64,000 nt of DNA, taken from the IMG/VR virus record IMGVR_UViG_3300042485_001470, positions 1 to 64,000 of that record. One strand, given 5' to 3'. This document shows positions 1 through 64,000 of this stretch, in pieces (positions within the stretch are counted from its first letter, which is position 1; every line of letters starts with the position of its first letter). This DNA comes from a virus. A program made the position numbers and the translations under genes. The notes under the pieces are model-generated. The model worked only from the letters and a program-made list of their open reading frames with translations, had not been told where the DNA came from and did not search any database.

Positions 1-1
1 T

Positions 2-232
2 TACAAAAACCCTTACATGACTTCTAACGAAATCTTGATGGGTTATAGAGGTAACAACTTCTTAGAGACTGGTGCTGTTTACGCTCCTTATGTACCATTG
101 ATTATGACTCCATTAGTGTATGACCCACAAAACTTTACTCCACGTAGAGGTGTGATGACTCGTTACGCTAAGAAAATGGTTCGTCCTGAGTACTATGGTA
201 AGATTTATGTTAAAGATTTAGCATCTATCTAA
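2..232 (+). CDS. gp23: Major capsid protein, C-terminal fragment (gp23-like)
   Basis: The reading frame is open from base 2 and ends at the TAA at 230-232, so only the last 76 residues of a longer protein are present. The fragment contains GAVYAPYVPL, then a DPQNFTPR segment and a TRYAKKM segment. This matches the order APYVPL / DP-x-xF-x-P / TRYG in the C-terminal domain of T4 gp23, the hexameric capsid subunit. The protein would form the icosahedral shell. A hairpin terminator directly downstream separates it from the neck genes, as expected for a very highly expressed gene. An in-frame ATG at 17 is internal and not the start. Identification rests on family knowledge of the gp23 C-terminus and on the neighbouring neck genes; the N-terminal part lies outside the window. 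Confidence 0.85.
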   Translation, partial: YKNPYMTSNEILMGYRGNNFLETGAVYAPYVPLIMTPLVYDPQNFTPRRGVMTRYAKKMVRPEYYGKIYVKDLASI

Positions 233-260
233 TCTAAAGTAATTCTTAGATAATAAAATT

Positions 261-289
261 GGGGGAGAAGAAATTCTTCCCCTTTTTTT
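261..289 (+). terminator. Rho-independent terminator after the capsid gene
   Basis: A 9-bp stem (261-269 with 274-282, one G-U pair) with loop GAAA is followed by seven T at 283-289. It lies 29 nt after the capsid stop codon and should limit read-through into the neck genes. Confidence 0.85.
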
Positions 290-313
290 ATTTTACCCCT
301 TTCTAACTATTTT

Positions 314-322
314 ATATTTATA
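314..322 (+). promoter_or_regulatory. Candidate late promoter ATATTTATA
   Basis: An exact ATATTTATA element lies 21 nt before the ATG at 344, between the capsid terminator and the next gene. The same nonamer recurs upstream of other structural genes in this window. No TTTG box is seen at the Bacteroidota -33 distance. Function is inferred from position and recurrence. Confidence 0.5.
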
Positions 323-343
323 TAGGTAAACATAAAAATCACT

Positions 344-727
344 ATGGCAGCAGGAAGATATTCATTTGTAATAGAACAAGGAGCAACTACTAACATTCAG
401 ATAAATTGGACAGATTCAAGCGGCTCTGCAATTGATTTATCGGGATACCAAGCAAGAATGCAAATTAGACCGGGTGTAGAATCATCTGATGTTTTTCTAT
501 CACTATCATCATCACTTCAAGGTGCTTGTAATACTGGTATCAATTTAAGTGGTAGTAATGGTATTACACCTTTACAATCCGGTTCTCTTGCTATTTATAT
601 ATCCGCATACTCATCATCTTTATTAAATTTTAATGAAGCTTATTATGATTTGGAATTGGAAAAGGGATGTGAAGTTACTAGATTATTGGAAGGAAAAGTT
701 AAACTATCGAAAAACGTAACTAGATAA
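344..727 (+). CDS. Small beta-rich virion protein of unknown function
   Basis: This 127-residue protein begins with a segment of the type 'FxxEQGATxxxxIxWTDSSGxxIDLSGY', followed by QARMQIRPG, and ends in YDLELEKG..VTRLLEGKVKLS..VTR. That order (an unspecific polar start, an IDLTGY-like strand, then a YDLEL...TRLLEG-V terminus) is typical of a small immunoglobulin-like or jelly-roll accessory protein found next to fibre genes in many phages and prophages. I cannot assign a specific role. It sits 1 nt before the next gene, a fibre, and after the capsid terminator, so a neck or fibre attachment role is plausible. There are no membrane segments or signal peptide. The start is the first ATG after the promoter element at 314-322. 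Confidence 0.8.
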   Translation: MAAGRYSFVIEQGATTNIQINWTDSSGSAIDLSGYQARMQIRPGVESSDVFLSLSSSLQGACNTGINLSGSNGITPLQSGSLAIYISAYSSSLLNFNEAYYDLELEKGCEVTRLLEGKVKLSKNVTR

Positions 728-728
728 A

Positions 729-2270
729 ATGGCAGTAGAAATAACACAAAATTTAACACAAGTAACTATATCATCGGCTGGTGTTCAGGGATTAAAAGGA
801 GAGCCGGGTATTTCTGGTTCATCTCAAGATGTATCTATGTTCTTATCTTCTAGTACATTTAATACATTTACATCTTCTATTCAATCTGAAGTAAATTCAA
901 TTAAAGCTTGGACTGCATCTTTAGAATTAATTAATACAATTGATACGGAGTTATTACAATTTTATCAAACAACCGCATCGTTAAATACACAAACAGGTTC
1001 ACAAAATTCAGTAAACTTAGGAATATCAACCGCAACTGGTTCTTTAATAGGAATTACAAACGGATTGATGGCGTTTACCGCTGCATTGGATTCAACATAC
1101 GCAAGTGATGTACAATTACTTCCAATATTGCAGGCAACTCATTCTATTGAATTACATAGTGGTTCAATGGTTGGTATTACAAACGGATTGATGACTTATA
1201 CATCTTCTAACGAAAGTTGGAAAGTGGGTATAAGAAGTGAGTTATCAGCAATAGAAGCTTGGACATCATCTTTAGAATTGATTAACACAATTGATACTGA
1301 ATTATTACAATTATATCAAACTACTGCTTCACTTAACTCAAAAACCGGTTCTTATGCAACAACTGGTTCAAATACTTTCTATGGTACACAAAATATAAGT
1401 GGTTCATTGAATGTAAGTGGTTCGACTGTTCAAATTGGAAACAATATATTAACAGGAAACACTACATTAAGTGGTAGTATTAATGTAAGTGGTTCTACTA
1501 CATTTAATGGAACTCACATACTAAGTGGTAGCAATACAATTGATGGTAATACTATAATGACAGGAACTAATACTATAATTGGTAATACTGTTATGAGTGG
1601 TAGCATTGAAGTAAGTGGTAGTTCTAATTTCAAAAATTCAATATTCATTGTAACTGGTTCAACATACTTTACTGGTTCACATGATGTAAAAGGAAATACA
1701 TCCGTAACTGGTTCTTTTAATATAAATGGAAATACTATATTGAGTGGTTCTATTAATGTGGCAAGCGGTAGTGGATTTTATAGAGCAGGAAACAAATTGT
1801 TTAACTATGGGCAGTGGGGTTCTTTGGAAACTCAATCGGGTTCGGCAAATGTAGCAAACGCTATGAAATTTGAAACTTCATTTAATGGTTCAGACGGTAT
1901 AATTGTAGCAAATAACGGAAGTGGATTCCCAACAAGAATTACTGCACAACATAAAGGATTATATAATATTCAATTCTCAGCTCAATTACATACTACGGCA
2001 ACTGAAGCTTGTCAATTTTCTGTTTGGTTCGTTATGACGGGCTCAAATATAATGAATTCAAATACCGAATACACTGTTGAGAAAATATCGGGTGGTGGAA
2101 ATTCTGTGGCAGCATTAAATTTATTAACTTCAATTGAGGCTAATGATTGGATAGAATTATATTGGAGTAATGTAAGCGGAAACGGACAACTGCAATACAT
2201 AGGAACACAATCAACTCCTACAAGACCTGCAACTCCATCGGTAATAGTAACAATAACTCAAGTGGCATAA
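729..2270 (+). CDS. Tail or neck fibre with collagen-like start and C1q-like tip
   Basis: The protein has 513 residues. Near the N-terminus, residues 18-31 contain a short collagen-like run (GLKGEPGISG). Residues about 50-90 and 165-205 are two copies of the same segment (SLELINTIDTELLQ..QTTASLN). Residues about 210-345 consist of short GNT-x-LSGSINVSGS-type beta repeats like those of the giant fibres downstream. The last 140 residues (FETSFNGSDG..., GLYNIQFSAQL, VTITQV at the end) look like a C1q/TNF-type beta-sandwich, a common trimeric tip for receptor contact in phage fibres. It begins 1 nt after the preceding gene and the stop is 88 nt before the neck gene. Receptor binding is inferred; the C1q-like call rests on the pattern, not on a search. 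Confidence 0.8.
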   Translation: MAVEITQNLTQVTISSAGVQGLKGEPGISGSSQDVSMFLSSSTFNTFTSSIQSEVNSIKAWTASLELINTIDTELLQFYQTTASLNTQTGSQNSVNLGISTATGSLIGITNGLMAFTAALDSTYASDVQLLPILQATHSIELHSGSMVGITNGLMTYTSSNESWKVGIRSELSAIEAWTSSLELINTIDTELLQLYQTTASLNSKTGSYATTGSNTFYGTQNISGSLNVSGSTVQIGNNILTGNTTLSGSINVSGSTTFNGTHILSGSNTIDGNTIMTGTNTIIGNTVMSGSIEVSGSSNFKNSIFIVTGSTYFTGSHDVKGNTSVTGSFNINGNTILSGSINVASGSGFYRAGNKLFNYGQWGSLETQSGSANVANAMKFETSFNGSDGIIVANNGSGFPTRITAQHKGLYNIQFSAQLHTTATEACQFSVWFVMTGSNIMNSNTEYTVEKISGGGNSVAALNLLTSIEANDWIELYWSNVSGNGQLQYIGTQSTPTRPATPSVIVTITQVA

Positions 2271-2324
2271 GATGTGTAAAGTAAACAACTAATTCCTTTC
2301 TAAACACTATTCTTTTGATTCTTA

Positions 2325-2333
2325 ATATTTATA
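2325..2333 (+). promoter_or_regulatory. Candidate late promoter ATATTTATA
   Basis: An exact ATATTTATA lies 25 nt before the ATG at 2359. It shares the following AGGTAA with the element upstream of position 344, so similarity extends beyond the nonamer. Confidence 0.5.
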
Positions 2334-2358
2334 GGTAACGATAAAATAAGTACTTATA

Positions 2359-3525
2359 ATGGCATTAGAAACATTGATATATCCTGGTTCATCTTCATTC
2401 TTTCCAGGTCAGACTCCTTTTGGAATTTATGATAATGATTATGAGTTTCAAGAAGATGCTCCAAAAGTGGCACTTTGGTGTGCTAGAAGATTGGGCTATC
2501 CTATTCAAAACATAGAATTAATAGATGAAAACTTCTATGCATGCTTCGAAGAATCGGTATCAGAGTATGGGGCACAAGTAAATCAATTCAATATTCGTAA
2601 TAATTTGGATTCGGTTAAGGGCAAATCAAAATCAACAAATCTTACAAGCAAATTAGTTCAGGGTTCAAATCTTCCTAACCTAATAGCAATTTCCGATGCG
2701 TATGGTACATTGGCAGGTGTTGGTGGTAATACTGATATTAAGAAAGGATTTATTGAATTGGTGCCCGGTCAACAAGAATATGATTTAGATACTTTATTTT
2801 CGGCTGTTAGTGAAAGTGGGAAGCGTATTGAAGTAGTTAAAGTATTTCAAGAACCAGTACCTGCAATTAATAGATTCTTTGACCCTTATTCAGTTTCTGG
2901 GCAAGGTACATTGAACTTAATTGATGAGTTTGGATTTGGTTCATATTCACCGGCTGCACAATTTATATTGATGCCAATGTTTGAAGACCTTCTTAGAATA
3001 CAAGCAATTGAATTCAATGACCAATTCAGAAAATCGGCATTTACTTTTAATATTGTGAATGGTAAGATGAGAATATTCCCAATACCAACATCTCAAAATA
3101 TGAACCTTTATGGTAAATTATATTTTGATTATTATGTAAAAGATGACTTTACTGAAAATTCAACAACTGTAACCCCAAATGTAATATCTGATTATTCTGA
3201 TATACCATATAGTTTTATGGAATATGGTGGAATTAATGATGTAGGTAAGCAGTGGATTAGAAAATACTCATTAGCTTTGGTAAAAGAGTTGTTAGGAGCA
3301 ATTAGAGAAAAATATTCATCAATTCCAATACCTGGTTCTGAAGTAAGTTTGGATGGAGCTGCATTACGAAGCGAAGCTCAGACTGAAAAAGAAGCACTAA
3401 TGACTCAATTAAGAGAAACATTAGAGGAGTTAAGTAGAAAAGTTCAATTTGAAAATCGTAACAATGAAGCTAACCAACACCAAGAAATGTTGAGAAAAGT
3501 TCCATTGGCAATATACATAGGATAA
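2359..3525 (+). CDS. Neck protein, gp13-like
   Basis: The protein has 388 residues. Near residues 35-55 it has the pattern 'CARRLGYPIQNIELIDENFYACFEE', matching the start of gp13 neck proteins of marine T4-like phages (LRRLG-P-x-I-x-V-x-x-x-Q-x-x-x-C-x-x-x-A). A central strand-rich region is followed near residues 290-350 by KQWIRKYSLALVKELLGAIREKY, then an IPIPGSEVSLDG loop and a Glu-rich helix, again as in gp13. In T4, gp13 and gp14 close the filled head and join it to the tail. The next gene, a gp14-like protein, starts 1 nt after the stop codon and supports this. It is longer than typical gp13, mainly because of an insertion around residues 90-200. Motif placement is from memory of the family. 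Confidence 0.75.
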   Translation: MALETLIYPGSSSFFPGQTPFGIYDNDYEFQEDAPKVALWCARRLGYPIQNIELIDENFYACFEESVSEYGAQVNQFNIRNNLDSVKGKSKSTNLTSKLVQGSNLPNLIAISDAYGTLAGVGGNTDIKKGFIELVPGQQEYDLDTLFSAVSESGKRIEVVKVFQEPVPAINRFFDPYSVSGQGTLNLIDEFGFGSYSPAAQFILMPMFEDLLRIQAIEFNDQFRKSAFTFNIVNGKMRIFPIPTSQNMNLYGKLYFDYYVKDDFTENSTTVTPNVISDYSDIPYSFMEYGGINDVGKQWIRKYSLALVKELLGAIREKYSSIPIPGSEVSLDGAALRSEAQTEKEALMTQLRETLEELSRKVQFENRNNEANQHQEMLRKVPLAIYIG

Positions 3526-3526
3526 T

Positions 3527-3982
3527 ATGGCAAGATTTACATTAGCAAGAGATATAAAATTCTTTGAGAGTATATCCAGAGAATTGGTAGACGTAGTAAT
3601 AGAAACGGCTGTGGTATTATATAAACTTGTCATAGAAGATAGTAAGACCAATTTATATGGTGAATCTTTAAATAAAACATATTATCAAGGTGTAGAAACA
3701 ACCGCAGTAATTGAAAGAGAATCTTCTACAAGTGAATATGAAGGATTTGGTTCTGATAAAAATCAATTAGTAGAATTCCGTTTTAATCGATTTACATTAG
3801 AAGATACTGGATTTTATCCTGAAGTTGGGGATATTATATTTCACAACAATGGATATTTTGAAATTGATAATGTAAGAGAAGACCAATTGGTAGGTGGACA
3901 AGTTGATAATAAGTTTTCAATTATTTGTTCTACATTTATGACTAGAAGAAGTACAATTCAAACTGAAATGAGAATAGTATAA
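3527..3982 (+). CDS. Neck protein, gp14-like
   Basis: This 151-residue protein has the features of the gp14 neck family: NLYGESLNKTYY near residue 42, then an FGSDKNQLVEFRF strand, GDIIFHNNGYFEIDNV (a flat beta strand pair around residues 103-118), and a C-terminal ICSTFMTRRSTIQTE close to the family's C-E-T-x-x-T-R-x-S-x-x ending. gp14 forms the portal-proximal collar with gp13. It lies directly after the gp13-like gene, and its stop codon overlaps the start of the gp15-like gene by one base (TAATG), implying translational coupling. It is shorter than T4 gp14, as in many marine relatives. Confidence 0.7.
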   Translation: MARFTLARDIKFFESISRELVDVVIETAVVLYKLVIEDSKTNLYGESLNKTYYQGVETTAVIERESSTSEYEGFGSDKNQLVEFRFNRFTLEDTGFYPEVGDIIFHNNGYFEIDNVREDQLVGGQVDNKFSIICSTFMTRRSTIQTEMRIV

Positions 3983-5043
3983 TGGAAAGAAAAGAAACAA
4001 ATAGAGCACAACAACTACCAATAGATAGAGAATATATCAAAGGTGTCAAACTTATTGATGTTGATACTACTATTGCAGAATATATGACTTCAGTTGTTAT
4101 TCCTGATTTAGAAGAAAATGGAAACGTATTAAAAGCTCCATTGATATATGGTAATGCGGAAAGATGGGCAGGTGCTAGAAGGGATGGATATATAAGAGAT
4201 GAAAGAGGTAGGATTCAAATACCTCTAGTGATGTTTAAGCGAAACTCAATTGAAAGAAATGACTTAATGTCGAATTTTCAAGAGATAAACAAAATATCAA
4301 CATATAAAAAATATTCTCAAAAAAATAAATATGAGAGATTTAGTATTCAAAATGGTGTAGCTCCTGTTCAAGAATTATATGAAATAAATGTACCACATTA
4401 TGTGACAGTAACTTATGAAGTAATGATTTGGACATCGTTTACCGAACACATGAATAAAATTGTAGAAGCATTTCAATATGCAACTGACAGATATTGGGGT
4501 AAAGAAGATGGATATAAATTTAAAGTAAAAATAGACTCGTTTGATAATCAACAAGAAGTTGGGGCAGGTTCGGAGCGTGTAATTAGAACTACATTTAATA
4601 TGGTAGTAAATGCTTATTTATTACCTGAAAGATATAATGAAAAGCCTGTTGTAAAAAAATCAAGAACAGTTAAAAGAATTATATTTGGTGTTGAAACTGA
4701 TTTAACTGGAAATCTTTTTGTTAATCCAACTTTATACAACGAATACTCTCAAGTTATTGATTTTATTGCAGTAAGAGGTTCTCAAATGGCAGTTTTTATA
4801 AATTCAACAACTGTTAAATTAACAAATGTAAGAAAACCAATATTACCATCAGAATTATTTGGGGTGTATGATACAGTAAACTGGTTTAGAGTTTATATTA
4901 ATGGAGATTTTATATCACCATCGTTATATACATACTCTTATAATGGTACTACGAATGAAATAATCTTTACATTTAGTGGATTAGGATTTGCATTAGATTC
5001 GCAAGATGAGGTTGCTATAACTGGAAAATTCCAAGAATTATAA
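3982..5043 (+). CDS. gp15: Tail sheath stabiliser / completion protein, gp15-like
   Basis: The protein has 353 residues. The N-terminal 230 residues follow the gp15 pattern: a basic segment after 'PLIYGNAERWAGARR', then VPLVMFKR-type strand, VTVTYEVMIWTSFTEHMNKIVE near residues 141-162, and a closing TTFNMVVNAYLLPE. In T4, gp15 caps the last sheath and tube rings and joins the tail to the neck. The remaining ~90 residues form an added beta domain (FRVYINGDFISPSLYTY ... DEVAITGKFQEL) that recurs in the next two genes. This extension is absent from T4 gp15. The gene overlaps its upstream neighbour by one base and is 1 nt from the next one, so the neck genes form one translational unit. Confidence 0.75.
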   Translation: MERKETNRAQQLPIDREYIKGVKLIDVDTTIAEYMTSVVIPDLEENGNVLKAPLIYGNAERWAGARRDGYIRDERGRIQIPLVMFKRNSIERNDLMSNFQEINKISTYKKYSQKNKYERFSIQNGVAPVQELYEINVPHYVTVTYEVMIWTSFTEHMNKIVEAFQYATDRYWGKEDGYKFKVKIDSFDNQQEVGAGSERVIRTTFNMVVNAYLLPERYNEKPVVKKSRTVKRIIFGVETDLTGNLFVNPTLYNEYSQVIDFIAVRGSQMAVFINSTTVKLTNVRKPILPSELFGVYDTVNWFRVYINGDFISPSLYTYSYNGTTNEIIFTFSGLGFALDSQDEVAITGKFQEL

Positions 5044-5044
5044 T

Positions 5045-5404
5045 ATGAATATTAAACAACTTAAAAATATAATGAAGGAAGTTAATGAACCAAATGAGTT
5101 TGAGTTATTTGCTCACGACTTGCAACATCCTTTTTATTGGATTTTCAAAGTTGAAAAGGTGAGGGTTAAAACATTATTTCCAAAATTAGAAGGATTGAGG
5201 AAACCCTCTGCACGATTCGATGTTTTTATAAATGGATTATTTATATCAGATAATGATTATATTTTTGAACAAATAGAAAATGATTTTTATTTAAGTTTTA
5301 AAAGAAGTAATTTTCCTGAATTTGATAGATTTGGAAATCCATATACTATCGATGAAACGGATGAGGTTAAAATAAACGGAGATGTTGAAAAATTTATTAA
5401 TTAA
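5045..5404 (+). CDS. Small protein sharing the gp15-like C-terminal beta domain
   Basis: This 119-residue protein has an N-terminal helix (residues 1-30), a middle part with HPFYWIFKVEKVRV, and a C-terminal domain FDVFINGLFISDNDY...DEVKING that aligns by eye with the end of the gp15-like protein. The function is not known. Its position directly after the tail completion gene, with one base between them, suggests a collar or completion-ring component. No catalytic or membrane features are seen. Its stop codon overlaps the start of the following gene. Confidence 0.75.
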   Translation: MNIKQLKNIMKEVNEPNEFELFAHDLQHPFYWIFKVEKVRVKTLFPKLEGLRKPSARFDVFINGLFISDNDYIFEQIENDFYLSFKRSNFPEFDRFGNPYTIDETDEVKINGDVEKFIN

Positions 5405-5787
5405 TGAGTAGAGTAGTTCCAAATATTAATATAGATACCACACAAAAGTTGAGGGATAGAGCCGGATTTAAAGAATTTGTATTAAGAGTTAATACAGATA
5501 CCTTTACATATTCACATAAACCAAATACTATTTCTTTGGAAAATCAAACATTTTTCACACTAACTTTAGAAAATAAAAGATTTATTTTTGATATATTAGA
5601 AGTTGATGATGTCACAGACTATGTTGATGTATATTTATTTGGAGTAAAACAACCACAAGATAGATATAATGTTGAAGTTGTTGGAAATAATATAATTGTT
5701 ACATTCACCGCTGATATTACAAGGTTACCAAATCAGGTATCGGCTGCAGATTTTGAAATAAAAGGTAAAATAGTAGAAATAGTATAA
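5404..5787 (+). CDS. Small protein with the same beta domain
   Basis: This 127-residue protein has an N-terminal segment with 'NTDTFTYSHKPNTISLEN' and a C-terminal part VDVYLFGVKQPQDRYNVEV...IIVTFT...FEIKGKIVEI. That C-terminal part is a third, more diverged copy of the domain at the ends of the two preceding genes. Both ends overlap neighbours by one base (TAATG), so it is translated as part of the neck block. A structural role is inferred from context only. Confidence 0.75.
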   Translation: MSRVVPNINIDTTQKLRDRAGFKEFVLRVNTDTFTYSHKPNTISLENQTFFTLTLENKRFIFDILEVDDVTDYVDVYLFGVKQPQDRYNVEVVGNNIIVTFTADITRLPNQVSAADFEIKGKIVEIV

Positions 5788-8700
5788 TGGCAAGATTGAT
5801 ACCTCGTAAGCAGATTGAAGAACAACAAAATATTAGTAGTTCATTTTCGGTAGGACAAGACCTTACTGTAGGTAGGGATGTTGTTATATCTGGGTCTTTG
5901 TTTGTTTCCCAAAGTTTTTTTATGGGAAACGATACTGGTTCACGTAATGAACTAACTGGTTCGGTATTTCTTACTGGTTCTTTAACAATAGATGGTGATT
6001 TATTTGTAGGAGCTCCTGATACTGTTTTATCTATTAAGGCAAGTGGTTCTTTGATTTCAGATGATACTCAAAGATATGCTGGTATTCTTGCAAAAGATTT
6101 TGGTGCTAACTTACCTACACTTTATGTATCTTCAACCGATGGGGATGATACAAACGATGGTAGAACAATTCAATATCCACTTCGTACAATTAAAAGAGCA
6201 GCTCAATTAGCATCTCCAGGGTATGATGGTAGATATGGTTTTGATACCGGTTCGGTTTCAAACGGATATGTAATTAAAGTACAAGCGGGAACGTATTTAG
6301 AGGATAATCCTGTAATACTTCCTTCCAACACAACCATTTGGGGTGCTGGTTTGCGTATTACCAAAATTAACGCTAAAAACCCCACAGAAGACCTATTCCA
6401 TGTAAACTCTGGATGTTATATAGCAGAGGTAACGATGGGAGGTTTGAGATTATTCCCAGACCAAATAAATCCTGAAAAAGGATTTGCGGTAGCTTTCCAA
6501 CCCGGTGCATTTATTACAACATCACCATATACGCAAAACTGCTCGCAGATTTCAAACCAAGAAAATTCATTCACCGAACTTTACGAAGAAATTCCGCCAG
6601 GTGGTGGAGGTCTTTATGTTAATGGTGATGTGATACATCCTGATTCTCCATTGGCTTCAATGGTATTGGATGCTTATACGCAGATTTCTCCAAATGGTGT
6701 GGGTTGCTTGGTAAATGGTAGGGGATTCATTCAGCTGGTATCTTTCTTTACCAACTTCTCATATTATGCTATTAGAGTAAACAATGGTGGACATGCTACA
6801 CTAAACAACTCAAACATTTCGTTTGGTTTATATGGTATGTATGCATCTGGTTCTCGCTTTATTTCTGGTAGTGGTGGAAACATCGATGCTAGAAATAGAG
6901 TAAGAGGAAGTTGGAGTGTGGTGGTTGATGTTCTTAATAGAGGATTAAGTGCACTTCCTGAAATTACAACTTTGAATACGGCAGAAGGTATTCGTGCAAC
7001 ATCTTTATCTCAATATCCTCAATTATATCTTTCTGGTAGTGAAATATCATTAACACCAACTACACAAAATATTGAAGAAGTACAATCTGATTTTAAATTG
7101 GTATCTGCTATTGTAGAAAATGGTACATCTGATTTTCCAACTCTTTTAGCAAGAAGTTCTAACAAAGGATATGGATTTGAATCTCCTTATAATATTTTAG
7201 GAGCTGAACAAATTACATCATCAATAGCATCGGCATCTGCTGAAATTTTAACTGATATAAGTGAATCGTTTGGAGCTATATTAAGTATATTTGCAAATGG
7301 TACTGGTTCTTTTAACTTTGTATCAAATACAAAAAATGCTATTAAAGCAACTCAATTAGAACCAACTGCAATTGGTATGTCTGTTTCAAATAGTATTACT
7401 GCTAGTGTTAGTTCATCATTTGAAACGGTAATATCAATTATATCTTCTGGATTAACAGCAGTTCCAAAAGTAACTTCATCAAACGAAGCCGCTATAAAAG
7501 TTTCTGGTGTAGAACAATTTACAACTGGATTATCATCATCTTTACAAACAACCAATAGTGTAAGTGCAAGTTTTAGCATAATTTATAATATTTTGGATAA
7601 AGGAACTGGTAGTGTAATATTACCAATACCTCAAAATCATCAAAAAAATTATACAATAACTAATAATAATAGTTCATCGTATCAATGGCAAGGTGTGGGT
7701 TCTAATCCAACAATAACACTATATAGAGGTGAAACTTATAAATTTTATGTAAGTGCATCTAGTGTATTTGGTGGTATCAACTATCCATTTTTTATTAGAA
7801 CAAAACCTGTTAGTGGGATTAGTGAACAATTTGATTATGATAAGGGAGTGGTAAATAATGGGGATAGTGTTGGTAATATAACATTTACTGTACCATACGA
7901 TGCTCCTAATGAATTATATTATGTTGCACAAAATACTGATAATATGGCTGGAAAATTCCATATTATTAATAATTCAGCAACTCCATTTGATTTAATATCA
8001 AATACATTAACATACCCACAAACAATAAGCGGTAGTACAGAATCAACATCTAATATAGATAAGTTAAATGCTTACGAACTTCTTATTGGAAATAAATCTT
8101 TTATTGAAGAAGAAACAATTCAGTTTGTATCATCTTCTTGGTCTGATTTTGAATATGTTGAATCAACTTGTCGTAGAGATATTGGATTCTTAATAGACGC
8201 AGTAGCTAATGACCTTATATATGGGGGAAACAATAATAGTATTACCGCTGGTAGGTTTTATTATGAATACCCATCAACAGCAACTACAACACAAAAAGAC
8301 CCAACCAAAACTGCAGTTAAGTATGCAGCTGGTATGGTTCAAAAAATATTAAAAGGTGTAACTTTTGTTGAACCAAATAATGAAAGAGATGCCGTAGCAA
8401 CTGCTATACAGGCAAATAGAGAATTTATACAAACTGAAACAATAACTTTCCTTTCATCATCTTGGAGTAACTTCTATTATAATGAAGCTAAGTGTAAGAG
8501 AGATGTGGGATATATTTTAGATGCGGTAGCAACTGATGCTAGATATGGTGGTAACGAAAGGTCTGTACAAGCAGGTCAATTCTATTACTTATATCCATCA
8601 TTAGCAGTTGTTGATGGTGATGGTGATTCTGAAGGTCAATTAGGACAAACTTTAGATGGTGTACGTTTTGCAGCTGGTAATACTAATAATATAGTAGCTG

Positions 8701-11700
8701 GAATTACACACCAAACTGCATCATTGAATGTTAGAGAATCATATAGATTATTAAGAGAAAACAAAGAATTAATTCAAAACGAAACAATTCAGTTTATCAA
8801 TGTAGCATATCCTCAATTAAAATATAACCAAGACAAATGTAAGAGAGATGTTGGTTATATAATTGATGCAATATCAACTGATTTATTATATGGTGGTATA
8901 GAAAGAAGTGTAACGGCTGGTAAATATTATTATGAATATCCATCGCAAGCTACAAAAACTCAAAAAGTAGAAACTTCTGGTGGTATAAGATACGCTAAAA
9001 TTATTTCTGACTTTATTGTTCAAAATATTGTTTTAGAAACTCCACGTATTATTACTAATGATGAAAAATTAATTAAAGTAGTAAGTGGTAGTAGCAATAT
9101 TACATCTTCATTTAGTGGTACTATTAATGAGCAAAATTCTATTAGTAGTTCATTTGCTATTATTGAAGGAATTATAAAAAGAGGAACAGCAGCAGTACCA
9201 TCCATATTAGCACAAAATAGTGATTTGAATTGGAGTGTTGGTCTTCCATTGAGCGTTACGGGTCAAACACAAATAACCAATTCATTTGTATCACCTACTG
9301 AAGTAGAAAAATTAGGAAATGGGTTTGATGTGGTAACATCTATACTTCAAAACAATGGAGCTGAGCCTGTATTAACATCATCGGTAGAAGGACAAATTAA
9401 AGTAACAAATAATGAACAAATAACAGGTTCATTATCAAACTCATATACATCATCAATATCAGCATCATTTGGATATGTTGTTGAAATTATAAGTGGTGGG
9501 TTATCAAAGTTAGACACAATCGTTTCTAATGCATCGGCAAGTATTAAAGTAACAACAACTCCTCAATGGACAAGTGGTGTGGTTGGTACAAATTCACAAA
9601 CAGCAAGCATTAGTTCTTCATTTGGAAGTATCATAAATGTAATTGTTAGTGGAACGGCAGCATTACCAACTTTAGTACAAAATACTAATACAAATAGAAA
9701 AGTAACTTCAACACCACAATTTATATCAGCATCTTATAGTGGTAGTTTGGAGGATATAGCATTTGTATCGCAATCTATTTCTAAAGTAACTCAAATAGTT
9801 GAAACCGGAAATGTAGACCTTTTTGCAAAAACAAATTATTCAGCAACTATTGCTGCTAGAGTTGGGGTGTATGAAATATTAAAACAAAACATTCCATTTA
9901 TACAAAACGAAACAATTGCATATCTAAGTTCGTCTTGGGCTGGATTCCAATATGATGAAGTTAAGTGTAAGAGAGATATTGGATTGATTGTTAGTGGAGC
10001 AGCTGAAGACCTTTTATTTGGTGCTAATTCCGCATCTATTGTAAACGGACAATTCTATTATGAGTTCCCATCATTAGCAACTATTGGAAATGATGGTGAC
10101 ACTGGTGGGCAATTAAATCAAACTTTAGATGGTATTAACTATGCTAGTAGATTAGCACAAAAAGTAATTACACAAGGTATAACGTTCAGTTTACCATCAA
10201 CAGAAGTATCCGCATCAAACGCTTTATTATTCAATAACAAAGAGTTTATACAAAATGAAACTATTGCATATCTATCTTCTTCTTGGAGTGGATTTGATTA
10301 TAACGAAACAACTTGTAAAAGAGATGTTGGTTATATTATTGATGCGGTAAGAACTGATTTGGTATATGGTGGAAATGAAAGAAGTAGACAAGCTGGTTTA
10401 TATTATTTCCTATATCCATCACAAGCTACTGGTTCACAATTATTGCAAACAACCGATGGTATCAAATATGCATCACAAATCTCACAAAAGATAATTAGTG
10501 GTTCTATATTCCAATCTGCTGATTCTGATAAATTGGAAGTAAGTAGATTGATGAGATTGAACAAAGGACTTATTGCTGATGAGGTTGTTGAGTATGTATC
10601 ATCTTCTTGGAGCCAGGTTTCATATAATGAAGCTAAGTGTAAGAGAGATGTTGGATATATTATTGACGCAGTAAGAACTGATTTAGTTTATGGTGGTAAT
10701 GAAAGAACATCTAATGCAGGTGAATTTTATTATCGATTCCCATCATCAGCAACCGTTGGAGGAGAACCATCGGCAACTCAGCAATTAGACCCAACTGTAA
10801 CTGGAGTTGAATATGCAAATCGTTTAGCACAAAATATAGTTCAAAATAAAGTATTAGTTAATCCATCTACGGAAGTATTAGCAGCGGCTCAATTAGTAAG
10901 AACCAATAGAACATTCTTACAACAAAACGTAATACAATTTATTTCTCAAAACTATCCTAATTTAGATTACATAGTTTCCAAATGCTTCAGAGATGTTGGA
11001 TTCATTACTGATGGGGCTGTAACTGATTTGGTATATGGTGGAAACGAAAGAAGTATAAACTCTGGAAGATTCTACTTTAAGTTTGCTAGTAAAGCAACTG
11101 GTGACCAATTAGTTGAAACTGTAGCTGGTATTAACTTTGCTAAAGATTTGGCTAAGTTAGTAGCAATTGGTGGAAAGGCTGTTGAAGATGGATATGATAA
11201 TGTTTCTAAAATAATAGCAAGCGGAAGTTCATCAGCTCCTACGTTGATAACAAATACTGAAAATGCAATTAGAAAAACAGTTGAGCAACAATTCACATCA
11301 AGTCAAAGTGTTCAATCATCTGATAGGCAATTAGTATCTGCATCATTTGCAAATGTAATTACTATAATTTCAAATGGTACTGGTTCTATACCAACAATTG
11401 TAGAAAGTTCTAATAGAGGTATATTAGTAACAAGTGGTTCATATCAAATAACATCATCAATAACTCCATCTACAATTGATATTAATAAAGTTGTAAGTGG
11501 ATTTGATATTGTAACTAATATAATTGAAAATGGTACGGGTTCATTACCTACATTGGTTAAGAATACTCAAAATAATATTAAGAGAACTGATTCAATTCAA
11601 TTCACTTCAACTGCATCAATTTCTAATACTATTATTTCAAGCTCTAATACGGCATTTGATAATGTATTATTAATTGTATCTGAAGGAACTGGTTCAACAC

Positions 11701-14700
11701 CACAATTGATTAAGAACACTACCAATTTAGTTAAGGTAACAAACTCTACACAATATATTGGACCGGCTGCAGTTTCTGCATCTAAAGTTAATAGTATTAC
11801 TGGAAGTTTTGATACTATTATAAGAATATTGGAAAATGGATTGGGTAGTTCTCCTGTAATTTTAAACAATAATAATGCAAATATAAAAGTTACGGGTACT
11901 ACTAACTATGTATCATCATCATACAATGGTACACAAACACAAGCATCATTTATATCAGCATCTATTTCGATAGTTACTAATATAATTGCAAATGGAAGTG
12001 GCAGTTTACCAACTATAACTCTCTATACATCATCATTATCATCATCCGCTGTTTTAGATGCGTATAACATATTAAAGAATCATATACCATTTATTCAGGA
12101 TGAAACTATTGCTTACTTAAGTTCTTCTTGGAGTACGGCATCTTATGATGAACAAAAATGTAGACGTGATGTTGGATTGATTATAAGCGGTGCAGCTGAA
12201 GACCTTTTATGGAATTCTAATTCATCATCAATAGTGAATGGTAAGTTCTACTATGAGTATCCATCACAAGCACAGGGTGCACAATTGAATCAAACATTAG
12301 ATGGTGTAATTTACGCAAGTAGATTGGCACAAAAAATAGTATTGAATACACAATTTGCTTTACCAACATCTCAATCCAATTTGGCTTATGATTTGTTAGT
12401 ACAAAACAAGCAACTTATTCAAAATGAAACTATTGCTTACATTAGTTCTTCTTGGAGTACACATCAATATAATGAGATAACTTGTAAAAGAGATGTAGGA
12501 TATATTTTAGATGCGGTGGCAACTGATATTAAGTGGGGTGGTAACGAAAGAAGTGTAAAAGCTGGGCAATTCTACTACCTATACCCATCTGCAGCAACTG
12601 GTTCTCAAATAGAAGAAACTGTAACTGGTATAACTTACGCAAAGAATCTATCTGATAGAATCCTAAGACGATTAATATTACAATCAGTTTCTCAAAATAA
12701 ATTACAAGCTAAGCAACTTATTTTCAATAACAAAGAATTTATACAAAACGAAGTTATTGAGTATGTATCAGCTAGTTGGAACGGATTCCTATACAATGAA
12801 GATACTTGTAAGAGAGATGTAGGATTCATTTTAGATGCAGTGGTAACTGATGTGGTCTATGGTGGAAATGAGAGAGCCTTAGAAGCTGGAAGATATTATT
12901 ACCTATATCCATCTGAAGCAACTACAACTCAATTAGGTCCAACCCTGAGCGGTATTAGACATGCAAAGGGAATGGTTGAAGAAGTATTGAATAATTCAGT
13001 ATTTGTAACCGCATCTAATTCAGCACAAACGGCTTACAATTTATTATTAGACAACAAACAATTAATACAAAACGAAACAATCGCATTTGTAAGTTCTTCT
13101 TGGAGTATGTTCAATTACAACGAAGCAAGTTGTAGTAGAGATACTGGATACATTGTAGATGCAGTAGCAACTGATATTCTTTATGGTGGAAACGAAAGAG
13201 TAAGAGAAGCGGGTGAGTATTATTACTTATATCCATCGTTGGCAACGGTTGATGGTGATGGAGATGCGGCTGGGCAATTAGGACAAACTTTAGATGGTGT
13301 AAACTACGCTAAAGGAATTTCTAAAAAGATAGTATCAAACATCTTATTACAATCAGCAAGTATTTCTGAATTAACTGGTTGGAGTTTATTAAGACAAAAT
13401 AAACCATTAATTCAAAAAGAAACTATTGCTTATTTAAGTTCATCTTGGACTGGAGTTGATGGTTTCTATTATAACGAAGCAAGTTGTAGTAGAGATGTTG
13501 CTTACATCATTGATAATGTAGCAACTGATTTATTATATGGTGGAAACGAAAGAAGTTCTAAAGCTGGAGAATACTATTTCTTATATCCTTCAAAAGCAAC
13601 GGTTGGTGGAGTACCATCGATTAATGCACAATTGGAACAAACTGTACAAGGTATTAGATTTGCAGCAGGAACTGCACAAAATGTGTTATCAAATACATTA
13701 TTAGAACAACCTACGCAATTCGTATCATCTTCAGTAAGTTTATTGAGAAGTAATAGAGGATTTATCCAAAATGAAACTATACAATATATAGATGCATTCT
13801 TCCCTAGCTTAGTTTACAATAGAGAAAAATGTAGAAGGGATGTTGGATACATTATTGATAACGTATCTACTGATTTATGGTATGGTGGAAATGAGAGAAG
13901 TATTATAGCTGGTGATTACTATTATCGTTACCCATCTTTAGCAACTAAGCAAGAGCAAGTAAGAGAAACTGTAGCTGGTGTTGAATACGCAAAAGCAGTA
14001 TCAAAAGCAATTGTACAAAATGTATTATTACAAACTCCATCTTTGGTTTCAAATACTGATGGTAATATTAAAGTAGGTAATGTAGCACAAATAACATCAT
14101 CGTTATCAGCTACAAATACTCAAATATCAAATATTAGTTCATCTTTCTCAACCGTAACAAAAATTATTGAAGGTGGTTTGGGTGTGTTACCAACTATTGT
14201 TTCTAATAACGAAGGTTTAATAAAAGTAACAAACGAAACACAAATAACATCATCAATATCAGCATCATCTGCTGAAGTTGGTGTTGTAACAGCATCATTT
14301 GGATTGATTAGAGATATAATCTATTGGGGTTCTGCTTCATTACCGGATTCATTAGCTAATAACTTCCAATATGGATTTAATAATAGTGTACCAACATTAT
14401 TGCGTATTTCTTCATTCACTCAAACATTAGGAAGTGGTGAATATAATGCACAAACTTCAAGCGTAAGTTCTTCATTTGGTAATGTGATTAATGTTATCAA
14501 CAACGGAACGGCTTCATTACCAACATTAGAAGCTAATACATCGGCAAGTGTAAGTGTAAGTGGTATTACTACATTCAAATCAACAACATCTGGTTCTGAA
14601 TATCAAAAAAGTAGAATTGGAAACTTATTTGGTGTTGTTATGAATATAGTTGAGAGTGGTAAAAGTTCTATACCTGTATTATTATCAAATACATCAGCTA

Positions 14701-17700
14701 GTATTAAAGTAACAAATACTCCACAAATTATTAGTGGTAGTGGTAGTGATAGATTGCAAGCAAGATTAGTATCATCATCATTTGGTATTGTAATAGATTC
14801 ATTATTAAATAATGGTACTAGCTCAATTGCTTATGTTGGACCAACTGGAATTAATACAAATGCAAAAATAACATCTGCATATAATTTGTTATTAAATAAC
14901 CAACAAATGATTATAGATGAAACTATAACTTATATGAGTTCGTCTTGGAGTGGATTTAATTACACTCAATCATTATGTGAAAGAGATTTAGGATTGATTA
15001 TTAGTGGAGCAGCATTTGATTTATTGTGGGGTGGTAATTCGGCATCATTAGTAAATGGTAAATATTACTTTGAATCAGCATCACAAGCTACTGGTTCACA
15101 ATTAGACCAAACAATTACAGCAATTAGATATGCTGGTGGAATTATTGAAAAGGTTGTTAGAAATACACCATTGGTACATATTTCAGCATCATTACAAACA
15201 TCAGCATCTTATACATCATTAATTAAGAACAAAGGATTCATACAATCTGAATCAATTGCTTATGTGAGTTCTTCTTGGGAAGGATTTATGTATGATGAAA
15301 TTAAATGTGCTAGAGATATTGGTTATATTGTAGATGCGGTAGCAACCGATTTACTATATGGTGGAAATGAGAGAAGTATTGTAGCTGGAAGATATTATTA
15401 TGACTTCCCATCACAAGCTACTTCAACTCAATTAGAACCTACATTGACTGGTGTAAGATACGCTAAAGGAACGGCAATGAATGTTGTTGTTAATAAACAA
15501 TTCTTCTCACCAAACTCAAATAACCAAACTGCTTATAACTTAATCAAAGATAATAAGGAGTTCATTCAGGAAGAAACTGTAGCATTTGTAAACGCTAAAT
15601 ACCCTGAATTGGATTACATCGAATCTAAGTGTAGGAGAGATGTAGGATTTATTGTAGATGCGGTAGCAACTGACCTTCTTTATGGTGGAAATGAAAGAAG
15701 TAACAAAGCTGGTGAGTTCTATTACTTATATCCATCTTTAGCAACTGAAAATGAGCAAGTAGTTGAAACAACAACTGCGGTTGATTATGCTAGAAGATTA
15801 ACACAAAATATTATTAATAGTGTAGTAATACCTACACCACAAATAATATCTAATACTCAAAATAGTATTAAGGTAACAAATACACCTCAATATTTGAGTT
15901 CATCATTTAGTGGTAGTGTATATGAAGCATCATTGGTATCAGCATCAATTTCAATTGTAACAAATATTGTAGCAAATGGTATTGGTGTAGCAGGAAGTCC
16001 TGTAAATTATACAACACCATCAACTGCATCAAACGTTTGGTACGCTTACAACTTATTAAAAGAGAATATCGGATTCATCCAAAACGAAACTATTGCATAC
16101 ATTAGTTCTTCTTGGAGTACGGCATCTTATGATGAGGCTAAATGTAAGAGAGATGTTGGTTTAATTATTAGTGGTGCGGCTGAAGATATGTTATTTGGTG
16201 TAGATTCTGCATCGATTGTAAATGGTAAGTTCTATTTCGAATCAGCATCACAAGCAACTGGTGACCAATTAAATTATACATTGGATGGATTGTTTTACGC
16301 AAGTAGATTAGCACAAAAAGTGGTTAGAAACGTAGAATTTGTGACAGCATCTTTATTAGTATCTGCATCTTACGCATTGATGAGAAATAATAAATTATTT
16401 ATCCAATCGGAATCCGTAGAATATGTTGATTCTTCTTGGGTTGGATTGGATTATAATAAAGAAAAGTGTAGAAGGGATGTTGGTCATTTAATTGATGCAG
16501 TTTCAACTGACCTTTTATATGGTGGAAACGAAAGAAGTGCGATAGCTGGGGAATACTATTTCAAATACCCATCAGAAGCTACAACGGGTTCTCAATTAGA
16601 CCCAACGGTAGATGCTATTGATTACGCAAGTGGTTTAGCAACTAAAGTAATTCAAAGTTTAACATTTGTAACCGCTTCTCAAATAGTATCGGCATCGGTT
16701 GGATTGTTGAGAGGAAATAGAAACTTCATACAGGAAGAAACAATGGCATACTTAACTGCTAGTTGGAGTACTTTTGATTATGATAAAGTAAAATGTAGAA
16801 GGGATGTTGGATACATCATTGATGGTGTAGCAACTGATTTACTATATGGTGGAAACGAAAGAAGTGTAATGAGTGGTGAGTTCTATTATAGATACCCATC
16901 AAAGGCAATACTATTGGGTGATGGTGATGGAGCTGGACAATTAAAACAAACTGTTGATGGTATAAACTACGCAAGTAGAGTAGCACAAAAAGTTGTTAAG
17001 AATATTGAATTCATAACCGCATCATTACAAGCTTCAGCATCATTTGATTTATTGAGAAAAAATAAATCATTTATAGCAGCGGAAACAATAGCTTATGTAT
17101 CTTCATCTTGGAGTACTGTTTATTATAATCAAGCTTCTTGTTCTCGTGATGTTGGATACCTAATAGATGCAGCAGCAACTGATGTACTTTATGGTGGTAA
17201 AGAAAGAAGCGTAATAGCAGGAAACTTCTATTATCTATTCCCATCTAAAGCAACAAATGCTGGAGTACCTTCTGAACAAAATCAATTAGACCCTACAATT
17301 ACTGGTGTACGATATGCTGGAAGATTGGCAACTAAAGTTGTAGTAAATCCAAAATTTGTAGAAGCTTCTGGTTCTGCAATTGGTGGTAGTAAGTTACTAC
17401 AATTAAATAAATCTTTAATTCAAAAAGAAACTATAACATTCTTAAGTTCTTCTTGGAGTACTTTACAATACAACGAAGCAAGTTGTTCTCGTGACGTAGG
17501 ATTTATTATAGATGCGGTTAGAACTGACTTAGTTTATGGTGGTAATGAAAGAAGTATTGAAGCAGGTTCATACTACTACAAAATTCCTTCGGTAGCAATT
17601 AAAGAATCTTATACTGATAACGGTGGTGTTGGACAGAAAAAACAAACTGTTGATGGTGTAAACTACGCAGGAGGTATATCTGAAAAGATTGTAGCACAAA

Positions 17701-18341
17701 AACAATTGTTAAGACCTGGTACCAAACGAATTGAAGCTACTAATAGATTAAGAGGAGCTAAAGAGGAATTAAAACAAAGAGCAATTGGATACACAAACGG
17801 AGCATTCCCTTACTTAGTTTATAACGAAGCAAGTTGTTCTCGTGATACCGGATTAATTGTGGATGCTTGTTGTACTGATTTATTCTATGGTGGAAACGAA
17901 AGAGCAATCGCAGCAGCATCATCATATTATACAGGACAATACGGAAATGCAGATGAGGTAATATTTAAACAAAGACTAGAAACTCTTGAAACTAATAGAT
18001 ATTTAAGAACTAGAGCAGAGTTTATAGCAGCTGGAGCACCTGTTGAATCATTTGGTTCTCTAATTGTGGCAACTGGTATTGACTACTCTTATAATGGTAG
18101 TGGTGTGACATTTAAAGCACTTCCTCCAAATCAGGGTGGTAGTGGTGTTGCTAATCCAGCATTTGAAATTACCGAATTGGGTGGTGGTAGAATCTTCTTT
18201 ACCTCTGGTAACCAAGATGGTGACTTTAGAATTGGTACTGGTTTAAGTATTAATCAGGCAACTGGTACTCTTGTGGGTAGAACATTTAGTAAATCTCTAT
18301 TCTCATTAGTAACTCCGTTCTCATTGGCACTACAAATATAA
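5787..18341 (+). CDS. Giant virion protein (4184 aa): beta-helix head plus 22 repeated modules
   Basis: This is the largest gene of the window. Residues 1-75 are a fibre-type leader with SGSLFVS repeats. Residues ~85-400 look like a pectin-lyase-like right-handed beta-helix: YVSSTDGDDTNDGRT, PLRTIKRAA, GTYLEDNPVILPSNTTIWGAG and SGSGGNIDARN are typical of that fold in marine phages. Residues ~625-730 form a cupredoxin-like domain with lost copper ligands (Tyr666, Ala714, Thr717; Met720 kept). From about residue 750 on, 22 copies of a ~100-residue module follow (FIQNETIAYLSSSW, a C-x-R-D Cys, DAVATDLLYGGNERS, FYYLYPS-x-AT), separated by stretches of IIxxGTxxLPTLVxNT repeats. A 125-residue non-repetitive C-terminus ends the protein. 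It starts inside a TAATG overlap with the small gene upstream. It is probably an extended tail or baseplate adhesin. No catalytic residues could be assigned to the beta-helix. Confidence 0.85.
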   Translation: MARLIPRKQIEEQQNISSSFSVGQDLTVGRDVVISGSLFVSQSFFMGNDTGSRNELTGSVFLTGSLTIDGDLFVGAPDTVLSIKASGSLISDDTQRYAGILAKDFGANLPTLYVSSTDGDDTNDGRTIQYPLRTIKRAAQLASPGYDGRYGFDTGSVSNGYVIKVQAGTYLEDNPVILPSNTTIWGAGLRITKINAKNPTEDLFHVNSGCYIAEVTMGGLRLFPDQINPEKGFAVAFQPGAFITTSPYTQNCSQISNQENSFTELYEEIPPGGGGLYVNGDVIHPDSPLASMVLDAYTQISPNGVGCLVNGRGFIQLVSFFTNFSYYAIRVNNGGHATLNNSNISFGLYGMYASGSRFISGSGGNIDARNRVRGSWSVVVDVLNRGLSALPEITTLNTAEGIRATSLSQYPQLYLSGSEISLTPTTQNIEEVQSDFKLVSAIVENGTSDFPTLLARSSNKGYGFESPYNILGAEQITSSIASASAEILTDISESFGAILSIFANGTGSFNFVSNTKNAIKATQLEPTAIGMSVSNSITASVSSSFETVISIISSGLTAVPKVTSSNEAAIKVSGVEQFTTGLSSSLQTTNSVSASFSIIYNILDKGTGSVILPIPQNHQKNYTITNNNSSSYQWQGVGSNPTITLYRGETYKFYVSASSVFGGINYPFFIRTKPVSGISEQFDYDKGVVNNGDSVGNITFTVPYDAPNELYYVAQNTDNMAGKFHIINNSATPFDLISNTLTYPQTISGSTESTSNIDKLNAYELLIGNKSFIEEETIQFVSSSWSDFEYVESTCRRDIGFLIDAVANDLIYGGNNNSITAGRFYYEYPSTATTTQKDPTKTAVKYAAGMVQKILKGVTFVEPNNERDAVATAIQANREFIQTETITFLSSSWSNFYYNEAKCKRDVGYILDAVATDARYGGNERSVQAGQFYYLYPSLAVVDGDGDSEGQLGQTLDGVRFAAGNTNNIVAGITHQTASLNVRESYRLLRENKELIQNETIQFINVAYPQLKYNQDKCKRDVGYIIDAISTDLLYGGIERSVTAGKYYYEYPSQATKTQKVETSGGIRYAKIISDFIVQNIVLETPRIITNDEKLIKVVSGSSNITSSFSGTINEQNSISSSFAIIEGIIKRGTAAVPSILAQNSDLNWSVGLPLSVTGQTQITNSFVSPTEVEKLGNGFDVVTSILQNNGAEPVLTSSVEGQIKVTNNEQITGSLSNSYTSSISASFGYVVEIISGGLSKLDTIVSNASASIKVTTTPQWTSGVVGTNSQTASISSSFGSIINVIVSGTAALPTLVQNTNTNRKVTSTPQFISASYSGSLEDIAFVSQSISKVTQIVETGNVDLFAKTNYSATIAARVGVYEILKQNIPFIQNETIAYLSSSWAGFQYDEVKCKRDIGLIVSGAAEDLLFGANSASIVNGQFYYEFPSLATIGNDGDTGGQLNQTLDGINYASRLAQKVITQGITFSLPSTEVSASNALLFNNKEFIQNETIAYLSSSWSGFDYNETTCKRDVGYIIDAVRTDLVYGGNERSRQAGLYYFLYPSQATGSQLLQTTDGIKYASQISQKIISGSIFQSADSDKLEVSRLMRLNKGLIADEVVEYVSSSWSQVSYNEAKCKRDVGYIIDAVRTDLVYGGNERTSNAGEFYYRFPSSATVGGEPSATQQLDPTVTGVEYANRLAQNIVQNKVLVNPSTEVLAAAQLVRTNRTFLQQNVIQFISQNYPNLDYIVSKCFRDVGFITDGAVTDLVYGGNERSINSGRFYFKFASKATGDQLVETVAGINFAKDLAKLVAIGGKAVEDGYDNVSKIIASGSSSAPTLITNTENAIRKTVEQQFTSSQSVQSSDRQLVSASFANVITIISNGTGSIPTIVESSNRGILVTSGSYQITSSITPSTIDINKVVSGFDIVTNIIENGTGSLPTLVKNTQNNIKRTDSIQFTSTASISNTIISSSNTAFDNVLLIVSEGTGSTPQLIKNTTNLVKVTNSTQYIGPAAVSASKVNSITGSFDTIIRILENGLGSSPVILNNNNANIKVTGTTNYVSSSYNGTQTQASFISASISIVTNIIANGSGSLPTITLYTSSLSSSAVLDAYNILKNHIPFIQDETIAYLSSSWSTASYDEQKCRRDVGLIISGAAEDLLWNSNSSSIVNGKFYYEYPSQAQGAQLNQTLDGVIYASRLAQKIVLNTQFALPTSQSNLAYDLLVQNKQLIQNETIAYISSSWSTHQYNEITCKRDVGYILDAVATDIKWGGNERSVKAGQFYYLYPSAATGSQIEETVTGITYAKNLSDRILRRLILQSVSQNKLQAKQLIFNNKEFIQNEVIEYVSASWNGFLYNEDTCKRDVGFILDAVVTDVVYGGNERALEAGRYYYLYPSEATTTQLGPTLSGIRHAKGMVEEVLNNSVFVTASNSAQTAYNLLLDNKQLIQNETIAFVSSSWSMFNYNEASCSRDTGYIVDAVATDILYGGNERVREAGEYYYLYPSLATVDGDGDAAGQLGQTLDGVNYAKGISKKIVSNILLQSASISELTGWSLLRQNKPLIQKETIAYLSSSWTGVDGFYYNEASCSRDVAYIIDNVATDLLYGGNERSSKAGEYYFLYPSKATVGGVPSINAQLEQTVQGIRFAAGTAQNVLSNTLLEQPTQFVSSSVSLLRSNRGFIQNETIQYIDAFFPSLVYNREKCRRDVGYIIDNVSTDLWYGGNERSIIAGDYYYRYPSLATKQEQVRETVAGVEYAKAVSKAIVQNVLLQTPSLVSNTDGNIKVGNVAQITSSLSATNTQISNISSSFSTVTKIIEGGLGVLPTIVSNNEGLIKVTNETQITSSISASSAEVGVVTASFGLIRDIIYWGSASLPDSLANNFQYGFNNSVPTLLRISSFTQTLGSGEYNAQTSSVSSSFGNVINVINNGTASLPTLEANTSASVSVSGITTFKSTTSGSEYQKSRIGNLFGVVMNIVESGKSSIPVLLSNTSASIKVTNTPQIISGSGSDRLQARLVSSSFGIVIDSLLNNGTSSIAYVGPTGINTNAKITSAYNLLLNNQQMIIDETITYMSSSWSGFNYTQSLCERDLGLIISGAAFDLLWGGNSASLVNGKYYFESASQATGSQLDQTITAIRYAGGIIEKVVRNTPLVHISASLQTSASYTSLIKNKGFIQSESIAYVSSSWEGFMYDEIKCARDIGYIVDAVATDLLYGGNERSIVAGRYYYDFPSQATSTQLEPTLTGVRYAKGTAMNVVVNKQFFSPNSNNQTAYNLIKDNKEFIQEETVAFVNAKYPELDYIESKCRRDVGFIVDAVATDLLYGGNERSNKAGEFYYLYPSLATENEQVVETTTAVDYARRLTQNIINSVVIPTPQIISNTQNSIKVTNTPQYLSSSFSGSVYEASLVSASISIVTNIVANGIGVAGSPVNYTTPSTASNVWYAYNLLKENIGFIQNETIAYISSSWSTASYDEAKCKRDVGLIISGAAEDMLFGVDSASIVNGKFYFESASQATGDQLNYTLDGLFYASRLAQKVVRNVEFVTASLLVSASYALMRNNKLFIQSESVEYVDSSWVGLDYNKEKCRRDVGHLIDAVSTDLLYGGNERSAIAGEYYFKYPSEATTGSQLDPTVDAIDYASGLATKVIQSLTFVTASQIVSASVGLLRGNRNFIQEETMAYLTASWSTFDYDKVKCRRDVGYIIDGVATDLLYGGNERSVMSGEFYYRYPSKAILLGDGDGAGQLKQTVDGINYASRVAQKVVKNIEFITASLQASASFDLLRKNKSFIAAETIAYVSSSWSTVYYNQASCSRDVGYLIDAAATDVLYGGKERSVIAGNFYYLFPSKATNAGVPSEQNQLDPTITGVRYAGRLATKVVVNPKFVEASGSAIGGSKLLQLNKSLIQKETITFLSSSWSTLQYNEASCSRDVGFIIDAVRTDLVYGGNERSIEAGSYYYKIPSVAIKESYTDNGGVGQKKQTVDGVNYAGGISEKIVAQKQLLRPGTKRIEATNRLRGAKEELKQRAIGYTNGAFPYLVYNEASCSRDTGLIVDACCTDLFYGGNERAIAAASSYYTGQYGNADEVIFKQRLETLETNRYLRTRAEFIAAGAPVESFGSLIVATGIDYSYNGSGVTFKALPPNQGGSGVANPAFEITELGGGRIFFTSGNQDGDFRIGTGLSINQATGTLVGRTFSKSLFSLVTPFSLALQI
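8041..17960 (+). repeat. Array of 22 C-x-R-D / YGGNERS protein modules
   Basis: Inside the 4184-residue gene, 22 modules share NKxFIQNETIAYLSSSWSxF, then a C-x-R-D-V-G-Y-I motif, DLLYGGNERS, an aromatic FYYLYPS and a Q-L-x-x-T-x-x-G-I-x-Y-A helix. They occur in groups of 3, 4, 6, 3 and 6. The first module of groups two to five is a distinct variant with GLIISGAAEDLL and SIVNG. Each module has one Cys at the same place (the last has extra Cys). Confidence 0.85.
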
Positions 18342-18367
18342 AAAAAGAAAATAAAAGATAAAATAAA

Positions 18368-19291
18368 ATGGCAGAAGTTTTTGTACCACTAAATCGATTC
18401 CAGTCAGTTGTAACAAATCTGACTGGTGAAGAAGATGAAATATATATAACACCTTTAGGTGTATCATCAATTGTGCTATCAGCTCAAATTACAAATAATA
18501 GTTTGGTTACACAACCTGTAACTATTTTTGTAACATCAAATAGAGAATTACCTGTACCATCATTTGAAGGTCTTTATATTGGTTCTTCTTTTTATACTGG
18601 TTCTACATCTTTAGAAAATTTTAGTGGAAGTTTTGATAGCGCATCTGCACTTCTTACTTTGAATAGACAATTTATTCGTAAAGAAGTGGCAGCATACACA
18701 TCATTTCAAAATAATTTGCAAGAAACTCCATTTACTTTTGTATCTTCTCGTTTTGAAGATTATGCATTAGGAGCAACTGATGCAGTTGCATACGATATAG
18801 CAAATTCAAAAACAATTAGAACGGATAAAGAGGCTAAAAATTATTTTTCAAAAAATGGTGTTAATACTATTAAAACTTTTTACGATGAAGAATATTCATC
18901 ATCTTTATTTGCTTTAGATTATATCGGAAAATTAGCAGGACAAATTATAAAAAATCAATCAGTAACAGGTTCATCTGAAATTGGTAGATTATATCAAACA
19001 GCAGTAACTCAATCATTTAATTCAACGCTTGCTATAAGCGGTTCTGCATGGAGTGGTTCTAATTTTGTTATAACGGAATTATTGGGTGTTATAAGAGATA
19101 CAATAGAAAATCCTAATTTGGTAGCACAACCACCCATAAAATTGGTAACAAATGTAACTATACCATCTGCTGACTCACTTTCACCTGTTGTAAGTGGTAA
19201 ATTGGTGTTAGAAGAAGGATATGGATTCATTGTATCGGGTTCAACTGACTTAAGTGTGATTCTTTCTTTACTTGAAAGTGCAAATGAATAA
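18368..19291 (+). CDS. Virion protein with one diverged copy of the giant-protein module
   Basis: The protein has 307 residues. The N-terminus (MAEVFVPLNRFQSVVTNLT, then IYITPLGVSSIVLSAQITNN) looks like a compact beta domain. Residues ~95-165 keep the skeleton of the repeated module of the preceding gene (LLTLNRQFIRKEVAAY, then AVAYDI, then a KEAKNYF helix) but have lost the Cys and the YGGNERS loop. The end has IPSADSLSPVVSGKLVLEEG and a closing beta hairpin with an ILSLLES terminus, known to me as a recurrent ending in marine phage virion proteins. It lies 26 nt after the giant gene, in A-rich sequence, so it probably works with it, for instance as a cap or connector. Function is not known. 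Confidence 0.75.
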   Translation: MAEVFVPLNRFQSVVTNLTGEEDEIYITPLGVSSIVLSAQITNNSLVTQPVTIFVTSNRELPVPSFEGLYIGSSFYTGSTSLENFSGSFDSASALLTLNRQFIRKEVAAYTSFQNNLQETPFTFVSSRFEDYALGATDAVAYDIANSKTIRTDKEAKNYFSKNGVNTIKTFYDEEYSSSLFALDYIGKLAGQIIKNQSVTGSSEIGRLYQTAVTQSFNSTLAISGSAWSGSNFVITELLGVIRDTIENPNLVAQPPIKLVTNVTIPSADSLSPVVSGKLVLEEGYGFIVSGSTDLSVILSLLESANE

Positions 19292-19309
19292 CGATATTAT
19301 CATTGGGTA

Positions 19310-19318
19310 ATATTTATA
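19310..19318 (+). promoter_or_regulatory. Candidate late promoter ATATTTATA (distal copy)
   Basis: First of two exact copies in the 67-nt gap before the 3759-residue fibre gene. The copies are 20 nt apart start to start. Confidence 0.45.
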
Positions 19319-19329
19319 AGGGATTCATT

Positions 19330-19338
19330 ATATTTATA
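19330..19338 (+). promoter_or_regulatory. Candidate late promoter ATATTTATA (proximal copy)
   Basis: The second exact copy lies 20 nt before the ATG at 19359, the usual spacing in this window. The pair could be tandem promoters or one promoter plus a remnant. Confidence 0.5.
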
Positions 19339-19358
19339 AAAAAGCTGGAAAGTAACGA

Positions 19359-22300
19359 ATGGCAATTAGTAATCTATTAACAGGAAGGGTAAGGGTAGTT
19401 TCACCTAAAAATGTAACATCGGAAAGGTATCAGTTTTTGGATTTATCCCAAGCTGAACCAAATTTAGGTGTCCCAAATTTCTCCGCATCACTTTCTGGTT
19501 CTCCAGCTATTGTAGTATCGGATGACCAGGGTAATAGAGCATTTGTACGAAGTTTGGACTTAGATAGAGCAACTGGAGCATTTACAGGCTCATTTACTGG
19601 TTCATTTACTGGTTCTTATTTTGGAGATGGTTCTCAATTATTTAATTTACCTGGAGCAACATTTATAGCAAGTGGTTCGGCAACAGCATCATTTCAACAA
19701 GGTGATTTATTAATTAACACAAACACTAGAGTTCAGGGTGACCTTTACGTTGATGATACAATTTATGCAGAAAGTTTAATTGTAAGTTATATATCATCTT
19801 CGGTAATATATTCATCTGGTTCAAACGTTTTTGGTGATAATTATAATGATACGCAACAATTTACTGGTTCTGTATTAGTTAGTTCATCTATTATTGTAAA
19901 TGATATAACTGCATCTCAATCAATTAGTGGTTCATTCACGGGTTCTTTCTTTGGAGATGGTAGAGATATATTCAATTTACCACAAGCTACTAGATTAGTA
20001 ACAGGTTCGGTAACGGCATCAGTAACACCCGAAGATGGATTTAAAGTAGTTTCAATTGATAGTGGTTCAACTTTTACTGGTTCTCTTTTTGTAAGTGGAA
20101 ATATGACCATACCGTCTGGTAGTGGTTTCTTTAGTGGTAGTGGTGAGGGATTATTCAATATTCCATTATCTGCACTTAATATAGACTCATTAGTAGCTAG
20201 TAGAATTGCAAGTGGTAGCGTTACGGCATCAGTTTCTCCAACCGAAGGATTTAAAGTATTATCGGTTGCAAGTGGTTCAACTTTCACTGGTTCTCTTTTT
20301 GTAAGTGGAAACGTTGTAATACCATCTGGTAGTGGATTCTTTAGTGGTAGTGGTGAAGGATTATTTAACATACCTTTATCTGCACTTAATATTGATTCGT
20401 TGGTATCAACTGAATTGGCAAGTGGTAGTGTAACGGCATCCGTTTCACCTGTATTTGGTTTTAGAGTTGCATCACAAGAAAGTGGTTCTCAATTTACTGG
20501 TTCGATTAATATAAGTGGAAGTTTATTTGTAAGTCCTTTTAGTGGTTCACTACAATTAGCATCTGGTTCAAATTACTATGGTGAGGGACAGTATTTAAGA
20601 AACATACCTCGTTCGGCATTAACTGAAGATGCATTAATATCAAATGAAATTAAATCTGGTTCGATAACGGCATCGGTATCTCCTGATTTTGGATTTAAAG
20701 TACAAACTCCATTTACAGGCTCACAAATTGGTTCTCAATTCACTGGAAGTGTTGATGTAAGTGGAAGTGTTAAAGCATTTACATTTATTGGAGATGGTTC
20801 TCAATTAACAAATGTACAAGCAGCAGCTGCACCTAGAATAGAATCTGGTTCGGTAACTGCGTCTGTTTCACCTAATTTTGGATTTAGAGTAGAATCTGCA
20901 CAAAGCGGTTCTGAATTTACGGGTTCAATTGAAGTAAGTGGTTCTATATTCTTAAATTCGGGTTCTTTTTATTCTGGTAGTGGTGAAAGATTATTTAATA
21001 TACCAAGAGCAGCTTTAACACCAGACGCTTTGTTGAGTGTTGAGATTAAAAGTGGTAGTGTAACTGCATCGGTTTCTCCTCAATTTGGATTTAGAGTTGA
21101 ATCTGCGGATAGTGGTTCTGAATTTACTGGTAGTGTTGATATAAGCGGTTCTATATTCTTAAACTCTGGGTCTTTTTATTCTGGTAGTGGTAGGGGATTA
21201 TTTGATATACCTCGTTCAGCACTTGCTCCTGATGCACTTATATCAAATTTAATTGCAAGTGGTTCGGTTACTGCATCAGTAACTCCTGATTTCGGATTTA
21301 CAGTAGATTCATTAGAAAGTGGTTCTAGATTTACAGGTTCTCTTTTTGTAAGTGGAAATATTGAAATTCTTACTGGTTCATTTAGTGGTAGTGGTAAGAA
21401 TTTAAGAGAAATTCCATTAACAGCTATACCTGATTTAGACCTTTCAAAAATTGGTAGTGGTTCGGTAACAGCATCGATTAGACCTAATGAAGGATTTAGA
21501 GTAAATACATTCTCTACATTTACTGGTAGTATGCTAATATCGGCATCGGCTATATATCTACCAAGCGAATCAATACAAACTGTATTTAACGTAACTAATA
21601 GTGGAATTAGTCAGTATGTTTTTAGCGGAGCAGCTATTGGTACTAACCCAACATTAACTTTAGTAAGAGGTATTACTTATACCTTTAACGTAAATGCACC
21701 TGGTCATCCATTTTGGATTAAAACAATACAAACAACTGGTACTGGAGATGCATATAGTACTGGTGTAACAAATAATGGTGATGATGTTGGTGTAATTACA
21801 TTTACACCAGCCAACGATTCACCATCACGATTATATTATATTTGTCAAAATCATTCAGCGATGAATGGTGTGATTGATATAGTAGATGGTATATTACAAA
21901 GAGGTCCTGATGTTACAATTAGTGGTAGTTTATTCGTAAGTGATAGAATTGTAGCAAGAGAAGTAACGGCATCAATAAGTGCATCTTATATTCAAGGTGA
22001 TGGTGCTGGATTATTTAATATACCACGTTCGGCATTCACTGGTGATTCATTTAGAATCGCATCTGGTTCTGTAACTGCATCTGTTTCTCCTGTATTTGGA
22101 TTTAAAGTAGAATCTACTGAAAGAGGTTCTGAACTTTCTGGAAGTGTTAAAGTAAGTGGTTCAATCGTTGCATCATCTGTAACGGCTGTATCAATGAGTG
22201 CATTTGATATAAGTGGTTCTTTCCAGGGTGATGGTAGTAGATTAACCAATATTGTAATTCCACCATTGGAAACTACACAAATAGCTAGTGGTTCGGTAAC

Positions 22301-25300
22301 CGCATCGGCTATACCTGATAAAGGATTTGTTGTATTTTCACCAACCAATGGTTCACAATTTACAGGTTCTATTTTTATAAGTGGTAGTAGAGGTGTTGAA
22401 CTTACGTCTGGTTCATCTTTTAGTGGTAGTGGTGCTAGGTTATTCGATATTCCTAGAACTGCATTGGCGCCGGACGCATTGGATACAAATAGAATTCTTT
22501 CTGGTTCGGTAACAGCATCGGTAACTCCTGATTTTGGATTTAGAGTTCAATCAACTGAAAAGGGTTCACAATTTAGTGGTTCATTATTCCTAAGTGGGTC
22601 TGTATTTTTAAGAACTGGTTCATTTAGTGGTAGTGGTAGACAATTATTTGATATACCAGTAGCTGCACTTTCTGATTTAGATACATCAAAAATATTTAGT
22701 GGTTCTGTAACTGCATCTGTATCTCCAAACTTTGGATTTGTAGTAACATCAGTAGCAAGCGGTTCTACAATTAACGGAAGTTTAGTAGTAAGTGGAAGTA
22801 CTAGATTTAGAATGGGAGTATCCGCATCAGTATTTAGTGGTAGTGGTGCTGGTTTAACCGATATTCCATTTTCAGCACTTTCTCAAGAATTATTTAGAAT
22901 CGCAAGTGGTTCTGTAACAGCTTCGGCATTGCCTGATAGAGGTTTTGTAGTTGAATCTGAATTGGTAGGTTCTGAATTTACTGGTAGTGTTGATATAAGT
23001 GGTAGTTTAATAATAACGGCAACTTCAGGCGCATTGGTATTAGGTTCATCATCCGCATACTATGGTGAAGGTACTTATTTAAGAAATATTCCTAGAAATG
23101 CTCTTAGTGAAGATGCATTAATATCAACTGAAATCAAATCAGGTTCAGTAACGGCATCGGTATCACCTAACTTTGGATTTGTAGTAAAATCGGCAGAAAG
23201 CGGTTCTGAATTTACTGGTTCGATTGATGTAAGTGGAAGTGTAACTGTAAAGAGTGGTTCATTCTTTATTGGTGATGGTAGATTCCTTAACAATATTACA
23301 CTTGCTAACTTAGCAATTGATTCAACAAAAATATTTAGTGGAAGTGCAACTGCATCAATATCACCGAGCGAAGGATTTAAAGTAAATACTCATTCTAGAT
23401 TTGATGGTAGTTTTATAGTATCATCATCAACAAGACCTACTCCTGATTATTTGTTAAATACTACATTTTTAGTAACAAATGATGGAAGTAGTGCTTATAA
23501 TATAAGTGATACAATAATAAGTGGTTCTAATCCAACAATAACTTTAGTAAAAGGAGTAACTTATACTTTCAATGTAAATGCATCTGGACATCCATTCTAC
23601 ATTAAGACAGTAAATTCAATTGGAACTGCAAACGCATATAATACTGGTGTAACAAATAATGGTGATGATGTTGGGGTAATAATTTTTACACCACCATCTG
23701 ATGCACCTAACGTATTATATTATAACTGCCAACTACATTCATCTATGTTTGGTGTGATTAATATAGTTGATGAAATCACAACACCAGCAACAATCCAATT
23801 TATTGGAAATACTAAAATAGAAGGTAATTTAACGGCATCTATGTTTAGCGGTAGTGGTAGAGGGTTATTTGATATACCTCGTTCTGCCATAACAGAAGAT
23901 TCGGTTAGAATAGCAAGTGGTAGTGTAACTGCGTCTGTATCACCTGAAAGTGGATTTTTAGTTGAGTCTGTTATTAGTGGTTCTACGTTTAGTGGTAGTG
24001 TTGTTGTATCGGGTAGTATGTTCTTGAACTTTACGTCTGGTGCACTTTATATAGATTCATCCTCTGGACTTTATTCGGATGGACAATTCTTAAGAAACAT
24101 ACCTAGGTCAGCATTAACTGAAGATGCGTTAATATCTACTGAAATTAAGAGCGGTAGCGTAACAGCATCAGTAGCACCTGATTATGGATTTAGAGTAATA
24201 ACCGATTCAACTTCATCAATTGATGAATTTGGTGTATATACTACACAAATTGGTTCTAGATTTACTGGTAGTGTTGATGTAAGTGGTAGTTTATTTATAA
24301 ATGAAGTTAGTGGAGCAATATATTTACAATCATCTTCAAATTATTATGGTGAAGGTAGGTATCTAAGAAATATACCTAGGTCAGCACTAACGGAAGATGC
24401 ACTTATTAGTACTGAAATAAAATCAGGTTCAGTAACCGCATCGGTAACACCTGATGAAGGATTTAGAGTTATTACTGATAGAACTGGTTCACAAATTGGT
24501 TCTCAATTTACTGGTTCTGTTAATATAAGTGGTTCTCTTATTTCAGATGATGTAACTGCTAGAGGGTTCTTCTTTGGAGATGGTAGATTTATTACCAATG
24601 TACAAGCGGCAGCAGCACCTTTAATAGCTAGTGGTTCAGCAACCGCATCAGTAGCAAGTGGAGAATCATTTGTAGTAATAACCTCAAAAACAGGTTCGCA
24701 AATTGGTTCTGAATTTACTGGTTCGATTGGAGTAAGTGGTTCGGTTTCCGCATTTGATGTAACATCAACTGGATTCTTTTTTGGTGATGGTAGATTTATC
24801 ACTAATGTAGTAGCAACCGCAGCACCATTCATAGCTAGTGGTTCAGCAACGGCATCGGTAGCAAACGGATTTGATTTTAGAGTAATAACTGCAGCAACTG
24901 GTTCGGAAGTTGGTTCTGAATTTACTGGTTCGGTTTCTGTAAGTGGTTCATTGACCGCTGATGATTTAACGGCAAGAGGATTCCTTTTTGGTGATGGTAG
25001 ATTCATTACCAATGTACAAGCAGCAGCAGCTCCGTTGATAGCAAGTGGTTCGGCAACTGCATCCGTACAAAGCGGTGATACTTTTAGAGTAGTAACTGCA
25101 CCTTTATCTGGTTCATATCGTTCTCAATTCACATCATCCGTAGCAATTAGTGGTTCAATAACTGCATCTATTTACTTTGGTGATGGTGGCGGATTATTTA
25201 ACATTCCACCTGATGCGATTGAAAATTTAGAGTTAGCTAAAATTAACTCTGGGTCTGGATTTGCACAAATTGACCCTACTAAGTTAGAAGTAAACGTACC

Positions 25301-28300
25301 AATAACAGCATCTCGTTACGATGGAGATGGTAGTGGATTATTTAACATTCCACCTGAAGCGTTGGATGACCTTAAGATTGATAGAATTCAATCTGGTTCG
25401 TTTGAAGCCGTAATTTCTCCAAATAGAGGATTGGAAATTGGAACTAGAACATTCGTGTCTGGTAACTTAAGTGTTAGTGGTGGATTATTTGTGACTGGTG
25501 GAAATGTAACTGTATCTTCTGGTTCATCGTTTATTGGTGATGGTAGTGGTTTGACAAATATTAATATTGCAAACTTATCATTTGAAACATCTTTATTACA
25601 ATCAGGTTCGGCAATAGCTAGAATATCTCCAAATTTTGGATTTGTAGTAAATACATCATCTTTGATTGATGGTAATTTAGTAGTATCAAATAAAATAACT
25701 GCAAGTAATTTAATATTTGCACCATTATTTACTGGTTCTTTCTTAGGTACTTATAATTTCCAAGGAGTAGGTCCTACCGCATCCGCAGAATATGATATTT
25801 TAAGATTTGATACTGATAGAGGATATTTTGTACCTCAACCTGAAACATCATTAACTGAAACTGTATCATTCAATAGTGTAAGCGATTTAACTATCGTACA
25901 CAACTTGGGAATTAGATACCCAATGGTACAGGTATATGCAACTGGTTCTGAAGACCAATTATTGCCTGGTCAAATTATTTCAATTGATGATGACACAATC
26001 CAAATTAAATTTGCTGGATTAACATCTGGACATGTTGTAATTGGTAGTGGTGGTTCTCTAATTAATGGAACAATAAATGGTGATAGAGTATTTGGACCAG
26101 TACTATCAGCATCTTATGCAGTAACTGCGGAATTTGCAAAAACTGTAGCTGGATTTGATTCGGCATCATTAGCAAATTTATCAGCATCATTGAGTGATAC
26201 TGCTCAATATGTAAGAAATAATCAAACATCATCAATGTCTGTATTTAGTGCAGTAAGTTCTTCTTACGCATTAACTGCATCTTATATTGAAAATTTAAGT
26301 GGATTAAATCTAACTGATTATGTAAGAAATGATAGAACATCATCAATGACAGTTTTATCAGCATCATTCGCTAGAACGGCATCTTACGCATTATTCGCAC
26401 AAAATGCATCAAATGTAGATACAACAAACTTTGTTCAGAATTCACAAACTGCATCAATGTTGGTTGGTACTGCTTCATTAGCATATACTGCATCTTACGC
26501 TCTTTACGCTCTAAATGCGGAAGGAGTAAATACGGCATCATTCTTACAAGTAAATAAAGACAGTAGTATTAACGCAAACTTAACTGTTAGTGGAAGTTTG
26601 GGAGTTAGTGGTAGTTTATTATTACAAAGTTTACAAACTGGTTCATCCGAAGATGTTGTAATTTGGAATAGTGTAACAAAGAAATTAGAAAGAAGAAATA
26701 TAGTAGCGGCAGTTGGTTCTTCTGGAACTGGTGGTACTTCTGGGTTAGATGGTACTGCTGGTTCATCTGGTTCTTCTGGAACTAGCGGAACATCTGGTTC
26801 TTCTGGAACAAGTGGTACTTCTGGTTCTGCTGGAAGTAGTGGAAGTAGTGGTACAAGCGGACAAGATGGTTCTTCTGGTTCTTCTGGAAGTAGCGGTAGT
26901 AGTGGTTCGAGTGGTAGCAGTGGTTCTTCTGGAAGTAGTGGAAGTAGTGGTTCAAGCGGTAGCAGTGGAACAAGCGGTAGTAGTGGAACGAGTGGTAGTA
27001 GTGGAACGAGTGGTACAACTGGTTCAAGTGGTACTTCTGGTAGCAGTGGTACTTCTGGTAGTAGTGGTTCAAGCGGTTCGAGTGGTAGCAGTGGTTCAAG
27101 CGGTACTACTGGGTCATCTGGCTCTTCTGGTTCATCAGGAAGTAGTGGAAGTAGTGGAAGTTCTGGAACAAGCGGTACATCTGGTACATCTGGTACATCA
27201 GGAACGTCTGGCACATCGGGAACTTCTGGAACATCTGGTTCAAGTGGAAGTGGTGGTTCATCGGGAACTTCTGGTACAAGCGGAACATCAGGAACATCAG
27301 GCTCTTCTGGTTCATCCGGCTCATCTGGTAGTGGTGGAACTTCTGGTAGTGGTGGAACAAGTGGTTCATCTGGAAGTGGTGGCACAAGCGGAAGCGGTGG
27401 AACATCAGGAACTTCTGGTACAAGCGGAAGTGGCGGAACTTCTGGTTCAAGCGGAAGTGGAGGAACTTCTGGTAGTGGTGGAACGACTGGTTCTGCTGGT
27501 ACATCAGGAACTTCTGGGTCTTCAGCAACAGCTGGTACTGGTGGTACATCTGGTACTTCTGGAACAAGCGGAACTTCTGGAACAAGCGGAAGTGGAGGTA
27601 CATCGGGCACAAGCGGAAGTGGTGGTACATCGGGTACTTCTGGTAGTGATGGTTTGAGTGGAACTTCGGGAACTTCTGGTACGTCTGGTACAAGTGGTAG
27701 TGGTGGTACATCGGGAACTTCTGGTACAAGTGGCACAACGGGCTCGGCAGGTACATCAGGAACTTCTGGTTCATCTGGAAGTAGTGGTACATCGGGTACA
27801 AGTGGTGAAGATGGAACTTCTGGAACTAGTGGAAGTAGTGGAAGTAGTGGAACATCAGGTACAACAGGTAGTAGCGGAACTTCTGGTTCTTCTGGAACAT
27901 CTGGGTCATCTGGAAGTAGTGGTTCTTCTGGAAGTAGTGGTACTTCTGGTACTACGGGTTCAAGCGGTACTTCTGGAACTAGCGGTACGTCTGGTACAAG
28001 CGGAACGGATGGTACAAGTGGTACATCTGGGTCAAGCGGTAGTAGTGGTACTTCTGGTACAACAGGTTCATCTGGGTCAAGCGGTAGCAGCGGTACATCG
28101 GGTACAAGCGGAACGGATGGTACAAGTGGTACATCTGGTTCTGCTGGAAGTAGTGGAACATCCGGAACAAATGGTTCGGCTGGAACATCAGGTTCGTCTG
28201 GTTCAAGTGGTACATCTGGAACTGATGGTACAAGTGGTTCAAGTGGTTCTTCGGGAACTTCTGGTTCAACTGGAACTGATGGAACTTCTGGAACAACAGG

Positions 28301-30638
28301 TTCTGATGGAACTTCTGGAACAAGTGGTTCTGATGGTAGCAGTGGAACAAGCGGAACTTCTGGAACAAGCGGAACTTCTGGTTCAACTGGAACTGATGGA
28401 ACTTCTGGAACAACAGGTTCTTCTGGAACTTCGGGAATAGATGGTACATCTGGAAGTAGTGGTACAAATGGAACTACTGGTACTGCTGGTAGTAGTGGTA
28501 CAAGTGGTACGCAAGGAACGTCTGGTTCTGATGGTACTTCTGGTTCATCTGGAACAAGTGGTTTGGATGGTACATATTTTGGTAGTAGTGGAACAAGCGG
28601 AAGTTCAGGAAGTAGTGGTACTTCAGGCACAAGCGGTACTTCAGGAACAAGCGGAACTTCTGGATTGGATGGAACTTTCTTTGGTAGTAGTGGTACTTCT
28701 GGTAGTGAAGGTTCTTCTGGAACTTCTGGTAGTGGAGGTTCTTCTGGAACTTCTGGTTCAACTGGTACTGGAGGAACTTCGGGAACAACTGGTACATCTG
28801 GTTCTTCTGGATTAAATGGTACATTCTTTGGTACAAACGGAACAAGCGGAACTTCTGGGACAAGTGGAACAAGTGGTTCATCGGGTTCAACTGGTACAGC
28901 TGGTTCATCGGGTACTTCTGGTATATCTGGTAGTTCTGGATTGGATGGAACGTTCTTTGGTTCTTCTGGAACGTCAGGAACTTCTGGTTCTAATGGAACT
29001 TCTGGTTCAACTGGTACTGCTGGTTCAAGCGGAAGTAGTGGTACATCTGGTACTTCTGGATTGGATGGAACTTTCTTCGGTTCAAGTGGAAGTAGTGGTA
29101 GTGCTGGTTCATCAGGAACTTCTGGTGCTGGTTCAAGTGGTAGCAGTGGTTCTTCTGGAAGTAGTGGTACAAGTGGTTTAGATGGTACATTATTTGGTTC
29201 AAGCGGAAGTAGTGGTTCATCGGGAACTTCTGGAGCCGGAACTTCTGGTAGTAGTGGTAGTACGGGTTCGTCTGGTTCAGCTGGTACTTCTGGTTTAGAT
29301 GGTACATTCTTTGGAAGTAGTGGTACAAGTGGATTGTCTGGTACTAATGGAAGTACAGGAACTGCTGGTTCTTCTGGTACTTCTGGTATTAGTGGTACAA
29401 ATGGTACTTCTGGAACTTCTGGTTTTGATGGTACATTCTTTGGAAGTAGTGGTACATCGGGTAGTTCTGGAACAAGCGGAACTTCTGGTTCAACTGGTAC
29501 TGATGGTACAACAGGTTCAGCAGGTACTTCTGGTATTTCTGGAACAAGTGGATTTGACGGTACATTCTTTGGTTCATCAGGAACTTCTGGTACTTCTGGT
29601 ACTTCTGGTTCAACTGGTACTGCTGGTTCTTCTGGTTCAACTGGTACTGATGGTACTTCTGGTATTTCTGGAACAAGTGGATTTGACGGTACATATTTTG
29701 GTTCGTCTGGAACATCAGGAACTTCTGGTTCTAATGGAACTTCTGGTTCAACTGGTACTGATGGAACTTCTGGTTCAACTGGTACAAATGGAACAAGTGG
29801 AAGTAGCGGTTTAAATGGTACATTCTTTGGAAGTAGTGGTACTAGTGGAGCTAATGGTTCTACTGGAGTAGCTGGTACTTCTGGTACTTCTGGTACAACA
29901 CCTCCAAACTTTACGTCTGGAACTTCTGGAAGTGGAGGTACATCCGGCATAACAGGAACTTCTGGTACTTCTGGTACAACACCTCCAAACTTTACATCTG
30001 GAACAAGTGGAAGTTCCGGACAAACTGGTACTTCTGGTACTTCTGGTACAACTCCGCCTAACTTTACATCTGGAACAAGTGGAAGTGGTGGCACATCAGG
30101 ACAAACTGGTACATCAGGAACTTCTGGTACAACACCTCCAAACTTTACGTCTGGAACTTCTGGTACAAATGGATTTAGTTTAAATGGTACAACCAATAAT
30201 GGATTACTTACATATCAAGATGTTCCTGTTGCGGCTTTTGTTGAAAGTAATTTAACATTTGATGGTACTACTTTATCCATAACAGGAAACATAGTATCTT
30301 CTACACATATAACTTCAACTACATTTAGAGAAACTTATATTGATTTAGGAACTGGAACAAGCGCAACATTAGACCTATCAACAGCAAATAATTTTAGAAG
30401 ACAATTTAGTGGTACATCTACATTAACATTCTCAAACCCACCTGCCTCAAATGCATTTGGATTTACATTTACAATGATAAACGCTGGTGGTTATTCAATA
30501 ACTTGGCCTGCTAGTGTAGATTGGGTTAATGGAAGTGCTCCAATATTAACATCAATTGGTACTGATGTATTATCATTCTTTACATTTAATGGTGGTACAA
30601 CTTATTACGGATTTGTAGTTGGAAAAAATATGAGTTAA
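19359..30638 (+). CDS. Giant tail fibre (3759 aa) with two cupredoxin domains and Gly-Ser/Thr triplets
   Basis: The N-terminus (ISNLLTGRVRVVSPKN, RYQFLDLSQAEPNLG) resembles a recurrent marine myophage fibre start, presumably the baseplate anchor. Residues ~80-2100 are about 25 copies of a beta module with SGSVTASVSPxFGF, SGSxFTGS and FxGDGxxLxNIP. Two cupredoxin-like domains interrupt them (residues ~738-845 and ~1363-1475) with complete type 1 copper ligands: His783, Cys829, His832, Met835 and His1411, Cys1457, His1460, Met1463. After a spacer with TASYAL repeats, residues ~2455-3600 are Gly-x-y triplets of Ser and Thr, punctuated eleven times by GLDGTFFG-like steps and ending in four TTPPNFTSG units. 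The last ~160 residues are a non-repetitive beta-rich tip (TIDLG..., then FSNPPASNAFGFTFTMINAGG). It is likely a long adhesive fibre. The 3690-nt antisense open frame over the triplets is a composition artefact. Confidence 0.85.
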   Translation: MAISNLLTGRVRVVSPKNVTSERYQFLDLSQAEPNLGVPNFSASLSGSPAIVVSDDQGNRAFVRSLDLDRATGAFTGSFTGSFTGSYFGDGSQLFNLPGATFIASGSATASFQQGDLLINTNTRVQGDLYVDDTIYAESLIVSYISSSVIYSSGSNVFGDNYNDTQQFTGSVLVSSSIIVNDITASQSISGSFTGSFFGDGRDIFNLPQATRLVTGSVTASVTPEDGFKVVSIDSGSTFTGSLFVSGNMTIPSGSGFFSGSGEGLFNIPLSALNIDSLVASRIASGSVTASVSPTEGFKVLSVASGSTFTGSLFVSGNVVIPSGSGFFSGSGEGLFNIPLSALNIDSLVSTELASGSVTASVSPVFGFRVASQESGSQFTGSINISGSLFVSPFSGSLQLASGSNYYGEGQYLRNIPRSALTEDALISNEIKSGSITASVSPDFGFKVQTPFTGSQIGSQFTGSVDVSGSVKAFTFIGDGSQLTNVQAAAAPRIESGSVTASVSPNFGFRVESAQSGSEFTGSIEVSGSIFLNSGSFYSGSGERLFNIPRAALTPDALLSVEIKSGSVTASVSPQFGFRVESADSGSEFTGSVDISGSIFLNSGSFYSGSGRGLFDIPRSALAPDALISNLIASGSVTASVTPDFGFTVDSLESGSRFTGSLFVSGNIEILTGSFSGSGKNLREIPLTAIPDLDLSKIGSGSVTASIRPNEGFRVNTFSTFTGSMLISASAIYLPSESIQTVFNVTNSGISQYVFSGAAIGTNPTLTLVRGITYTFNVNAPGHPFWIKTIQTTGTGDAYSTGVTNNGDDVGVITFTPANDSPSRLYYICQNHSAMNGVIDIVDGILQRGPDVTISGSLFVSDRIVAREVTASISASYIQGDGAGLFNIPRSAFTGDSFRIASGSVTASVSPVFGFKVESTERGSELSGSVKVSGSIVASSVTAVSMSAFDISGSFQGDGSRLTNIVIPPLETTQIASGSVTASAIPDKGFVVFSPTNGSQFTGSIFISGSRGVELTSGSSFSGSGARLFDIPRTALAPDALDTNRILSGSVTASVTPDFGFRVQSTEKGSQFSGSLFLSGSVFLRTGSFSGSGRQLFDIPVAALSDLDTSKIFSGSVTASVSPNFGFVVTSVASGSTINGSLVVSGSTRFRMGVSASVFSGSGAGLTDIPFSALSQELFRIASGSVTASALPDRGFVVESELVGSEFTGSVDISGSLIITATSGALVLGSSSAYYGEGTYLRNIPRNALSEDALISTEIKSGSVTASVSPNFGFVVKSAESGSEFTGSIDVSGSVTVKSGSFFIGDGRFLNNITLANLAIDSTKIFSGSATASISPSEGFKVNTHSRFDGSFIVSSSTRPTPDYLLNTTFLVTNDGSSAYNISDTIISGSNPTITLVKGVTYTFNVNASGHPFYIKTVNSIGTANAYNTGVTNNGDDVGVIIFTPPSDAPNVLYYNCQLHSSMFGVINIVDEITTPATIQFIGNTKIEGNLTASMFSGSGRGLFDIPRSAITEDSVRIASGSVTASVSPESGFLVESVISGSTFSGSVVVSGSMFLNFTSGALYIDSSSGLYSDGQFLRNIPRSALTEDALISTEIKSGSVTASVAPDYGFRVITDSTSSIDEFGVYTTQIGSRFTGSVDVSGSLFINEVSGAIYLQSSSNYYGEGRYLRNIPRSALTEDALISTEIKSGSVTASVTPDEGFRVITDRTGSQIGSQFTGSVNISGSLISDDVTARGFFFGDGRFITNVQAAAAPLIASGSATASVASGESFVVITSKTGSQIGSEFTGSIGVSGSVSAFDVTSTGFFFGDGRFITNVVATAAPFIASGSATASVANGFDFRVITAATGSEVGSEFTGSVSVSGSLTADDLTARGFLFGDGRFITNVQAAAAPLIASGSATASVQSGDTFRVVTAPLSGSYRSQFTSSVAISGSITASIYFGDGGGLFNIPPDAIENLELAKINSGSGFAQIDPTKLEVNVPITASRYDGDGSGLFNIPPEALDDLKIDRIQSGSFEAVISPNRGLEIGTRTFVSGNLSVSGGLFVTGGNVTVSSGSSFIGDGSGLTNINIANLSFETSLLQSGSAIARISPNFGFVVNTSSLIDGNLVVSNKITASNLIFAPLFTGSFLGTYNFQGVGPTASAEYDILRFDTDRGYFVPQPETSLTETVSFNSVSDLTIVHNLGIRYPMVQVYATGSEDQLLPGQIISIDDDTIQIKFAGLTSGHVVIGSGGSLINGTINGDRVFGPVLSASYAVTAEFAKTVAGFDSASLANLSASLSDTAQYVRNNQTSSMSVFSAVSSSYALTASYIENLSGLNLTDYVRNDRTSSMTVLSASFARTASYALFAQNASNVDTTNFVQNSQTASMLVGTASLAYTASYALYALNAEGVNTASFLQVNKDSSINANLTVSGSLGVSGSLLLQSLQTGSSEDVVIWNSVTKKLERRNIVAAVGSSGTGGTSGLDGTAGSSGSSGTSGTSGSSGTSGTSGSAGSSGSSGTSGQDGSSGSSGSSGSSGSSGSSGSSGSSGSSGSSGSSGTSGSSGTSGSSGTSGTTGSSGTSGSSGTSGSSGSSGSSGSSGSSGTTGSSGSSGSSGSSGSSGSSGTSGTSGTSGTSGTSGTSGTSGTSGSSGSGGSSGTSGTSGTSGTSGSSGSSGSSGSGGTSGSGGTSGSSGSGGTSGSGGTSGTSGTSGSGGTSGSSGSGGTSGSGGTTGSAGTSGTSGSSATAGTGGTSGTSGTSGTSGTSGSGGTSGTSGSGGTSGTSGSDGLSGTSGTSGTSGTSGSGGTSGTSGTSGTTGSAGTSGTSGSSGSSGTSGTSGEDGTSGTSGSSGSSGTSGTTGSSGTSGSSGTSGSSGSSGSSGSSGTSGTTGSSGTSGTSGTSGTSGTDGTSGTSGSSGSSGTSGTTGSSGSSGSSGTSGTSGTDGTSGTSGSAGSSGTSGTNGSAGTSGSSGSSGTSGTDGTSGSSGSSGTSGSTGTDGTSGTTGSDGTSGTSGSDGSSGTSGTSGTSGTSGSTGTDGTSGTTGSSGTSGIDGTSGSSGTNGTTGTAGSSGTSGTQGTSGSDGTSGSSGTSGLDGTYFGSSGTSGSSGSSGTSGTSGTSGTSGTSGLDGTFFGSSGTSGSEGSSGTSGSGGSSGTSGSTGTGGTSGTTGTSGSSGLNGTFFGTNGTSGTSGTSGTSGSSGSTGTAGSSGTSGISGSSGLDGTFFGSSGTSGTSGSNGTSGSTGTAGSSGSSGTSGTSGLDGTFFGSSGSSGSAGSSGTSGAGSSGSSGSSGSSGTSGLDGTLFGSSGSSGSSGTSGAGTSGSSGSTGSSGSAGTSGLDGTFFGSSGTSGLSGTNGSTGTAGSSGTSGISGTNGTSGTSGFDGTFFGSSGTSGSSGTSGTSGSTGTDGTTGSAGTSGISGTSGFDGTFFGSSGTSGTSGTSGSTGTAGSSGSTGTDGTSGISGTSGFDGTYFGSSGTSGTSGSNGTSGSTGTDGTSGSTGTNGTSGSSGLNGTFFGSSGTSGANGSTGVAGTSGTSGTTPPNFTSGTSGSGGTSGITGTSGTSGTTPPNFTSGTSGSSGQTGTSGTSGTTPPNFTSGTSGSGGTSGQTGTSGTSGTTPPNFTSGTSGTNGFSLNGTTNNGLLTYQDVPVAAFVESNLTFDGTTLSITGNIVSSTHITSTTFRETYIDLGTGTSATLDLSTANNFRRQFSGTSTLTFSNPPASNAFGFTFTMINAGGYSITWPASVDWVNGSAPILTSIGTDVLSFFTFNGGTTYYGFVVGKNMS
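19580..25660 (+). repeat. VTASVSP / GDG fibre module array (about 25 copies)
   Basis: Tandem beta modules of roughly 60-100 residues carry an SGSVTASVSP-type strand, a FTGSxxVSGS strand and a FxGDGxxLFNIP or SGSGxxLFNIP turn. About 22 copies are clear and three are degenerate. One copy also occurs near the start of the 2770-residue fibre (33000-33060), showing shared ancestry. Confidence 0.8.
26716..30170 (+). repeat. Gly-Ser/Thr triplet region (collagen-like period, no proline)
   Basis: About 1150 codons follow a strict Gly-x-y period in which x and y are almost only Ser or Thr, with rare Asp, Ala, Asn. Eleven GLDGTFFG-type interruptions occur between about 28559 and 29830, and four TTPPNFTSG units end the tract. 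At the DNA level it is a degenerate GGTNCN-rich repeat prone to recombination and misassembly. Confidence 0.85.
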
Positions 30639-30649
30639 TAATTATAGTT

Positions 30650-31552
30650 ATGAGTATAGCAAGAAAATTAATACCATCGGATTCAGCAGAAGTGTTTCCA
30701 TTTGTATTTAGAATCCAAACAACAACAGCAAATACAGTATTTACTGTACCTTTGGTTGATTTTGGATTACTAAAACCAAATCTTACGATAAGTTGGGGTG
30801 ATGGTACATCATCTCCTTTGATAACATCATCATCTTCTACCGATAGAATCAAAACATACACAACACCGGGTACATATACTATTACTATTAGTGGATTTAT
30901 GCCAGGATTTTCGGTAAATAATAATATTAATATTAGAAATCTTATTATCGAATTAGTACAATGGGGAATTGTTGGATTAAGAACTATAAATTTTTATGGT
31001 TGTCAAAATTTAACATCTATTCCTGGTAGTGCAACTCTTGATGATGTTGGTGGATATACTGGATTAGCAGAAGTTGTAAATTTCAACTCATTTTTTCAAG
31101 CAACTAGATTAGCAAATATACCAGCTGACCTTTTTGATTATTCACCAAATGCTACAACGTTTTCAAATACATTCGCATCGATATTAACATTGACAAGCGT
31201 ACCAACTGGATTATTTGATAACGTACCTTCTGCAACTACATTTGCATCTTGTTTCTTTGCATGCACCGCACTTACTTCAGTACCATCAACATTGTTTGAC
31301 CAAAATATAAACGCATCAAACTTTTCTGGTACTTTTAGAAATTGTAGAGCACTTACAAATGTATTACAATTTACAAATAATGTAAACGCATTGATTTTTA
31401 ATAACTGCTATAATATGAGTTCTACAACAAATGCACTTACAGGCACAGCACCTGAATTATGGAATAGAACCCCAACACCTTCTGGAACTGATTGTTTTAA
31501 TAATTGTGTTAATTTAACAAATTTCGCAACAATACCTGCAAACTTTAAGTAA
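30650..31552 (+). CDS. PKD-like and DUF285/BspA-type repeat protein
   Basis: The protein has 300 residues. Residues ~40-80 have the PKD-like signature: TISWGDGT, then TYTTPGTYTITISG. Residues ~105-270 hold about four repeats of the form LTSVPxGLFDxxxxATTFxxxFxxCxAL, with a Cys or small residue in each FxxC. This is the pattern of DUF285 / BspA-like leucine-rich repeats common on Bacteroidota and Mycoplasma surfaces. No signal peptide is present, so it is probably a virion adhesin rather than a secreted host protein. It lies between a giant fibre and a fibre assembly chaperone-like gene, 11 nt after the fibre stop. A distal tip or receptor-binding role is plausible. Acquisition from a host surface protein is inferred. 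Confidence 0.75.
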   Translation: MSIARKLIPSDSAEVFPFVFRIQTTTANTVFTVPLVDFGLLKPNLTISWGDGTSSPLITSSSSTDRIKTYTTPGTYTITISGFMPGFSVNNNINIRNLIIELVQWGIVGLRTINFYGCQNLTSIPGSATLDDVGGYTGLAEVVNFNSFFQATRLANIPADLFDYSPNATTFSNTFASILTLTSVPTGLFDNVPSATTFASCFFACTALTSVPSTLFDQNINASNFSGTFRNCRALTNVLQFTNNVNALIFNNCYNMSSTTNALTGTAPELWNRTPTPSGTDCFNNCVNLTNFATIPANFK

Positions 31553-31553
31553 T

Positions 31554-31997
31554 ATGTATTTAAGAATTATAGATGAAACGATAAATTATCCTTATACTAT
31601 TAAGGAATTGAGAGAAGCCTATCCTAATGTAAGTTTACCTGCTGAATTATCGGATGAAATGTTGGCAGATTGGGATGTGTATGTGGTTACTCCAACTACA
31701 ATGCCAAATGATTATACAAAAAATATTACCGAAGGAACTCCTGTTTTGACGGATGGTGTATATTATCAAAATTGGATTCAAATAAATGCAACCGAATCTG
31801 AAATAAATTATAGATTAGAAAACCAATGGGAAGAAGTAAGAATAATTAGAAATGAATTACTTAAAGAATCTGATTGGACTCAATTAAATGATATTTCTCA
31901 AACAATAAAAGATTTGTGGAGTACTTATAGACAAGAATTGAGAGATGTAACGAATCAGCAAAATCCGTTTAATATAGAATGGCCTGTAAAACCCTAA
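31554..31997 (+). CDS. Probable tail fibre assembly chaperone (Phage_tail_APC-like)
   Basis: This 147-residue protein has an N-terminal TIKELREAYPNVSLPAEL segment, seen at the start of many phage fibre assembly proteins, followed by a YVV-Pxx-xPxxY strand. The C-terminal 60 residues follow the tail assembly chaperone pattern: IIRNELLKESDWTQL, then a helix with KDLWSTYRQELRDVT, and a final PFNIEWPVKP. In that family R-x-x-L-L-x-x-S-D-W and Y-R-Q-x-L-R-D are the conserved marks. It would help fold or attach the adjacent fibre or PKD/DUF285 protein. It starts 1 nt after the upstream stop codon, so the two are probably translated together. Confidence 0.75.
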   Translation: MYLRIIDETINYPYTIKELREAYPNVSLPAELSDEMLADWDVYVVTPTTMPNDYTKNITEGTPVLTDGVYYQNWIQINATESEINYRLENQWEEVRIIRNELLKESDWTQLNDISQTIKDLWSTYRQELRDVTNQQNPFNIEWPVKP

Positions 31998-32012
31998 AAG
32001 ATATGGAAGTTT

Positions 32013-32021
32013 ATATTTATA
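32013..32021 (+). promoter_or_regulatory. Candidate late promoter ATATTTATA
   Basis: An exact element lies 25 nt before the ATG at 32047, in the 49-nt gap after the chaperone-like gene. It would drive the two small genes and the 2770-residue fibre. Confidence 0.5.
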
Positions 32022-32046
32022 CCTATAACAAAATAGTTAAGGTAAA

Positions 32047-32328
32047 ATGGTAATACACAATCCTATATTTTCGGGTTCTATAATTCAAGATAGAAATAAT
32101 GCTTTTGCGGATTTAAGTGGTTCGTTTACTGGTTCTTTAACTGGTTCATTTAAAGGTACAATTGATGTTCAACAAGCATCATTTGCAAATTTAAGTATAA
32201 CTAATAAATTATCGGTAAGTGGTTCTTTAATAATGACCGGTTCTATGAATTTGAATGCCGGTGGATATTTAGTAGATGGGGTGAATGTATTAGATTCAGC
32301 TATCGCATTTGCAATAGCGTTGGGATAA
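32047..32328 (+). CDS. Small fibre-like protein (93 aa)
   Basis: This short protein is built from fibre-type strands: DLSGSFTGSLTGSFKG, LSVSGSLIMTGSMNL, and a hydrophobic C-terminus VLDSAIAFAIALG. The first part resembles the SGSFTGSF leader of the 3759-residue fibre, so it may be a free-standing shaft or connector segment, or a remnant of a larger fibre gene. It is preceded by a promoter-like element and followed after 14 A-rich nt by the next gene. The function is not known. Confidence 0.65.
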   Translation: MVIHNPIFSGSIIQDRNNAFADLSGSFTGSLTGSFKGTIDVQQASFANLSITNKLSVSGSLIMTGSMNLNAGGYLVDGVNVLDSAIAFAIALG

Positions 32329-32342
32329 AAAAATAAAAAAAA

Positions 32343-32675
32343 ATGGCAAACGCATTTAAAAATAGTATAGCAAGTTCAATTGGAACAACTGGTGTGCCGG
32401 TTTACACAACACCAGCAAATACATCAACAACGGTAATTGGTGTTGGTGTGGCAAACGTAAATACAAACAATATTTCGGTTAGTGTAATGGTGAGAGATGT
32501 ATCTGCAAATAAAGTTGCATACGTTGTTAAAGATGCGTTGATAGTGCCTGGTAGTTCTAATGTGTTGGTTGGTGGTGAACAAAAGTTAGTTTTAGAAAGT
32601 GGAGATTTTCTTTCGGTAACATCATCATTAGCTAATTCGGCAGATGTAATTGTTTCGGTATTGGAGATAACATAA
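32343..32675 (+). CDS. Small conserved virion protein (110 aa)
   Basis: The protein begins MANAFKNSIASSIGTTG and continues with VYTTPANTSTTVIGVGVANV, a VSVMVRDVS strand and a C-terminal VGGEQKLVLESGDFLSVTS...VSVLEIT. The TTVIG-x-x-x-AN and GGEQK-x-V-L-E-x-GD patterns match a small beta-sandwich protein I know from marine T4-like phages, where it is annotated only as a virion structural protein. It has no signal peptide or membrane span. Its place directly before a fibre gene suggests a decoration or fibre-base role. Confidence 0.75.
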   Translation: MANAFKNSIASSIGTTGVPVYTTPANTSTTVIGVGVANVNTNNISVSVMVRDVSANKVAYVVKDALIVPGSSNVLVGGEQKLVLESGDFLSVTSSLANSADVIVSVLEIT

Positions 32676-32687
32676 AAGTTTTAATGA

Positions 32688-35600
32688 ATGGAATATTTGG
32701 GTAAAAGTCCTAATGGGTTAAATCAACTAAGTTCATCCTTAGTTGGTTTGTTTGTAAGTGGTAGTAATATAGCACAATTTTCATCAGCATCAGTAAATGT
32801 TGTTGGTAGTGTTACTGCTTCTGGAATACAAGCATACGAAATAGATTCTTTTGGAAACTTACCATTGGAAATAAAATCTAATACTCAAATAACTGGGTCT
32901 TTAGCTGTATCATCTTCAATAACCGCATCTTTATTTAGAGGTGATGGTGCCGGATTGTTTAATATATCAGCCACATCTATTGGTGATATTGATAAAATAA
33001 AATCAGGTTCAGCAACTGCAATAATTTCACCAAATAAAGGGTTGGTAGTAAATGTACCAACTTCAATTGATGGTGTATTGGCAGTAAACGGAAATTCAAA
33101 CATAACTGGTTCAGTTGTAATAAGCCAAAACTTAAATGTGGCTGGAAAAATTACAACAACTGAATTACATACAACATTTATATCATCTTCAGTAATATTC
33201 TCATCTGGTTCAAATAAATTTGGTGACAACGTTATTGATAGACAAGAAATAACTGGTTCTTTAAACGTAAGTGGTTCTATATTTGTAGGCGGAAATACAA
33301 TACCAACCGATAATACAACAAATGAGGTGTTGGTGTTGAATACTACAACTGGTAGAATTAGTAGAAGATTTGCAGCAGCAACTTCTGGTACATCAGGAAC
33401 TTCTGGCACATCAGGAACTTCTGGAACATCAGGAACTTCTGGAACATCAGGAACTTCTGGCACATCGGGAACTTCTGGAACAAGCGGAACTTCTGGTACA
33501 TCAGGAACTTCTGGTACATCAGGAACTTCTGGTACATCGGGAACTTCTGGTACATCGGGAACTTCTGGAACATCAGGAACTTCTGGTACAAGTGGAACAT
33601 CGGGTTCTTCTGGTACTCGTGGAACAAGCGGAACTTCTGGAACATCAGGAACTTCTGGCACATCGGGAACTTCTGGTACAAGTGGTACATCTGGTTCTAG
33701 TGGAACAAGCGGAGCTAGTGGTAGTAGTGGTAGTAGTGGAACATCTGGAACTTCTGGCACAAGCGGTACATCTGGAACTTCGGGTATAAGTGGTAGTAGT
33801 GGAACGAGTGGAAGTAGTGGAACAAGTGGTTCTTCTGGAAGTAGTGGAACGAGTGGAAGTAGTGGAACAAGTGGTTCATCGGGAACTTCTGGTATAAGTG
33901 GTACATCAGGAACTTCTGGTATAAGTGGTACATCAGGAACTTCTGGTACATCGGGAATAAGTGGAAGTGCTGGTACGTCTGGTACAAGTGGTATAAGTGG
34001 TACATCGGGAACTTCTGGTACATCAGGAACAAGTGGAACATCGGGAACTTCTGGATTAACTGGAGCCGGTGGTGGTACTGGAAGTTCTGGTTCAAGTGGT
34101 TCTTCTGGAACTTCAGGAACATCTGGAACAAGCGGAACATCAGGAACTTCTGGGACTAGTGGTATAGGTGGAGCAAGTGGTACTAGCGGAACATCAGGAA
34201 CTTCTGGGACTAGTGGTACATCGGGTATAAATGGAAGTAGTGGAACATCCGGTACACGTGGAACTTCTGGTACAAGCGGAGCTAGTGGAACTGGTGGTAC
34301 TTCTGGTACATCAGGAACTTCTGGGACTAGTGGTACATCTGGTACATCGGGTACTTCTGGTACTTCTGGTACTTCTGGTTCACGTGGAACTTCTGGAACA
34401 AGTGGAGCCAGCGGAAGTGCAGGTTCATCGGGAACTTCTGGAACAAGTGGCACATCCGGAACTTCGGGTATAAGTGGTTCATCGGGAACTTCTGGTACAT
34501 CAGGAACTTCTGGTACATCAGGAACTTCTGGTAGTCGTGGTACAAGCGGAACTTCTGGCACAAGTGGAGTAAGTGGAAGTGCCGGTACAAGTGGTACTTC
34601 TGGTACAAGCGGAACATCGGGAACATCTGGAACATCGGGAACTTCTGGAACATCTGGAACTTCTGGAACATCTGGAACTTCTGGAACATCGGGAACTTCT
34701 GGAACATCAGGAGTAAGTGGTTCATCAGGAACTTCTGGTACAAGTGGAACATCGGGAACTTCTGGAACAAGCGGTACGTCTGGAACATCAGGAACTTCTG
34801 GAACAAGTGGTGTAAGTGGTTCATCGGGAACTTCTGGTACATCGGGAACAAGCGGTACATCAGGAACAAGCGGTACATCAGGAACAAGAGGAACTTCTGG
34901 TACAAGCGGAACTTCTGGTACGAGCGGAACATCCGGTACATCAGGAACATCTGGAACAAGTGGTTCATCTGGAACGCGTGGGACTTCTGGAACTTCTGGA
35001 ACTTCTGGTACATCAGGAACTTCTGGAACAAGCGGAAGTAGTGGTTCATCTGGATTACTATCATTAACTGGTACAACTGATAATGGTGTAATCACATTAA
35101 ATGGAACTGCACCAAACGCAACTGTTGAAGCAAACTTAAAATTCGATGGTAGTACATTGACAGTAACGGGGGATGCTACAATTAGTGGTAACTTAACTGT
35201 AAGTGGTACAACAACTACAATTAATACCGAAACAATCCTATTAGCGGATAATATTATAACTCTTAACTCAAACTTCACATCTGGAGCACCAACTGAAAAT
35301 GCTGGTATCGAAGTTAGGAGAGGTTCATCTGCAACTGTACAATTTTATTGGGATGAAACCAATGATAGATGGTATGCAGATAATACATTACAGGTTGTAG
35401 GCAACGTAATCCTTAGTGGTACAATAGATACTGGACAGGGAGCAACGGAAGTTCATTTAATGAATCAGAATCTTCGTACAACTGATAACGTAACACATGC
35501 TACAATTACAGCAACAAATGGTGTAAGTGTAACTGGTGGAAACCTTTCAGTAAGTGCTGGTAATATAACTATAAGTGGTACAATAGATACTGGACAAGGT

Positions 35601-38600
35601 GCAACCGAAGTTCATTTAATGAACCAAAACGTTAGAACTTCTGATAACGTACAATTTGCAACAGTAAACGCATCTAATTTTAGAGATGGTAATGGTGCAT
35701 TCAACGTAAACTTAGGTAGTGGTGGTTCTGAAGGTAGAGGTTTAGTTGCTGGATATAGTGGTGGATGGTATGGTGGTATCGGGTATAACGTAAGACATAC
35801 AGGTACATCTGGTACTTTAATAGCACCATTAACCGATACGGCAACATATCTTAATTTTAGTCAAGGATTTACTTTCTATAATGACCAAACAACTACTGCT
35901 GGTAGAACTATTGGTTGGACTCAAATCGGTAGATTAGATAGTGCAGGTACATTTACAATTCCTGGTAACTTAGTTGCGGCACAGGTAAATACTGGACAAG
36001 GTTTAACTGAAGTTCATTTAATGAACCAAAATGTTAGAACAACTGATAGTGTAACATTTGCTAATATAAGTGCTGCTAATACAACTGTTAATAATTTAAT
36101 TTTACCACAAAATCCGGTAGGAACAACTTATGGAAATGGTGTATCAACAACACCACCATATATGATTTCCCAAACCGTTGGTGATAATGATGGTTGGCGA
36201 ATTTTTGGTGAAACATCTACAACAAATGCCGTAAGAATGGTATTTGAATTGATTGATGATATTGAAACTGCATTTACTGACCAATGGGCGTTTAGAAATA
36301 AATTAACATACGGTGGTTATACTGCAAGAAATGAATTCCAAATATCAGGAGATGGAGATGCATTAGCTCGTACATCGATGAGGGCTCCAATTTTTTATGA
36401 TAGTGATAATACTGGATATTATGGTAATTTTGCAGCAACATCCGAATTAAATGCCGCAAATCTATATGGAACTTGGGCTTGGAGAAATGGAGCACAACAA
36501 AACTTCTACACATCAGCTGGAAATTTAAGAGGATATATTCAGGCAACTGATACCGATGATGCACACTTCATTATAGCTACATCCGGTGGTGAAGATATAT
36601 CATTTAGAGATGGTGGACTGGCGGGATCTGTGAATATGGTAATTAGAGGAAATGGTACGGTTCAGGCATACGATGATTTCAGAGCACCAATATTCTATGA
36701 TTCGGCAGATACAACATATAGAATTGATGCAAATGGCACATCTGTTGTTGATATAATGGAATTTGGTGGTGATATATCAACTAACACTTCAAATGGTTCT
36801 AAAATGTTTGGTATGTTTATACCGGATGGTAAATATCAAACTCGTAATTGGCATGCTGGTGATGGTGGATATGTTTGGGGTGGAATGCAATATAGAACAG
36901 GATTATCGGATTCTCCAATTGGTTCATACGCACATAGCGGAAACTTTGCCGCTTGGGCAGGATGGAGACAAAACGGATGGGTGCCAATTGATAGAACAAA
37001 AACATATAAAGTTTCTGCTTGGATAAGAACAACATCTGGTAATCCATATTGCTATCTTTCATTTACGCAAGCTGGATTTGATTATTCTCAACCTGATAAT
37101 GGTGGTTGGGGACAACCTTATTATTGGAGTGGTGTGGCACCATCTTCTTGGACAGAATACACAATGACTATTGGACCTGCTGGGTCTGGAGCTCAATATA
37201 CTTGGTATTCATACGCAAGATTCATGCAGTTAGGCTTCCTACATAACTATTTGTATAGTGGATATAGTGGAAATGCGGAATTTGTAGGATTTAAAATTGA
37301 AGAAGTTGATAATACATTAGCTAATAATACTGTTGTATTAGGACCTATTTACGCAACTCAATTTATTGATAATAATGATGGTAGTTTCTTAGTTGACCCT
37401 AATGGTACTTCTAGACTTAGTGTTTTAACACTAACATCTACATTCAATTTACCAAACAACGCATTAGTATCAGTAAATAATGAGCCGGATACTTGGGGTG
37501 CTAGATTTAGAACAACAACATCTACATCAAACTTAGGTTCGGCACTTAAAAATATTATTTGGACAGGTGGGGGTAGTTCCGAAGGTTTTGCAGTTTCTGG
37601 AGTAGGAACTGGTGGATATGCATTAGAAGTAAGAAATGATGGTATAGCTTGGGCTAGGAGTTCATTTAGAGCACCTGAAATTTACGCTGACCGTTTTTAT
37701 GATGATGATGGAACATTTGCATTTAGATTTGCACCAAATACTGGTGTATCTAGAGCGATAAACTTGGCAAGTAGTACATCAGACCCATCAAGTGTTGGTT
37801 CAGCATCTGGTATCACATCTGGACAAAGAAGTGATGGACAACCATACTATATGCTTTATGTACCATCTGCTTATAACAATGGATATAGTACACATACTCG
37901 TTTAAGATTAAATTGGCATACTGGTGTTGAAATAGGAGCTGACCCATCGTATGGTGGTACTAGATTCTTTAACGGAAACTTACCAATTTACGGAAGTGAA
38001 ATAATGTCAATCGGTGCTGGTGATTCTAATATAAGAATTACAAACACTTTATTTGTTCCGTATATTGCAGATAGAGACAATACGGCATTCTATCTAAACC
38101 CTGCTGATACGGGAAATTCTATTAATATAGCAGGTTCATTACGAGCAGCTAATTATAATAAACCGGCTATTATGTCTGTGTCAAGCGGAACATCTTCAGC
38201 TGGGGCATCATTTGGAATTCAACAAGAAACGGCTGAAGGTTGGACAGGTATATTTGTAGATTATGAACCATATACTGGATGGGGATTCTACCATGATAAT
38301 CCAAACAACCTATTTTCGTTTACTTCTGAAGGTTCAACTGGGCAAATTCGTTCATTTACTGTACCATCGAGAGTAAGTGGTAATAGAACGGCTTATGAGA
38401 AACTTAGAATTGACCAAAATAATGGTGATATAATTGTTGGTAGAGATGGTTATGCACAATCATCATTTAGAGCACCAATATTCTATGATAGTAACAACAC
38501 AACATATTATATAGACCCTAATAGTAACTCTGTTATAAGAGGTAGATTGGATGTTCAGGCTGGACATGGTAATACAAATATAAGATTAACTGCAATAGGT

Positions 38601-41000
38601 GGGGAGATGGGTTCTGGTGTACAATCTACTATGCAGTGGTGGGTATCTGAACCGGGTGTAACTTGGAACGATGGTGGTTTTGGATATAACGTACAAAACG
38701 ATGGTGGTTCTCCTTCTGGATTTGGTAGATTGAATACGGGATTAGGACAGGCTTACATGAGATTCAGTACAGCTGGGCATTTATATTTTTATAACACAAA
38801 TACTTCTGGTACTAGATATTCTACTATGGATATGTATGCTAGTAATTACATATATGTTCATAACTATTTAGAAGCAGGTAGTTCATTAAGAGCACCAATA
38901 TTCTACGATAGTAATAATACTGGATTTTATACTGACCAAGCATCTACATCTCGATACAATGAGATAAGAGCTAACAAAATGCGTGCTGATACCAATGGTG
39001 CTATGAGTGATGACCAGGGTTGGTGGACGCATGACCCGTATGGATATGGGTGGGGTAAACCACATGGTTCATTCCGTACATTGGAGGTATCTACATCTGG
39101 TAATTTCAGTACTGAACCAATGTTGTTCCGTATGCACCAGTGGGGTTCTGGAGCAGCAGAATTCTGGAAACCACAAGGTCTTACTCTTTTCTTGAGAGAA
39201 ACTCCAATTGGTGGTAATATTAAGCACAGTAACTGGTTTACTCGTTTTTATGTACAAAGATACATTGAAACGGATGAATCAATGAGAGCGCCAATTTTCT
39301 ACGATAGTGATAATACTGGATATTATGTAGACCCTACCGGCGAAACAAACTGGCAAGGATTAACTTTATATGCAAAAAATAGAATTGGTTTAGCCGCTAA
39401 GGAGCAGTATAGAAGAAGTGATTACACTGGTGATACTAACCACTGGACTGGTGCTAGAGGATGGGGTACTACTTCATTCAATGACCAAATGAACTGGGGT
39501 TCTGGTTGGGGTGATTCTTGGGGTAGTATTGGACAATCTCCTGGCGATACTTCTCATTATTTAACGGCACAAGTATATCACTATTCTTATTCTGGAGTTG
39601 GATATGGGTGGCAATTAACTGGTGGTGTTACTGATTCATTGTGGTGGAGACATAGCTGGCCATCTAATAGCGGTTGGTTCAAAATCGCAATGTATGATAA
39701 TAATGCATCAGCGGGTGGTGCGTTATGGGCAGGTATATTTTATGATTCAAATGATAGTGGATATTATTTAGACCCAAATACTACATCAAATGCTGCATTA
39801 AGAATTAGAGGTGGTACATTACATGGACCTAACCCAAGTTGGGGAAAATATTTAGCAGTTGGTACAAACGGACATTGGACCGGTGGTTATGCTAGTGTTG
39901 CTGTAACCAATGGTAACCTTCACTTAGATTCTGAAGGTGGGTATGGTATGTACCTACAATGGTATGTTGGTGGTAGCACCTATGTAAATGGTGATATACG
40001 TGCAAACATATTCTATGATTTGCAAAACACCTCATATTATTGTGACCCTACTGGATATTCTCAATTTAGTAGTGGTGAGTTTAACAACTATATGAGAGCA
40101 GCTCGTATAGACTTCATTGGTACGGGTGGTAACTCTGGACAAGGTACAAATGCATACTCTATCTTCCAAGAAGGTGGTGGATGGGGTTATCCTTATCCGG
40201 ATTTAAGAATTGCATACCATACTGGTATCAAATTAGGAGCAAACGGACCTTCTTATGAAGGAACAAGAGTTTACACCGATTATGATATGAGTGATTTAGC
40301 AATCCAATTGTGTGGACCATCAAACTATTCATTTAAGTATAAATGGATGTGGACAAATGATACTGGATATTATTCTAGTGTAAATGGGGCACACTGGTAT
40401 CCAAATAACATCACCTATGGTGCTTGGAGAATGGATGGTAATCGAAATGGTTGGTATGGACACGTAATTGATTCGGCGTATTTACCTCACTATATGTGGG
40501 AGAGTGGTAATGGTGGAATATATTTACAAAATGCCGGAAGATGGGTATTATATCATTCATTGGGAAATAACTGTACCGGATTGGGTACATCAGCAACATC
40601 TGGCGCATACGGTATATATGTAGATAAAGGTGTTTACACTACTGGAAACGTTGTAGCTTACTCCGATAGACGTGCAAAAGAAAATATTGTAACTATTGAT
40701 GATGCATTAAGTAAATTAATGCAATTAAGAGGTGTTTATTACAATAGAATAAAAGATGAAGATAAAGTAAGACAATTGGGTGTAATTGCACAAGAAGTTA
40801 ATGAGATAGTTCCTGAAGTAGTAACTTATGCAGAAGATGTTGATGAATACGGAGTTGCTTATGGTAATTTAGCTGGATTATTTATAGAATCTATAAAAGA
40901 CCAACAAGCAATTATTGATAAACAATCTGAAGAAATAAATTTATTAAAAGATGAATTACAAAAAATTAAAGATTTAATATTTAATACTAATAAAGGATAA
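32688..41000 (+). CDS. Giant tail fibre (2770 aa) with S74 intramolecular chaperone domain
   Basis: Residues 1-230 are fibre modules, including one SGSATAIISP/GDGAGLFNIS unit like those of the 3759-residue fibre. Residues ~230-787 are Gly-Thr-Ser triplets. Residues ~800-1130 are beta repeats with DTGQGATEVHLMNQN. Residues ~1400-1550 resemble a carbohydrate-binding beta-sandwich (KTYKVSAWIRTTSG, WTEYTMTIGP, VGFKIEEVDN). About ten YDSxNTxYYxDPxxTS modules are spread over residues ~1225-2460. The C-terminus is a Peptidase_S74 domain: SDRRAKENI (Ser2659 as cleavage nucleophile), RGVYYNRI, LGVIAQEVNEIVPEVV, YGNLAGLFIESIKDQQ and a coiled-coil end. S74 domains trimerise the fibre and then cut themselves off before the conserved Ser. 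An in-frame alternative start is not available; an out-of-frame ATG lies 4 nt upstream. It is probably a main receptor-binding fibre. Confidence 0.88.
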   Translation: MEYLGKSPNGLNQLSSSLVGLFVSGSNIAQFSSASVNVVGSVTASGIQAYEIDSFGNLPLEIKSNTQITGSLAVSSSITASLFRGDGAGLFNISATSIGDIDKIKSGSATAIISPNKGLVVNVPTSIDGVLAVNGNSNITGSVVISQNLNVAGKITTTELHTTFISSSVIFSSGSNKFGDNVIDRQEITGSLNVSGSIFVGGNTIPTDNTTNEVLVLNTTTGRISRRFAAATSGTSGTSGTSGTSGTSGTSGTSGTSGTSGTSGTSGTSGTSGTSGTSGTSGTSGTSGTSGTSGTSGTSGTSGTSGSSGTRGTSGTSGTSGTSGTSGTSGTSGTSGSSGTSGASGSSGSSGTSGTSGTSGTSGTSGISGSSGTSGSSGTSGSSGSSGTSGSSGTSGSSGTSGISGTSGTSGISGTSGTSGTSGISGSAGTSGTSGISGTSGTSGTSGTSGTSGTSGLTGAGGGTGSSGSSGSSGTSGTSGTSGTSGTSGTSGIGGASGTSGTSGTSGTSGTSGINGSSGTSGTRGTSGTSGASGTGGTSGTSGTSGTSGTSGTSGTSGTSGTSGSRGTSGTSGASGSAGSSGTSGTSGTSGTSGISGSSGTSGTSGTSGTSGTSGSRGTSGTSGTSGVSGSAGTSGTSGTSGTSGTSGTSGTSGTSGTSGTSGTSGTSGTSGTSGVSGSSGTSGTSGTSGTSGTSGTSGTSGTSGTSGVSGSSGTSGTSGTSGTSGTSGTSGTRGTSGTSGTSGTSGTSGTSGTSGTSGSSGTRGTSGTSGTSGTSGTSGTSGSSGSSGLLSLTGTTDNGVITLNGTAPNATVEANLKFDGSTLTVTGDATISGNLTVSGTTTTINTETILLADNIITLNSNFTSGAPTENAGIEVRRGSSATVQFYWDETNDRWYADNTLQVVGNVILSGTIDTGQGATEVHLMNQNLRTTDNVTHATITATNGVSVTGGNLSVSAGNITISGTIDTGQGATEVHLMNQNVRTSDNVQFATVNASNFRDGNGAFNVNLGSGGSEGRGLVAGYSGGWYGGIGYNVRHTGTSGTLIAPLTDTATYLNFSQGFTFYNDQTTTAGRTIGWTQIGRLDSAGTFTIPGNLVAAQVNTGQGLTEVHLMNQNVRTTDSVTFANISAANTTVNNLILPQNPVGTTYGNGVSTTPPYMISQTVGDNDGWRIFGETSTTNAVRMVFELIDDIETAFTDQWAFRNKLTYGGYTARNEFQISGDGDALARTSMRAPIFYDSDNTGYYGNFAATSELNAANLYGTWAWRNGAQQNFYTSAGNLRGYIQATDTDDAHFIIATSGGEDISFRDGGLAGSVNMVIRGNGTVQAYDDFRAPIFYDSADTTYRIDANGTSVVDIMEFGGDISTNTSNGSKMFGMFIPDGKYQTRNWHAGDGGYVWGGMQYRTGLSDSPIGSYAHSGNFAAWAGWRQNGWVPIDRTKTYKVSAWIRTTSGNPYCYLSFTQAGFDYSQPDNGGWGQPYYWSGVAPSSWTEYTMTIGPAGSGAQYTWYSYARFMQLGFLHNYLYSGYSGNAEFVGFKIEEVDNTLANNTVVLGPIYATQFIDNNDGSFLVDPNGTSRLSVLTLTSTFNLPNNALVSVNNEPDTWGARFRTTTSTSNLGSALKNIIWTGGGSSEGFAVSGVGTGGYALEVRNDGIAWARSSFRAPEIYADRFYDDDGTFAFRFAPNTGVSRAINLASSTSDPSSVGSASGITSGQRSDGQPYYMLYVPSAYNNGYSTHTRLRLNWHTGVEIGADPSYGGTRFFNGNLPIYGSEIMSIGAGDSNIRITNTLFVPYIADRDNTAFYLNPADTGNSINIAGSLRAANYNKPAIMSVSSGTSSAGASFGIQQETAEGWTGIFVDYEPYTGWGFYHDNPNNLFSFTSEGSTGQIRSFTVPSRVSGNRTAYEKLRIDQNNGDIIVGRDGYAQSSFRAPIFYDSNNTTYYIDPNSNSVIRGRLDVQAGHGNTNIRLTAIGGEMGSGVQSTMQWWVSEPGVTWNDGGFGYNVQNDGGSPSGFGRLNTGLGQAYMRFSTAGHLYFYNTNTSGTRYSTMDMYASNYIYVHNYLEAGSSLRAPIFYDSNNTGFYTDQASTSRYNEIRANKMRADTNGAMSDDQGWWTHDPYGYGWGKPHGSFRTLEVSTSGNFSTEPMLFRMHQWGSGAAEFWKPQGLTLFLRETPIGGNIKHSNWFTRFYVQRYIETDESMRAPIFYDSDNTGYYVDPTGETNWQGLTLYAKNRIGLAAKEQYRRSDYTGDTNHWTGARGWGTTSFNDQMNWGSGWGDSWGSIGQSPGDTSHYLTAQVYHYSYSGVGYGWQLTGGVTDSLWWRHSWPSNSGWFKIAMYDNNASAGGALWAGIFYDSNDSGYYLDPNTTSNAALRIRGGTLHGPNPSWGKYLAVGTNGHWTGGYASVAVTNGNLHLDSEGGYGMYLQWYVGGSTYVNGDIRANIFYDLQNTSYYCDPTGYSQFSSGEFNNYMRAARIDFIGTGGNSGQGTNAYSIFQEGGGWGYPYPDLRIAYHTGIKLGANGPSYEGTRVYTDYDMSDLAIQLCGPSNYSFKYKWMWTNDTGYYSSVNGAHWYPNNITYGAWRMDGNRNGWYGHVIDSAYLPHYMWESGNGGIYLQNAGRWVLYHSLGNNCTGLGTSATSGAYGIYVDKGVYTTGNVVAYSDRRAKENIVTIDDALSKLMQLRGVYYNRIKDEDKVRQLGVIAQEVNEIVPEVVTYAEDVDEYGVAYGNLAGLFIESIKDQQAIIDKQSEEINLLKDELQKIKDLIFNTNKG
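33378..35055 (+). repeat. Gly-Thr-Ser triplet region of the S74 fibre
   Basis: About 560 codons of Gly-x-y triplets, mostly GTS and GSS, with occasional GIS, GRG, GAS and GVS, and one central break (LTGAGGGTG). It is more uniform than the tract in the other fibre and lacks the GLDGTFFG steps. Confidence 0.85.
36370..40080 (+). repeat. YDSxNTxYYxDP fibre modules (about 10)
   Basis: Recurrent units with RAPIFYDSxNTxYYxDPxxTS separate larger variable segments of 60-200 residues. The spacing and the RAPIFYDS core are well kept in at least six copies. Others (YADRFYDDDG, IADRDNTAFY) are diverged. Confidence 0.75.
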
Positions 41001-41003
41001 ATT

Positions 41004-41435
41004 ATGGCACTCTTAAGAGATTACGAACTACCAGGAACTGGATTAATTGCACCAAATGCATATCATGTTGTAACAAATGTAAAGGTTGAAAAACGAATGG
41101 CGGATTTCAAACCACCAGTAGATAATTCAAGACCAGACGGCCTTACTGTAATGAACAGAACTTTAGAAACAGCAGTTCATTGGAAATCTGGATATATTGC
41201 TGAAATAGCAGTAACGATTTGGAAAGATAAAGAGGCAAGAGATACTGACGCAAATCCAATTGGATTTATAGGAAAAAATCCATCTGATAATAAATATGGC
41301 GTAAGTATTGGTACTGATGGTATGGACCATAAATGTGTATTTATTTTAGATGTGCCATCGGAATTAGACCATGTAGCACAAGCATATAGACATCTACTAA
41401 CTACTGATTATTACAGTGGTTCTTTGGAAGTTTAA
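41004..41435 (+). CDS. Virion protein of unknown function (143 aa)
   Basis: The protein starts MALLRDYELPGTGLIAPNAYHVV and has a VKVEKRM strand, a GYIAEIAVTIWKDKEARD strand pair and a C-terminal helix VAQAYRHLLTTDYYSGSLEV. The alternation suggests an all-beta core with one helix. It lies 3 nt after the S74 fibre stop codon, so it is translated with the fibre. I do not recognise the family. A structural role is inferred from its place between the fibre and the sheath gene block. Confidence 0.75.
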   Translation: MALLRDYELPGTGLIAPNAYHVVTNVKVEKRMADFKPPVDNSRPDGLTVMNRTLETAVHWKSGYIAEIAVTIWKDKEARDTDANPIGFIGKNPSDNKYGVSIGTDGMDHKCVFILDVPSELDHVAQAYRHLLTTDYYSGSLEV

Positions 41436-41449
41436 AAAATAAATTACAT

Positions 41450-41458
41450 ATATTTATA
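41450..41458 (+). promoter_or_regulatory. Candidate late promoter ATATTTATA
   Basis: An exact element lies 20 nt before the ATG at 41479, in a 43-nt intergenic gap. Confidence 0.5.
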
Positions 41459-41478
41459 GAATATAAAACAAAATTATT

Positions 41479-41880
41479 ATGGCATTAACATACGAATGGA
41501 AATTAACGGGTTTAAAAAAACAAAATGGTGAAAACTTAAATGATGTAGTTGTTGGTACAAATTGGAAGCTGACTGGCACAGACGAAGATGGATACCAAGG
41601 AACATTTAATGGAGCAACACCATTTAGTATAAGTTCAGTAAATCCAACAAATTTTACAGAATATAATTCATTGACAGAAGAACAAGTATTAGGTTGGGTA
41701 ATGAATCATGTAAGTGGTTCATCTAACACAAATTACATGTCTCATATCAATGAAGTGATTTTAAGAGATATAAATTCTAAAAAATGGACTAGAATGGAAG
41801 TGATGGAAACCGATTTACCTTGGTCACCAACATCAGGAAGTTCAGTAACTCCAGAAATAAGTGGTTCGGCTCCTGTATAG
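41479..41880 (+). CDS. Small virion protein of a marine myophage family (133 aa)
   Basis: The N-terminus MALTYEWKLTGLKKQNGENLNDVVVGTNWKL and a following TGTDEDGYQGTFNGATPF resemble a small protein next to sheath genes in marine T4-like phages (T-Y-x-W-x-x-T-G-L-K ... TGTDE-x-G-x-x-GTF-x-GATPF). The middle holds LTEEQVLGWV and a helix. The C-terminus is Ser/Pro-rich and flexible. It has its own promoter-like element and a strong terminator, so it is probably expressed at a high level as a single gene. The role is not known. Confidence 0.75.
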   Translation: MALTYEWKLTGLKKQNGENLNDVVVGTNWKLTGTDEDGYQGTFNGATPFSISSVNPTNFTEYNSLTEEQVLGWVMNHVSGSSNTNYMSHINEVILRDINSKKWTRMEVMETDLPWSPTSGSSVTPEISGSAPV

Positions 41881-41907
41881 TAGAATAGTTAAATTTTAAA
41901 CTTTATA

Positions 41908-41944
41908 AATATCCAAAGCATTATATTATGTTTTGGATATTTTT
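41908..41944 (+). terminator. Rho-independent terminator before the sheath gene
   Basis: A perfect 10-bp inverted repeat (41908-41917 with 41932-41941), a 14-nt loop and a run of T to 41944. It separates the small gene before it from the sheath transcription unit. Confidence 0.75.
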
Positions 41945-41947
41945 GTT

Positions 41948-41956
41948 ATATTTATA
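41948..41956 (+). promoter_or_regulatory. Candidate late promoter ATATTTATA for the sheath gene
   Basis: An exact element lies immediately after the terminator and 54 nt before the sheath ATG at 42011. The longer leader sets it apart from the other sites, where the spacing is 19-28 nt. Confidence 0.5.
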
Positions 41957-42010
41957 TGTGTATTTCATAACTAGCAAATACAAACTTAAAATACAAATTG
42001 TAGAAATAAA

Positions 42011-44338
42011 ATGGCAGAAAGAATCGTATCACCTGGCGTATTCACAAGAGAAAATGACCTTTCCTTCTTAGCGCAAGGAATTGGTGAAATTGGAGCAGCA
42101 TTTATAGGACCTTTTAAGCAAGGACCTGCATTTGTTCCAACTATTGTTAGAACGCAATCAGAGTTTGAAGAAATCTTCGGAACTCCTGATGGAACTTATT
42201 ATACTGAACACGCAGTACAAAACTATTTAAGAGAAGCTGGAACTGCTACCATCGTAAGAGTTGGTGGTATTGGTGGTTACACCCAAGTTGCACCTTTAGG
42301 TATTTTTGCTTCTGGTTCATCTAACCAAAGTTTAGGTACTAAACTAATTGGAGTATTATATTCAACGCAAGTTGGAGATGAAGGTGTTGGATTTGCATCA
42401 TCAACAATAGTTAGTAACGATGCAACCGATGGTTCATTTGTAATTAATACATTGGCTGCAGGTGTAAACGTATCTGCATCTATTTTACCAACCGCTACTA
42501 ACGATTTAGCAGATGTGTTTGGTGAATCTCCATTTGGTTCAAAGGCTGGTTATGCATACACTTACTTTGAAAATATTGCAGCTTTATATACTGGTTCTTT
42601 GGGAAACAATATTGTAGTATCTACTAATTCATTACCATCTCAAGTATATGGTGATATTAAAACTGCAAGAACTCCGTATGTTAAATCTCAATTAATTAGT
42701 GGTGAAAGATATGACCTTTTCCGTTTTGTAACTTTAGGACATGGTACATTATATAATACTAAATTTAAAATTGGTATCTCTAATGTAAAAGCAGCTGGTG
42801 AAGATGGTTCAACTGATTACGCAACATTTACTGTAACAGTTCGTTCATTTGTTGATACCGATAAGAGAAAGAGTGTTGTTGAAACATTTAACAATGTAAA
42901 CTTAGACCCTGCTTCTCCAAACTATATTGCTAAAAGAATTGGTGATAGATGGAATGAAATTGCATCTGATGGAAAAATAACTGAAAATGGTGATTATACA
43001 AACAGATCAAAATTTGTAAGAGTTGAAATGGCACAAAATAGTGTTGGAAATCCAATTTCAGCAGCACCATTTGGACATGGAGCATATATAAACCCAATTA
43101 CAGCAGATAATGATTCGGAGGCACAACAAATACCAGCGGTAGTTTATCAAACTGGTTCTCTAGTTAATACATCATCATCTCCAATATATTTTAGTGGATT
43201 TGATTTTGAAACAATTGGAGTGGCCGATGATAATAAACAATATTTAAAACCAATTCCTGAAAGTGCACAAATTGGAGCAAACCAAATATTTGCGTTTGAT
43301 TCTAATGGTGGATTGAGCTTAGGAGCTCTTACAGGTTCTGCATCTACTGATATGGTTAAGAGACAATTCGTTCTTGGATTCCAAGAAGGTTTTGATGGAT
43401 TGAACCCAACGGTAAAGGCTAATTTAGGTTTAGATATAGAAGCGGCAAACACACAAGGTTTCAACTGCGCAAATGCAGGAACAACAGGTACACAGGCATA
43501 CACTAAAGCAATTAACGCTATATCAAACGCAGATGAATATGATATTAACTTAGTTGTAACTCCTGGTATCATCCGTTCTTTACACCCAACTATTACTAAT
43601 AGAGTAATTGATATGGTTGAAGATAGACAAGATTGTTTCTATATTGCTGATTTTGTAGAAGCAGATGCATCTATAACTGAAGTAACTGAAAAAGCAAATG
43701 AAGTAGATTCTAACTATGTGGCAACATACTACCCTTGGATTAAGACGGTAGATGCTAATACAAACAAATTAATATCAGTTCCACCATCAGTATTGATGCC
43801 GGCTGTATTCGCTGCAAACGATAGATTGGCAGCTGAATGGTTCGCACCTGCTGGTTTAAATAGAGGTGGTATCATCGGAGCAGTTAGTGTATTGAATAGA
43901 TTAACACACTCTGAAAGAGATACTCTTTATGAGAACAAAGTGAACCCAATCGCAGCATTCCCTGGACAAGGTATTGTAGCATTTGGACAGAAGACATTGC
44001 AAGATAAGGCTTCAGCATTAGATAGAATCAACGTAAGAAGATTACTTATCACTGTTAAGAAGTTCATCGCTTCAACATCTCGTTTCTTAGTATTCGAACA
44101 AAATACTTCTACAACTAGAGGAAGATTCTTAAACACTGTAAACCCTTACTTAGAAGCAATTCAACAAAGACAAGGTTTATACGCTTTCAGAGTTGTAATG
44201 GATGAGAGTAACAACACACCTGATGTAATTGATAGAAACATATTAGCAGGACAAATTTTCTTACAACCGGCTAAGACCGCTGAATTCATCGTAATTGATT
44301 TCAACATCTTACCAACTGGAGCAAGTTTTAACGCTTAA
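42011..44338 (+). CDS. gp18: Tail sheath protein (gp18-like)
   Basis: The protein has 775 residues. Its start (SPGVFTRENDLSFLAQGIGEIGAAFIGPFKQGPAF) is the usual sheath N-terminus, where SPGV and a GP-x-x-x-GPAF strand are conserved. Residues ~40-60 have RTQSEFEEIFG. The C-terminal 130 residues carry the sheath core: NVRRLLITVKKFIASTSRF, then FEQNT, FLNTVNPYLEAIQQRQGLYAF, and IAGQIFLQPAKTAEFIVIDF. The core belongs to the phage sheath superfamily; the central part (residues ~100-480) is a variable surface insertion. The polymer surrounds the tube and contracts. It is followed by the tube gene 54 nt later, with its own promoter-like element. Length is close to cyanophage and T4 sheaths, slightly longer. 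Confidence 0.93.
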   Translation: MAERIVSPGVFTRENDLSFLAQGIGEIGAAFIGPFKQGPAFVPTIVRTQSEFEEIFGTPDGTYYTEHAVQNYLREAGTATIVRVGGIGGYTQVAPLGIFASGSSNQSLGTKLIGVLYSTQVGDEGVGFASSTIVSNDATDGSFVINTLAAGVNVSASILPTATNDLADVFGESPFGSKAGYAYTYFENIAALYTGSLGNNIVVSTNSLPSQVYGDIKTARTPYVKSQLISGERYDLFRFVTLGHGTLYNTKFKIGISNVKAAGEDGSTDYATFTVTVRSFVDTDKRKSVVETFNNVNLDPASPNYIAKRIGDRWNEIASDGKITENGDYTNRSKFVRVEMAQNSVGNPISAAPFGHGAYINPITADNDSEAQQIPAVVYQTGSLVNTSSSPIYFSGFDFETIGVADDNKQYLKPIPESAQIGANQIFAFDSNGGLSLGALTGSASTDMVKRQFVLGFQEGFDGLNPTVKANLGLDIEAANTQGFNCANAGTTGTQAYTKAINAISNADEYDINLVVTPGIIRSLHPTITNRVIDMVEDRQDCFYIADFVEADASITEVTEKANEVDSNYVATYYPWIKTVDANTNKLISVPPSVLMPAVFAANDRLAAEWFAPAGLNRGGIIGAVSVLNRLTHSERDTLYENKVNPIAAFPGQGIVAFGQKTLQDKASALDRINVRRLLITVKKFIASTSRFLVFEQNTSTTRGRFLNTVNPYLEAIQQRQGLYAFRVVMDESNNTPDVIDRNILAGQIFLQPAKTAEFIVIDFNILPTGASFNA

Positions 44339-44358
44339 TACGAATTTAAGGTAACTTG

Positions 44359-44367
44359 ATATTTATT
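44359..44367 (+). promoter_or_regulatory. Late promoter-like element (8 of 9 match)
   Basis: ATATTTATT lies 25 nt before the tube ATG at 44393. It differs from the consensus at the last base. Confidence 0.4.
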
Positions 44368-44392
44368 AATATAAAAATAAAAGGATAATAAA

Positions 44393-44887
44393 ATGGCAGA
44401 AATACTAGAGTTTGATAAGATGTTCTATACGAACTTCGAACCTAAGATGAAAAATAGATATGTGATGGAAATGACAGATGTAGGCATTCCAGCATATATG
44501 GTTAAGGCGGCAGCTAGACCTTCAATTAACTTTGAACCCGTTGTGTTAGACCACATCAACATTAAAAGAAAGTTGCAAGGTAAGGGTGAGTGGCAAGATA
44601 TTACCATTACATTATATGACCCGATTGTTCCATCTGGAGCACAAGCTGTAATGGAGTGGATACGTTTAGGACACGAATCTATAACTGGTAGACGTGGATA
44701 TGCAGATTTCTATAAAAAAGATATTGATTTCTATATGCTAGGTCCTGTTGGTGATAAAATCGAACAATGGAAACTAAAAGGTGCATTTATTGTATCTGCA
44801 AACTTTGGTGATGTTGCATTTGATTCAAATGAAGTAGCAACTATTGAATTAACATTGGCTTACGATTACGCTATACTTGAATTCTAA
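44393..44887 (+). CDS. gp19: Tail tube protein (gp19-like)
   Basis: The protein has 164 residues, the standard size. It has KNRYVMEMTDVGIPAYMVKAAARPS, then a VVLDHINIKRKLQGKGEWQDITITLYDPI stretch and the end ANFGDVAFDSNEVATIELTLAYDYAIL. The order of P-A-x-M-V-K-A-A-x-R-P, W-x-D-I-x-x-T-x-x-D-P-I and LTL-x-Y-DYA matches tail tube subunits of T4-like phages. It polymerises into the inner tube through which DNA passes. A stable terminator 31 nt downstream and a promoter-like element upstream suit its high copy number. Confidence 0.92.
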   Translation: MAEILEFDKMFYTNFEPKMKNRYVMEMTDVGIPAYMVKAAARPSINFEPVVLDHINIKRKLQGKGEWQDITITLYDPIVPSGAQAVMEWIRLGHESITGRRGYADFYKKDIDFYMLGPVGDKIEQWKLKGAFIVSANFGDVAFDSNEVATIELTLAYDYAILEF

Positions 44888-44917
44888 AAATATTCCTTAC
44901 GGAAGCTACCGAAGGAC

Positions 44918-44947
44918 AACCCTCATCAGAAATGGTGGGGGTTTTTT
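44918..44947 (+). terminator. Rho-independent terminator after the tube gene
   Basis: A 10-bp stem (44918-44927 with 44934-44943, two G-U pairs), loop AGAAAT and six T at 44942-44947. Confidence 0.85.
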
Positions 44948-44971
44948 ATTTCCAATTTTTTAAAAACTATG

Positions 44972-44979
44972 TATTTATA
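44972..44979 (+). promoter_or_regulatory. Late promoter-like element TATTTATA
   Basis: The last eight bases of the nonamer are conserved (the first base is G). It lies 28 nt before the ATG at 45008 and follows the tube terminator. Confidence 0.4.
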
Positions 44980-45007
44980 TATACAAACTTAAAAAAGATA
45001 TAAAGTT

Positions 45008-45823
45008 ATGGCAGAAGTTAATATTGCACAACAAAATCCAACCCCTACACAGGTTGAAAAAGGTAAATTTGATTTTCCTACAGAAGTAATCGAATTACCA
45101 TCAAAAGGATTACTATATCCAGAAGGACATCCTCTTAGAAAAGGTACTTGTGAATTAAAGTATATGACAGCAAGAGAAGAAGATATTCTTGCAAATACAA
45201 ACCTTATTAAGAAAGGTATTGTATTAGATAAATTGTTTGAATCAGTAGTTGTTGAACCGGGTGTTAATCCAAATGATATTTTTATTGGTGATAAAAACGC
45301 TATCCTAATGGCAACTCGTATTTTGGGATATGGGGCTGATTATCAAATAGAAATGACAGATAAATTTTCATCAGAAAAGCAAGCTGTTACTATTGATTTG
45401 GGTAAAGTACAAACTAAAGATTTTGATGAATCTATATTGAATCCAAAAAATAGATATAGTTTTAAGTTACCAACAATGGGTACTCAACTTATTTTTAAAT
45501 TATTAACACATGGTGATGAGCAAGAAATAACTAGAGAAGTACAAGCTTTAGAAAAATTAAATAAGAATTCAGGCGCTTCATTTGATGTAACAACTCGTTT
45601 GAAATATATGATTGTTTCAGTTGATGGCAATGAAGATAGAGGTTTTGTAAACAGATGGATAACTAACTCATTCTTAGCAAAAGATACTAAAGCATTTAGA
45701 GCTTATGTTAAAGAATTATCACCTGATTTGGATATGAAATTCCAATTTACATCAGATGTTACTGGCGAGACGGAGGCGCTGGATATACCATTTGGGATTA
45801 ACTTTTTTTACCCTTCCAACTGA
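45008..45823 (+). CDS. gp26: Baseplate hub assembly protein (gp26-like, T4 baseplate family)
   Basis: The protein has 271 residues. FPTEVIELPSKGLLYPEGHPL at residues 22-42 and KYMTAREEDILANTNLIKKG at ~50-69 mark the family of T4 gp26 and its relatives, where LPSKG-x-x-Y is followed by a T-A-R-x-E-D-I-L helix. The end IPFGINFFYPSN fits the family ending in an aromatic FFxP. gp26 helps build the central hub of the baseplate. The last 68 nt overlap another open frame in +1 that encodes a gp51-like sequence. At the U7 run 45803-45809 a +1 slip would join the two. Upstream promoter and terminator elements place it in its own unit with that frame. Confidence 0.82.
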   Translation: MAEVNIAQQNPTPTQVEKGKFDFPTEVIELPSKGLLYPEGHPLRKGTCELKYMTAREEDILANTNLIKKGIVLDKLFESVVVEPGVNPNDIFIGDKNAILMATRILGYGADYQIEMTDKFSSEKQAVTIDLGKVQTKDFDESILNPKNRYSFKLPTMGTQLIFKLLTHGDEQEITREVQALEKLNKNSGASFDVTTRLKYMIVSVDGNEDRGFVNRWITNSFLAKDTKAFRAYVKELSPDLDMKFQFTSDVTGETEALDIPFGINFFYPSN

Positions 45824-46022
45824 TTATAAAATAATTCTTCATTCTCAAATTTGGGAAATGGTTCAATTTGGTAATGGATTTACTTGGTCAGAGGTTTATC
45901 ACATGCCATCATACCTTCGTAAATTTTATTTTAATAAGTTAATAGAACTTAAGAAAAAAGAAGCAGAAGAACATAAAAAGGCTCAGTCAAAAATGAAATC
46001 AAATAAAGTGAGGATACGTTAA
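45756..46022 (+). CDS. gp51-like hub assembly protein or frameshift extension of the gp26-like protein
   Basis: This 88-codon frame overlaps the end of the gp26-like gene in +1. From its residue 22 on it reads DYKIILHSQIWEMVQFGNGFT, then WSEVYHMPSYLRKFYFNKL and a Lys/Glu-rich helix. VY-x-MP-x-x-LR-x-FY is a typical mark of the small protein after gp26 in T4-like phages (T4 order 26-51). The first 20 residues (MLLARRRRW...) look like a shadow of the gp26 frame, and no other ATG precedes the conserved part. Either translation starts within gp26, or ribosomes slip +1 at 45803-45809. Sequencing error in the T7 run is a third option. It ends inside a terminator hairpin. Confidence 0.65.
   Translation: MLLARRRRWIYHLGLTFFTLPTDYKIILHSQIWEMVQFGNGFTWSEVYHMPSYLRKFYFNKLIELKKKEAEEHKKAQSKMKSNKVRIR
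45803..45809 (+). promoter_or_regulatory. Possible +1 frameshift site (U7)
   Basis: In the gp26 frame the site reads AAC UUU UUU UAC. A Phe-tRNA on the second UUU can re-pair perfectly one base downstream, after which ACC CUU CCA is read in the gp51-like frame. Both frames encode FF here. Confidence 0.35.
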
Positions 46023-46037
46023 TATCCTCACTTTTTT
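46005..46037 (+). terminator. Rho-independent terminator overlapping the gp51-like stop codon
   Basis: A perfect 12-bp stem (46005-46016 with 46023-46034) followed by T to 46037. The TAA stop of the gp51-like frame lies in the 6-nt loop. Confidence 0.85.
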
Positions 46038-46045
46038 ATTTGCCG

Positions 46046-46054
46046 ATATTTATA
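46046..46054 (+). promoter_or_regulatory. Candidate late promoter ATATTTATA
   Basis: An exact element lies 9 nt after the preceding terminator and 19 nt before the ATG at 46074. It would start the tape-measure/hub transcript. Confidence 0.5.
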
Positions 46055-46073
46055 CAATATAAACATTCTAATT

Positions 46074-46283
46074 ATGGAAAATAATAAAAAACAAGTTAAA
46101 GAAGGTATATTCGATGCAGCTGATAAATTTGTAACTAAATTTTTTGATGGTTTGTCAAATGGAGCTGCTAATAGCATTATTAGAAAAGCTGAACAGGCTA
46201 AATTACCAAAAGAAGCAATCGATAGGATGAAAAAAATGGAAAAAGATGCAGAAGAATTTAGAAAATTTTTAGATTCTTTATAA
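46074..46283 (+). CDS. Small helical protein upstream of the tape measure gene
   Basis: This 69-residue, mostly charged protein is predicted by eye to be nearly all helical, with AADKFVTKFFDGLSNGAANSII and a Lys/Glu-rich second half (EAIDRMKKMEKDAEEFRKF). It has no signal peptide. It starts right after a promoter-like element and ends 22 nt before the tape measure start. A tape measure chaperone role would fit, but nothing in the sequence proves it. Confidence 0.65.
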   Translation: MENNKKQVKEGIFDAADKFVTKFFDGLSNGAANSIIRKAEQAKLPKEAIDRMKKMEKDAEEFRKFLDSL

Positions 46284-46305
46284 TCTACATTAGATAATTT
46301 TATAA

Positions 46306-49101
46306 ATGGCAAAAGCAAAAAATACACAAAAGGGACAACAGCTAGAATTATTCCCTACACCCGCCGCAGCACCTGCTGCACCTGCTGCTGCTGCGCAAGA
46401 ACTTAAACTTTCTGAAAGAATTGCACAAAAAAGAGCAGAAATTAATAAATTACTAGAAAAGGGTGAAGAAATTACTGAAGCTGAATTAGAGTTAGTTAGA
46501 AAAGAAGAAATTGCTTTAGCAAAATTAGAAAAACAACAAAAGAAAGTATTAGAGGGTAGGCGTACCAATGAACAGAAACAACTAGATATAAATTCAGCAG
46601 TAAAGGAAGAATTAGGTTCTCTGGCATCAATCAGTAAAGTATATGGCGGTTTAACAACAGCCCAATCAAATACTTTAACTACACATCAAAAATCATTAAC
46701 GGCGGTATTAGCACAAGAAAGCGCAACCCAAGAGCAATATGAATTTGCTCAAAATCATGTTGCGGAAATGTCAAAGATGTTTGCATTGCAACAGCAGCTT
46801 GCTCAATTGGGTCCTGAACAAGTAGCTGAACGAGAAGCAATAAATGCAAAAATTGACGTTCAGAATGATAAAATGGAGCAATCTATTGCACATGCAAAGG
46901 GTATGGGTTATATAACCGAAGACCAAGCTAAGGCGATGAACGATGGACGAGTTGCTGCACTGAAAAACAACTCAATAGCGGAAAAGTATGCAACAATTAG
47001 TGCAGAGACAAAAGAAGTAATAGAGGGACAGATTCAGGCGTATGAAGCCATAAAAAAATCAATTAGGGGTGTAATTGGTACTGTCAAATTACTTACTATG
47101 GGATGGGCAGGTGTTGCTAGAATAACATTGATGGGTGCTGGGGCAGCTATCTCAAAAGTAGGAAAAACAATCAGAGAGATGGGTGGGTACTTGGGGGGTG
47201 CAACTATATCTGCTACTGCGTTGGGAACTGTATTTGATTCCGCTAATGATGTTGCTAAGGGATTATCAGAAGAAATGGGTGGTTTGAATGATGTATCATT
47301 TCAAGCTCAACTCAATACAAACCTTATGGCCACTAATATGGGTATAAGTGGAACTGAAGCAGCAAAATTAACTGGTAATCTAGCTCGTTTAAATGGTAAT
47401 AGTATTGAAACTGCACAAAACCTAGCAAATGGAGCCAAAGAAATGGCAAAAACTGCCGGAGTAGTCCCAGCAGCTGTAATGGCTGATATGGCAGCATCTG
47501 CTGAAGAATTTGCACTATTTGGTAAGGATGGTGGAAAGAATATGCAAGAAGCCGCAGTTCAAGCCGCTAAGATGGGTGTTAGTTTAAAAACTATGGGTGG
47601 CGTTGCCGATAACCTTTTAGATTTTGAAACTTCTATTAATAGTGAATTGGAATTGGGGGCAATGCTCGGTAAAAATATTAATTTAGATAGAGCAAGGGCA
47701 TTAGCATACGAAGGAGATATAGCAGGAGCTACTCAAGAAACATTGAATGCATTAGGTGGTGTTGATGAGTTTAATAAAATGGATTATTTCCAAAAGAAAA
47801 AAACAGCCGAATTATTAGGTACTTCCGTTGAAGAATTACAAAAAATGGTTACCCAACAGGAAGAAGCAGCAACATTAGGTGGGCAAATAGATGGAACATT
47901 CAATTCAATGACGGAAGGATTAACTGCATTAACAACAGGCCCTTTAGGTGGATTTGTTTCTGGGTTGAGTGGTGCAATTGGACAAACATCGGAAATAGCA
48001 GGTAACTTTAAATCAGCTGGTGATTTTGCAAAAGAGACGTTTGGTAAAGCAAAAGATTTTTTTGGAGGAAAAAAACCTGATGTACCTGACTTACCAAAAA
48101 ATTCTACAGAATCAATAACAGATTCAGTTACATCATCTGGTGATTCTGGTGGTAAAGTATCAGGTCCTGGAGAAAAAGCTGGTGATGGTCTAAAAAGTTT
48201 AGCAGAAGGTTTAGAAAAAATGGGTACTACAAAAGTATTATTTGGTGCATTGAACTTAATACCAACTGCATTGGGTTTACTTCTTATGGTAGTTGGTATT
48301 CCATCATTAATGGCAATTGGTGCATTTGGTCTTAATGCTGGAATGGGATTACTATATCTTGCTGAAGGCTTAGAAAAAATGGGCACTACACAGGTATTAT
48401 TTGGTGCATTGAATTTAATACCAACTGCATTAGGATTTGCTTTAATGACACTTGGTGTAATTGGATTAGCAGGTGTTGCACTTTTAGGTGCACCAGCTGG
48501 GGCAGGATTAGTCGCATTAGGTAGTGGATTGGCATCATTTGGAGCAACGGCTGGGACTGTAGGATGGTTGGGAGTTGCCGTAATTTTGGCATTAGGAGCC
48601 GCTTTTACATTATTTGCATTTGGATTGAGTTTATTAGCACCATTAGTTGAATCAATTGGAAACGCAATTGGTAGTGTTGTAGAATCAATAGCAGCCGGTA
48701 TTGTTATGATTGTTTCAAGTATAAGTGATTTATTGGTTAATGTATTACCATTACTTAATTTAGAAGCAGCGGCTGGAATTCTAGCGATGGCAGCTTCATT
48801 TACGGTATTAGCAGGTTCATTGGCATTGTTAAGCACTATGGGATTAGCAGCCATTCCTGTATTATTAGCGGTTGGTGCAGTTGGTGCAGTTGGAGCAAGT
48901 ATATTTGGTGGTGGTGAAGAAGGAGCCGAAGGGGCTGATGGTGGTGGTGATAGAACTGGTGAGTTAATTGATGAGATAAAAGGATTGAGAGCAGATTTAA
49001 TAGCTGGTAAAATAGCCGTAAATATAGATGGCCAAAAGGTTACTTCTAATGTAGGTAAAGTTGTATCTAGAATTAGTTCAAATTCATACGCTAAAGTATA
49101 A
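46306..49101 (+). CDS. Tape measure protein
   Basis: The protein has 931 residues. It begins with an Ala/Pro-rich linker (residues ~18-30), then a long charged helical part to about residue 120 (ERIAQKRAEINKLLEKGEE...). The middle is Ala/Gly-rich and helical. Residues ~640-890 hold several long hydrophobic helices, with LFGALNLIPTALG present twice. The sequence closes with a charged segment after a Gly/Glu-rich linker. Long helices plus late hydrophobic segments, placed between the tube and the hub genes, are the hallmarks of a tape measure (T4 gp29 equivalent), which sets tail length and helps the DNA pass the membrane. No peptidase domain was seen. The next gene starts 2 nt after its stop codon. 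Confidence 0.82.
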   Translation: MAKAKNTQKGQQLELFPTPAAAPAAPAAAAQELKLSERIAQKRAEINKLLEKGEEITEAELELVRKEEIALAKLEKQQKKVLEGRRTNEQKQLDINSAVKEELGSLASISKVYGGLTTAQSNTLTTHQKSLTAVLAQESATQEQYEFAQNHVAEMSKMFALQQQLAQLGPEQVAEREAINAKIDVQNDKMEQSIAHAKGMGYITEDQAKAMNDGRVAALKNNSIAEKYATISAETKEVIEGQIQAYEAIKKSIRGVIGTVKLLTMGWAGVARITLMGAGAAISKVGKTIREMGGYLGGATISATALGTVFDSANDVAKGLSEEMGGLNDVSFQAQLNTNLMATNMGISGTEAAKLTGNLARLNGNSIETAQNLANGAKEMAKTAGVVPAAVMADMAASAEEFALFGKDGGKNMQEAAVQAAKMGVSLKTMGGVADNLLDFETSINSELELGAMLGKNINLDRARALAYEGDIAGATQETLNALGGVDEFNKMDYFQKKKTAELLGTSVEELQKMVTQQEEAATLGGQIDGTFNSMTEGLTALTTGPLGGFVSGLSGAIGQTSEIAGNFKSAGDFAKETFGKAKDFFGGKKPDVPDLPKNSTESITDSVTSSGDSGGKVSGPGEKAGDGLKSLAEGLEKMGTTKVLFGALNLIPTALGLLLMVVGIPSLMAIGAFGLNAGMGLLYLAEGLEKMGTTQVLFGALNLIPTALGFALMTLGVIGLAGVALLGAPAGAGLVALGSGLASFGATAGTVGWLGVAVILALGAAFTLFAFGLSLLAPLVESIGNAIGSVVESIAAGIVMIVSSISDLLVNVLPLLNLEAAAGILAMAASFTVLAGSLALLSTMGLAAIPVLLAVGAVGAVGASIFGGGEEGAEGADGGGDRTGELIDEIKGLRADLIAGKIAVNIDGQKVTSNVGKVVSRISSNSYAKV

Positions 49102-49103
49102 CG

Positions 49104-51587
49104 ATGGGAAAAAGTATTGAAGAATTATTTAAAACAAAACAATTGGTAGATGGTAAAACAGCTGCCGAAAAATACGAAATTCGTAATAGTAAAGATATAG
49201 AATTACGTGCATCTACGGGTGCTATGAATTTACCATTCAAAGGAGCACAAATACTAAGAAGAAATTTATCATCAAGAACAAGAGAAACCCGATTAGAAGA
49301 AGAAGTAACAGGATTAAGAATTATATCTAAGCTAGCAGGCCCTATTATATATGGTACTGATATTTTTAAATTAAGTACACAAAAAACTGAAATGGTTTCC
49401 GTAATGAAAGATTCGGTAAACCCAAACAATTCAGCAGATAGTGGTCTTTTGGGAAACGCATTTGAAAAGGGAAAAACAAAAGGATTAGAATTATTAAGTA
49501 AACTAGGCGTACAACTTCCACAAAAACTAATACCAACTCGTATATTTTTAAATAAGGAATTTAAAGCAGGTAAAGAGCCAGATACTATGGCTACACTTGC
49601 TAAAATAAAAGGAGATGGTGCTGGTAATTTGGCTGGAAAGTTTTTAGCTCAAAATGCAAAAGGAACTCCTAAACAAATAGGTAACCAGGTATTAGGTGGT
49701 GGTATTGGTTTATTAAAAGGTGAAGTTAAGAAAAAATTATTTGGAGCACCAAAGCAAGGTGCACAAAATCTTGCCAAAAAAGGAGATACTGAAGTTCAAT
49801 ACGATAGTACTGCAAAATATTCCGATACTGTAAACCCAATTGATGAAGATTATTTCAAAAGAAATGACCTTTCATCTATATTAGTGGCACAAGATACAAA
49901 AGAGAATGCTGACCAGGCTGTTAAAAAAAGAGTTGATGAAATAGTCCCTAAAGGAAAATCTATAAATGCTTCAAAAAATCCATTTGCTAAGTTAGGTGAA
50001 AAAATTGGAGATATTAAAAAAGAAGGTGAGCAAAAATTATCACAAGCAAAAAAAGTAGGACAGCAAGAATTATCAGCTGGTAAAAAAGTTGGTGATACTA
50101 AAAGTGGAGGTTCATCTACTGGGGCGGATTCGATAATTAGATATTCTGATACTGTTGATGAAACACAGGATGATGCAAAATTAAGAAATGACCTTTCTAC
50201 TTTACTTCTATCAAAAAAACAAAAGGAAACAGAATCTCCTGATAATAAAAAGCAAATTGATGCAATAAAAGGTAATCTGGGGGCTTTAAATGTAAAGCAA
50301 AATCCATTCGCAAAATCATCAGATAAAGTTAAATCAGCAGATGGTGACACAAAAAATGGTTTACAATCTGGTAGAAAATTAGGACAGCAATCGATTGCAA
50401 CTGGTAAAAAAATTGGTGAAACTGCTGATACGGCTGCTGGTGTAATTATATACTCTAATACCGTAGATGAAACACAGGATGATGTAAAATTAAGAAATGA
50501 TTTATCAACAAAATTACAAGCATTAATGCAAGCAAGTAGTGCAGTAACTGCCCAAGGGGGTACTATTTCTGGTCTATCAAGATCCGATGTTACTCAAAAT
50601 ATGTATTCAACGAAAAAAAATAAAAGTACAAAACTGGGTAGAAAAGATGTACCATCGGTATCTTTAAAAACAAAATATGGTATAGAAAGTTCAAATAAGT
50701 TAGATTTTTTAAATGAAAAAACAACATACACATCTGACCCCCTTAAACTAAGTGATGGTACGACATTAGATGACCATGATTTTATAGTACTTAAATTTAA
50801 ATCAATAGCAACTGGAGAAGTGGCAAGTTTTAGAGCAACTGTAACTGGAATATCTGAAACAGTATCACCTTCATGGGATAGTGCAAAATTTATAGGTTCT
50901 CCGTTTAATTATTATACATACTCAAGTATAGAAAGAAGTGTAAGTTTTAATTTCAAAATGTATTCAACAACCCCTACACAACATATAGCATGTTGGCAAC
51001 GATTAAACTTTTTAACTGGTTTGACATATCCGCAAGGTTATTCGGGACCATACGCAACTCCTCCTTTTGTAGAATTTACATTGGGTAGTCTTTATAAACG
51101 TAAAGCCACCTTTATTGAATCTTTATCATATACTATGGATGACAACGGAGGATGGGAAATAGGTAATACTTTAGGATTACTCAGTGAAAAAGTAAAAGTC
51201 AATGGTAAAGATGTTTCTATGAAAGATTATAAGTTACCAATGGTTGTAGATGTTTCAATAACTTTAAAAATATTGGAATCAAAAAGTACAACTGATAGTA
51301 AACAATTTTATGGATTTTCTAGATTGGGTGCAAATAATTCAGTTAAGCCAACGGATACTAAAGGAAACACATCAACTAATGCACAAAAATCAGGCGATGC
51401 AAATATATCAACGGACTCAACTAAAGTTGAATCATCAGAAACTATCAAACAAAGTAACGTAAAAAGTTTGAATAGTAAAGAAACTAATAAACAAACTGAT
51501 AATAATTCTGCAATCCCTAGCTTCATAAAATTTGATGGTTATGGTGGTGGTGATTTTGGTGGCGGCGGAGCTGGTGATAGTTTTTAA
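49104..51587 (+). CDS. Baseplate tube initiator / cap (gp48- or gp54-like)
   Basis: The protein has 827 residues. The N-terminal half is Lys-rich and poorly ordered and contains three spaced copies of a short element, YSDTVDExxxDxKLRNDLS, at about residues 234, 346 and 450. The C-terminal ~260 residues have the marks of tube-initiator proteins: IATGEVASFRATVTGISETVSPSWDSAKFIG, YTYSSIERSVSFNFKMY, WQRLNFLTGLTYP, PPFVEFTLG, ESLSYTMDDNGGWEIG, and LPMVVDVSITLKIL. This is the baseplate end on which the tube starts (gp48/gp54 in T4). The extreme C-terminus is Ser/Gly-rich. The N-terminal extension with repeats is not known to me in this family. It is placed between the tape measure and LysM-type gene. 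Confidence 0.7.
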   Translation: MGKSIEELFKTKQLVDGKTAAEKYEIRNSKDIELRASTGAMNLPFKGAQILRRNLSSRTRETRLEEEVTGLRIISKLAGPIIYGTDIFKLSTQKTEMVSVMKDSVNPNNSADSGLLGNAFEKGKTKGLELLSKLGVQLPQKLIPTRIFLNKEFKAGKEPDTMATLAKIKGDGAGNLAGKFLAQNAKGTPKQIGNQVLGGGIGLLKGEVKKKLFGAPKQGAQNLAKKGDTEVQYDSTAKYSDTVNPIDEDYFKRNDLSSILVAQDTKENADQAVKKRVDEIVPKGKSINASKNPFAKLGEKIGDIKKEGEQKLSQAKKVGQQELSAGKKVGDTKSGGSSTGADSIIRYSDTVDETQDDAKLRNDLSTLLLSKKQKETESPDNKKQIDAIKGNLGALNVKQNPFAKSSDKVKSADGDTKNGLQSGRKLGQQSIATGKKIGETADTAAGVIIYSNTVDETQDDVKLRNDLSTKLQALMQASSAVTAQGGTISGLSRSDVTQNMYSTKKNKSTKLGRKDVPSVSLKTKYGIESSNKLDFLNEKTTYTSDPLKLSDGTTLDDHDFIVLKFKSIATGEVASFRATVTGISETVSPSWDSAKFIGSPFNYYTYSSIERSVSFNFKMYSTTPTQHIACWQRLNFLTGLTYPQGYSGPYATPPFVEFTLGSLYKRKATFIESLSYTMDDNGGWEIGNTLGLLSEKVKVNGKDVSMKDYKLPMVVDVSITLKILESKSTTDSKQFYGFSRLGANNSVKPTDTKGNTSTNAQKSGDANISTDSTKVESSETIKQSNVKSLNSKETNKQTDNNSAIPSFIKFDGYGGGDFGGGGAGDSF

Positions 51588-51598
51588 ATATATTAATT

Positions 51599-51886
51599 AT
51601 GAGTAGATACGAAAATAATCCTATTAAAAAAACTTTTGATGGTAAAGAAGTATATAGAAGAAAAATATATCCAAATATTCCGTTAAAAGATACCGATGTA
51701 TATGTAATGACGGAAACTGGTGACAGATTGGATACATTGGCATTTCAATATTATGAAGATTCATCATTATGGTGGATAATTGCCGCAGCAAATAATATAC
51801 ACGATGCCCCTATGGGATTGCAAGATGGTACTATACTAAGAATACCATTAAACTATATTCAAATAAACAGTAATTTTATAAAATAA
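51599..51886 (+). CDS. LysM-type baseplate protein (gp53-like)
   Basis: This 95-residue protein has YRRKIYPNIPLKDTDVYV, then GDRLDTLAFQYYEDSSLWWIIAAANN and GTILRIPLN. The sequence 'GDRLDxLAxxxYxDxxLWWxIAxANN...P' is the LysM-like fold of gp53 and of tail protein X families. The protein probably joins wedge and hub parts of the baseplate. It follows the tube initiator gene after 11 nt and precedes the hub gene by 3 nt. T4 gp53 is longer, so this is a minimal LysM form. Confidence 0.8.
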   Translation: MSRYENNPIKKTFDGKEVYRRKIYPNIPLKDTDVYVMTETGDRLDTLAFQYYEDSSLWWIIAAANNIHDAPMGLQDGTILRIPLNYIQINSNFIK

Positions 51887-51889
51887 TTT

Positions 51890-54169
51890 ATGTCAAGTTT
51901 TCCTAATTTATCAAATTTAGCGGGTTATGTAAAATCTGCATTAGATAGAAGAATTGGTAATGTTCAAAATGTATCACAATTAAATGCTTGGGTTAGAGTA
52001 TCTTCTGGTGTTGGTGGGGGACTTATGTTATTATCTAATCCCAATTTTGCATTATTTAGAGCAGCTGGTGAAGGTTCTATCTATGGGGATGGTAAATCAA
52101 GTGGTACTTTGGGAACTAGTTGGGGCGGTGCAGCAATTTATGCGGAAACAAGTGATTCTGGATTTAGACCTAAACCAAATATTACATCAATCGAAATCGA
52201 TGAGGGAGCTGGTACATTAAGTAGAAAAGCATCGTTTACCATAACATGCTACACTAAAGGACAATTGGATACTTTGTGTGAATATTTTTTAGAACCGGGA
52301 TATTCTATTTTTTTAGAATGGGGTTGGAATGTACCTGAATCACTAAAAGCATACAGTTCCACATTAAATTCTACTACGGTAGCAAATTTTCAAAGTTTTA
52401 AAAAAGTAAATGAAGCAAGAGCAAATTCAAAAGGTACTTATGATAACTATTTGGGATTTATAACCGGAGGCGGTATTTCATCTAATGGGGATACTTATGA
52501 AATATCTGTTAAATGTACTGGATTCACAGAACTACCTGCATATTTTATGGGAGCCGATAATTCAGAAGATTCGGAAAATGAGGAAAAAATAACAGAACCA
52601 GAATATAGTACTGCACAAATATCAGCTGAAACTAATTTGGGTAAAAAAAGATTTATGATGGCTTTTAATAGATTGCCATCGAATAGAAGAACTACTAGAG
52701 TATCATCTCTAATAGTAAACCCATTGGTAGCAAACCCTTCTAATTTTATAAATGTTGATGAAACTGTAAAGGCAAAAGTAAATGAATGTGTTGGTGGAAC
52801 TGAATTGCTTGGAATATCAATAAATGATGAAGAAGCAAATGTAGGTGGAGTGACTCAAGAATTCCCATCAGGAACGGAAATTATAAAAGATGAATCCTTT
52901 ATACGATTTGGTACTTTAATGGAAATACTTAATCAAATTGGTATGGAAGGGTTTATGATAGGTGGGAAGGTAATAAAAACCACAATAAACACAAAAACCA
53001 CAGTTTGTTGTGCATTTCCAAAAATATTTAGTACTGATAAGAAAAAACTATTTATACCAAATAAAACCGCTCCTTTATTCGATTTAGTTAAAGCAGCAAA
53101 TAGTCCAACTGATAATGGTGTAAGTGATGCGGCAACAGATGATTGTTCTGTAGTTAATGTAAATGATTCAGCCAATCTAATTATGTTTCCAGCAGCAGGA
53201 ACGATAGCAAATGGTATTGCTAATGGTAAGGTTGTTGTTAGTAATAAAATAGATGGTTCATTTGAAGCATTGACTAAACCAAATGGGCAGTGGGGGTTTT
53301 TGGATGACCTTTATGTAAATTTAGATTTTGCAAAAGGGGTATTAGAAACCAAAAACTTTTCTATAAGAAATGCATTATATCAAATATTAAATGGAATGTC
53401 AGCAGCGGCTGGAGGTCTATGGGATTTTCAAATAATGTCTGATGAGGATGATACAGAATTAAGAGTTGTTGATATGAATTTAACACCAACTGGTGTACAA
53501 GAGCCATATCAATTTATATTGGCTGGAGTTAATTCTATTTTTATAGATGCATCATTGGATATGGATATTAGTGGTGCAAAGATGAATCAAATAATTGGTA
53601 ATAGATTAGGACAGACAATTAATGGAAGTCAAAAAGATGTTAAATCAAAAGATAAAAAAGGACTATTTACCAATAAAGATGACCAAATTTTAAAAGAAAT
53701 AAAAAAAAGGGAAGAACCACCTCCACCAAAAGATGCTACGCCACCTGAAGGTCCTACTGATGATGAACTTGAAGAAGCAAAAATCAAAAACTTACAATTG
53801 TTTTTAGATAAAATTGGATTGATGCCTAGACCACATCTTGATGATAAATACCCATTTGAGGCAGACTTGAAAAAAAGTGTGTTTACAGTCGCATATAATG
53901 ACCAAGCAGTTTTTGAATTTTTCAAAAATCAAAACGATAAAAAGGCAGTACAAACTGAACCAGGTGGAGTTGGACCTATTATGCCAATTAAATTTACATT
54001 TACAATACATGGATTGAGTGGTATTAAGAGAGGTGATAAATTTAAAGTATTGGGATTACCTAAAAATTATGAATCAACTGGGTTTTTTCAAGTAACATCC
54101 GTTAAACATACGATAACCGATATGTTATGGAAAACTGATATAGAAGGAAGCTTTAGACAATCAAGATAA
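51890..54169 (+). CDS. Baseplate hub protein (gp27-like)
   Basis: The protein has 759 residues. Residues ~95-130 have PNITSIEIDEGAGTLSRKASFTITCYTKGQLDTLCEYFLEPG, then SIFLEWGW, typical of hub proteins that form the first ring under the tube. The middle has YQILNGMSAAAGGLWDFQIMSDED, and the end has IKFTFTIHGLSGIKRGDKFKVLGLP...GFFQVTSVKHTI...WKTDIEG. This order (beta domain, ring domain, final GLSGI-x-x-GD-x-F ... FQV-x-x-x-x-H) matches the gp27/gpD superfamily. A Pro/Lys-rich linker lies near residues 600-625. No lysozyme domain is fused, unlike the separate T4 gp5. It trimerises at the tip of the tail. The following gene starts 1 nt after the stop. Confidence 0.75.
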   Translation: MSSFPNLSNLAGYVKSALDRRIGNVQNVSQLNAWVRVSSGVGGGLMLLSNPNFALFRAAGEGSIYGDGKSSGTLGTSWGGAAIYAETSDSGFRPKPNITSIEIDEGAGTLSRKASFTITCYTKGQLDTLCEYFLEPGYSIFLEWGWNVPESLKAYSSTLNSTTVANFQSFKKVNEARANSKGTYDNYLGFITGGGISSNGDTYEISVKCTGFTELPAYFMGADNSEDSENEEKITEPEYSTAQISAETNLGKKRFMMAFNRLPSNRRTTRVSSLIVNPLVANPSNFINVDETVKAKVNECVGGTELLGISINDEEANVGGVTQEFPSGTEIIKDESFIRFGTLMEILNQIGMEGFMIGGKVIKTTINTKTTVCCAFPKIFSTDKKKLFIPNKTAPLFDLVKAANSPTDNGVSDAATDDCSVVNVNDSANLIMFPAAGTIANGIANGKVVVSNKIDGSFEALTKPNGQWGFLDDLYVNLDFAKGVLETKNFSIRNALYQILNGMSAAAGGLWDFQIMSDEDDTELRVVDMNLTPTGVQEPYQFILAGVNSIFIDASLDMDISGAKMNQIIGNRLGQTINGSQKDVKSKDKKGLFTNKDDQILKEIKKREEPPPPKDATPPEGPTDDELEEAKIKNLQLFLDKIGLMPRPHLDDKYPFEADLKKSVFTVAYNDQAVFEFFKNQNDKKAVQTEPGGVGPIMPIKFTFTIHGLSGIKRGDKFKVLGLPKNYESTGFFQVTSVKHTITDMLWKTDIEGSFRQSR

Positions 54170-54170
54170 T

Positions 54171-54542
54171 ATGTTAGATATTAACCGATATAAAAAAATA
54201 AATAGTCCTGATGTACTTTATGATAGTATAAAGATAAAAACTCATGTGGCAACACCAACCCAAACCGATTATAAAAGAGGGTATATTACAAGATATTTCA
54301 TACAAAAAGCAAATGATACCGAATCAGCTATATATGAAGTTGATTATATAGGGTTTAGTAAATTTATAGACAACCCATTTTATACACATGTAAATTTAAA
54401 TTGGAGAATAATTGGTACTGATGAACAAATAAAAGATTCAAATTTTAAAGCAATACGTTTATTAACTCCAAAAATACCAAAACTTCAACTATATCTTCCA
54501 AACTTATTGCAGTTTAAGCAAAAAAATGATTTGGAAGTTTAA
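54171..54542 (+). CDS. Small protein downstream of the hub gene
   Basis: This 123-residue protein has a YKKINSPDVLYDSIKIK start, then a basic RGYITRYFIQKAND strand, YEVDYIGFSKF and a middle NLNWRIIG strand, and a final LPNLLQFKQKND helix. It reads as mixed beta/alpha and is probably a virion or hub accessory protein. I do not recognise a family. It closes the tail transcription unit; its final codons overlap the TTTG box of the tmRNA promoter. Confidence 0.7.
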   Translation: MLDINRYKKINSPDVLYDSIKIKTHVATPTQTDYKRGYITRYFIQKANDTESAIYEVDYIGFSKFIDNPFYTHVNLNWRIIGTDEQIKDSNFKAIRLLTPKIPKLQLYLPNLLQFKQKNDLEV

Positions 54543-54561
54543 TTATTTTTTTGTATATTTG
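54530..54561 (+). promoter_or_regulatory. Bacteroidota-type promoter of the tmRNA
   Basis: TTTG at 54530-54533 and TATATTTG at 54554-54561 are separated by 20 nt, matching the Bacteroidota TTTG / TAnnTTTG pattern. The mature tmRNA start (54575) is 13 nt after the -7 box, so a short leader would be trimmed. Confidence 0.65.
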
Positions 54562-54574
54562 TATTTATCAATAT

Positions 54575-54960
54575 GGGGGTGACTCGGAATTGATTACAAT
54601 GAGAATTGTAGTATCACATGTAGTGGGATGGTTCTCCAACCACTTTAATCTCGGAATCAACAAATAAACGCAGAAGAATTATCTTCTTGGACCTTCGAAG
54701 ATGCTATGGCATTCGTAGGTGCTGATTACGCTGTAGCAGCCTAATCAAACTCGGGTCGGTGCACATATAACCTAGGAACAGAAGTGTTTACAAAGGCTTT
54801 ATTCGTTGAGCCCAAATCAATGAATTGGTGGAAACGCTGAACTAACCATTCGGCCCCAATTATTTTGGAAAGTGAATAAGATTAAACTTTATCCTAAACA
54901 TGTGAGACGTTGGTATTATGGTTACTTTGTAAGACATGGGTTCGAATCCCATCACCTCCA
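54575..54960 (+). ncRNA. ssrA: Phage-encoded transfer-messenger RNA
   Basis: The ends form a 7-bp acceptor stem: GGGGGTG at 54575-54581 with CACCTCC at 54953-54959, discriminator A at 54960, followed by CAA, so the CCA end is not encoded. The 5' part has the conserved GGAATTGA; the 3' part has AAACATGTGAGACGTTGG and a T-arm with GGGTTCGAATCCC, close to known tmRNAs. The tag frame starts at GCA 54670-54672, preceded by TAAAC, and runs 24 codons to TAA at 54742-54744. It begins AEELSS and ends GADYAVAA; most tags end LAA and have about 8-16 residues. tmRNA with SmpB frees stalled ribosomes and marks the peptide for proteolysis; the phage copy would rely on host SmpB. It lies between tail and replication genes, so it is a true phage gene rather than an attachment-site scar. 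Confidence 0.93.
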
Positions 54961-54964
54961 CAAC

Positions 54965-55002
54965 AATCCCGAACTATTATTTGGTAGTTTGGGATTTTTT
55001 TT
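54965..55002 (+). terminator. Rho-independent terminator of the tmRNA
   Basis: A 12-bp stem (54965-54976 with 54985-54996, one G-U pair), an 8-nt loop and eight T at 54995-55002. It lies 4 nt after the tmRNA end. Confidence 0.88.
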
Positions 55003-55011
55003 GTATATTTG
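54980..55011 (+). promoter_or_regulatory. Bacteroidota-type promoter of the polymerase-like gene
   Basis: TTTG at 54980-54983 (within the terminator loop) and TATATTTG at 55004-55011, again 20 nt apart. The -7 box ends 5 nt before the ATG at 55017, so the transcript would be leaderless or nearly so. Confidence 0.6.
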
Positions 55012-55016
55012 TGAAT

Positions 55017-56297
55017 ATGAAAATTGTTGAGTCTATTGGCGAATTGAACGAATTGAAAGTTTTGTTGGAAACCGAAGTATCCATTTGGTATCCAATATGG
55101 GTAGATAATGATAAGCACCCACAAAACACTCATATATCGTTCGTATTCGTTAGAACCTTATCGGACAAGTACATACTACCACAACAACATACAGACGCTG
55201 TATCGCTATCTAATGAACAAATAGAAAGTGTGTTGAATACTGCCGGTGAAAAATGGGTTTTCCAAAAGAAAAAGCTACTACAATCTTTTACAAATGTAAG
55301 GGAAGGCTTGAATGATGTTGATACCGCTCACTTCTTAAAGACCGGTGAACCAATAGATTACTCTCAACCACTACAACACTTAGTAGCTCCCCTTTTACAT
55401 AGGGGTTACAAAGAAGACATCATTCAATCTATTCCCATTCTTAAACTTGCGGAAGCAATAGAACCACAATTACTAAAACATACAAATCAAAAGAGTAAAA
55501 CTTATAATTGGTATAACGATATATTCTTACCTACCCTTTCAGATATTGAACGATTTGGGATTCGGGTCGATGGAAAAAAATTTATTGATAGATGGCCTCA
55601 AGCCTATAAGCAATTAAAAGGAGATTGTGTGTTTACGGAATACAATCCATTTACGGTGACAGGTAGACCATCCAATAGACATGGTGGTGTGAATTATGCC
55701 GCCCTCAATAAAACCGATGGTAGTAGAGATGTGTTCGTTTCCGATGGGATATTTCTACAAATGGATTATAACGCATATCACCCCCGTCTAATCGCTAAGT
55801 TGGTTAAGTTCGATGCGCCGGATGGTAATATGCACCAATGGTTAGCCGAACAATATGGTTGTAGTGTGGATGAATCGAAGGGAATTACGTTCCAATTACT
55901 TTATGGTGGTATCGATGATGAGTTCCGCCAAATCCCATACTTTGATAAAGTGGCTGATTATATAGATGAGTTGTGGATTGAAACACAAAGAAGGGGATAC
56001 TTACAAACACCACATAGAGAGATACCCCTAAGTTGGATAGAACAACCAAATGCTCAAAAAGTATTTAACTATCTACTACAAGCGGTAGAAACTGAAATGA
56101 ATATTGATAAGATGATGAAGATATTAGAATGTATTAAGGGAAGTGGTATTGAGTTTTCCCTATACACATACGATTCATTTCTTTTTGATGTTCCTGTTGA
56201 TGTTGATAAAGGGCTTATTAAGAAATTGAAAGAAATAATCGAAGAAGGGGGGTTTCCTATCAAAGCTAGTTGGGGAAAAACTTACGGAAAACTCTAA
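55017..56297 (+). CDS. Compact family A DNA polymerase-like protein
   Basis: The protein has 426 residues. TGRPSNR near residue 215 corresponds to the DNA-binding T-G-R-x-S-x motif of family A polymerases. QMDYNAYHPRLIA holds motif A (Asp250). SKGITFQLLYGG holds motif B with Lys288, Phe292 and Tyr296 spaced exactly as K758/F762/Y766 of E. coli Pol I. YTYDSFLFDVP holds motif C with Asp386, but the usual His-Asp-Glu is Tyr-Asp-Ser. No exonuclease motifs are recognised in the first ~170 residues. The frame is open upstream into the tmRNA, but ATG 55017 is the only plausible ATG start. T4 itself uses a family B polymerase, so this could be replicative or a repair enzyme. The next gene starts 39 nt downstream after a promoter-like element. 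Confidence 0.8.
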   Translation: MKIVESIGELNELKVLLETEVSIWYPIWVDNDKHPQNTHISFVFVRTLSDKYILPQQHTDAVSLSNEQIESVLNTAGEKWVFQKKKLLQSFTNVREGLNDVDTAHFLKTGEPIDYSQPLQHLVAPLLHRGYKEDIIQSIPILKLAEAIEPQLLKHTNQKSKTYNWYNDIFLPTLSDIERFGIRVDGKKFIDRWPQAYKQLKGDCVFTEYNPFTVTGRPSNRHGGVNYAALNKTDGSRDVFVSDGIFLQMDYNAYHPRLIAKLVKFDAPDGNMHQWLAEQYGCSVDESKGITFQLLYGGIDDEFRQIPYFDKVADYIDELWIETQRRGYLQTPHREIPLSWIEQPNAQKVFNYLLQAVETEMNIDKMMKILECIKGSGIEFSLYTYDSFLFDVPVDVDKGLIKKLKEIIEEGGFPIKASWGKTYGKL

Positions 56298-56302
56298 AGA
56301 AT

Positions 56303-56311
56303 ATATTTATA
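56303..56311 (+). promoter_or_regulatory. Candidate late promoter ATATTTATA
   Basis: An exact element lies 25 nt before the ATG at 56337. It would allow late expression of the endonuclease and the giant protein independent of the polymerase promoter. Confidence 0.5.
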
Positions 56312-56336
56312 CTATATACAAAAATAGTGTCATAAT

Positions 56337-56939
56337 ATGAAAAAAATCAGTACCCTTATCGGTTTCCTACTTGTTTCTTTAATTTCGTTTGGGCAAGATG
56401 TTAGAATTAAAAACGAAGTATTTGAAGTTCTTTATTCACAATCATTAGAACAACCTTTAGTAATTAAATATCGTTCAACTAATAGACCTACAAATGTGAA
56501 CAGAGGTACTATGGATTTTTACAAAGAACCAAACATTAAAACATCAGATGCGGAAGATTACGCTAAAAATATATACGATAAAGGACATGGTGCACCAGCT
56601 GCAACATTCTCTGATAATATGGTAAACCTAAAACAAACATTCTCATACTTAAATTGTATAATGCAAGACCAATACCTTAATAGAGGTGAGTGGAGATTGT
56701 TAGAAGAACAAATCCGTAAATGGGATGATACTGAAAATATAACTGTACTAATAAAAACATTCTTTGATACTCCAGTAAAAAGAGTGGCAACTGGAGCAGC
56801 AATTCCATCTTACTTACAAAAACACATCTATTTTGAAACACAAAAGAAATGGAGATGTTATGTATTTCTAAATCAAAAACCAAAATTTCATTGGGATGAA
56901 TTAGAAATGATATGCGAAGCTGAAGACCACAAATTTTAA
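56337..56939 (+). CDS. Secreted DNA/RNA non-specific endonuclease
   Basis: The protein has 200 residues. Residues 1-20 form a Sec-type signal peptide: MKKIS, a hydrophobic core, then ISFGQ, with cleavage likely before or at Gln as common in Bacteroidota. Asp81-Lys82-Gly83-His84 (DKGHGAP) corresponds to the D-R-G-H motif of the NucA/Serratia nuclease family with His84 as general base. Asn115 in YLNRGEWRLLEE matches the metal-binding Asn followed by W-x-x-L-E. The usual N-terminal regions are short, so it is a compact version. The enzyme would degrade nucleic acid in the periplasm or outside the cell. It starts after a late promoter-like element, and its stop codon overlaps the start of the giant polyvalent gene (TAATG). 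The Arg of DRGH is Lys here. Confidence 0.82.
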   Translation: MKKISTLIGFLLVSLISFGQDVRIKNEVFEVLYSQSLEQPLVIKYRSTNRPTNVNRGTMDFYKEPNIKTSDAEDYAKNIYDKGHGAPAATFSDNMVNLKQTFSYLNCIMQDQYLNRGEWRLLEEQIRKWDDTENITVLIKTFFDTPVKRVATGAAIPSYLQKHIYFETQKKWRCYVFLNQKPKFHWDELEMICEAEDHKF

Positions 56940-59900
56940 TGAATATGAATTTATCTGAATTAATAAACGAAATACTATCCGAATGGGCATATAGAGTTGA
57001 AAATGGTATGCCTGACCCAAAGAACCCAACCCATTTAAAGGAGTTGGGTATTGTACTTTCTGAAATGGGATTATCTCATATCAAAGATACATTGGTTGAA
57101 AACCTTTTGGTGGAAACGGGAAAAACTCCACAAAAAGTTGTTGAAGCTGAAAAGGGTAACTTTACAAATCCTGCTCTTAATAAATCTATTAAGTATAAAA
57201 ATGATAAAGGTGAAGATAAGGAAGGATTGGTTGGTAACCTGTTAAGATTACCAAAAGAGCATCCTGGTAGAAAAGCAGCGGAAGCAACATTACCTGCCGA
57301 TGGTACGCCGGAAAGAGATTCTATTAATAAAGATTTGGGTGGGGAAGGTCAACCTAAAAAGCCTGAAGATGGAAAGGGCAAAGAAGGTGGAGAATCAGGT
57401 GGTGGAGAAGATGAAAAAATGAAACAAGCGGCGGCAATGTTTGACCCAAAAGTAGACCCAGCTATGGCTGCTAGAATGAATAAAGAAAAAGAAGTTCAAG
57501 CTCAATTAGCAAAAGATGCTGAAGCACAAAACGAACCACCCCCAACTCCAAAAAACCAAACAACAAACAAACAATTAGCAAAAGCAGCTGGATTTGATAA
57601 TGTTGGTAGTTGGTATAATGACCTTAATAAGAAAGCAATGTCTGATGATCCTGAAGTGGCATCAAAGGCGGAAAAAGATTTAGATACATACGAAAAAAAT
57701 AAAGTAAAAGATGCTCAATCAACTGATGATTTTAATCCAATAGATAGTAAGGATGTAGCAAAAGAAATGCCACAAGCTGACCCAGAAACATTTGGAGGAG
57801 ATAGTGATATACCGGATGGTATAGAACCTGAACAATTGCAAAAATTCAATACTGATATTAGTAAAGTAGCACAGCAAGTAGCTGATGCAAAGGCTAAAGG
57901 AGAACCAGCACCAAACATTAACTTATGTGATGTGACTGTTCCTGGTACTAACTTATATTGTGATGATAATTTGGGTATTCCAAGAGACCAAATGCCACAA
58001 TTCAAAGGTACTGCTCAACCTGGTAGTAGAGCAGCTGGAATGGATGTGGATGCAAGTGGTGAGGTAGACACTGAACCTGTATTCAAAGAAATGTTAAAAG
58101 AGAAAGGTATTAAGACATTACAAACGGAAATACCTGCTGATAAATTAAAAGCAACTCAGCAAGATTTAGTTGGTGCAAAAGTAGTTGGTATGATGGGTGT
58201 TTTAAAAGACCCAAATCACCCAGCTTTTGAAAAAATTACCGCACCAATATATGTGAGTAGGGATGGTCACGTAATTGATGGACATCACCGTTGGGCGGCA
58301 ATCGTAGCTCATAATGCAGCAAATCCAGACAATCAAATACCAATGAAAACAACGGTATTGGATATGGATATTAAAGATGCAATTCCAATGGCGAATAAGT
58401 TTGCAGAAGATATGGGTATTGCGGCTAAGAAAGCAGATGCAAATAAAGAAGCACCAACCGAACAACCATCAGAACCAGCAAAAAGAGAACCTGCCAATAA
58501 TGATCCTGAATCTAAAGCACAGCAATTTAAAGGAAAATCATCTGGTGAAAATATCCAAACAATGGAAATGGAAGGTGGTGGATTCGTATATGGAACGAAG
58601 CACGGAAACACCGCAATGGTTGATGATATATTAGATGATGTTAAATCTAAAATACCAAAAGAAAGATGGAAGGATGTTGTATTCGTAGGTGAGGGAGGTG
58701 CAACTGGTGATAGTGGTGAAGTGGAATTTAACGATGAAATGGATTACGCAGCTCCAAAGTTCAAAGAAATGGGTGCTGGTGTGGATACATGGGATGGTGA
58801 TGATATGGATGTACATAATGACCAATCTAAATTATACCAAAAGCAAAAAGAAAAAACTGGATTTAACGATTCTCAAGTTAAAGCTGGTAACTGGGCTAGT
58901 ATGATTGGGCAGGGAGAAGGTACTGATACAATGTCACCAAACGATTATTTAGATGATGAAGGTAAACAATTCTTAAGTGATGCTGCAAAAGAGGCTGGAT
59001 TCCCACCAATAGAAAATTGGAATGAACCAACCGAACAGGATAAAGATACTCTTTATAGATTATCATTCCCAGAAGATAATGGTGATAAACCAACAAAGAT
59101 AAATGATATTCAAGTTGCATTTAATGATGCAAGAGATGAAAATTTAATTGAAAAGAATAAAGAACTAACTGCACAGGGTAAAATACCTATTACGATTGCA
59201 GGTGAGAGTCATGTTGACTTAGTCGATAAAATGACAAGAAAACAAAAAGGAGCATCAAGCGAAAAATTACCTGAACCAGAAGCCCCATCAGAAGAAGATG
59301 GTGGTGTTGTATATAGTGTGGGTGGTGGATATTATTCGGATAAGCCTGATGGGCCTGCACAATATGTGGCAACTGAAAATGTAATTCAAAAAGTATTAAT
59401 TGAAGGTGATATTAATTTTTCTTATTTATTGTTTGAAGCAGCAGTAACTAAAAAAACTTCTAAAGGTAAGGTTGTAAAATTAAGAACAATCAAACCAAAA
59501 GACCAAAATAAAGCAACTGCAGCAGCTGCGGCAGCAAAACCACAGCCACCTGCTAAAATTGTACCACCGGGAGTAAAACAAAAACCACCGGTTATCGCAC
59601 CACCAGAGGTAAAACCAAAATCACAAGCACCTGCTAAAATTGTACCTCCTGGTGTAAAACCAAAGGCATCAGTTCCACCTCCACCACCGCCTCCACCGCC
59701 GCCACTTCCTAAGAAGAAAGCAGGAGCTGTGCCACCTCCACCGCCACCTCCGCCACCAACGGTGAAGAAAGCAGGAGCTGTGCCACCGCCACCGCCACCA
59801 CTTCCTACGAAAAAAGCAGGAGCTGTGCCGCCTCCACCGCCACCTCCGCCACCAACGGCGAAGAAAGCAGGAGCTGTACCACCTCCACCGCCACCTCCTC

Positions 59901-62900
59901 CGCCGCCACTTCCTAAGAAGAAAGCAGGAGCTGTACCTCCTCCACCGCCACCTCCGCCACCTCCACCGCTTCCTAAAAAAGCAGGAGATAAAAGTGGTTG
60001 GGATGGATATGAAGAACCTGAATGGATAAAAAATGCTCCAAAAGGTTGGGATGATGATGCGGTTAAAAATAAGAGTGCTTGGGGTGATGAACCAATGCAA
60101 GAACCTGATTGGATGAAAGGTGGTTCTTCGTGGGATAAAAAGCCAATGCCTAAAGGTGAAACTCCACCTCCTGGTACTAAAAAAGCTGGAGCAATTCCAC
60201 CACCGCCTCCACCGCCTCCACCGGGAGCTAAGAGTGCAAATAATAACGAAAATATACCACCAACCGATAAACAAGCAAATGAACAAATAGCTCAAGAAAG
60301 AAAAGGTTTAACTCATGAGGAAAATCAAGTTTATGAATTCTTAGAAGGAATGCCTGAAGAGCAAAGGGCAGAGGCAATTCAAAAAGCATTGGATGATAGA
60401 AGTTTGTTGCAAAAAGGATTGCAAGATACAATGGTAGGCGGTTGGTTTAAGAAGAAAGGGAAAATGTTGTCTAATGTATATGATGGAATAAAGCAATGGT
60501 ATAAAACAGGTAAAGTTGGTACTACTAAAGATTGTAGTGGTGCACCAGCTGGACCTCATGCAAATAAGAATGAAAATATAAAAGAAGATTCACAAAATAG
60601 ACAAGACTATTTAGCATCTTTAGATAAGACGGGTAAAAAGAAAAAGAAAGCTGATGATAGTGATTGTATGGATGTGCATGTTGAGGACTATCAAAAAAGA
60701 GATAAAGATGGTAACTTAATGTACAAAAAAGAACCTGTATATGAAAGTGGAGAAAAACCAGACCCAAAAAACTTTGGACCAGATGGTGCATATTTCGGTG
60801 GGTTGGGAACTGGATACATAGGTCCTAGAAAAACTGGAACTGAATATGGTAATGCTTCTAAAGAAGATGCATTTAAAGCAAGTGAATTAGATTCTAAAAC
60901 AGGATACTTTAAGAGAGATGGAAAATACTATGGTGTAGATGGTGAGGAAGTAAATGCGAAAGGACAAAAATTAGATGCAGAGGGTAATACAACACAAAAG
61001 ACAGAAAGATGTTTCTTTTGTTTTCCTCCGGGAAAAAAGGTCCCAGTTACGCAAAAAGTTGCTGATTTGGAAGATGGTTTAACCGCTGAACAAAAACATG
61101 CAGCTCATCATTCGGAACATGCTCAACATGAAAGAAAGCATGCGATGTGGCATTTAGGAATAGAAGCTTCATTGATAGTTGGTGGTGCATTAGCTGGCCC
61201 TATGATATTAGCTAAGATGGGAGTCGGTGGAGCAGCTGCTGGAGCTGGTTCGCATGGTGTAGCACAAGCAACTTCACAAGCCGCAACAGCCGCAGCTGAA
61301 CATCACGGAGCATCTGCATTTGCAGCACACGTTTTAAAAGATTTTGGAAAGCATGCATTAGCAGAAACATTAGGAGTAACGAACCCTTATGCAGCAGCAG
61401 GGAGTGGGTTGGCAGCAAGTGCAGTTACTGGTGGTGTATTAGAATCATTTTGGAAAGATGTAGAAAAGTATAATTTATTATCGGAAGATATTGATGGAGA
61501 AATGGATGAGAATAAAGGTAAAGATTTCTTAGAAAAAATTATGGTATTGATGATGGAGAAAATGAAAACTTACAAAATGACTCCTCAGCAAAAGTTGGAA
61601 AGTATAAGAAAGTATAAATTTGAAAAAGCTGAAAACGAAAAGAAAAAACAAAAACAAGATAAATTAAAAGATTTGGCTAATTTACTAAAAGAAAAAACAG
61701 CAAAGTCAAAACAAAATTCTATAAATCATTTTGTTGAATTTGCAGCTAAACGATTAAATTTAAAAGAAACTCCAAAAATTAATTTAATGAGTGGAAATGA
61801 ATTTAAAAATGAATTGGCAGCTTTGGGTGGGTATGACCCTTCTTCAAAAGAAATATTTGTTGCAACCGAAGGAAGATTGACAGCTGATATTTTAAGAACT
61901 ATTGCACATGAAATGGTACATAGAAAGCAAGAAGAAAAAGGATTCCTTAAGAACATTGATAAAGATGGTTCAGCTGGGTCTAAAATAGAAAATCAAGCCA
62001 ATTCAATTGCTGGAATTTTGATGAGAGAATATGGTAAGATAAACAAACAAATCTATAACGAAAATACAAAAAAACAATTAGAATTAGTAAGTAATTTATT
62101 ATTAGAGAAGGTTAATCGTTTTATTGATGAGGCTAAACCAAAGAAAGATGATCCTGATGTAAAATATATAGATGGAAAAGGAAAAGAACATACAATCAAA
62201 TTTTCATCAGCAATTAAGTATGATGAAAAACATCCTGCTTATATAGCAGCTATGAAATTAAAAGATACTGGAGATAACTCAAATGATACCCAAACTGTTC
62301 AAGGTGCAGGATTGTTTGATGACCCAGAATATCAAAAAAGAATGGGAGCTGAAGTACCACCAACACAAACAACACCAACTGATTCAGAAGAAAATCCGGA
62401 AGGATTGTATGACCCTAATGATAAATTACAATCGGCAGTTGTTGATGCAAAAAATCCAAAAGAATTATTTTCCGCATTAGATGAATTAGGTAAAGATGAG
62501 GAAGATATAATGTTGGATAAGGTTAAAGCTGGGGCAGGTGGTCCTGTTGCATCAACTGGTGAAACTCTTTGTACTGAAGCTCAAACTAATATGATACAAG
62601 GTAGATATAATCCGAAGGAAGTTAGGAGTTCTACGGAATATAAAGCCGAATTGGCAAGTGTTAGAAATGTAATGAGTGGTACTGATAAGAGAGCAAAAAC
62701 TGCTCTTACTAAGGAATTGGATAATATTTGTGACAAAATGGGGTATTATAAAGAAGATGGTAACCCTGATTATGAATTAGCAATGGCTATGAAAGCCGAA
62801 GCAGATTTGTATATTAAACAAAATTTACCAGCTTTCAAAAAAACAAATGTAGCAAAAACTAAATTTAAAAAAGAAGAAGATATGGTAAGTTGGATGAAAG

Positions 62901-64000
62901 CATCATTCTATTCATCATATTCTTTAATAAATAATGGACCTGCTGATTGGGATAGAAAAAAGGGTAATGGTAGAGTAATGAAAGCTAATCCAAGAACACA
63001 AGGAGCTACAAAGCAAGTTTTATTAGATGGTTTAAAAAACGCAAAAACTCCTGAAGAAAAGGCTCATTATGAAAATCAATTAAAAGTTTGGAGTAAATTT
63101 AAAGGTTATCACGATACGTTTTTGGTTTACAAAAATGATAAAGGATTGGTTTCAGTATTTCATATATCAAATAAAAAAAGTGATGAGTTAGATGACCCTC
63201 AAAATAATACAACTCCTGAAACTAGACTTGCTAACTATATGGCAGCAGCTAGAGAAGCTAATTTAAGTCCTAAAGCAGCTAAAGCGGTAGCTAACGCACA
63301 ATCAGTAGCTATGGCAGGTTCTGCTGATAATGATAATATTGCAAAGGGTGCTTGGAATGAAGTAGAAGATGTAAACTTAATAACATCATTAGCCGGTAGA
63401 TTACCTGCTAGAGGTCAAACTGATGTTAAAGATGAATATTATACTGATTTGAAAGGTGATAAATTAGTTAAAGATTGGTATAAAAAGAAATATGGTAAAG
63501 ATAAGTGGGAAGCAAAATGGAAGGCAGCAAAACCAAATGAAGTAATTGGAGTAGTGATGCAAATTGCAGAAGCACAAGATGATATTTCAAAACTATCAGG
63601 AAACTTTACTAAATTTATGTTAAAGCAAGGTCAATTAGCACAAAGTGTATTTGCAAAAGCTCAATCTGGTATGAATGCAAAACAAATTTCTCAAAGCTTT
63701 AACGGAATATATTCACCAAAAGAAATACAAGCTATTCTTGATAGTGAAACAATGAAAATGTTAGCTGATAAAAAAGCACAACATGCTGCTGGTTTAGAAG
63801 GTGTACATAAAGGATTTATTACATCACTACATAAAGCAGATGGTACAAAGCCTGGTCATAGTGGTAAAAACGGACCTGCTGTTGAAACCTACGTTGCTGG
63901 TACGTTAAAAGCATTACATATTGATACCTACGTTACTAACTTTGATGAAAATATTGAGATTGAAATGGGTGGAGTTGGATGTAAACCTATTGATGTTAGG
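56939..64000 (+). CDS. Giant polyvalent-type protein, partial (at least 2354 aa)
   Basis: The frame is open from ATG 56939 (or 56945) to the end of the window without a stop. In order: a helical start; Lys/Glu/Gly-rich linkers; a ParB-like domain at residues ~375-480 with RDGHVIDGHHRW (Asp447, His449, Arg451); GTKH at 552-555, VGEGG (Glu585) and GESH at 755-758, resembling TraB/EreA-type G-x-x-H motifs; polyproline blocks at ~913-1013 and ~1087-1095; a CFFC pair (Cys1358, Cys1361); a His-rich run (~1382-1410) next to an Ala/Gly hydrophobic segment; and a metalloprotease-like HEMVH (1657-1661) with Glu1684 in KIENQAN as third ligand candidate. The remainder is helical and unrecognised. This mixture is typical of 'polyvalent' proteins injected with phage or plasmid DNA. 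It is coupled to the endonuclease gene by a 1-nt overlap. Enzymatic calls are from motifs only. Confidence 0.8.
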   Translation, partial: MNMNLSELINEILSEWAYRVENGMPDPKNPTHLKELGIVLSEMGLSHIKDTLVENLLVETGKTPQKVVEAEKGNFTNPALNKSIKYKNDKGEDKEGLVGNLLRLPKEHPGRKAAEATLPADGTPERDSINKDLGGEGQPKKPEDGKGKEGGESGGGEDEKMKQAAAMFDPKVDPAMAARMNKEKEVQAQLAKDAEAQNEPPPTPKNQTTNKQLAKAAGFDNVGSWYNDLNKKAMSDDPEVASKAEKDLDTYEKNKVKDAQSTDDFNPIDSKDVAKEMPQADPETFGGDSDIPDGIEPEQLQKFNTDISKVAQQVADAKAKGEPAPNINLCDVTVPGTNLYCDDNLGIPRDQMPQFKGTAQPGSRAAGMDVDASGEVDTEPVFKEMLKEKGIKTLQTEIPADKLKATQQDLVGAKVVGMMGVLKDPNHPAFEKITAPIYVSRDGHVIDGHHRWAAIVAHNAANPDNQIPMKTTVLDMDIKDAIPMANKFAEDMGIAAKKADANKEAPTEQPSEPAKREPANNDPESKAQQFKGKSSGENIQTMEMEGGGFVYGTKHGNTAMVDDILDDVKSKIPKERWKDVVFVGEGGATGDSGEVEFNDEMDYAAPKFKEMGAGVDTWDGDDMDVHNDQSKLYQKQKEKTGFNDSQVKAGNWASMIGQGEGTDTMSPNDYLDDEGKQFLSDAAKEAGFPPIENWNEPTEQDKDTLYRLSFPEDNGDKPTKINDIQVAFNDARDENLIEKNKELTAQGKIPITIAGESHVDLVDKMTRKQKGASSEKLPEPEAPSEEDGGVVYSVGGGYYSDKPDGPAQYVATENVIQKVLIEGDINFSYLLFEAAVTKKTSKGKVVKLRTIKPKDQNKATAAAAAAKPQPPAKIVPPGVKQKPPVIAPPEVKPKSQAPAKIVPPGVKPKASVPPPPPPPPPPLPKKKAGAVPPPPPPPPPTVKKAGAVPPPPPPLPTKKAGAVPPPPPPPPPTAKKAGAVPPPPPPPPPPLPKKKAGAVPPPPPPPPPPPLPKKAGDKSGWDGYEEPEWIKNAPKGWDDDAVKNKSAWGDEPMQEPDWMKGGSSWDKKPMPKGETPPPGTKKAGAIPPPPPPPPPGAKSANNNENIPPTDKQANEQIAQERKGLTHEENQVYEFLEGMPEEQRAEAIQKALDDRSLLQKGLQDTMVGGWFKKKGKMLSNVYDGIKQWYKTGKVGTTKDCSGAPAGPHANKNENIKEDSQNRQDYLASLDKTGKKKKKADDSDCMDVHVEDYQKRDKDGNLMYKKEPVYESGEKPDPKNFGPDGAYFGGLGTGYIGPRKTGTEYGNASKEDAFKASELDSKTGYFKRDGKYYGVDGEEVNAKGQKLDAEGNTTQKTERCFFCFPPGKKVPVTQKVADLEDGLTAEQKHAAHHSEHAQHERKHAMWHLGIEASLIVGGALAGPMILAKMGVGGAAAGAGSHGVAQATSQAATAAAEHHGASAFAAHVLKDFGKHALAETLGVTNPYAAAGSGLAASAVTGGVLESFWKDVEKYNLLSEDIDGEMDENKGKDFLEKIMVLMMEKMKTYKMTPQQKLESIRKYKFEKAENEKKKQKQDKLKDLANLLKEKTAKSKQNSINHFVEFAAKRLNLKETPKINLMSGNEFKNELAALGGYDPSSKEIFVATEGRLTADILRTIAHEMVHRKQEEKGFLKNIDKDGSAGSKIENQANSIAGILMREYGKINKQIYNENTKKQLELVSNLLLEKVNRFIDEAKPKKDDPDVKYIDGKGKEHTIKFSSAIKYDEKHPAYIAAMKLKDTGDNSNDTQTVQGAGLFDDPEYQKRMGAEVPPTQTTPTDSEENPEGLYDPNDKLQSAVVDAKNPKELFSALDELGKDEEDIMLDKVKAGAGGPVASTGETLCTEAQTNMIQGRYNPKEVRSSTEYKAELASVRNVMSGTDKRAKTALTKELDNICDKMGYYKEDGNPDYELAMAMKAEADLYIKQNLPAFKKTNVAKTKFKKEEDMVSWMKASFYSSYSLINNGPADWDRKKGNGRVMKANPRTQGATKQVLLDGLKNAKTPEEKAHYENQLKVWSKFKGYHDTFLVYKNDKGLVSVFHISNKKSDELDDPQNNTTPETRLANYMAAAREANLSPKAAKAVANAQSVAMAGSADNDNIAKGAWNEVEDVNLITSLAGRLPARGQTDVKDEYYTDLKGDKLVKDWYKKKYGKDKWEAKWKAAKPNEVIGVVMQIAEAQDDISKLSGNFTKFMLKQGQLAQSVFAKAQSGMNAKQISQSFNGIYSPKEIQAILDSETMKMLADKKAQHAAGLEGVHKGFITSLHKADGTKPGHSGKNGPAVETYVAGTLKALHIDTYVTNFDENIEIEMGGVGCKPIDVR
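59675..59980 (+). repeat. Polyproline / KKAGAV repeats
   Basis: Six blocks of 6-11 prolines alternate with (L)PKKKAGAV or PTVKKAGAV linkers inside the giant partial gene. The composition resembles formin FH1 or ActA-type proline repeats. A seventh block follows at about 60197-60223. Confidence 0.85.

Follow-up and report, generated by a model that had tools for sequence, protein, structure and literature searches.

Probable cupredoxin domains with a putative type 1 copper site in a tail-fibre-like protein of a freshwater phage

A giant fibre-like protein of a freshwater phage probably contains two genuine cupredoxins, each with a complete set of type 1 copper ligands and each inserted as a lateral bead in the fibre shaft. 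The site very probably binds a metal, and copper is the native metal we favour, with noticeably more caution. The analysed stretch of DNA (the window) comprises 64 kb and is the first part of a 95-kb virus record. All coordinates within the window refer to the plus strand.

The fibre-like virion protein (19359..30638) consists of 3759 aa in one unbroken frame. It combines shaft repeats of ~69 aa rich in SGS, the pair of cupredoxin domains and a long region that resembles collagen. The repeats (19671..25403, the end being approximate) make up the N-terminal half of the ORF. They form ~20 units of 66-91 aa each with the layout SGSVTAS...FTGS...GLFNIP and the consensus SGSVTAS..FGF.V.S..FTGS..VSGS....GLFNIP. 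Two repeats are swollen to 202 and 193 aa by a cupredoxin insert, and the insertion point, between the FTGS and the GLFNIP segment, is identical in both. Hence the domains are seemingly arranged as lateral beads on a repetitive shaft. C-terminal to the repeats lies the collagen-like region (GSSGTSG..., approximate limits 26715..30149), and most PHROG tail-fibre matches of the ORF fall into this low-complexity part. A tail-fibre assembly or chaperone-like protein is encoded just downstream (31554..31997; PHROG 4912, 8716), and the presence of a tail sheath gene (42011..44338; PHROG 23, E 5e-68) points to a phage with a contractile tail. From the collagen and SGS repeats, the PHROG matches, the downstream assembly-like gene and the contractile-tail gene set we infer that the ORF encodes a tail fibre.

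Domain 1 (aa 736-845, 21564..21893) and domain 2 (aa 1364-1473, 23448..23777), which are ~65% identical, are both ~110 aa long and follow the order His-46-Cys-x2-His-x2-Met. The predicted N-terminal His ligand is part of a GHPF motif in each case (His783, 21705..21707; His1411, 23589..23591). The other predicted ligands, assigned by direct residue count, form one loop: Cys829-x2-His832-x2-Met835 (21843..21863) in domain 1 and Cys1457-x2-His1460-x2-Met1463 (23727..23747) in domain 2. A previous sequence-only reading had named these residues and an equal His-Cys spacing in both domains; on recount its residue numbers and coordinates for GHPF and C-x2-H-x2-M are exact, and the spacing is 46 twice. 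Cys829 and Cys1457 are the sole cysteines among the 3759 residues of the fibre ORF. C-x2-H-x2-M is the loop length of amicyanin. This likeness, too, had been pointed out before and holds on recount; the amicyanin model TIGR02657 is the commonest, if weak, NCBIfam match (6/25, best E 0.01), and engineered amicyanin loops occur among the PDB matches described below.

The structure of domain 1 was predicted with AlphaFold2 using an alignment of 37 sequences from the window and from viruses. The model is all-beta with a mean pLDDT of 96.5 and a pTM of 0.88. Its strands comprise residues 7-13, 17-22, 31-34, 39-44, 51-53, 75-80, 89-93 and 101-107. In model numbering strand 39-44 is followed by the loop with His48 and strand 89-93 directly by Cys94, and the loop preceding the last strand 101-107 holds His97 and Met100. 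As modelled, this placement of the ligands relative to the strands is the topology of a cupredoxin site.

Foldseek searches against the PDB return nearly exclusively cupredoxins as best matches (E 4e-5 to 1e-3, TM 0.45-0.62). They include rusticyanin, three-domain copper nitrite reductase (CuNiR), plastocyanins and pseudoazurin as well as the proteins with engineered amicyanin loops, pseudoazurin 2ux6 and CuA 5u7n. The cupredoxin-like fold proposed earlier is hence backed by the modelled beta-sandwich and by the comparison with known folds that had been suggested along with it, plastocyanin being among the top PDB matches. For domain 1 the model and the fold matches support a cupredoxin fold, i.e. 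a Greek-key beta-sandwich of the blue-copper type. The TM-scores are moderate, which suggests that the phage domain represents a separate branch of this fold. An hhalign comparison with an acidobacterial protein of PF00127 (L296) is near full-length and aligns His with His, Cys with Cys and His with His (E 3e-4 for the single comparison). A profile search of the PDB gave a weak match (E 0.17) to copper protein 9cck, which this search lists as a nitrite reductase and the fold library describes as a multicopper oxidase whose C-terminal part is a cupredoxin. When a single domain was compared with the PDB by sequence, noise alone came back, e.g. ankyrin repeats.

Family databases assign the domain less readily. 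Pfam scans of domains 1 and 2 give no match to PF00127, and domain 1 reaches the cut-off of no curated family. Among the 37 aligned relatives two match PF00127 (best E 0.0017), below the curated cut-off. A gene of this plastocyanin family is not found elsewhere in the 95-kb record either. The best Pfam match of many family members is PF25489 (At5g54830-like), a family named after a plant protein: 22 of the 37 aligned domains match it at E<=1 (best 6e-7), domain 1 not being one of them, and scans of single relatives yield 13.6-19.4 bits compared with a curated cut-off of 27 bits. The phage domains resemble the PF00127 blue copper proteins, amicyanin and pseudoazurin in the predicted fold, in the order and loop of His...Cys-x2-His-x2-Met and in the alignment of the ligand columns. 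They have the residues of a type 1 copper site, and have them at its loop positions. They differ by a Gly/Asn-rich segment that typifies their own family, GVTNNGxxxG, and in not reaching the PF00127 cut-off. Moreover, the PF00127-type proteins are free periplasmic or lumenal electron carriers, whereas the phage domain forms part of a very large virion fibre.

Chance does not explain the domain, since hundreds of viral contigs share it in conserved form and it is confidently modelled. In a tblastn search 335 of 50,697 phage records match it, nearly all of them from Synechococcus and Prochlorococcus phages, and of the non-redundant domains in phage records all (16/16) have the four ligands intact. 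In T4-like cyanophages it forms the C-terminus of the gp9 baseplate wedge-tail fibre connector (PHROG 677), whose N-terminus is of the PF07880 gp9/10 family; this places the domain in virions. Like the fibre studied here, this connector has the cupredoxin domain with its four ligands complete; it differs in being a short baseplate protein with a single C-terminal copy, compared with two copies inside a 3759-aa shaft. The domain ends a subtilase-type protein in S-H9-1, lies within a collagen-containing fibre-like protein in P-SSM2 and is also carried by the T7-like podoviruses P-SCSP2 and P-GSP1. The loop is thus present in fibre-like, gp9 and subtilase-type proteins of cyanophages, an outcome of the search of other phage fibres for which the sequence-only reading had called. 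Predicted viral structures add a 'T4-like proximal tail fiber' and, from Pithovirus and Marseillevirus, proteins designated 'beta-sandwich'.

Cellular forms exist as well. Judged by eye, stand-alone forms that follow a signal peptide or a lipoprotein signal occur in Acidobacteria (L098), Methylotenera (L114) and Flavobacteriaceae (L117). In Flavobacteria the domain is also carried by lipoproteins that contain CHRD, in marine Alphaproteobacteria by a protein of ~430 aa. The closest cellular domains are 50-58% similar to the family query, about as similar as many phage ones. In the tree viral and cellular forms are interleaved; repeated exchange of the domain between viruses and cells is therefore likely. 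Domain 1 and domain 2 fall into clades of their own, and each clade covers several viruses.

A search of the record revealed a third copy at 7641..7970, which the earlier account of two copies, correct in that both are present with intact ligands, had overlooked. It is part of a virion structural protein resembling a short tail fibre (5787..18341, 4184 aa). In copy 3 the ligand positions read Tyr/Ala/Thr/Met, i.e. His, Cys and His are replaced and Met is retained. It shows the same predicted fold (AlphaFold2 pLDDT 89.4), and its top PDB matches are again cupredoxins, the input alignment having included intact relatives. A fourth copy lies outside the window at record position 94510-94842 in a protein that also contains collagen. 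Here the first His is retained, Met and the second His are lost, and the Cys is one column off in the alignment. The ligand-less paralogues still model as cupredoxins, in agreement with the earlier remark that the ligands are unnecessary for a beta-sandwich.

Conservation of the ligands was evaluated in domains from viral contigs, phage records and bacterial and archaeal genomes, reduced at 85% identity. All four residues (His/Cys/His/Met) are kept in 118 of the 125 non-redundant domains. Some of the scan patterns held ligand residues; a control scan using only patterns between the ligands finds them intact in 47/49 non-redundant domains, and the other two (QSQM, HSNM) have lost Cys and the second His together. 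Conservation within a class defined by four ligands is circular, and the evidence is limited to these overall counts and to coupled loss. Cys and the second His are lost jointly five times, Cys alone once (HDHM, L041) and the second His alone never (Fisher p 2.6e-8, in a test that ignores kinship). The cases of coupled loss are located on separate branches of the tree among intact relatives, e.g. QSSM in L271 beside the intact L291 (support 99/83), the number of independent losses being approximate as the deep forks are poorly resolved. A further variant, ICHM in L090, was a misaligned partial match with HPL present and was excluded from the counts.

The ligand-less copies retain the other conserved columns, namely Pro49, Phe50, Gly72, Tyr92 and Gly102. 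Moreover, the ligand codons vary synonymously (Cys TGT 68/TGC 49; His CAT and CAC mixed) and the residue stays fixed. The fold can thus do without the ligands, yet they are conserved as a set, which makes a metal site the best explanation. Met is retained in 5/6 ligand-less copies, which indicates that it is at least partly structural (packing) and not a clean ligand marker. Of the intact type 1 ligand set proposed from the sequence, His, Cys and His are borne out by conservation, coupled loss and the alignment with the PF00127 protein, and Met is weaker evidence than had been claimed.

It might be argued that no metal is bound at all, the ligand residues being kept by packing or recent ancestry in a domain that is a plain beta-sandwich display unit. 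The ligand-less copies of the same genome, which keep the predicted fold, would then mean that some virions use the fold metal-free, and the retention of Met without the other ligands fits as well. However, packing residues would not act as a set, and Cys and the second His are lost jointly instead of singly. The synonymous codon variation at fixed ligand residues, and the ligand-less copies in which the fold residues stay and the ligands go, speak against it too. We regard this explanation as quite improbable. An artefact, in which assembly misjoined a host secreted protein to the fibre, would agree with cellular domains that are about as close to the family query as phage ones. Nevertheless, many independent viral contigs show the arrangement with two domains again, both domain clades span several viruses and the frame is single and uninterrupted. 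An assembly chimaera was rejected on account of this recurrence, its probability being close to nil.

The main chemical rival to copper is zinc. A natively zinc-holding (or mixed Zn/Cu) structural site would be filled in the cytosol, where the fibre folds, and the metal would serve stability only. Blue copper proteins produced in the bacterial cytosol often come out with zinc, His2Cys with a weak fourth ligand is able to hold it, and the domain is part of a fibre shaft, where stability counts. On the other hand, the C-x2-H-x2-M loop combined with a distant His is the arrangement of type 1 copper, and copper proteins head the fold matches. Furthermore, the stand-alone relatives are preceded by signal peptides or lipoprotein signals (as judged by eye), and for cupredoxins exported in this way copper is the usual metal. 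Native zinc therefore seems unlikely to us, and copper remains the favoured metal. The cytosol offers little free copper; hence the site would probably take up its copper at the cell surface or, once the virion is released, from oxygenated water.

The role of the metal is a separate matter. We tentatively propose a module for display and adhesion, whose metal rigidifies the ligand loop and a hydrophobic face, which would touch the host surface or a neighbouring subunit of baseplate and fibre, rather than being part of an electron-transfer chain. Such a loop-stabilising contact role is favoured since fibres and the joint of baseplate and fibre repeatedly contain the domain, and since some copies dropped the site and kept the fold. 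A redox or docking module would imply instead that copper exchanges electrons with the host surface, scavenges oxidants or docks to a host protein of copper or electron transfer, the last being a copper version of the 'Trojan horse' idea put forward for iron in tail fibres. The ligand set is that of electron-transfer proteins, and most phage carriers infect oxygenic cyanobacteria. Against electron transfer, however, neither a partner nor an electron acceptor is apparent, which makes it less likely, and the relatives include proteins of non-photosynthetic Flavobacteria and Alphaproteobacteria. We thus judge a redox or docking function decidedly doubtful. The closest precedent for a fibre that holds metal is provided by tail fibres, T4 gp37 among them, whose HxH motifs bear iron; they have been suggested to open a way to host metal receptors (PMC11705849). 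These fibres resemble ours in holding metal in a phage fibre with a suggested link to host metal receptors. They differ in that their iron sites are octahedral and formed by His only, and they are structurally unrelated to a cupredoxin site.

In the account we prefer, virion attachment proteins would have taken over a domain of secreted cupredoxin type as a lateral module, loaded with metal, most likely copper. The family would be common to secreted stand-alone bacterial proteins and would have spread through cyanophage fibres, the gp9 connector and subtilase-type proteins. A large proportion of cyanophages and related freshwater viruses might then build copper-loaded cupredoxin centres into virion parts that contact the host, with adsorption or stability depending on copper; we put the chance of this at somewhat below even.

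Fold and site are known as such, and their location in a virion is undescribed as far as the open literature shows. There, a search for cupredoxins or blue copper in phage tails found nothing relevant as judged from titles and abstracts (preprints and most subscription journals being outside its scope), and a search combining cupredoxin and cyanophage found the Borg paper alone. Virus particles may hence carry bound metal in an undescribed way. If the sites hold copper, viruses would carry blue-copper centres as structural components, and would do so in the machinery with which phages attach to the main photosynthesisers of the ocean. Phage adsorption would be tied to copper chemistry, phage particles would be a copper ligand in water, and unannotated domains in several hundred phage records would be explained. 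The natural ligand-less paralogues provide ready controls.

A third cupredoxin-like copy is located at window positions 7641-7970 within the 4184-aa virion protein. The ligand positions read Tyr/Ala/Thr/Met in this copy, i.e. the ligands are gone as a set. The predicted structure suggests that the cupredoxin-like fold is intact despite this loss, and the third copy represents an apo control supplied by nature. A fourth copy resides in a collagen-containing protein encoded further downstream in the same virus record (L299:12962-15079, record 92962-95079). Here the first His is present; the second His and the Met are gone.

The collagen-like repeat region of the fibre ORF is accompanied by a 1230-aa open frame in antisense orientation (window 26504-30196, minus strand), which is probably a side effect of the repeat codons and no gene. 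The phage genome also encodes a protein that matches PF14236 DruA, a Druantia component (E 5e-19, L299:4725-5936).

A cupredoxin domain is found at the end of proteins from the cyanophages S-H9-1 (L127:1345-3348) and S-CAM4 (L126:1276-3324). The former is a subtilase (S8) according to Pfam, which makes its architecture one of protease plus metal domain. Likewise the domain ends Bacteroidota proteins, mostly flavobacterial (L095-L097, L103, L107, L109, L111-L113, L115), and the two scanned, L096 and L113, contain CHRD domains. Proteins labelled 'beta-sandwich' from Pithovirus and Marseillevirus, 124-169 aa long (BFVD A0A481Z6J5, A0A481YVH3), have a predicted domain that resembles it.

Follow-up and report, generated by a model that had tools for sequence, protein, structure and literature searches.

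The window analysed here, positions 1 to 64,000 of the 95-kb IMG/VR record IMGVR_UViG_3300042485_001470, encodes a tmRNA with a 24-codon tag frame, in which a phage-specific extension conserved as peptide precedes a C-terminal end of conventional type. We consider it reasonably probable that this is a working phage tmRNA, that its tag places a conserved module, which may be helical, ahead of an ordinary C-degron, and that the module is a docking site. Directly established are the gene, its tag frame, the conservation of the peptide, the phage-only clade and the alanine identity, together with the absence of SmpB and of ClpP or ClpX-type proteins from the records searched.

The tmRNA gene and its tag frame

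ARAGORN reported a single tmRNA in the window, at 54575-54961 (+ strand, from the mature 5' end to the discriminator and the first C), with the tag AEELSSWTFEDAMAFVGADYAVAA, and the same gene gave the only Rfam match within the 64-kb window, covering all 374 positions of the RF00023 covariance model at 86.8 bits (E 2.8e-32), where the curated cut-off is 47 bits. An earlier note, made from the letters of this DNA, had proposed a tmRNA at 54575-54960; both programs bear out the call, and its coordinates are correct within one base. The acceptor pairing, T-arm and GCA resume codon that it described are all present (sequence, Rfam). The 5' strand of the 7-bp acceptor stem (GGGGGTG, 54575..54581) faces the 3' strand CACCTCC, which is followed by the discriminator A (54953..54960); G3 (54577) pairs with U70 (54957), the alanine identity, and the T-arm (ATGGG-TTCGAAT-CCCAT) lies at 54936..54952. 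CCA is not encoded, and the regions of the pseudoknots PK1-PK4 have low posterior probability in the Rfam alignment.

The tag reading frame (54670..54741, +), whose proposed 24 codons agree with the ARAGORN parse, opens with the resume codon GCA (54670-54672) directly after AAATAAAC, a context with TA at -5/-4 in a pattern common to the relatives, and runs through a small/hydrophobic, Ala-rich end to the stop codon TAA (54742..54744). By comparison it falls into a conserved extension, AEELSSWTFEDAMAFV (54670..54717), which is missing from cellular Bacteroidota tags, and a conventional degron-like C-terminal part, GADYAVAA (54718..54741; tag table of PMC12493166). The YAVAA ending had been taken as unusual, which was wrong, since the cellular tags tabulated in PMC12493166 include AKNTNSYAVAA of S. 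mutans and GKSNNNFAVAA of S. aureus.

Gene neighbourhood and probable host

As the earlier note had placed it, the tmRNA lies between tail genes (sheath, baseplate cluster) and a polymerase gene. Upstream on the same strand are P0002 (51890..54169) and the immediate neighbour P0003 (54171..54542, 123 aa), two tail-cluster proteins with no named family that are syntenic in relatives; downstream is a family A-like DNA polymerase (phrog_17; 55017..56297, +). The phage is contractile-tailed, encoding tail sheath, baseplate-like and head-tail proteins. A DNA/RNA non-specific endonuclease (PF01223) follows the polymerase at 56337-56939, and giant ORFs occupy 5787-18341 (4184 aa), 19359-30638 (3759 aa), 32688-41000 (2770 aa) and 56939-64000 (over 2354 aa), the last with long proline runs.

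The gene had also been credited with its own promoter and terminator. The terminator stands, as a strong intrinsic stem-loop followed by a T run (54965..54996, +). A sigma-70 promoter is not supported, scan hits being no more frequent than in shuffles; a Bacteroidota-type promoter is nevertheless likely, judging from the consensus match of a promoter-like element, TTTGG-N-TATATTTG (54530..54561, +), and from similar elements upstream of 69 of the 121 related phage tmRNAs described below. The note's view of the tmRNA as a gene maintained by the phage is thereby supported. In the 5' flanks, a boxA-like leader (GTTCTTT/GCTCTTT) lies no more than 30 nt from the tmRNA in 26/121 phage genes and in 31/108 cellular ones from Bacteroidota.

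The host of the window phage is likely to belong to the Bacteroidota. Flavobacterium phage immuto is among the nearest annotated relatives of both polymerase and sheath, Rhodothermus phage RM378 is a further match of the sheath, and the hosts of both phages are Bacteroidota-related; in cellular genomes a related polymerase was found on one contig, in a Flammeovirgaceae MAG, and a long-tag phage contig (L278) carries a Por_Secre_tail sorting-domain protein near its tmRNA. For sheath and polymerase alike, other matches lie in Microcystis phage Mel-JY01 and in an uncultured 484-kb phage. The cultured phage immuto itself gave no tmRNA match.

The long tag in related phages

Relatives were gathered in IMG/VR with neighbouring proteins as queries and then by DNA-pattern searches, which yielded 124 distinct phage tmRNA sequences in all. 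An automatic parse found a long frame in 121, which form the denominator of our counts; the three outside it are L264 and L295, with a long frame seen by eye, and L121, with a short tag. At most neighbour-protein loci that cover the spot a tmRNA is present there, with a long tag. The relatives' tags measure 23-26 residues and share a single plan, an extension of about 14-16 residues (ELST[WM]TFEDAMAF...; consensus [LMI]S[ST][WMF][TNS][FY][ED]D[ALVM]M[AS][FW]) followed by a conventional end such as DYAVAA, commonly of the form [DE]YA[VLIMY]AA, with a minority ending in ATFA, LAIA or LEMAA. From the core to the stop, 76 different DNA sequences encode 49 different peptides. A few parsed tags of other lengths are errors of the automatic parse. 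Tags of ~11 residues that ARAGORN gave for some relatives (e.g. VNKPEHYLSAP) were rejected as misreadings, the long frame lying upstream in the same RNA. The acceptor stem is fully paired in 119/121 relatives, G3-U70 is kept in 120/121 and the discriminator A in 121/121, as expected of RNAs that are still alanine-charged.

Many long-tag tmRNAs occur in gene neighbourhoods that do not contain the polymerase, so the extended tag is distributed over several phage groups. It is not essential, given that one relative (G002) has the ordinary short tag GVNNYALAA and another (L041), whose polymerase is 85% identical, has lost the tmRNA and has an unrelated small ORF at its place, so that some phages can do without the gene. 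This replacing ORF (L041 5573-5963) is ParB-like by eye, its flanking genes being unchanged.

In the loci retrieved, the tag motif was confined to tmRNAs and occurred in none of the remaining phage proteins. The tag peptide was found neither in the PDB nor, by tblastn with a 24-residue query that is perhaps insensitive, in the annotated phage collection, and a nucleotide search of annotated phages returned short T-arm matches only.

Contrast with cellular Bacteroidota tmRNAs

Our cellular sample held 168 Bacteroidota genomes, 161 of them with a tmRNA. The 108 tags read comprise 54 of 9 residues, 52 of 10 and two of 14, one or both of the last two being misreadings; examples are GENNYALAA, DNNYSYRLAA and ANDYSYAMAA. 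The 24-residue window tag thus falls outside the cellular short-tag type (9-10 residues in 106/108), and its unusual length, claimed earlier, is real in this comparison, at 2.4-2.7 times that of cellular Bacteroidota tags. The extension pattern was found in 0/396 Bacteroidota genomes, and a stricter version of it nowhere in the GTDB contig collection.

A tree built without the tag codons, from 65 long-tag phage representatives, the short-tag G002 and 88 cellular Bacteroidota tmRNAs, has a branch with support 98 that places the phage tmRNAs on one side and the 88 cellular ones on the other. G002 falls among the early phage branches, so that its short tag may be a loss or the ancestral state. 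On this tree the window tmRNA is a member of a phage-only lineage, and recent capture from hosts does not look like the origin of the phage tmRNAs. We take the lineage to be peculiar to myophages that most likely infect Bacteroidota.

Conservation of the peptide

Over the 12-codon core (57 distinct cores, some of their loci retrieved by tag pattern), pN was 0.17 and pS 0.55, a pN/pS of 0.31, with 2.05 and 2.32 in the shifted frames, values that are to be read with the caveat that peptides of related phages are not independent and that the shifted-frame control partly reflects codon structure. The subset retrieved through neighbouring proteins alone, and therefore without tag-pattern bias (45 distinct tmRNAs, 20 distinct cores), gave 0.43 for the tag frame, against 1.64 and 0.95 for the shifted ones. 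The length of the tags varies by whole codons, and the core positions S, M, D and T-F are invariant or nearly so across the 57 distinct cores.

Could the conserved stretch instead be an RNA element, acting through structure or spacing in the tmRNA, with its coding appearance secondary? The window sequence allows a hairpin to be drawn between the TFE and FVG codons, but its middle pairs are broken in most of 63 distinct tag sequences. RNAalifold detects next to no shared fold among these 63 (-1.4 kcal/mol), and only in the tag frame are most substitutions synonymous. We disfavour this explanation and hold it to be very improbable. Taken together, the in-frame pN/pS, the whole-codon length changes and the near-absence of an RNA fold make conservation at the peptide level the best reading of the extension.

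The same data bear on whether this is an ordinary phage tmRNA whose tag is a plain C-degron, lengthened in a tolerated way that carries no function of its own. The rescue mechanism does not fix tag length, the tags of Chlamydia (22 residues; PMC12493166) and Mesoplasma (PMC8138137) are also long, and G002 manages without the extension. Such passive lengthening would nonetheless sit poorly with the low pN/pS, with the invariant or near-invariant S, M, D and T-F over 57 distinct cores, and with the retention of the extension in several unrelated gene neighbourhoods, and we judge it quite unlikely. Because the extension is nearly unchanged in over a hundred related phages, it probably does something virus-specific.

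Predicted helix, degron end and possible partners

AlphaFold, run in single-sequence mode on the tag preceded by six in-frame residues, which favours helices, predicts a helix, FEDAMAFVGADYA, from F15 to A27 behind T14, with pLDDT 87 over residues 11-20 and the last three residues, VAA, outside the helix. The motif [WMF]-[TNS]-[FY]-[ED]-D-[ALVM] would fit a helix N-cap. An amphipathic character of the helix was considered and rejected, the hydrophobic moment not exceeding that of shuffles.

At the other end of the tag, the retained [DE]YA[VLIMY]AA argues that most of these tags would still be readable by ClpX-type unfoldases. This matters for a further possibility, raised in the earlier note, that the extension re-routes tagged proteins to another protease such as Lon or shields them from ClpXP. 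Long tags are known where the protease differs, as in M. florum, whose ssrA tag (different in length and sequence) is read by Lon (PMC8138137), and the ATFA, LAIA or LEMAA endings of some relatives would be compatible with re-routing; most relatives, however, keep the end type of ClpX-read cellular tags, and no phage protease was found in the records searched. We regard re-routing as unlikely.

No SmpB was found in 13 phage records and no ClpP or ClpX-type (ClpB_D2-type) protein in 9, some of these records being 188-274 kb long, and the RNA therefore presumably relies on host factors; most of the records may be fragments, so that these absences are not proof. No docking partner for the extension emerged as a candidate. 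A family of ~105-aa proteins ending in a EEYELCAEIKKIL-like helix directly adjoins the long-tag tmRNA, on its upstream side, at about 15 loci (e.g. L288, L333, L306, L274, L342) in several different phage neighbourhoods; it has no Pfam or PHROG name and is possibly a partner or a late-gene neighbour.

Proposed role

In the mechanism that we infer, in which expression, host range, trans-translation activity and docking are all read from sequence, the tmRNA would be expressed from its own promoter, receive its alanine through the host enzyme and bind host SmpB, the searched phage records encoding none, and would rescue ribosomes stalled during infection. Rescued chains would receive alanine and a tag of 23-26 residues. 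This tag would be bipartite, an ordinary C-terminal degron, [DE]YA[VLIMY]AA, standing behind the phage-specific, peptide-conserved extension, which may fold as a capped helix and offer a docking surface to a host or phage factor, so delivering, redirecting or delaying proteolysis of the tagged chains. More specifically, and as a tentative suggestion, the extension could be a phage-specific sorting signal, the private tmRNA marking every chain that it rescues in the infected cell with a helical peptide recognised by a phage or host adaptor. If so, the virus would control the fate of rescued proteins apart from the host's own short tag.

A phage-only tmRNA lineage that has retained a specific peptide ahead of the degron makes the question of why phages carry tmRNAs testable, by asking what binds or reads this peptide. 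Should a partner exist, these phages would be rewriting the tag of ribosome rescue to suit themselves, and the extension would provide a new portable degron or docking tag.

Comparison with known systems

The window tmRNA resembles the standard one-piece tmRNA (RF00023) in size, tRNA-like domain, G3-U70, TA at -5/-4, a stop-ended tag ORF and an AA end; it differs in its lower model score, 87 bits where the listed tmRNAs of cellular Bacteroidota reach roughly 114-200, and in a tag more than twice as long. The commonest tag length given by the 2025 tmRNA database paper is 10 (PMC11915505). Cellular Bacteroidota tags end in the same style (e.g. YALAA) but have 9-10 residues and no extension.

Phage tmRNAs are known from the mycobacteriophage Bxz1 group, Bacillus phage G, the OM43 phage Melnitz and huge phages (PMC4131195, PMC9004378, PMC7162821). 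These are likewise complete genes on large phages, with a role that is not proven, and we came across no description of a conserved extension in their tags; the Melnitz tmRNA is of the two-piece alphaproteobacterial type, unlike the one-piece tmRNA of the window. Nor is such an extension mentioned in the literature searched, which consisted mostly of papers available without subscription, and an earlier description is possible.

Other unusual tmRNAs were met on the way. The 484-kb uncultured phage has a tmRNA, misread by ARAGORN, with the 36-aa frame GVNNADYESAGFTAEDFAQMDGESLYHGSERKPAAV (L441 1501-1947; LR756508.1 92434-92880), and a sibling long tag, GNNANYEAAGFTAEDFATMDGESLYHGERELVRA, occurs on an 86-kb viral contig (L447, around 5360-5480). 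The two represent a second kind of long phage tag; neither ends in AA, and their middle is conserved. Similarity between the window tag and these 34-36-residue tags was not significant. The same 484-kb phage has a 112-nt tmRNA with no tag domain (L443 1501-1612; LR756508.1 414804-414915; 58 bits to RF00023), which resembles the TLD-only tmRNA of mycobacteriophage DS6A, an inhibitor of host tmRNA (PMC4131195, PMC11915505). Such TLD-only decoys lack a tag frame, whereas that of the window tmRNA is complete.

Of similar length are two natural cellular tags, the 22-residue tag of Chlamydia trachomatis (AEPKAECEIISFADLEDLRVAA; PMC12493166) and the long tag of Mesoplasma florum, a cell that lacks ClpXP and in which Lon reads the tag (PMC8138137). 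Both are unrelated to the window tag in sequence, and the Lon-directed Mesoplasma type has length alone in common with it. These two tags already show that length alone is not new; what appears to be new in the phage tag is its conserved extension.
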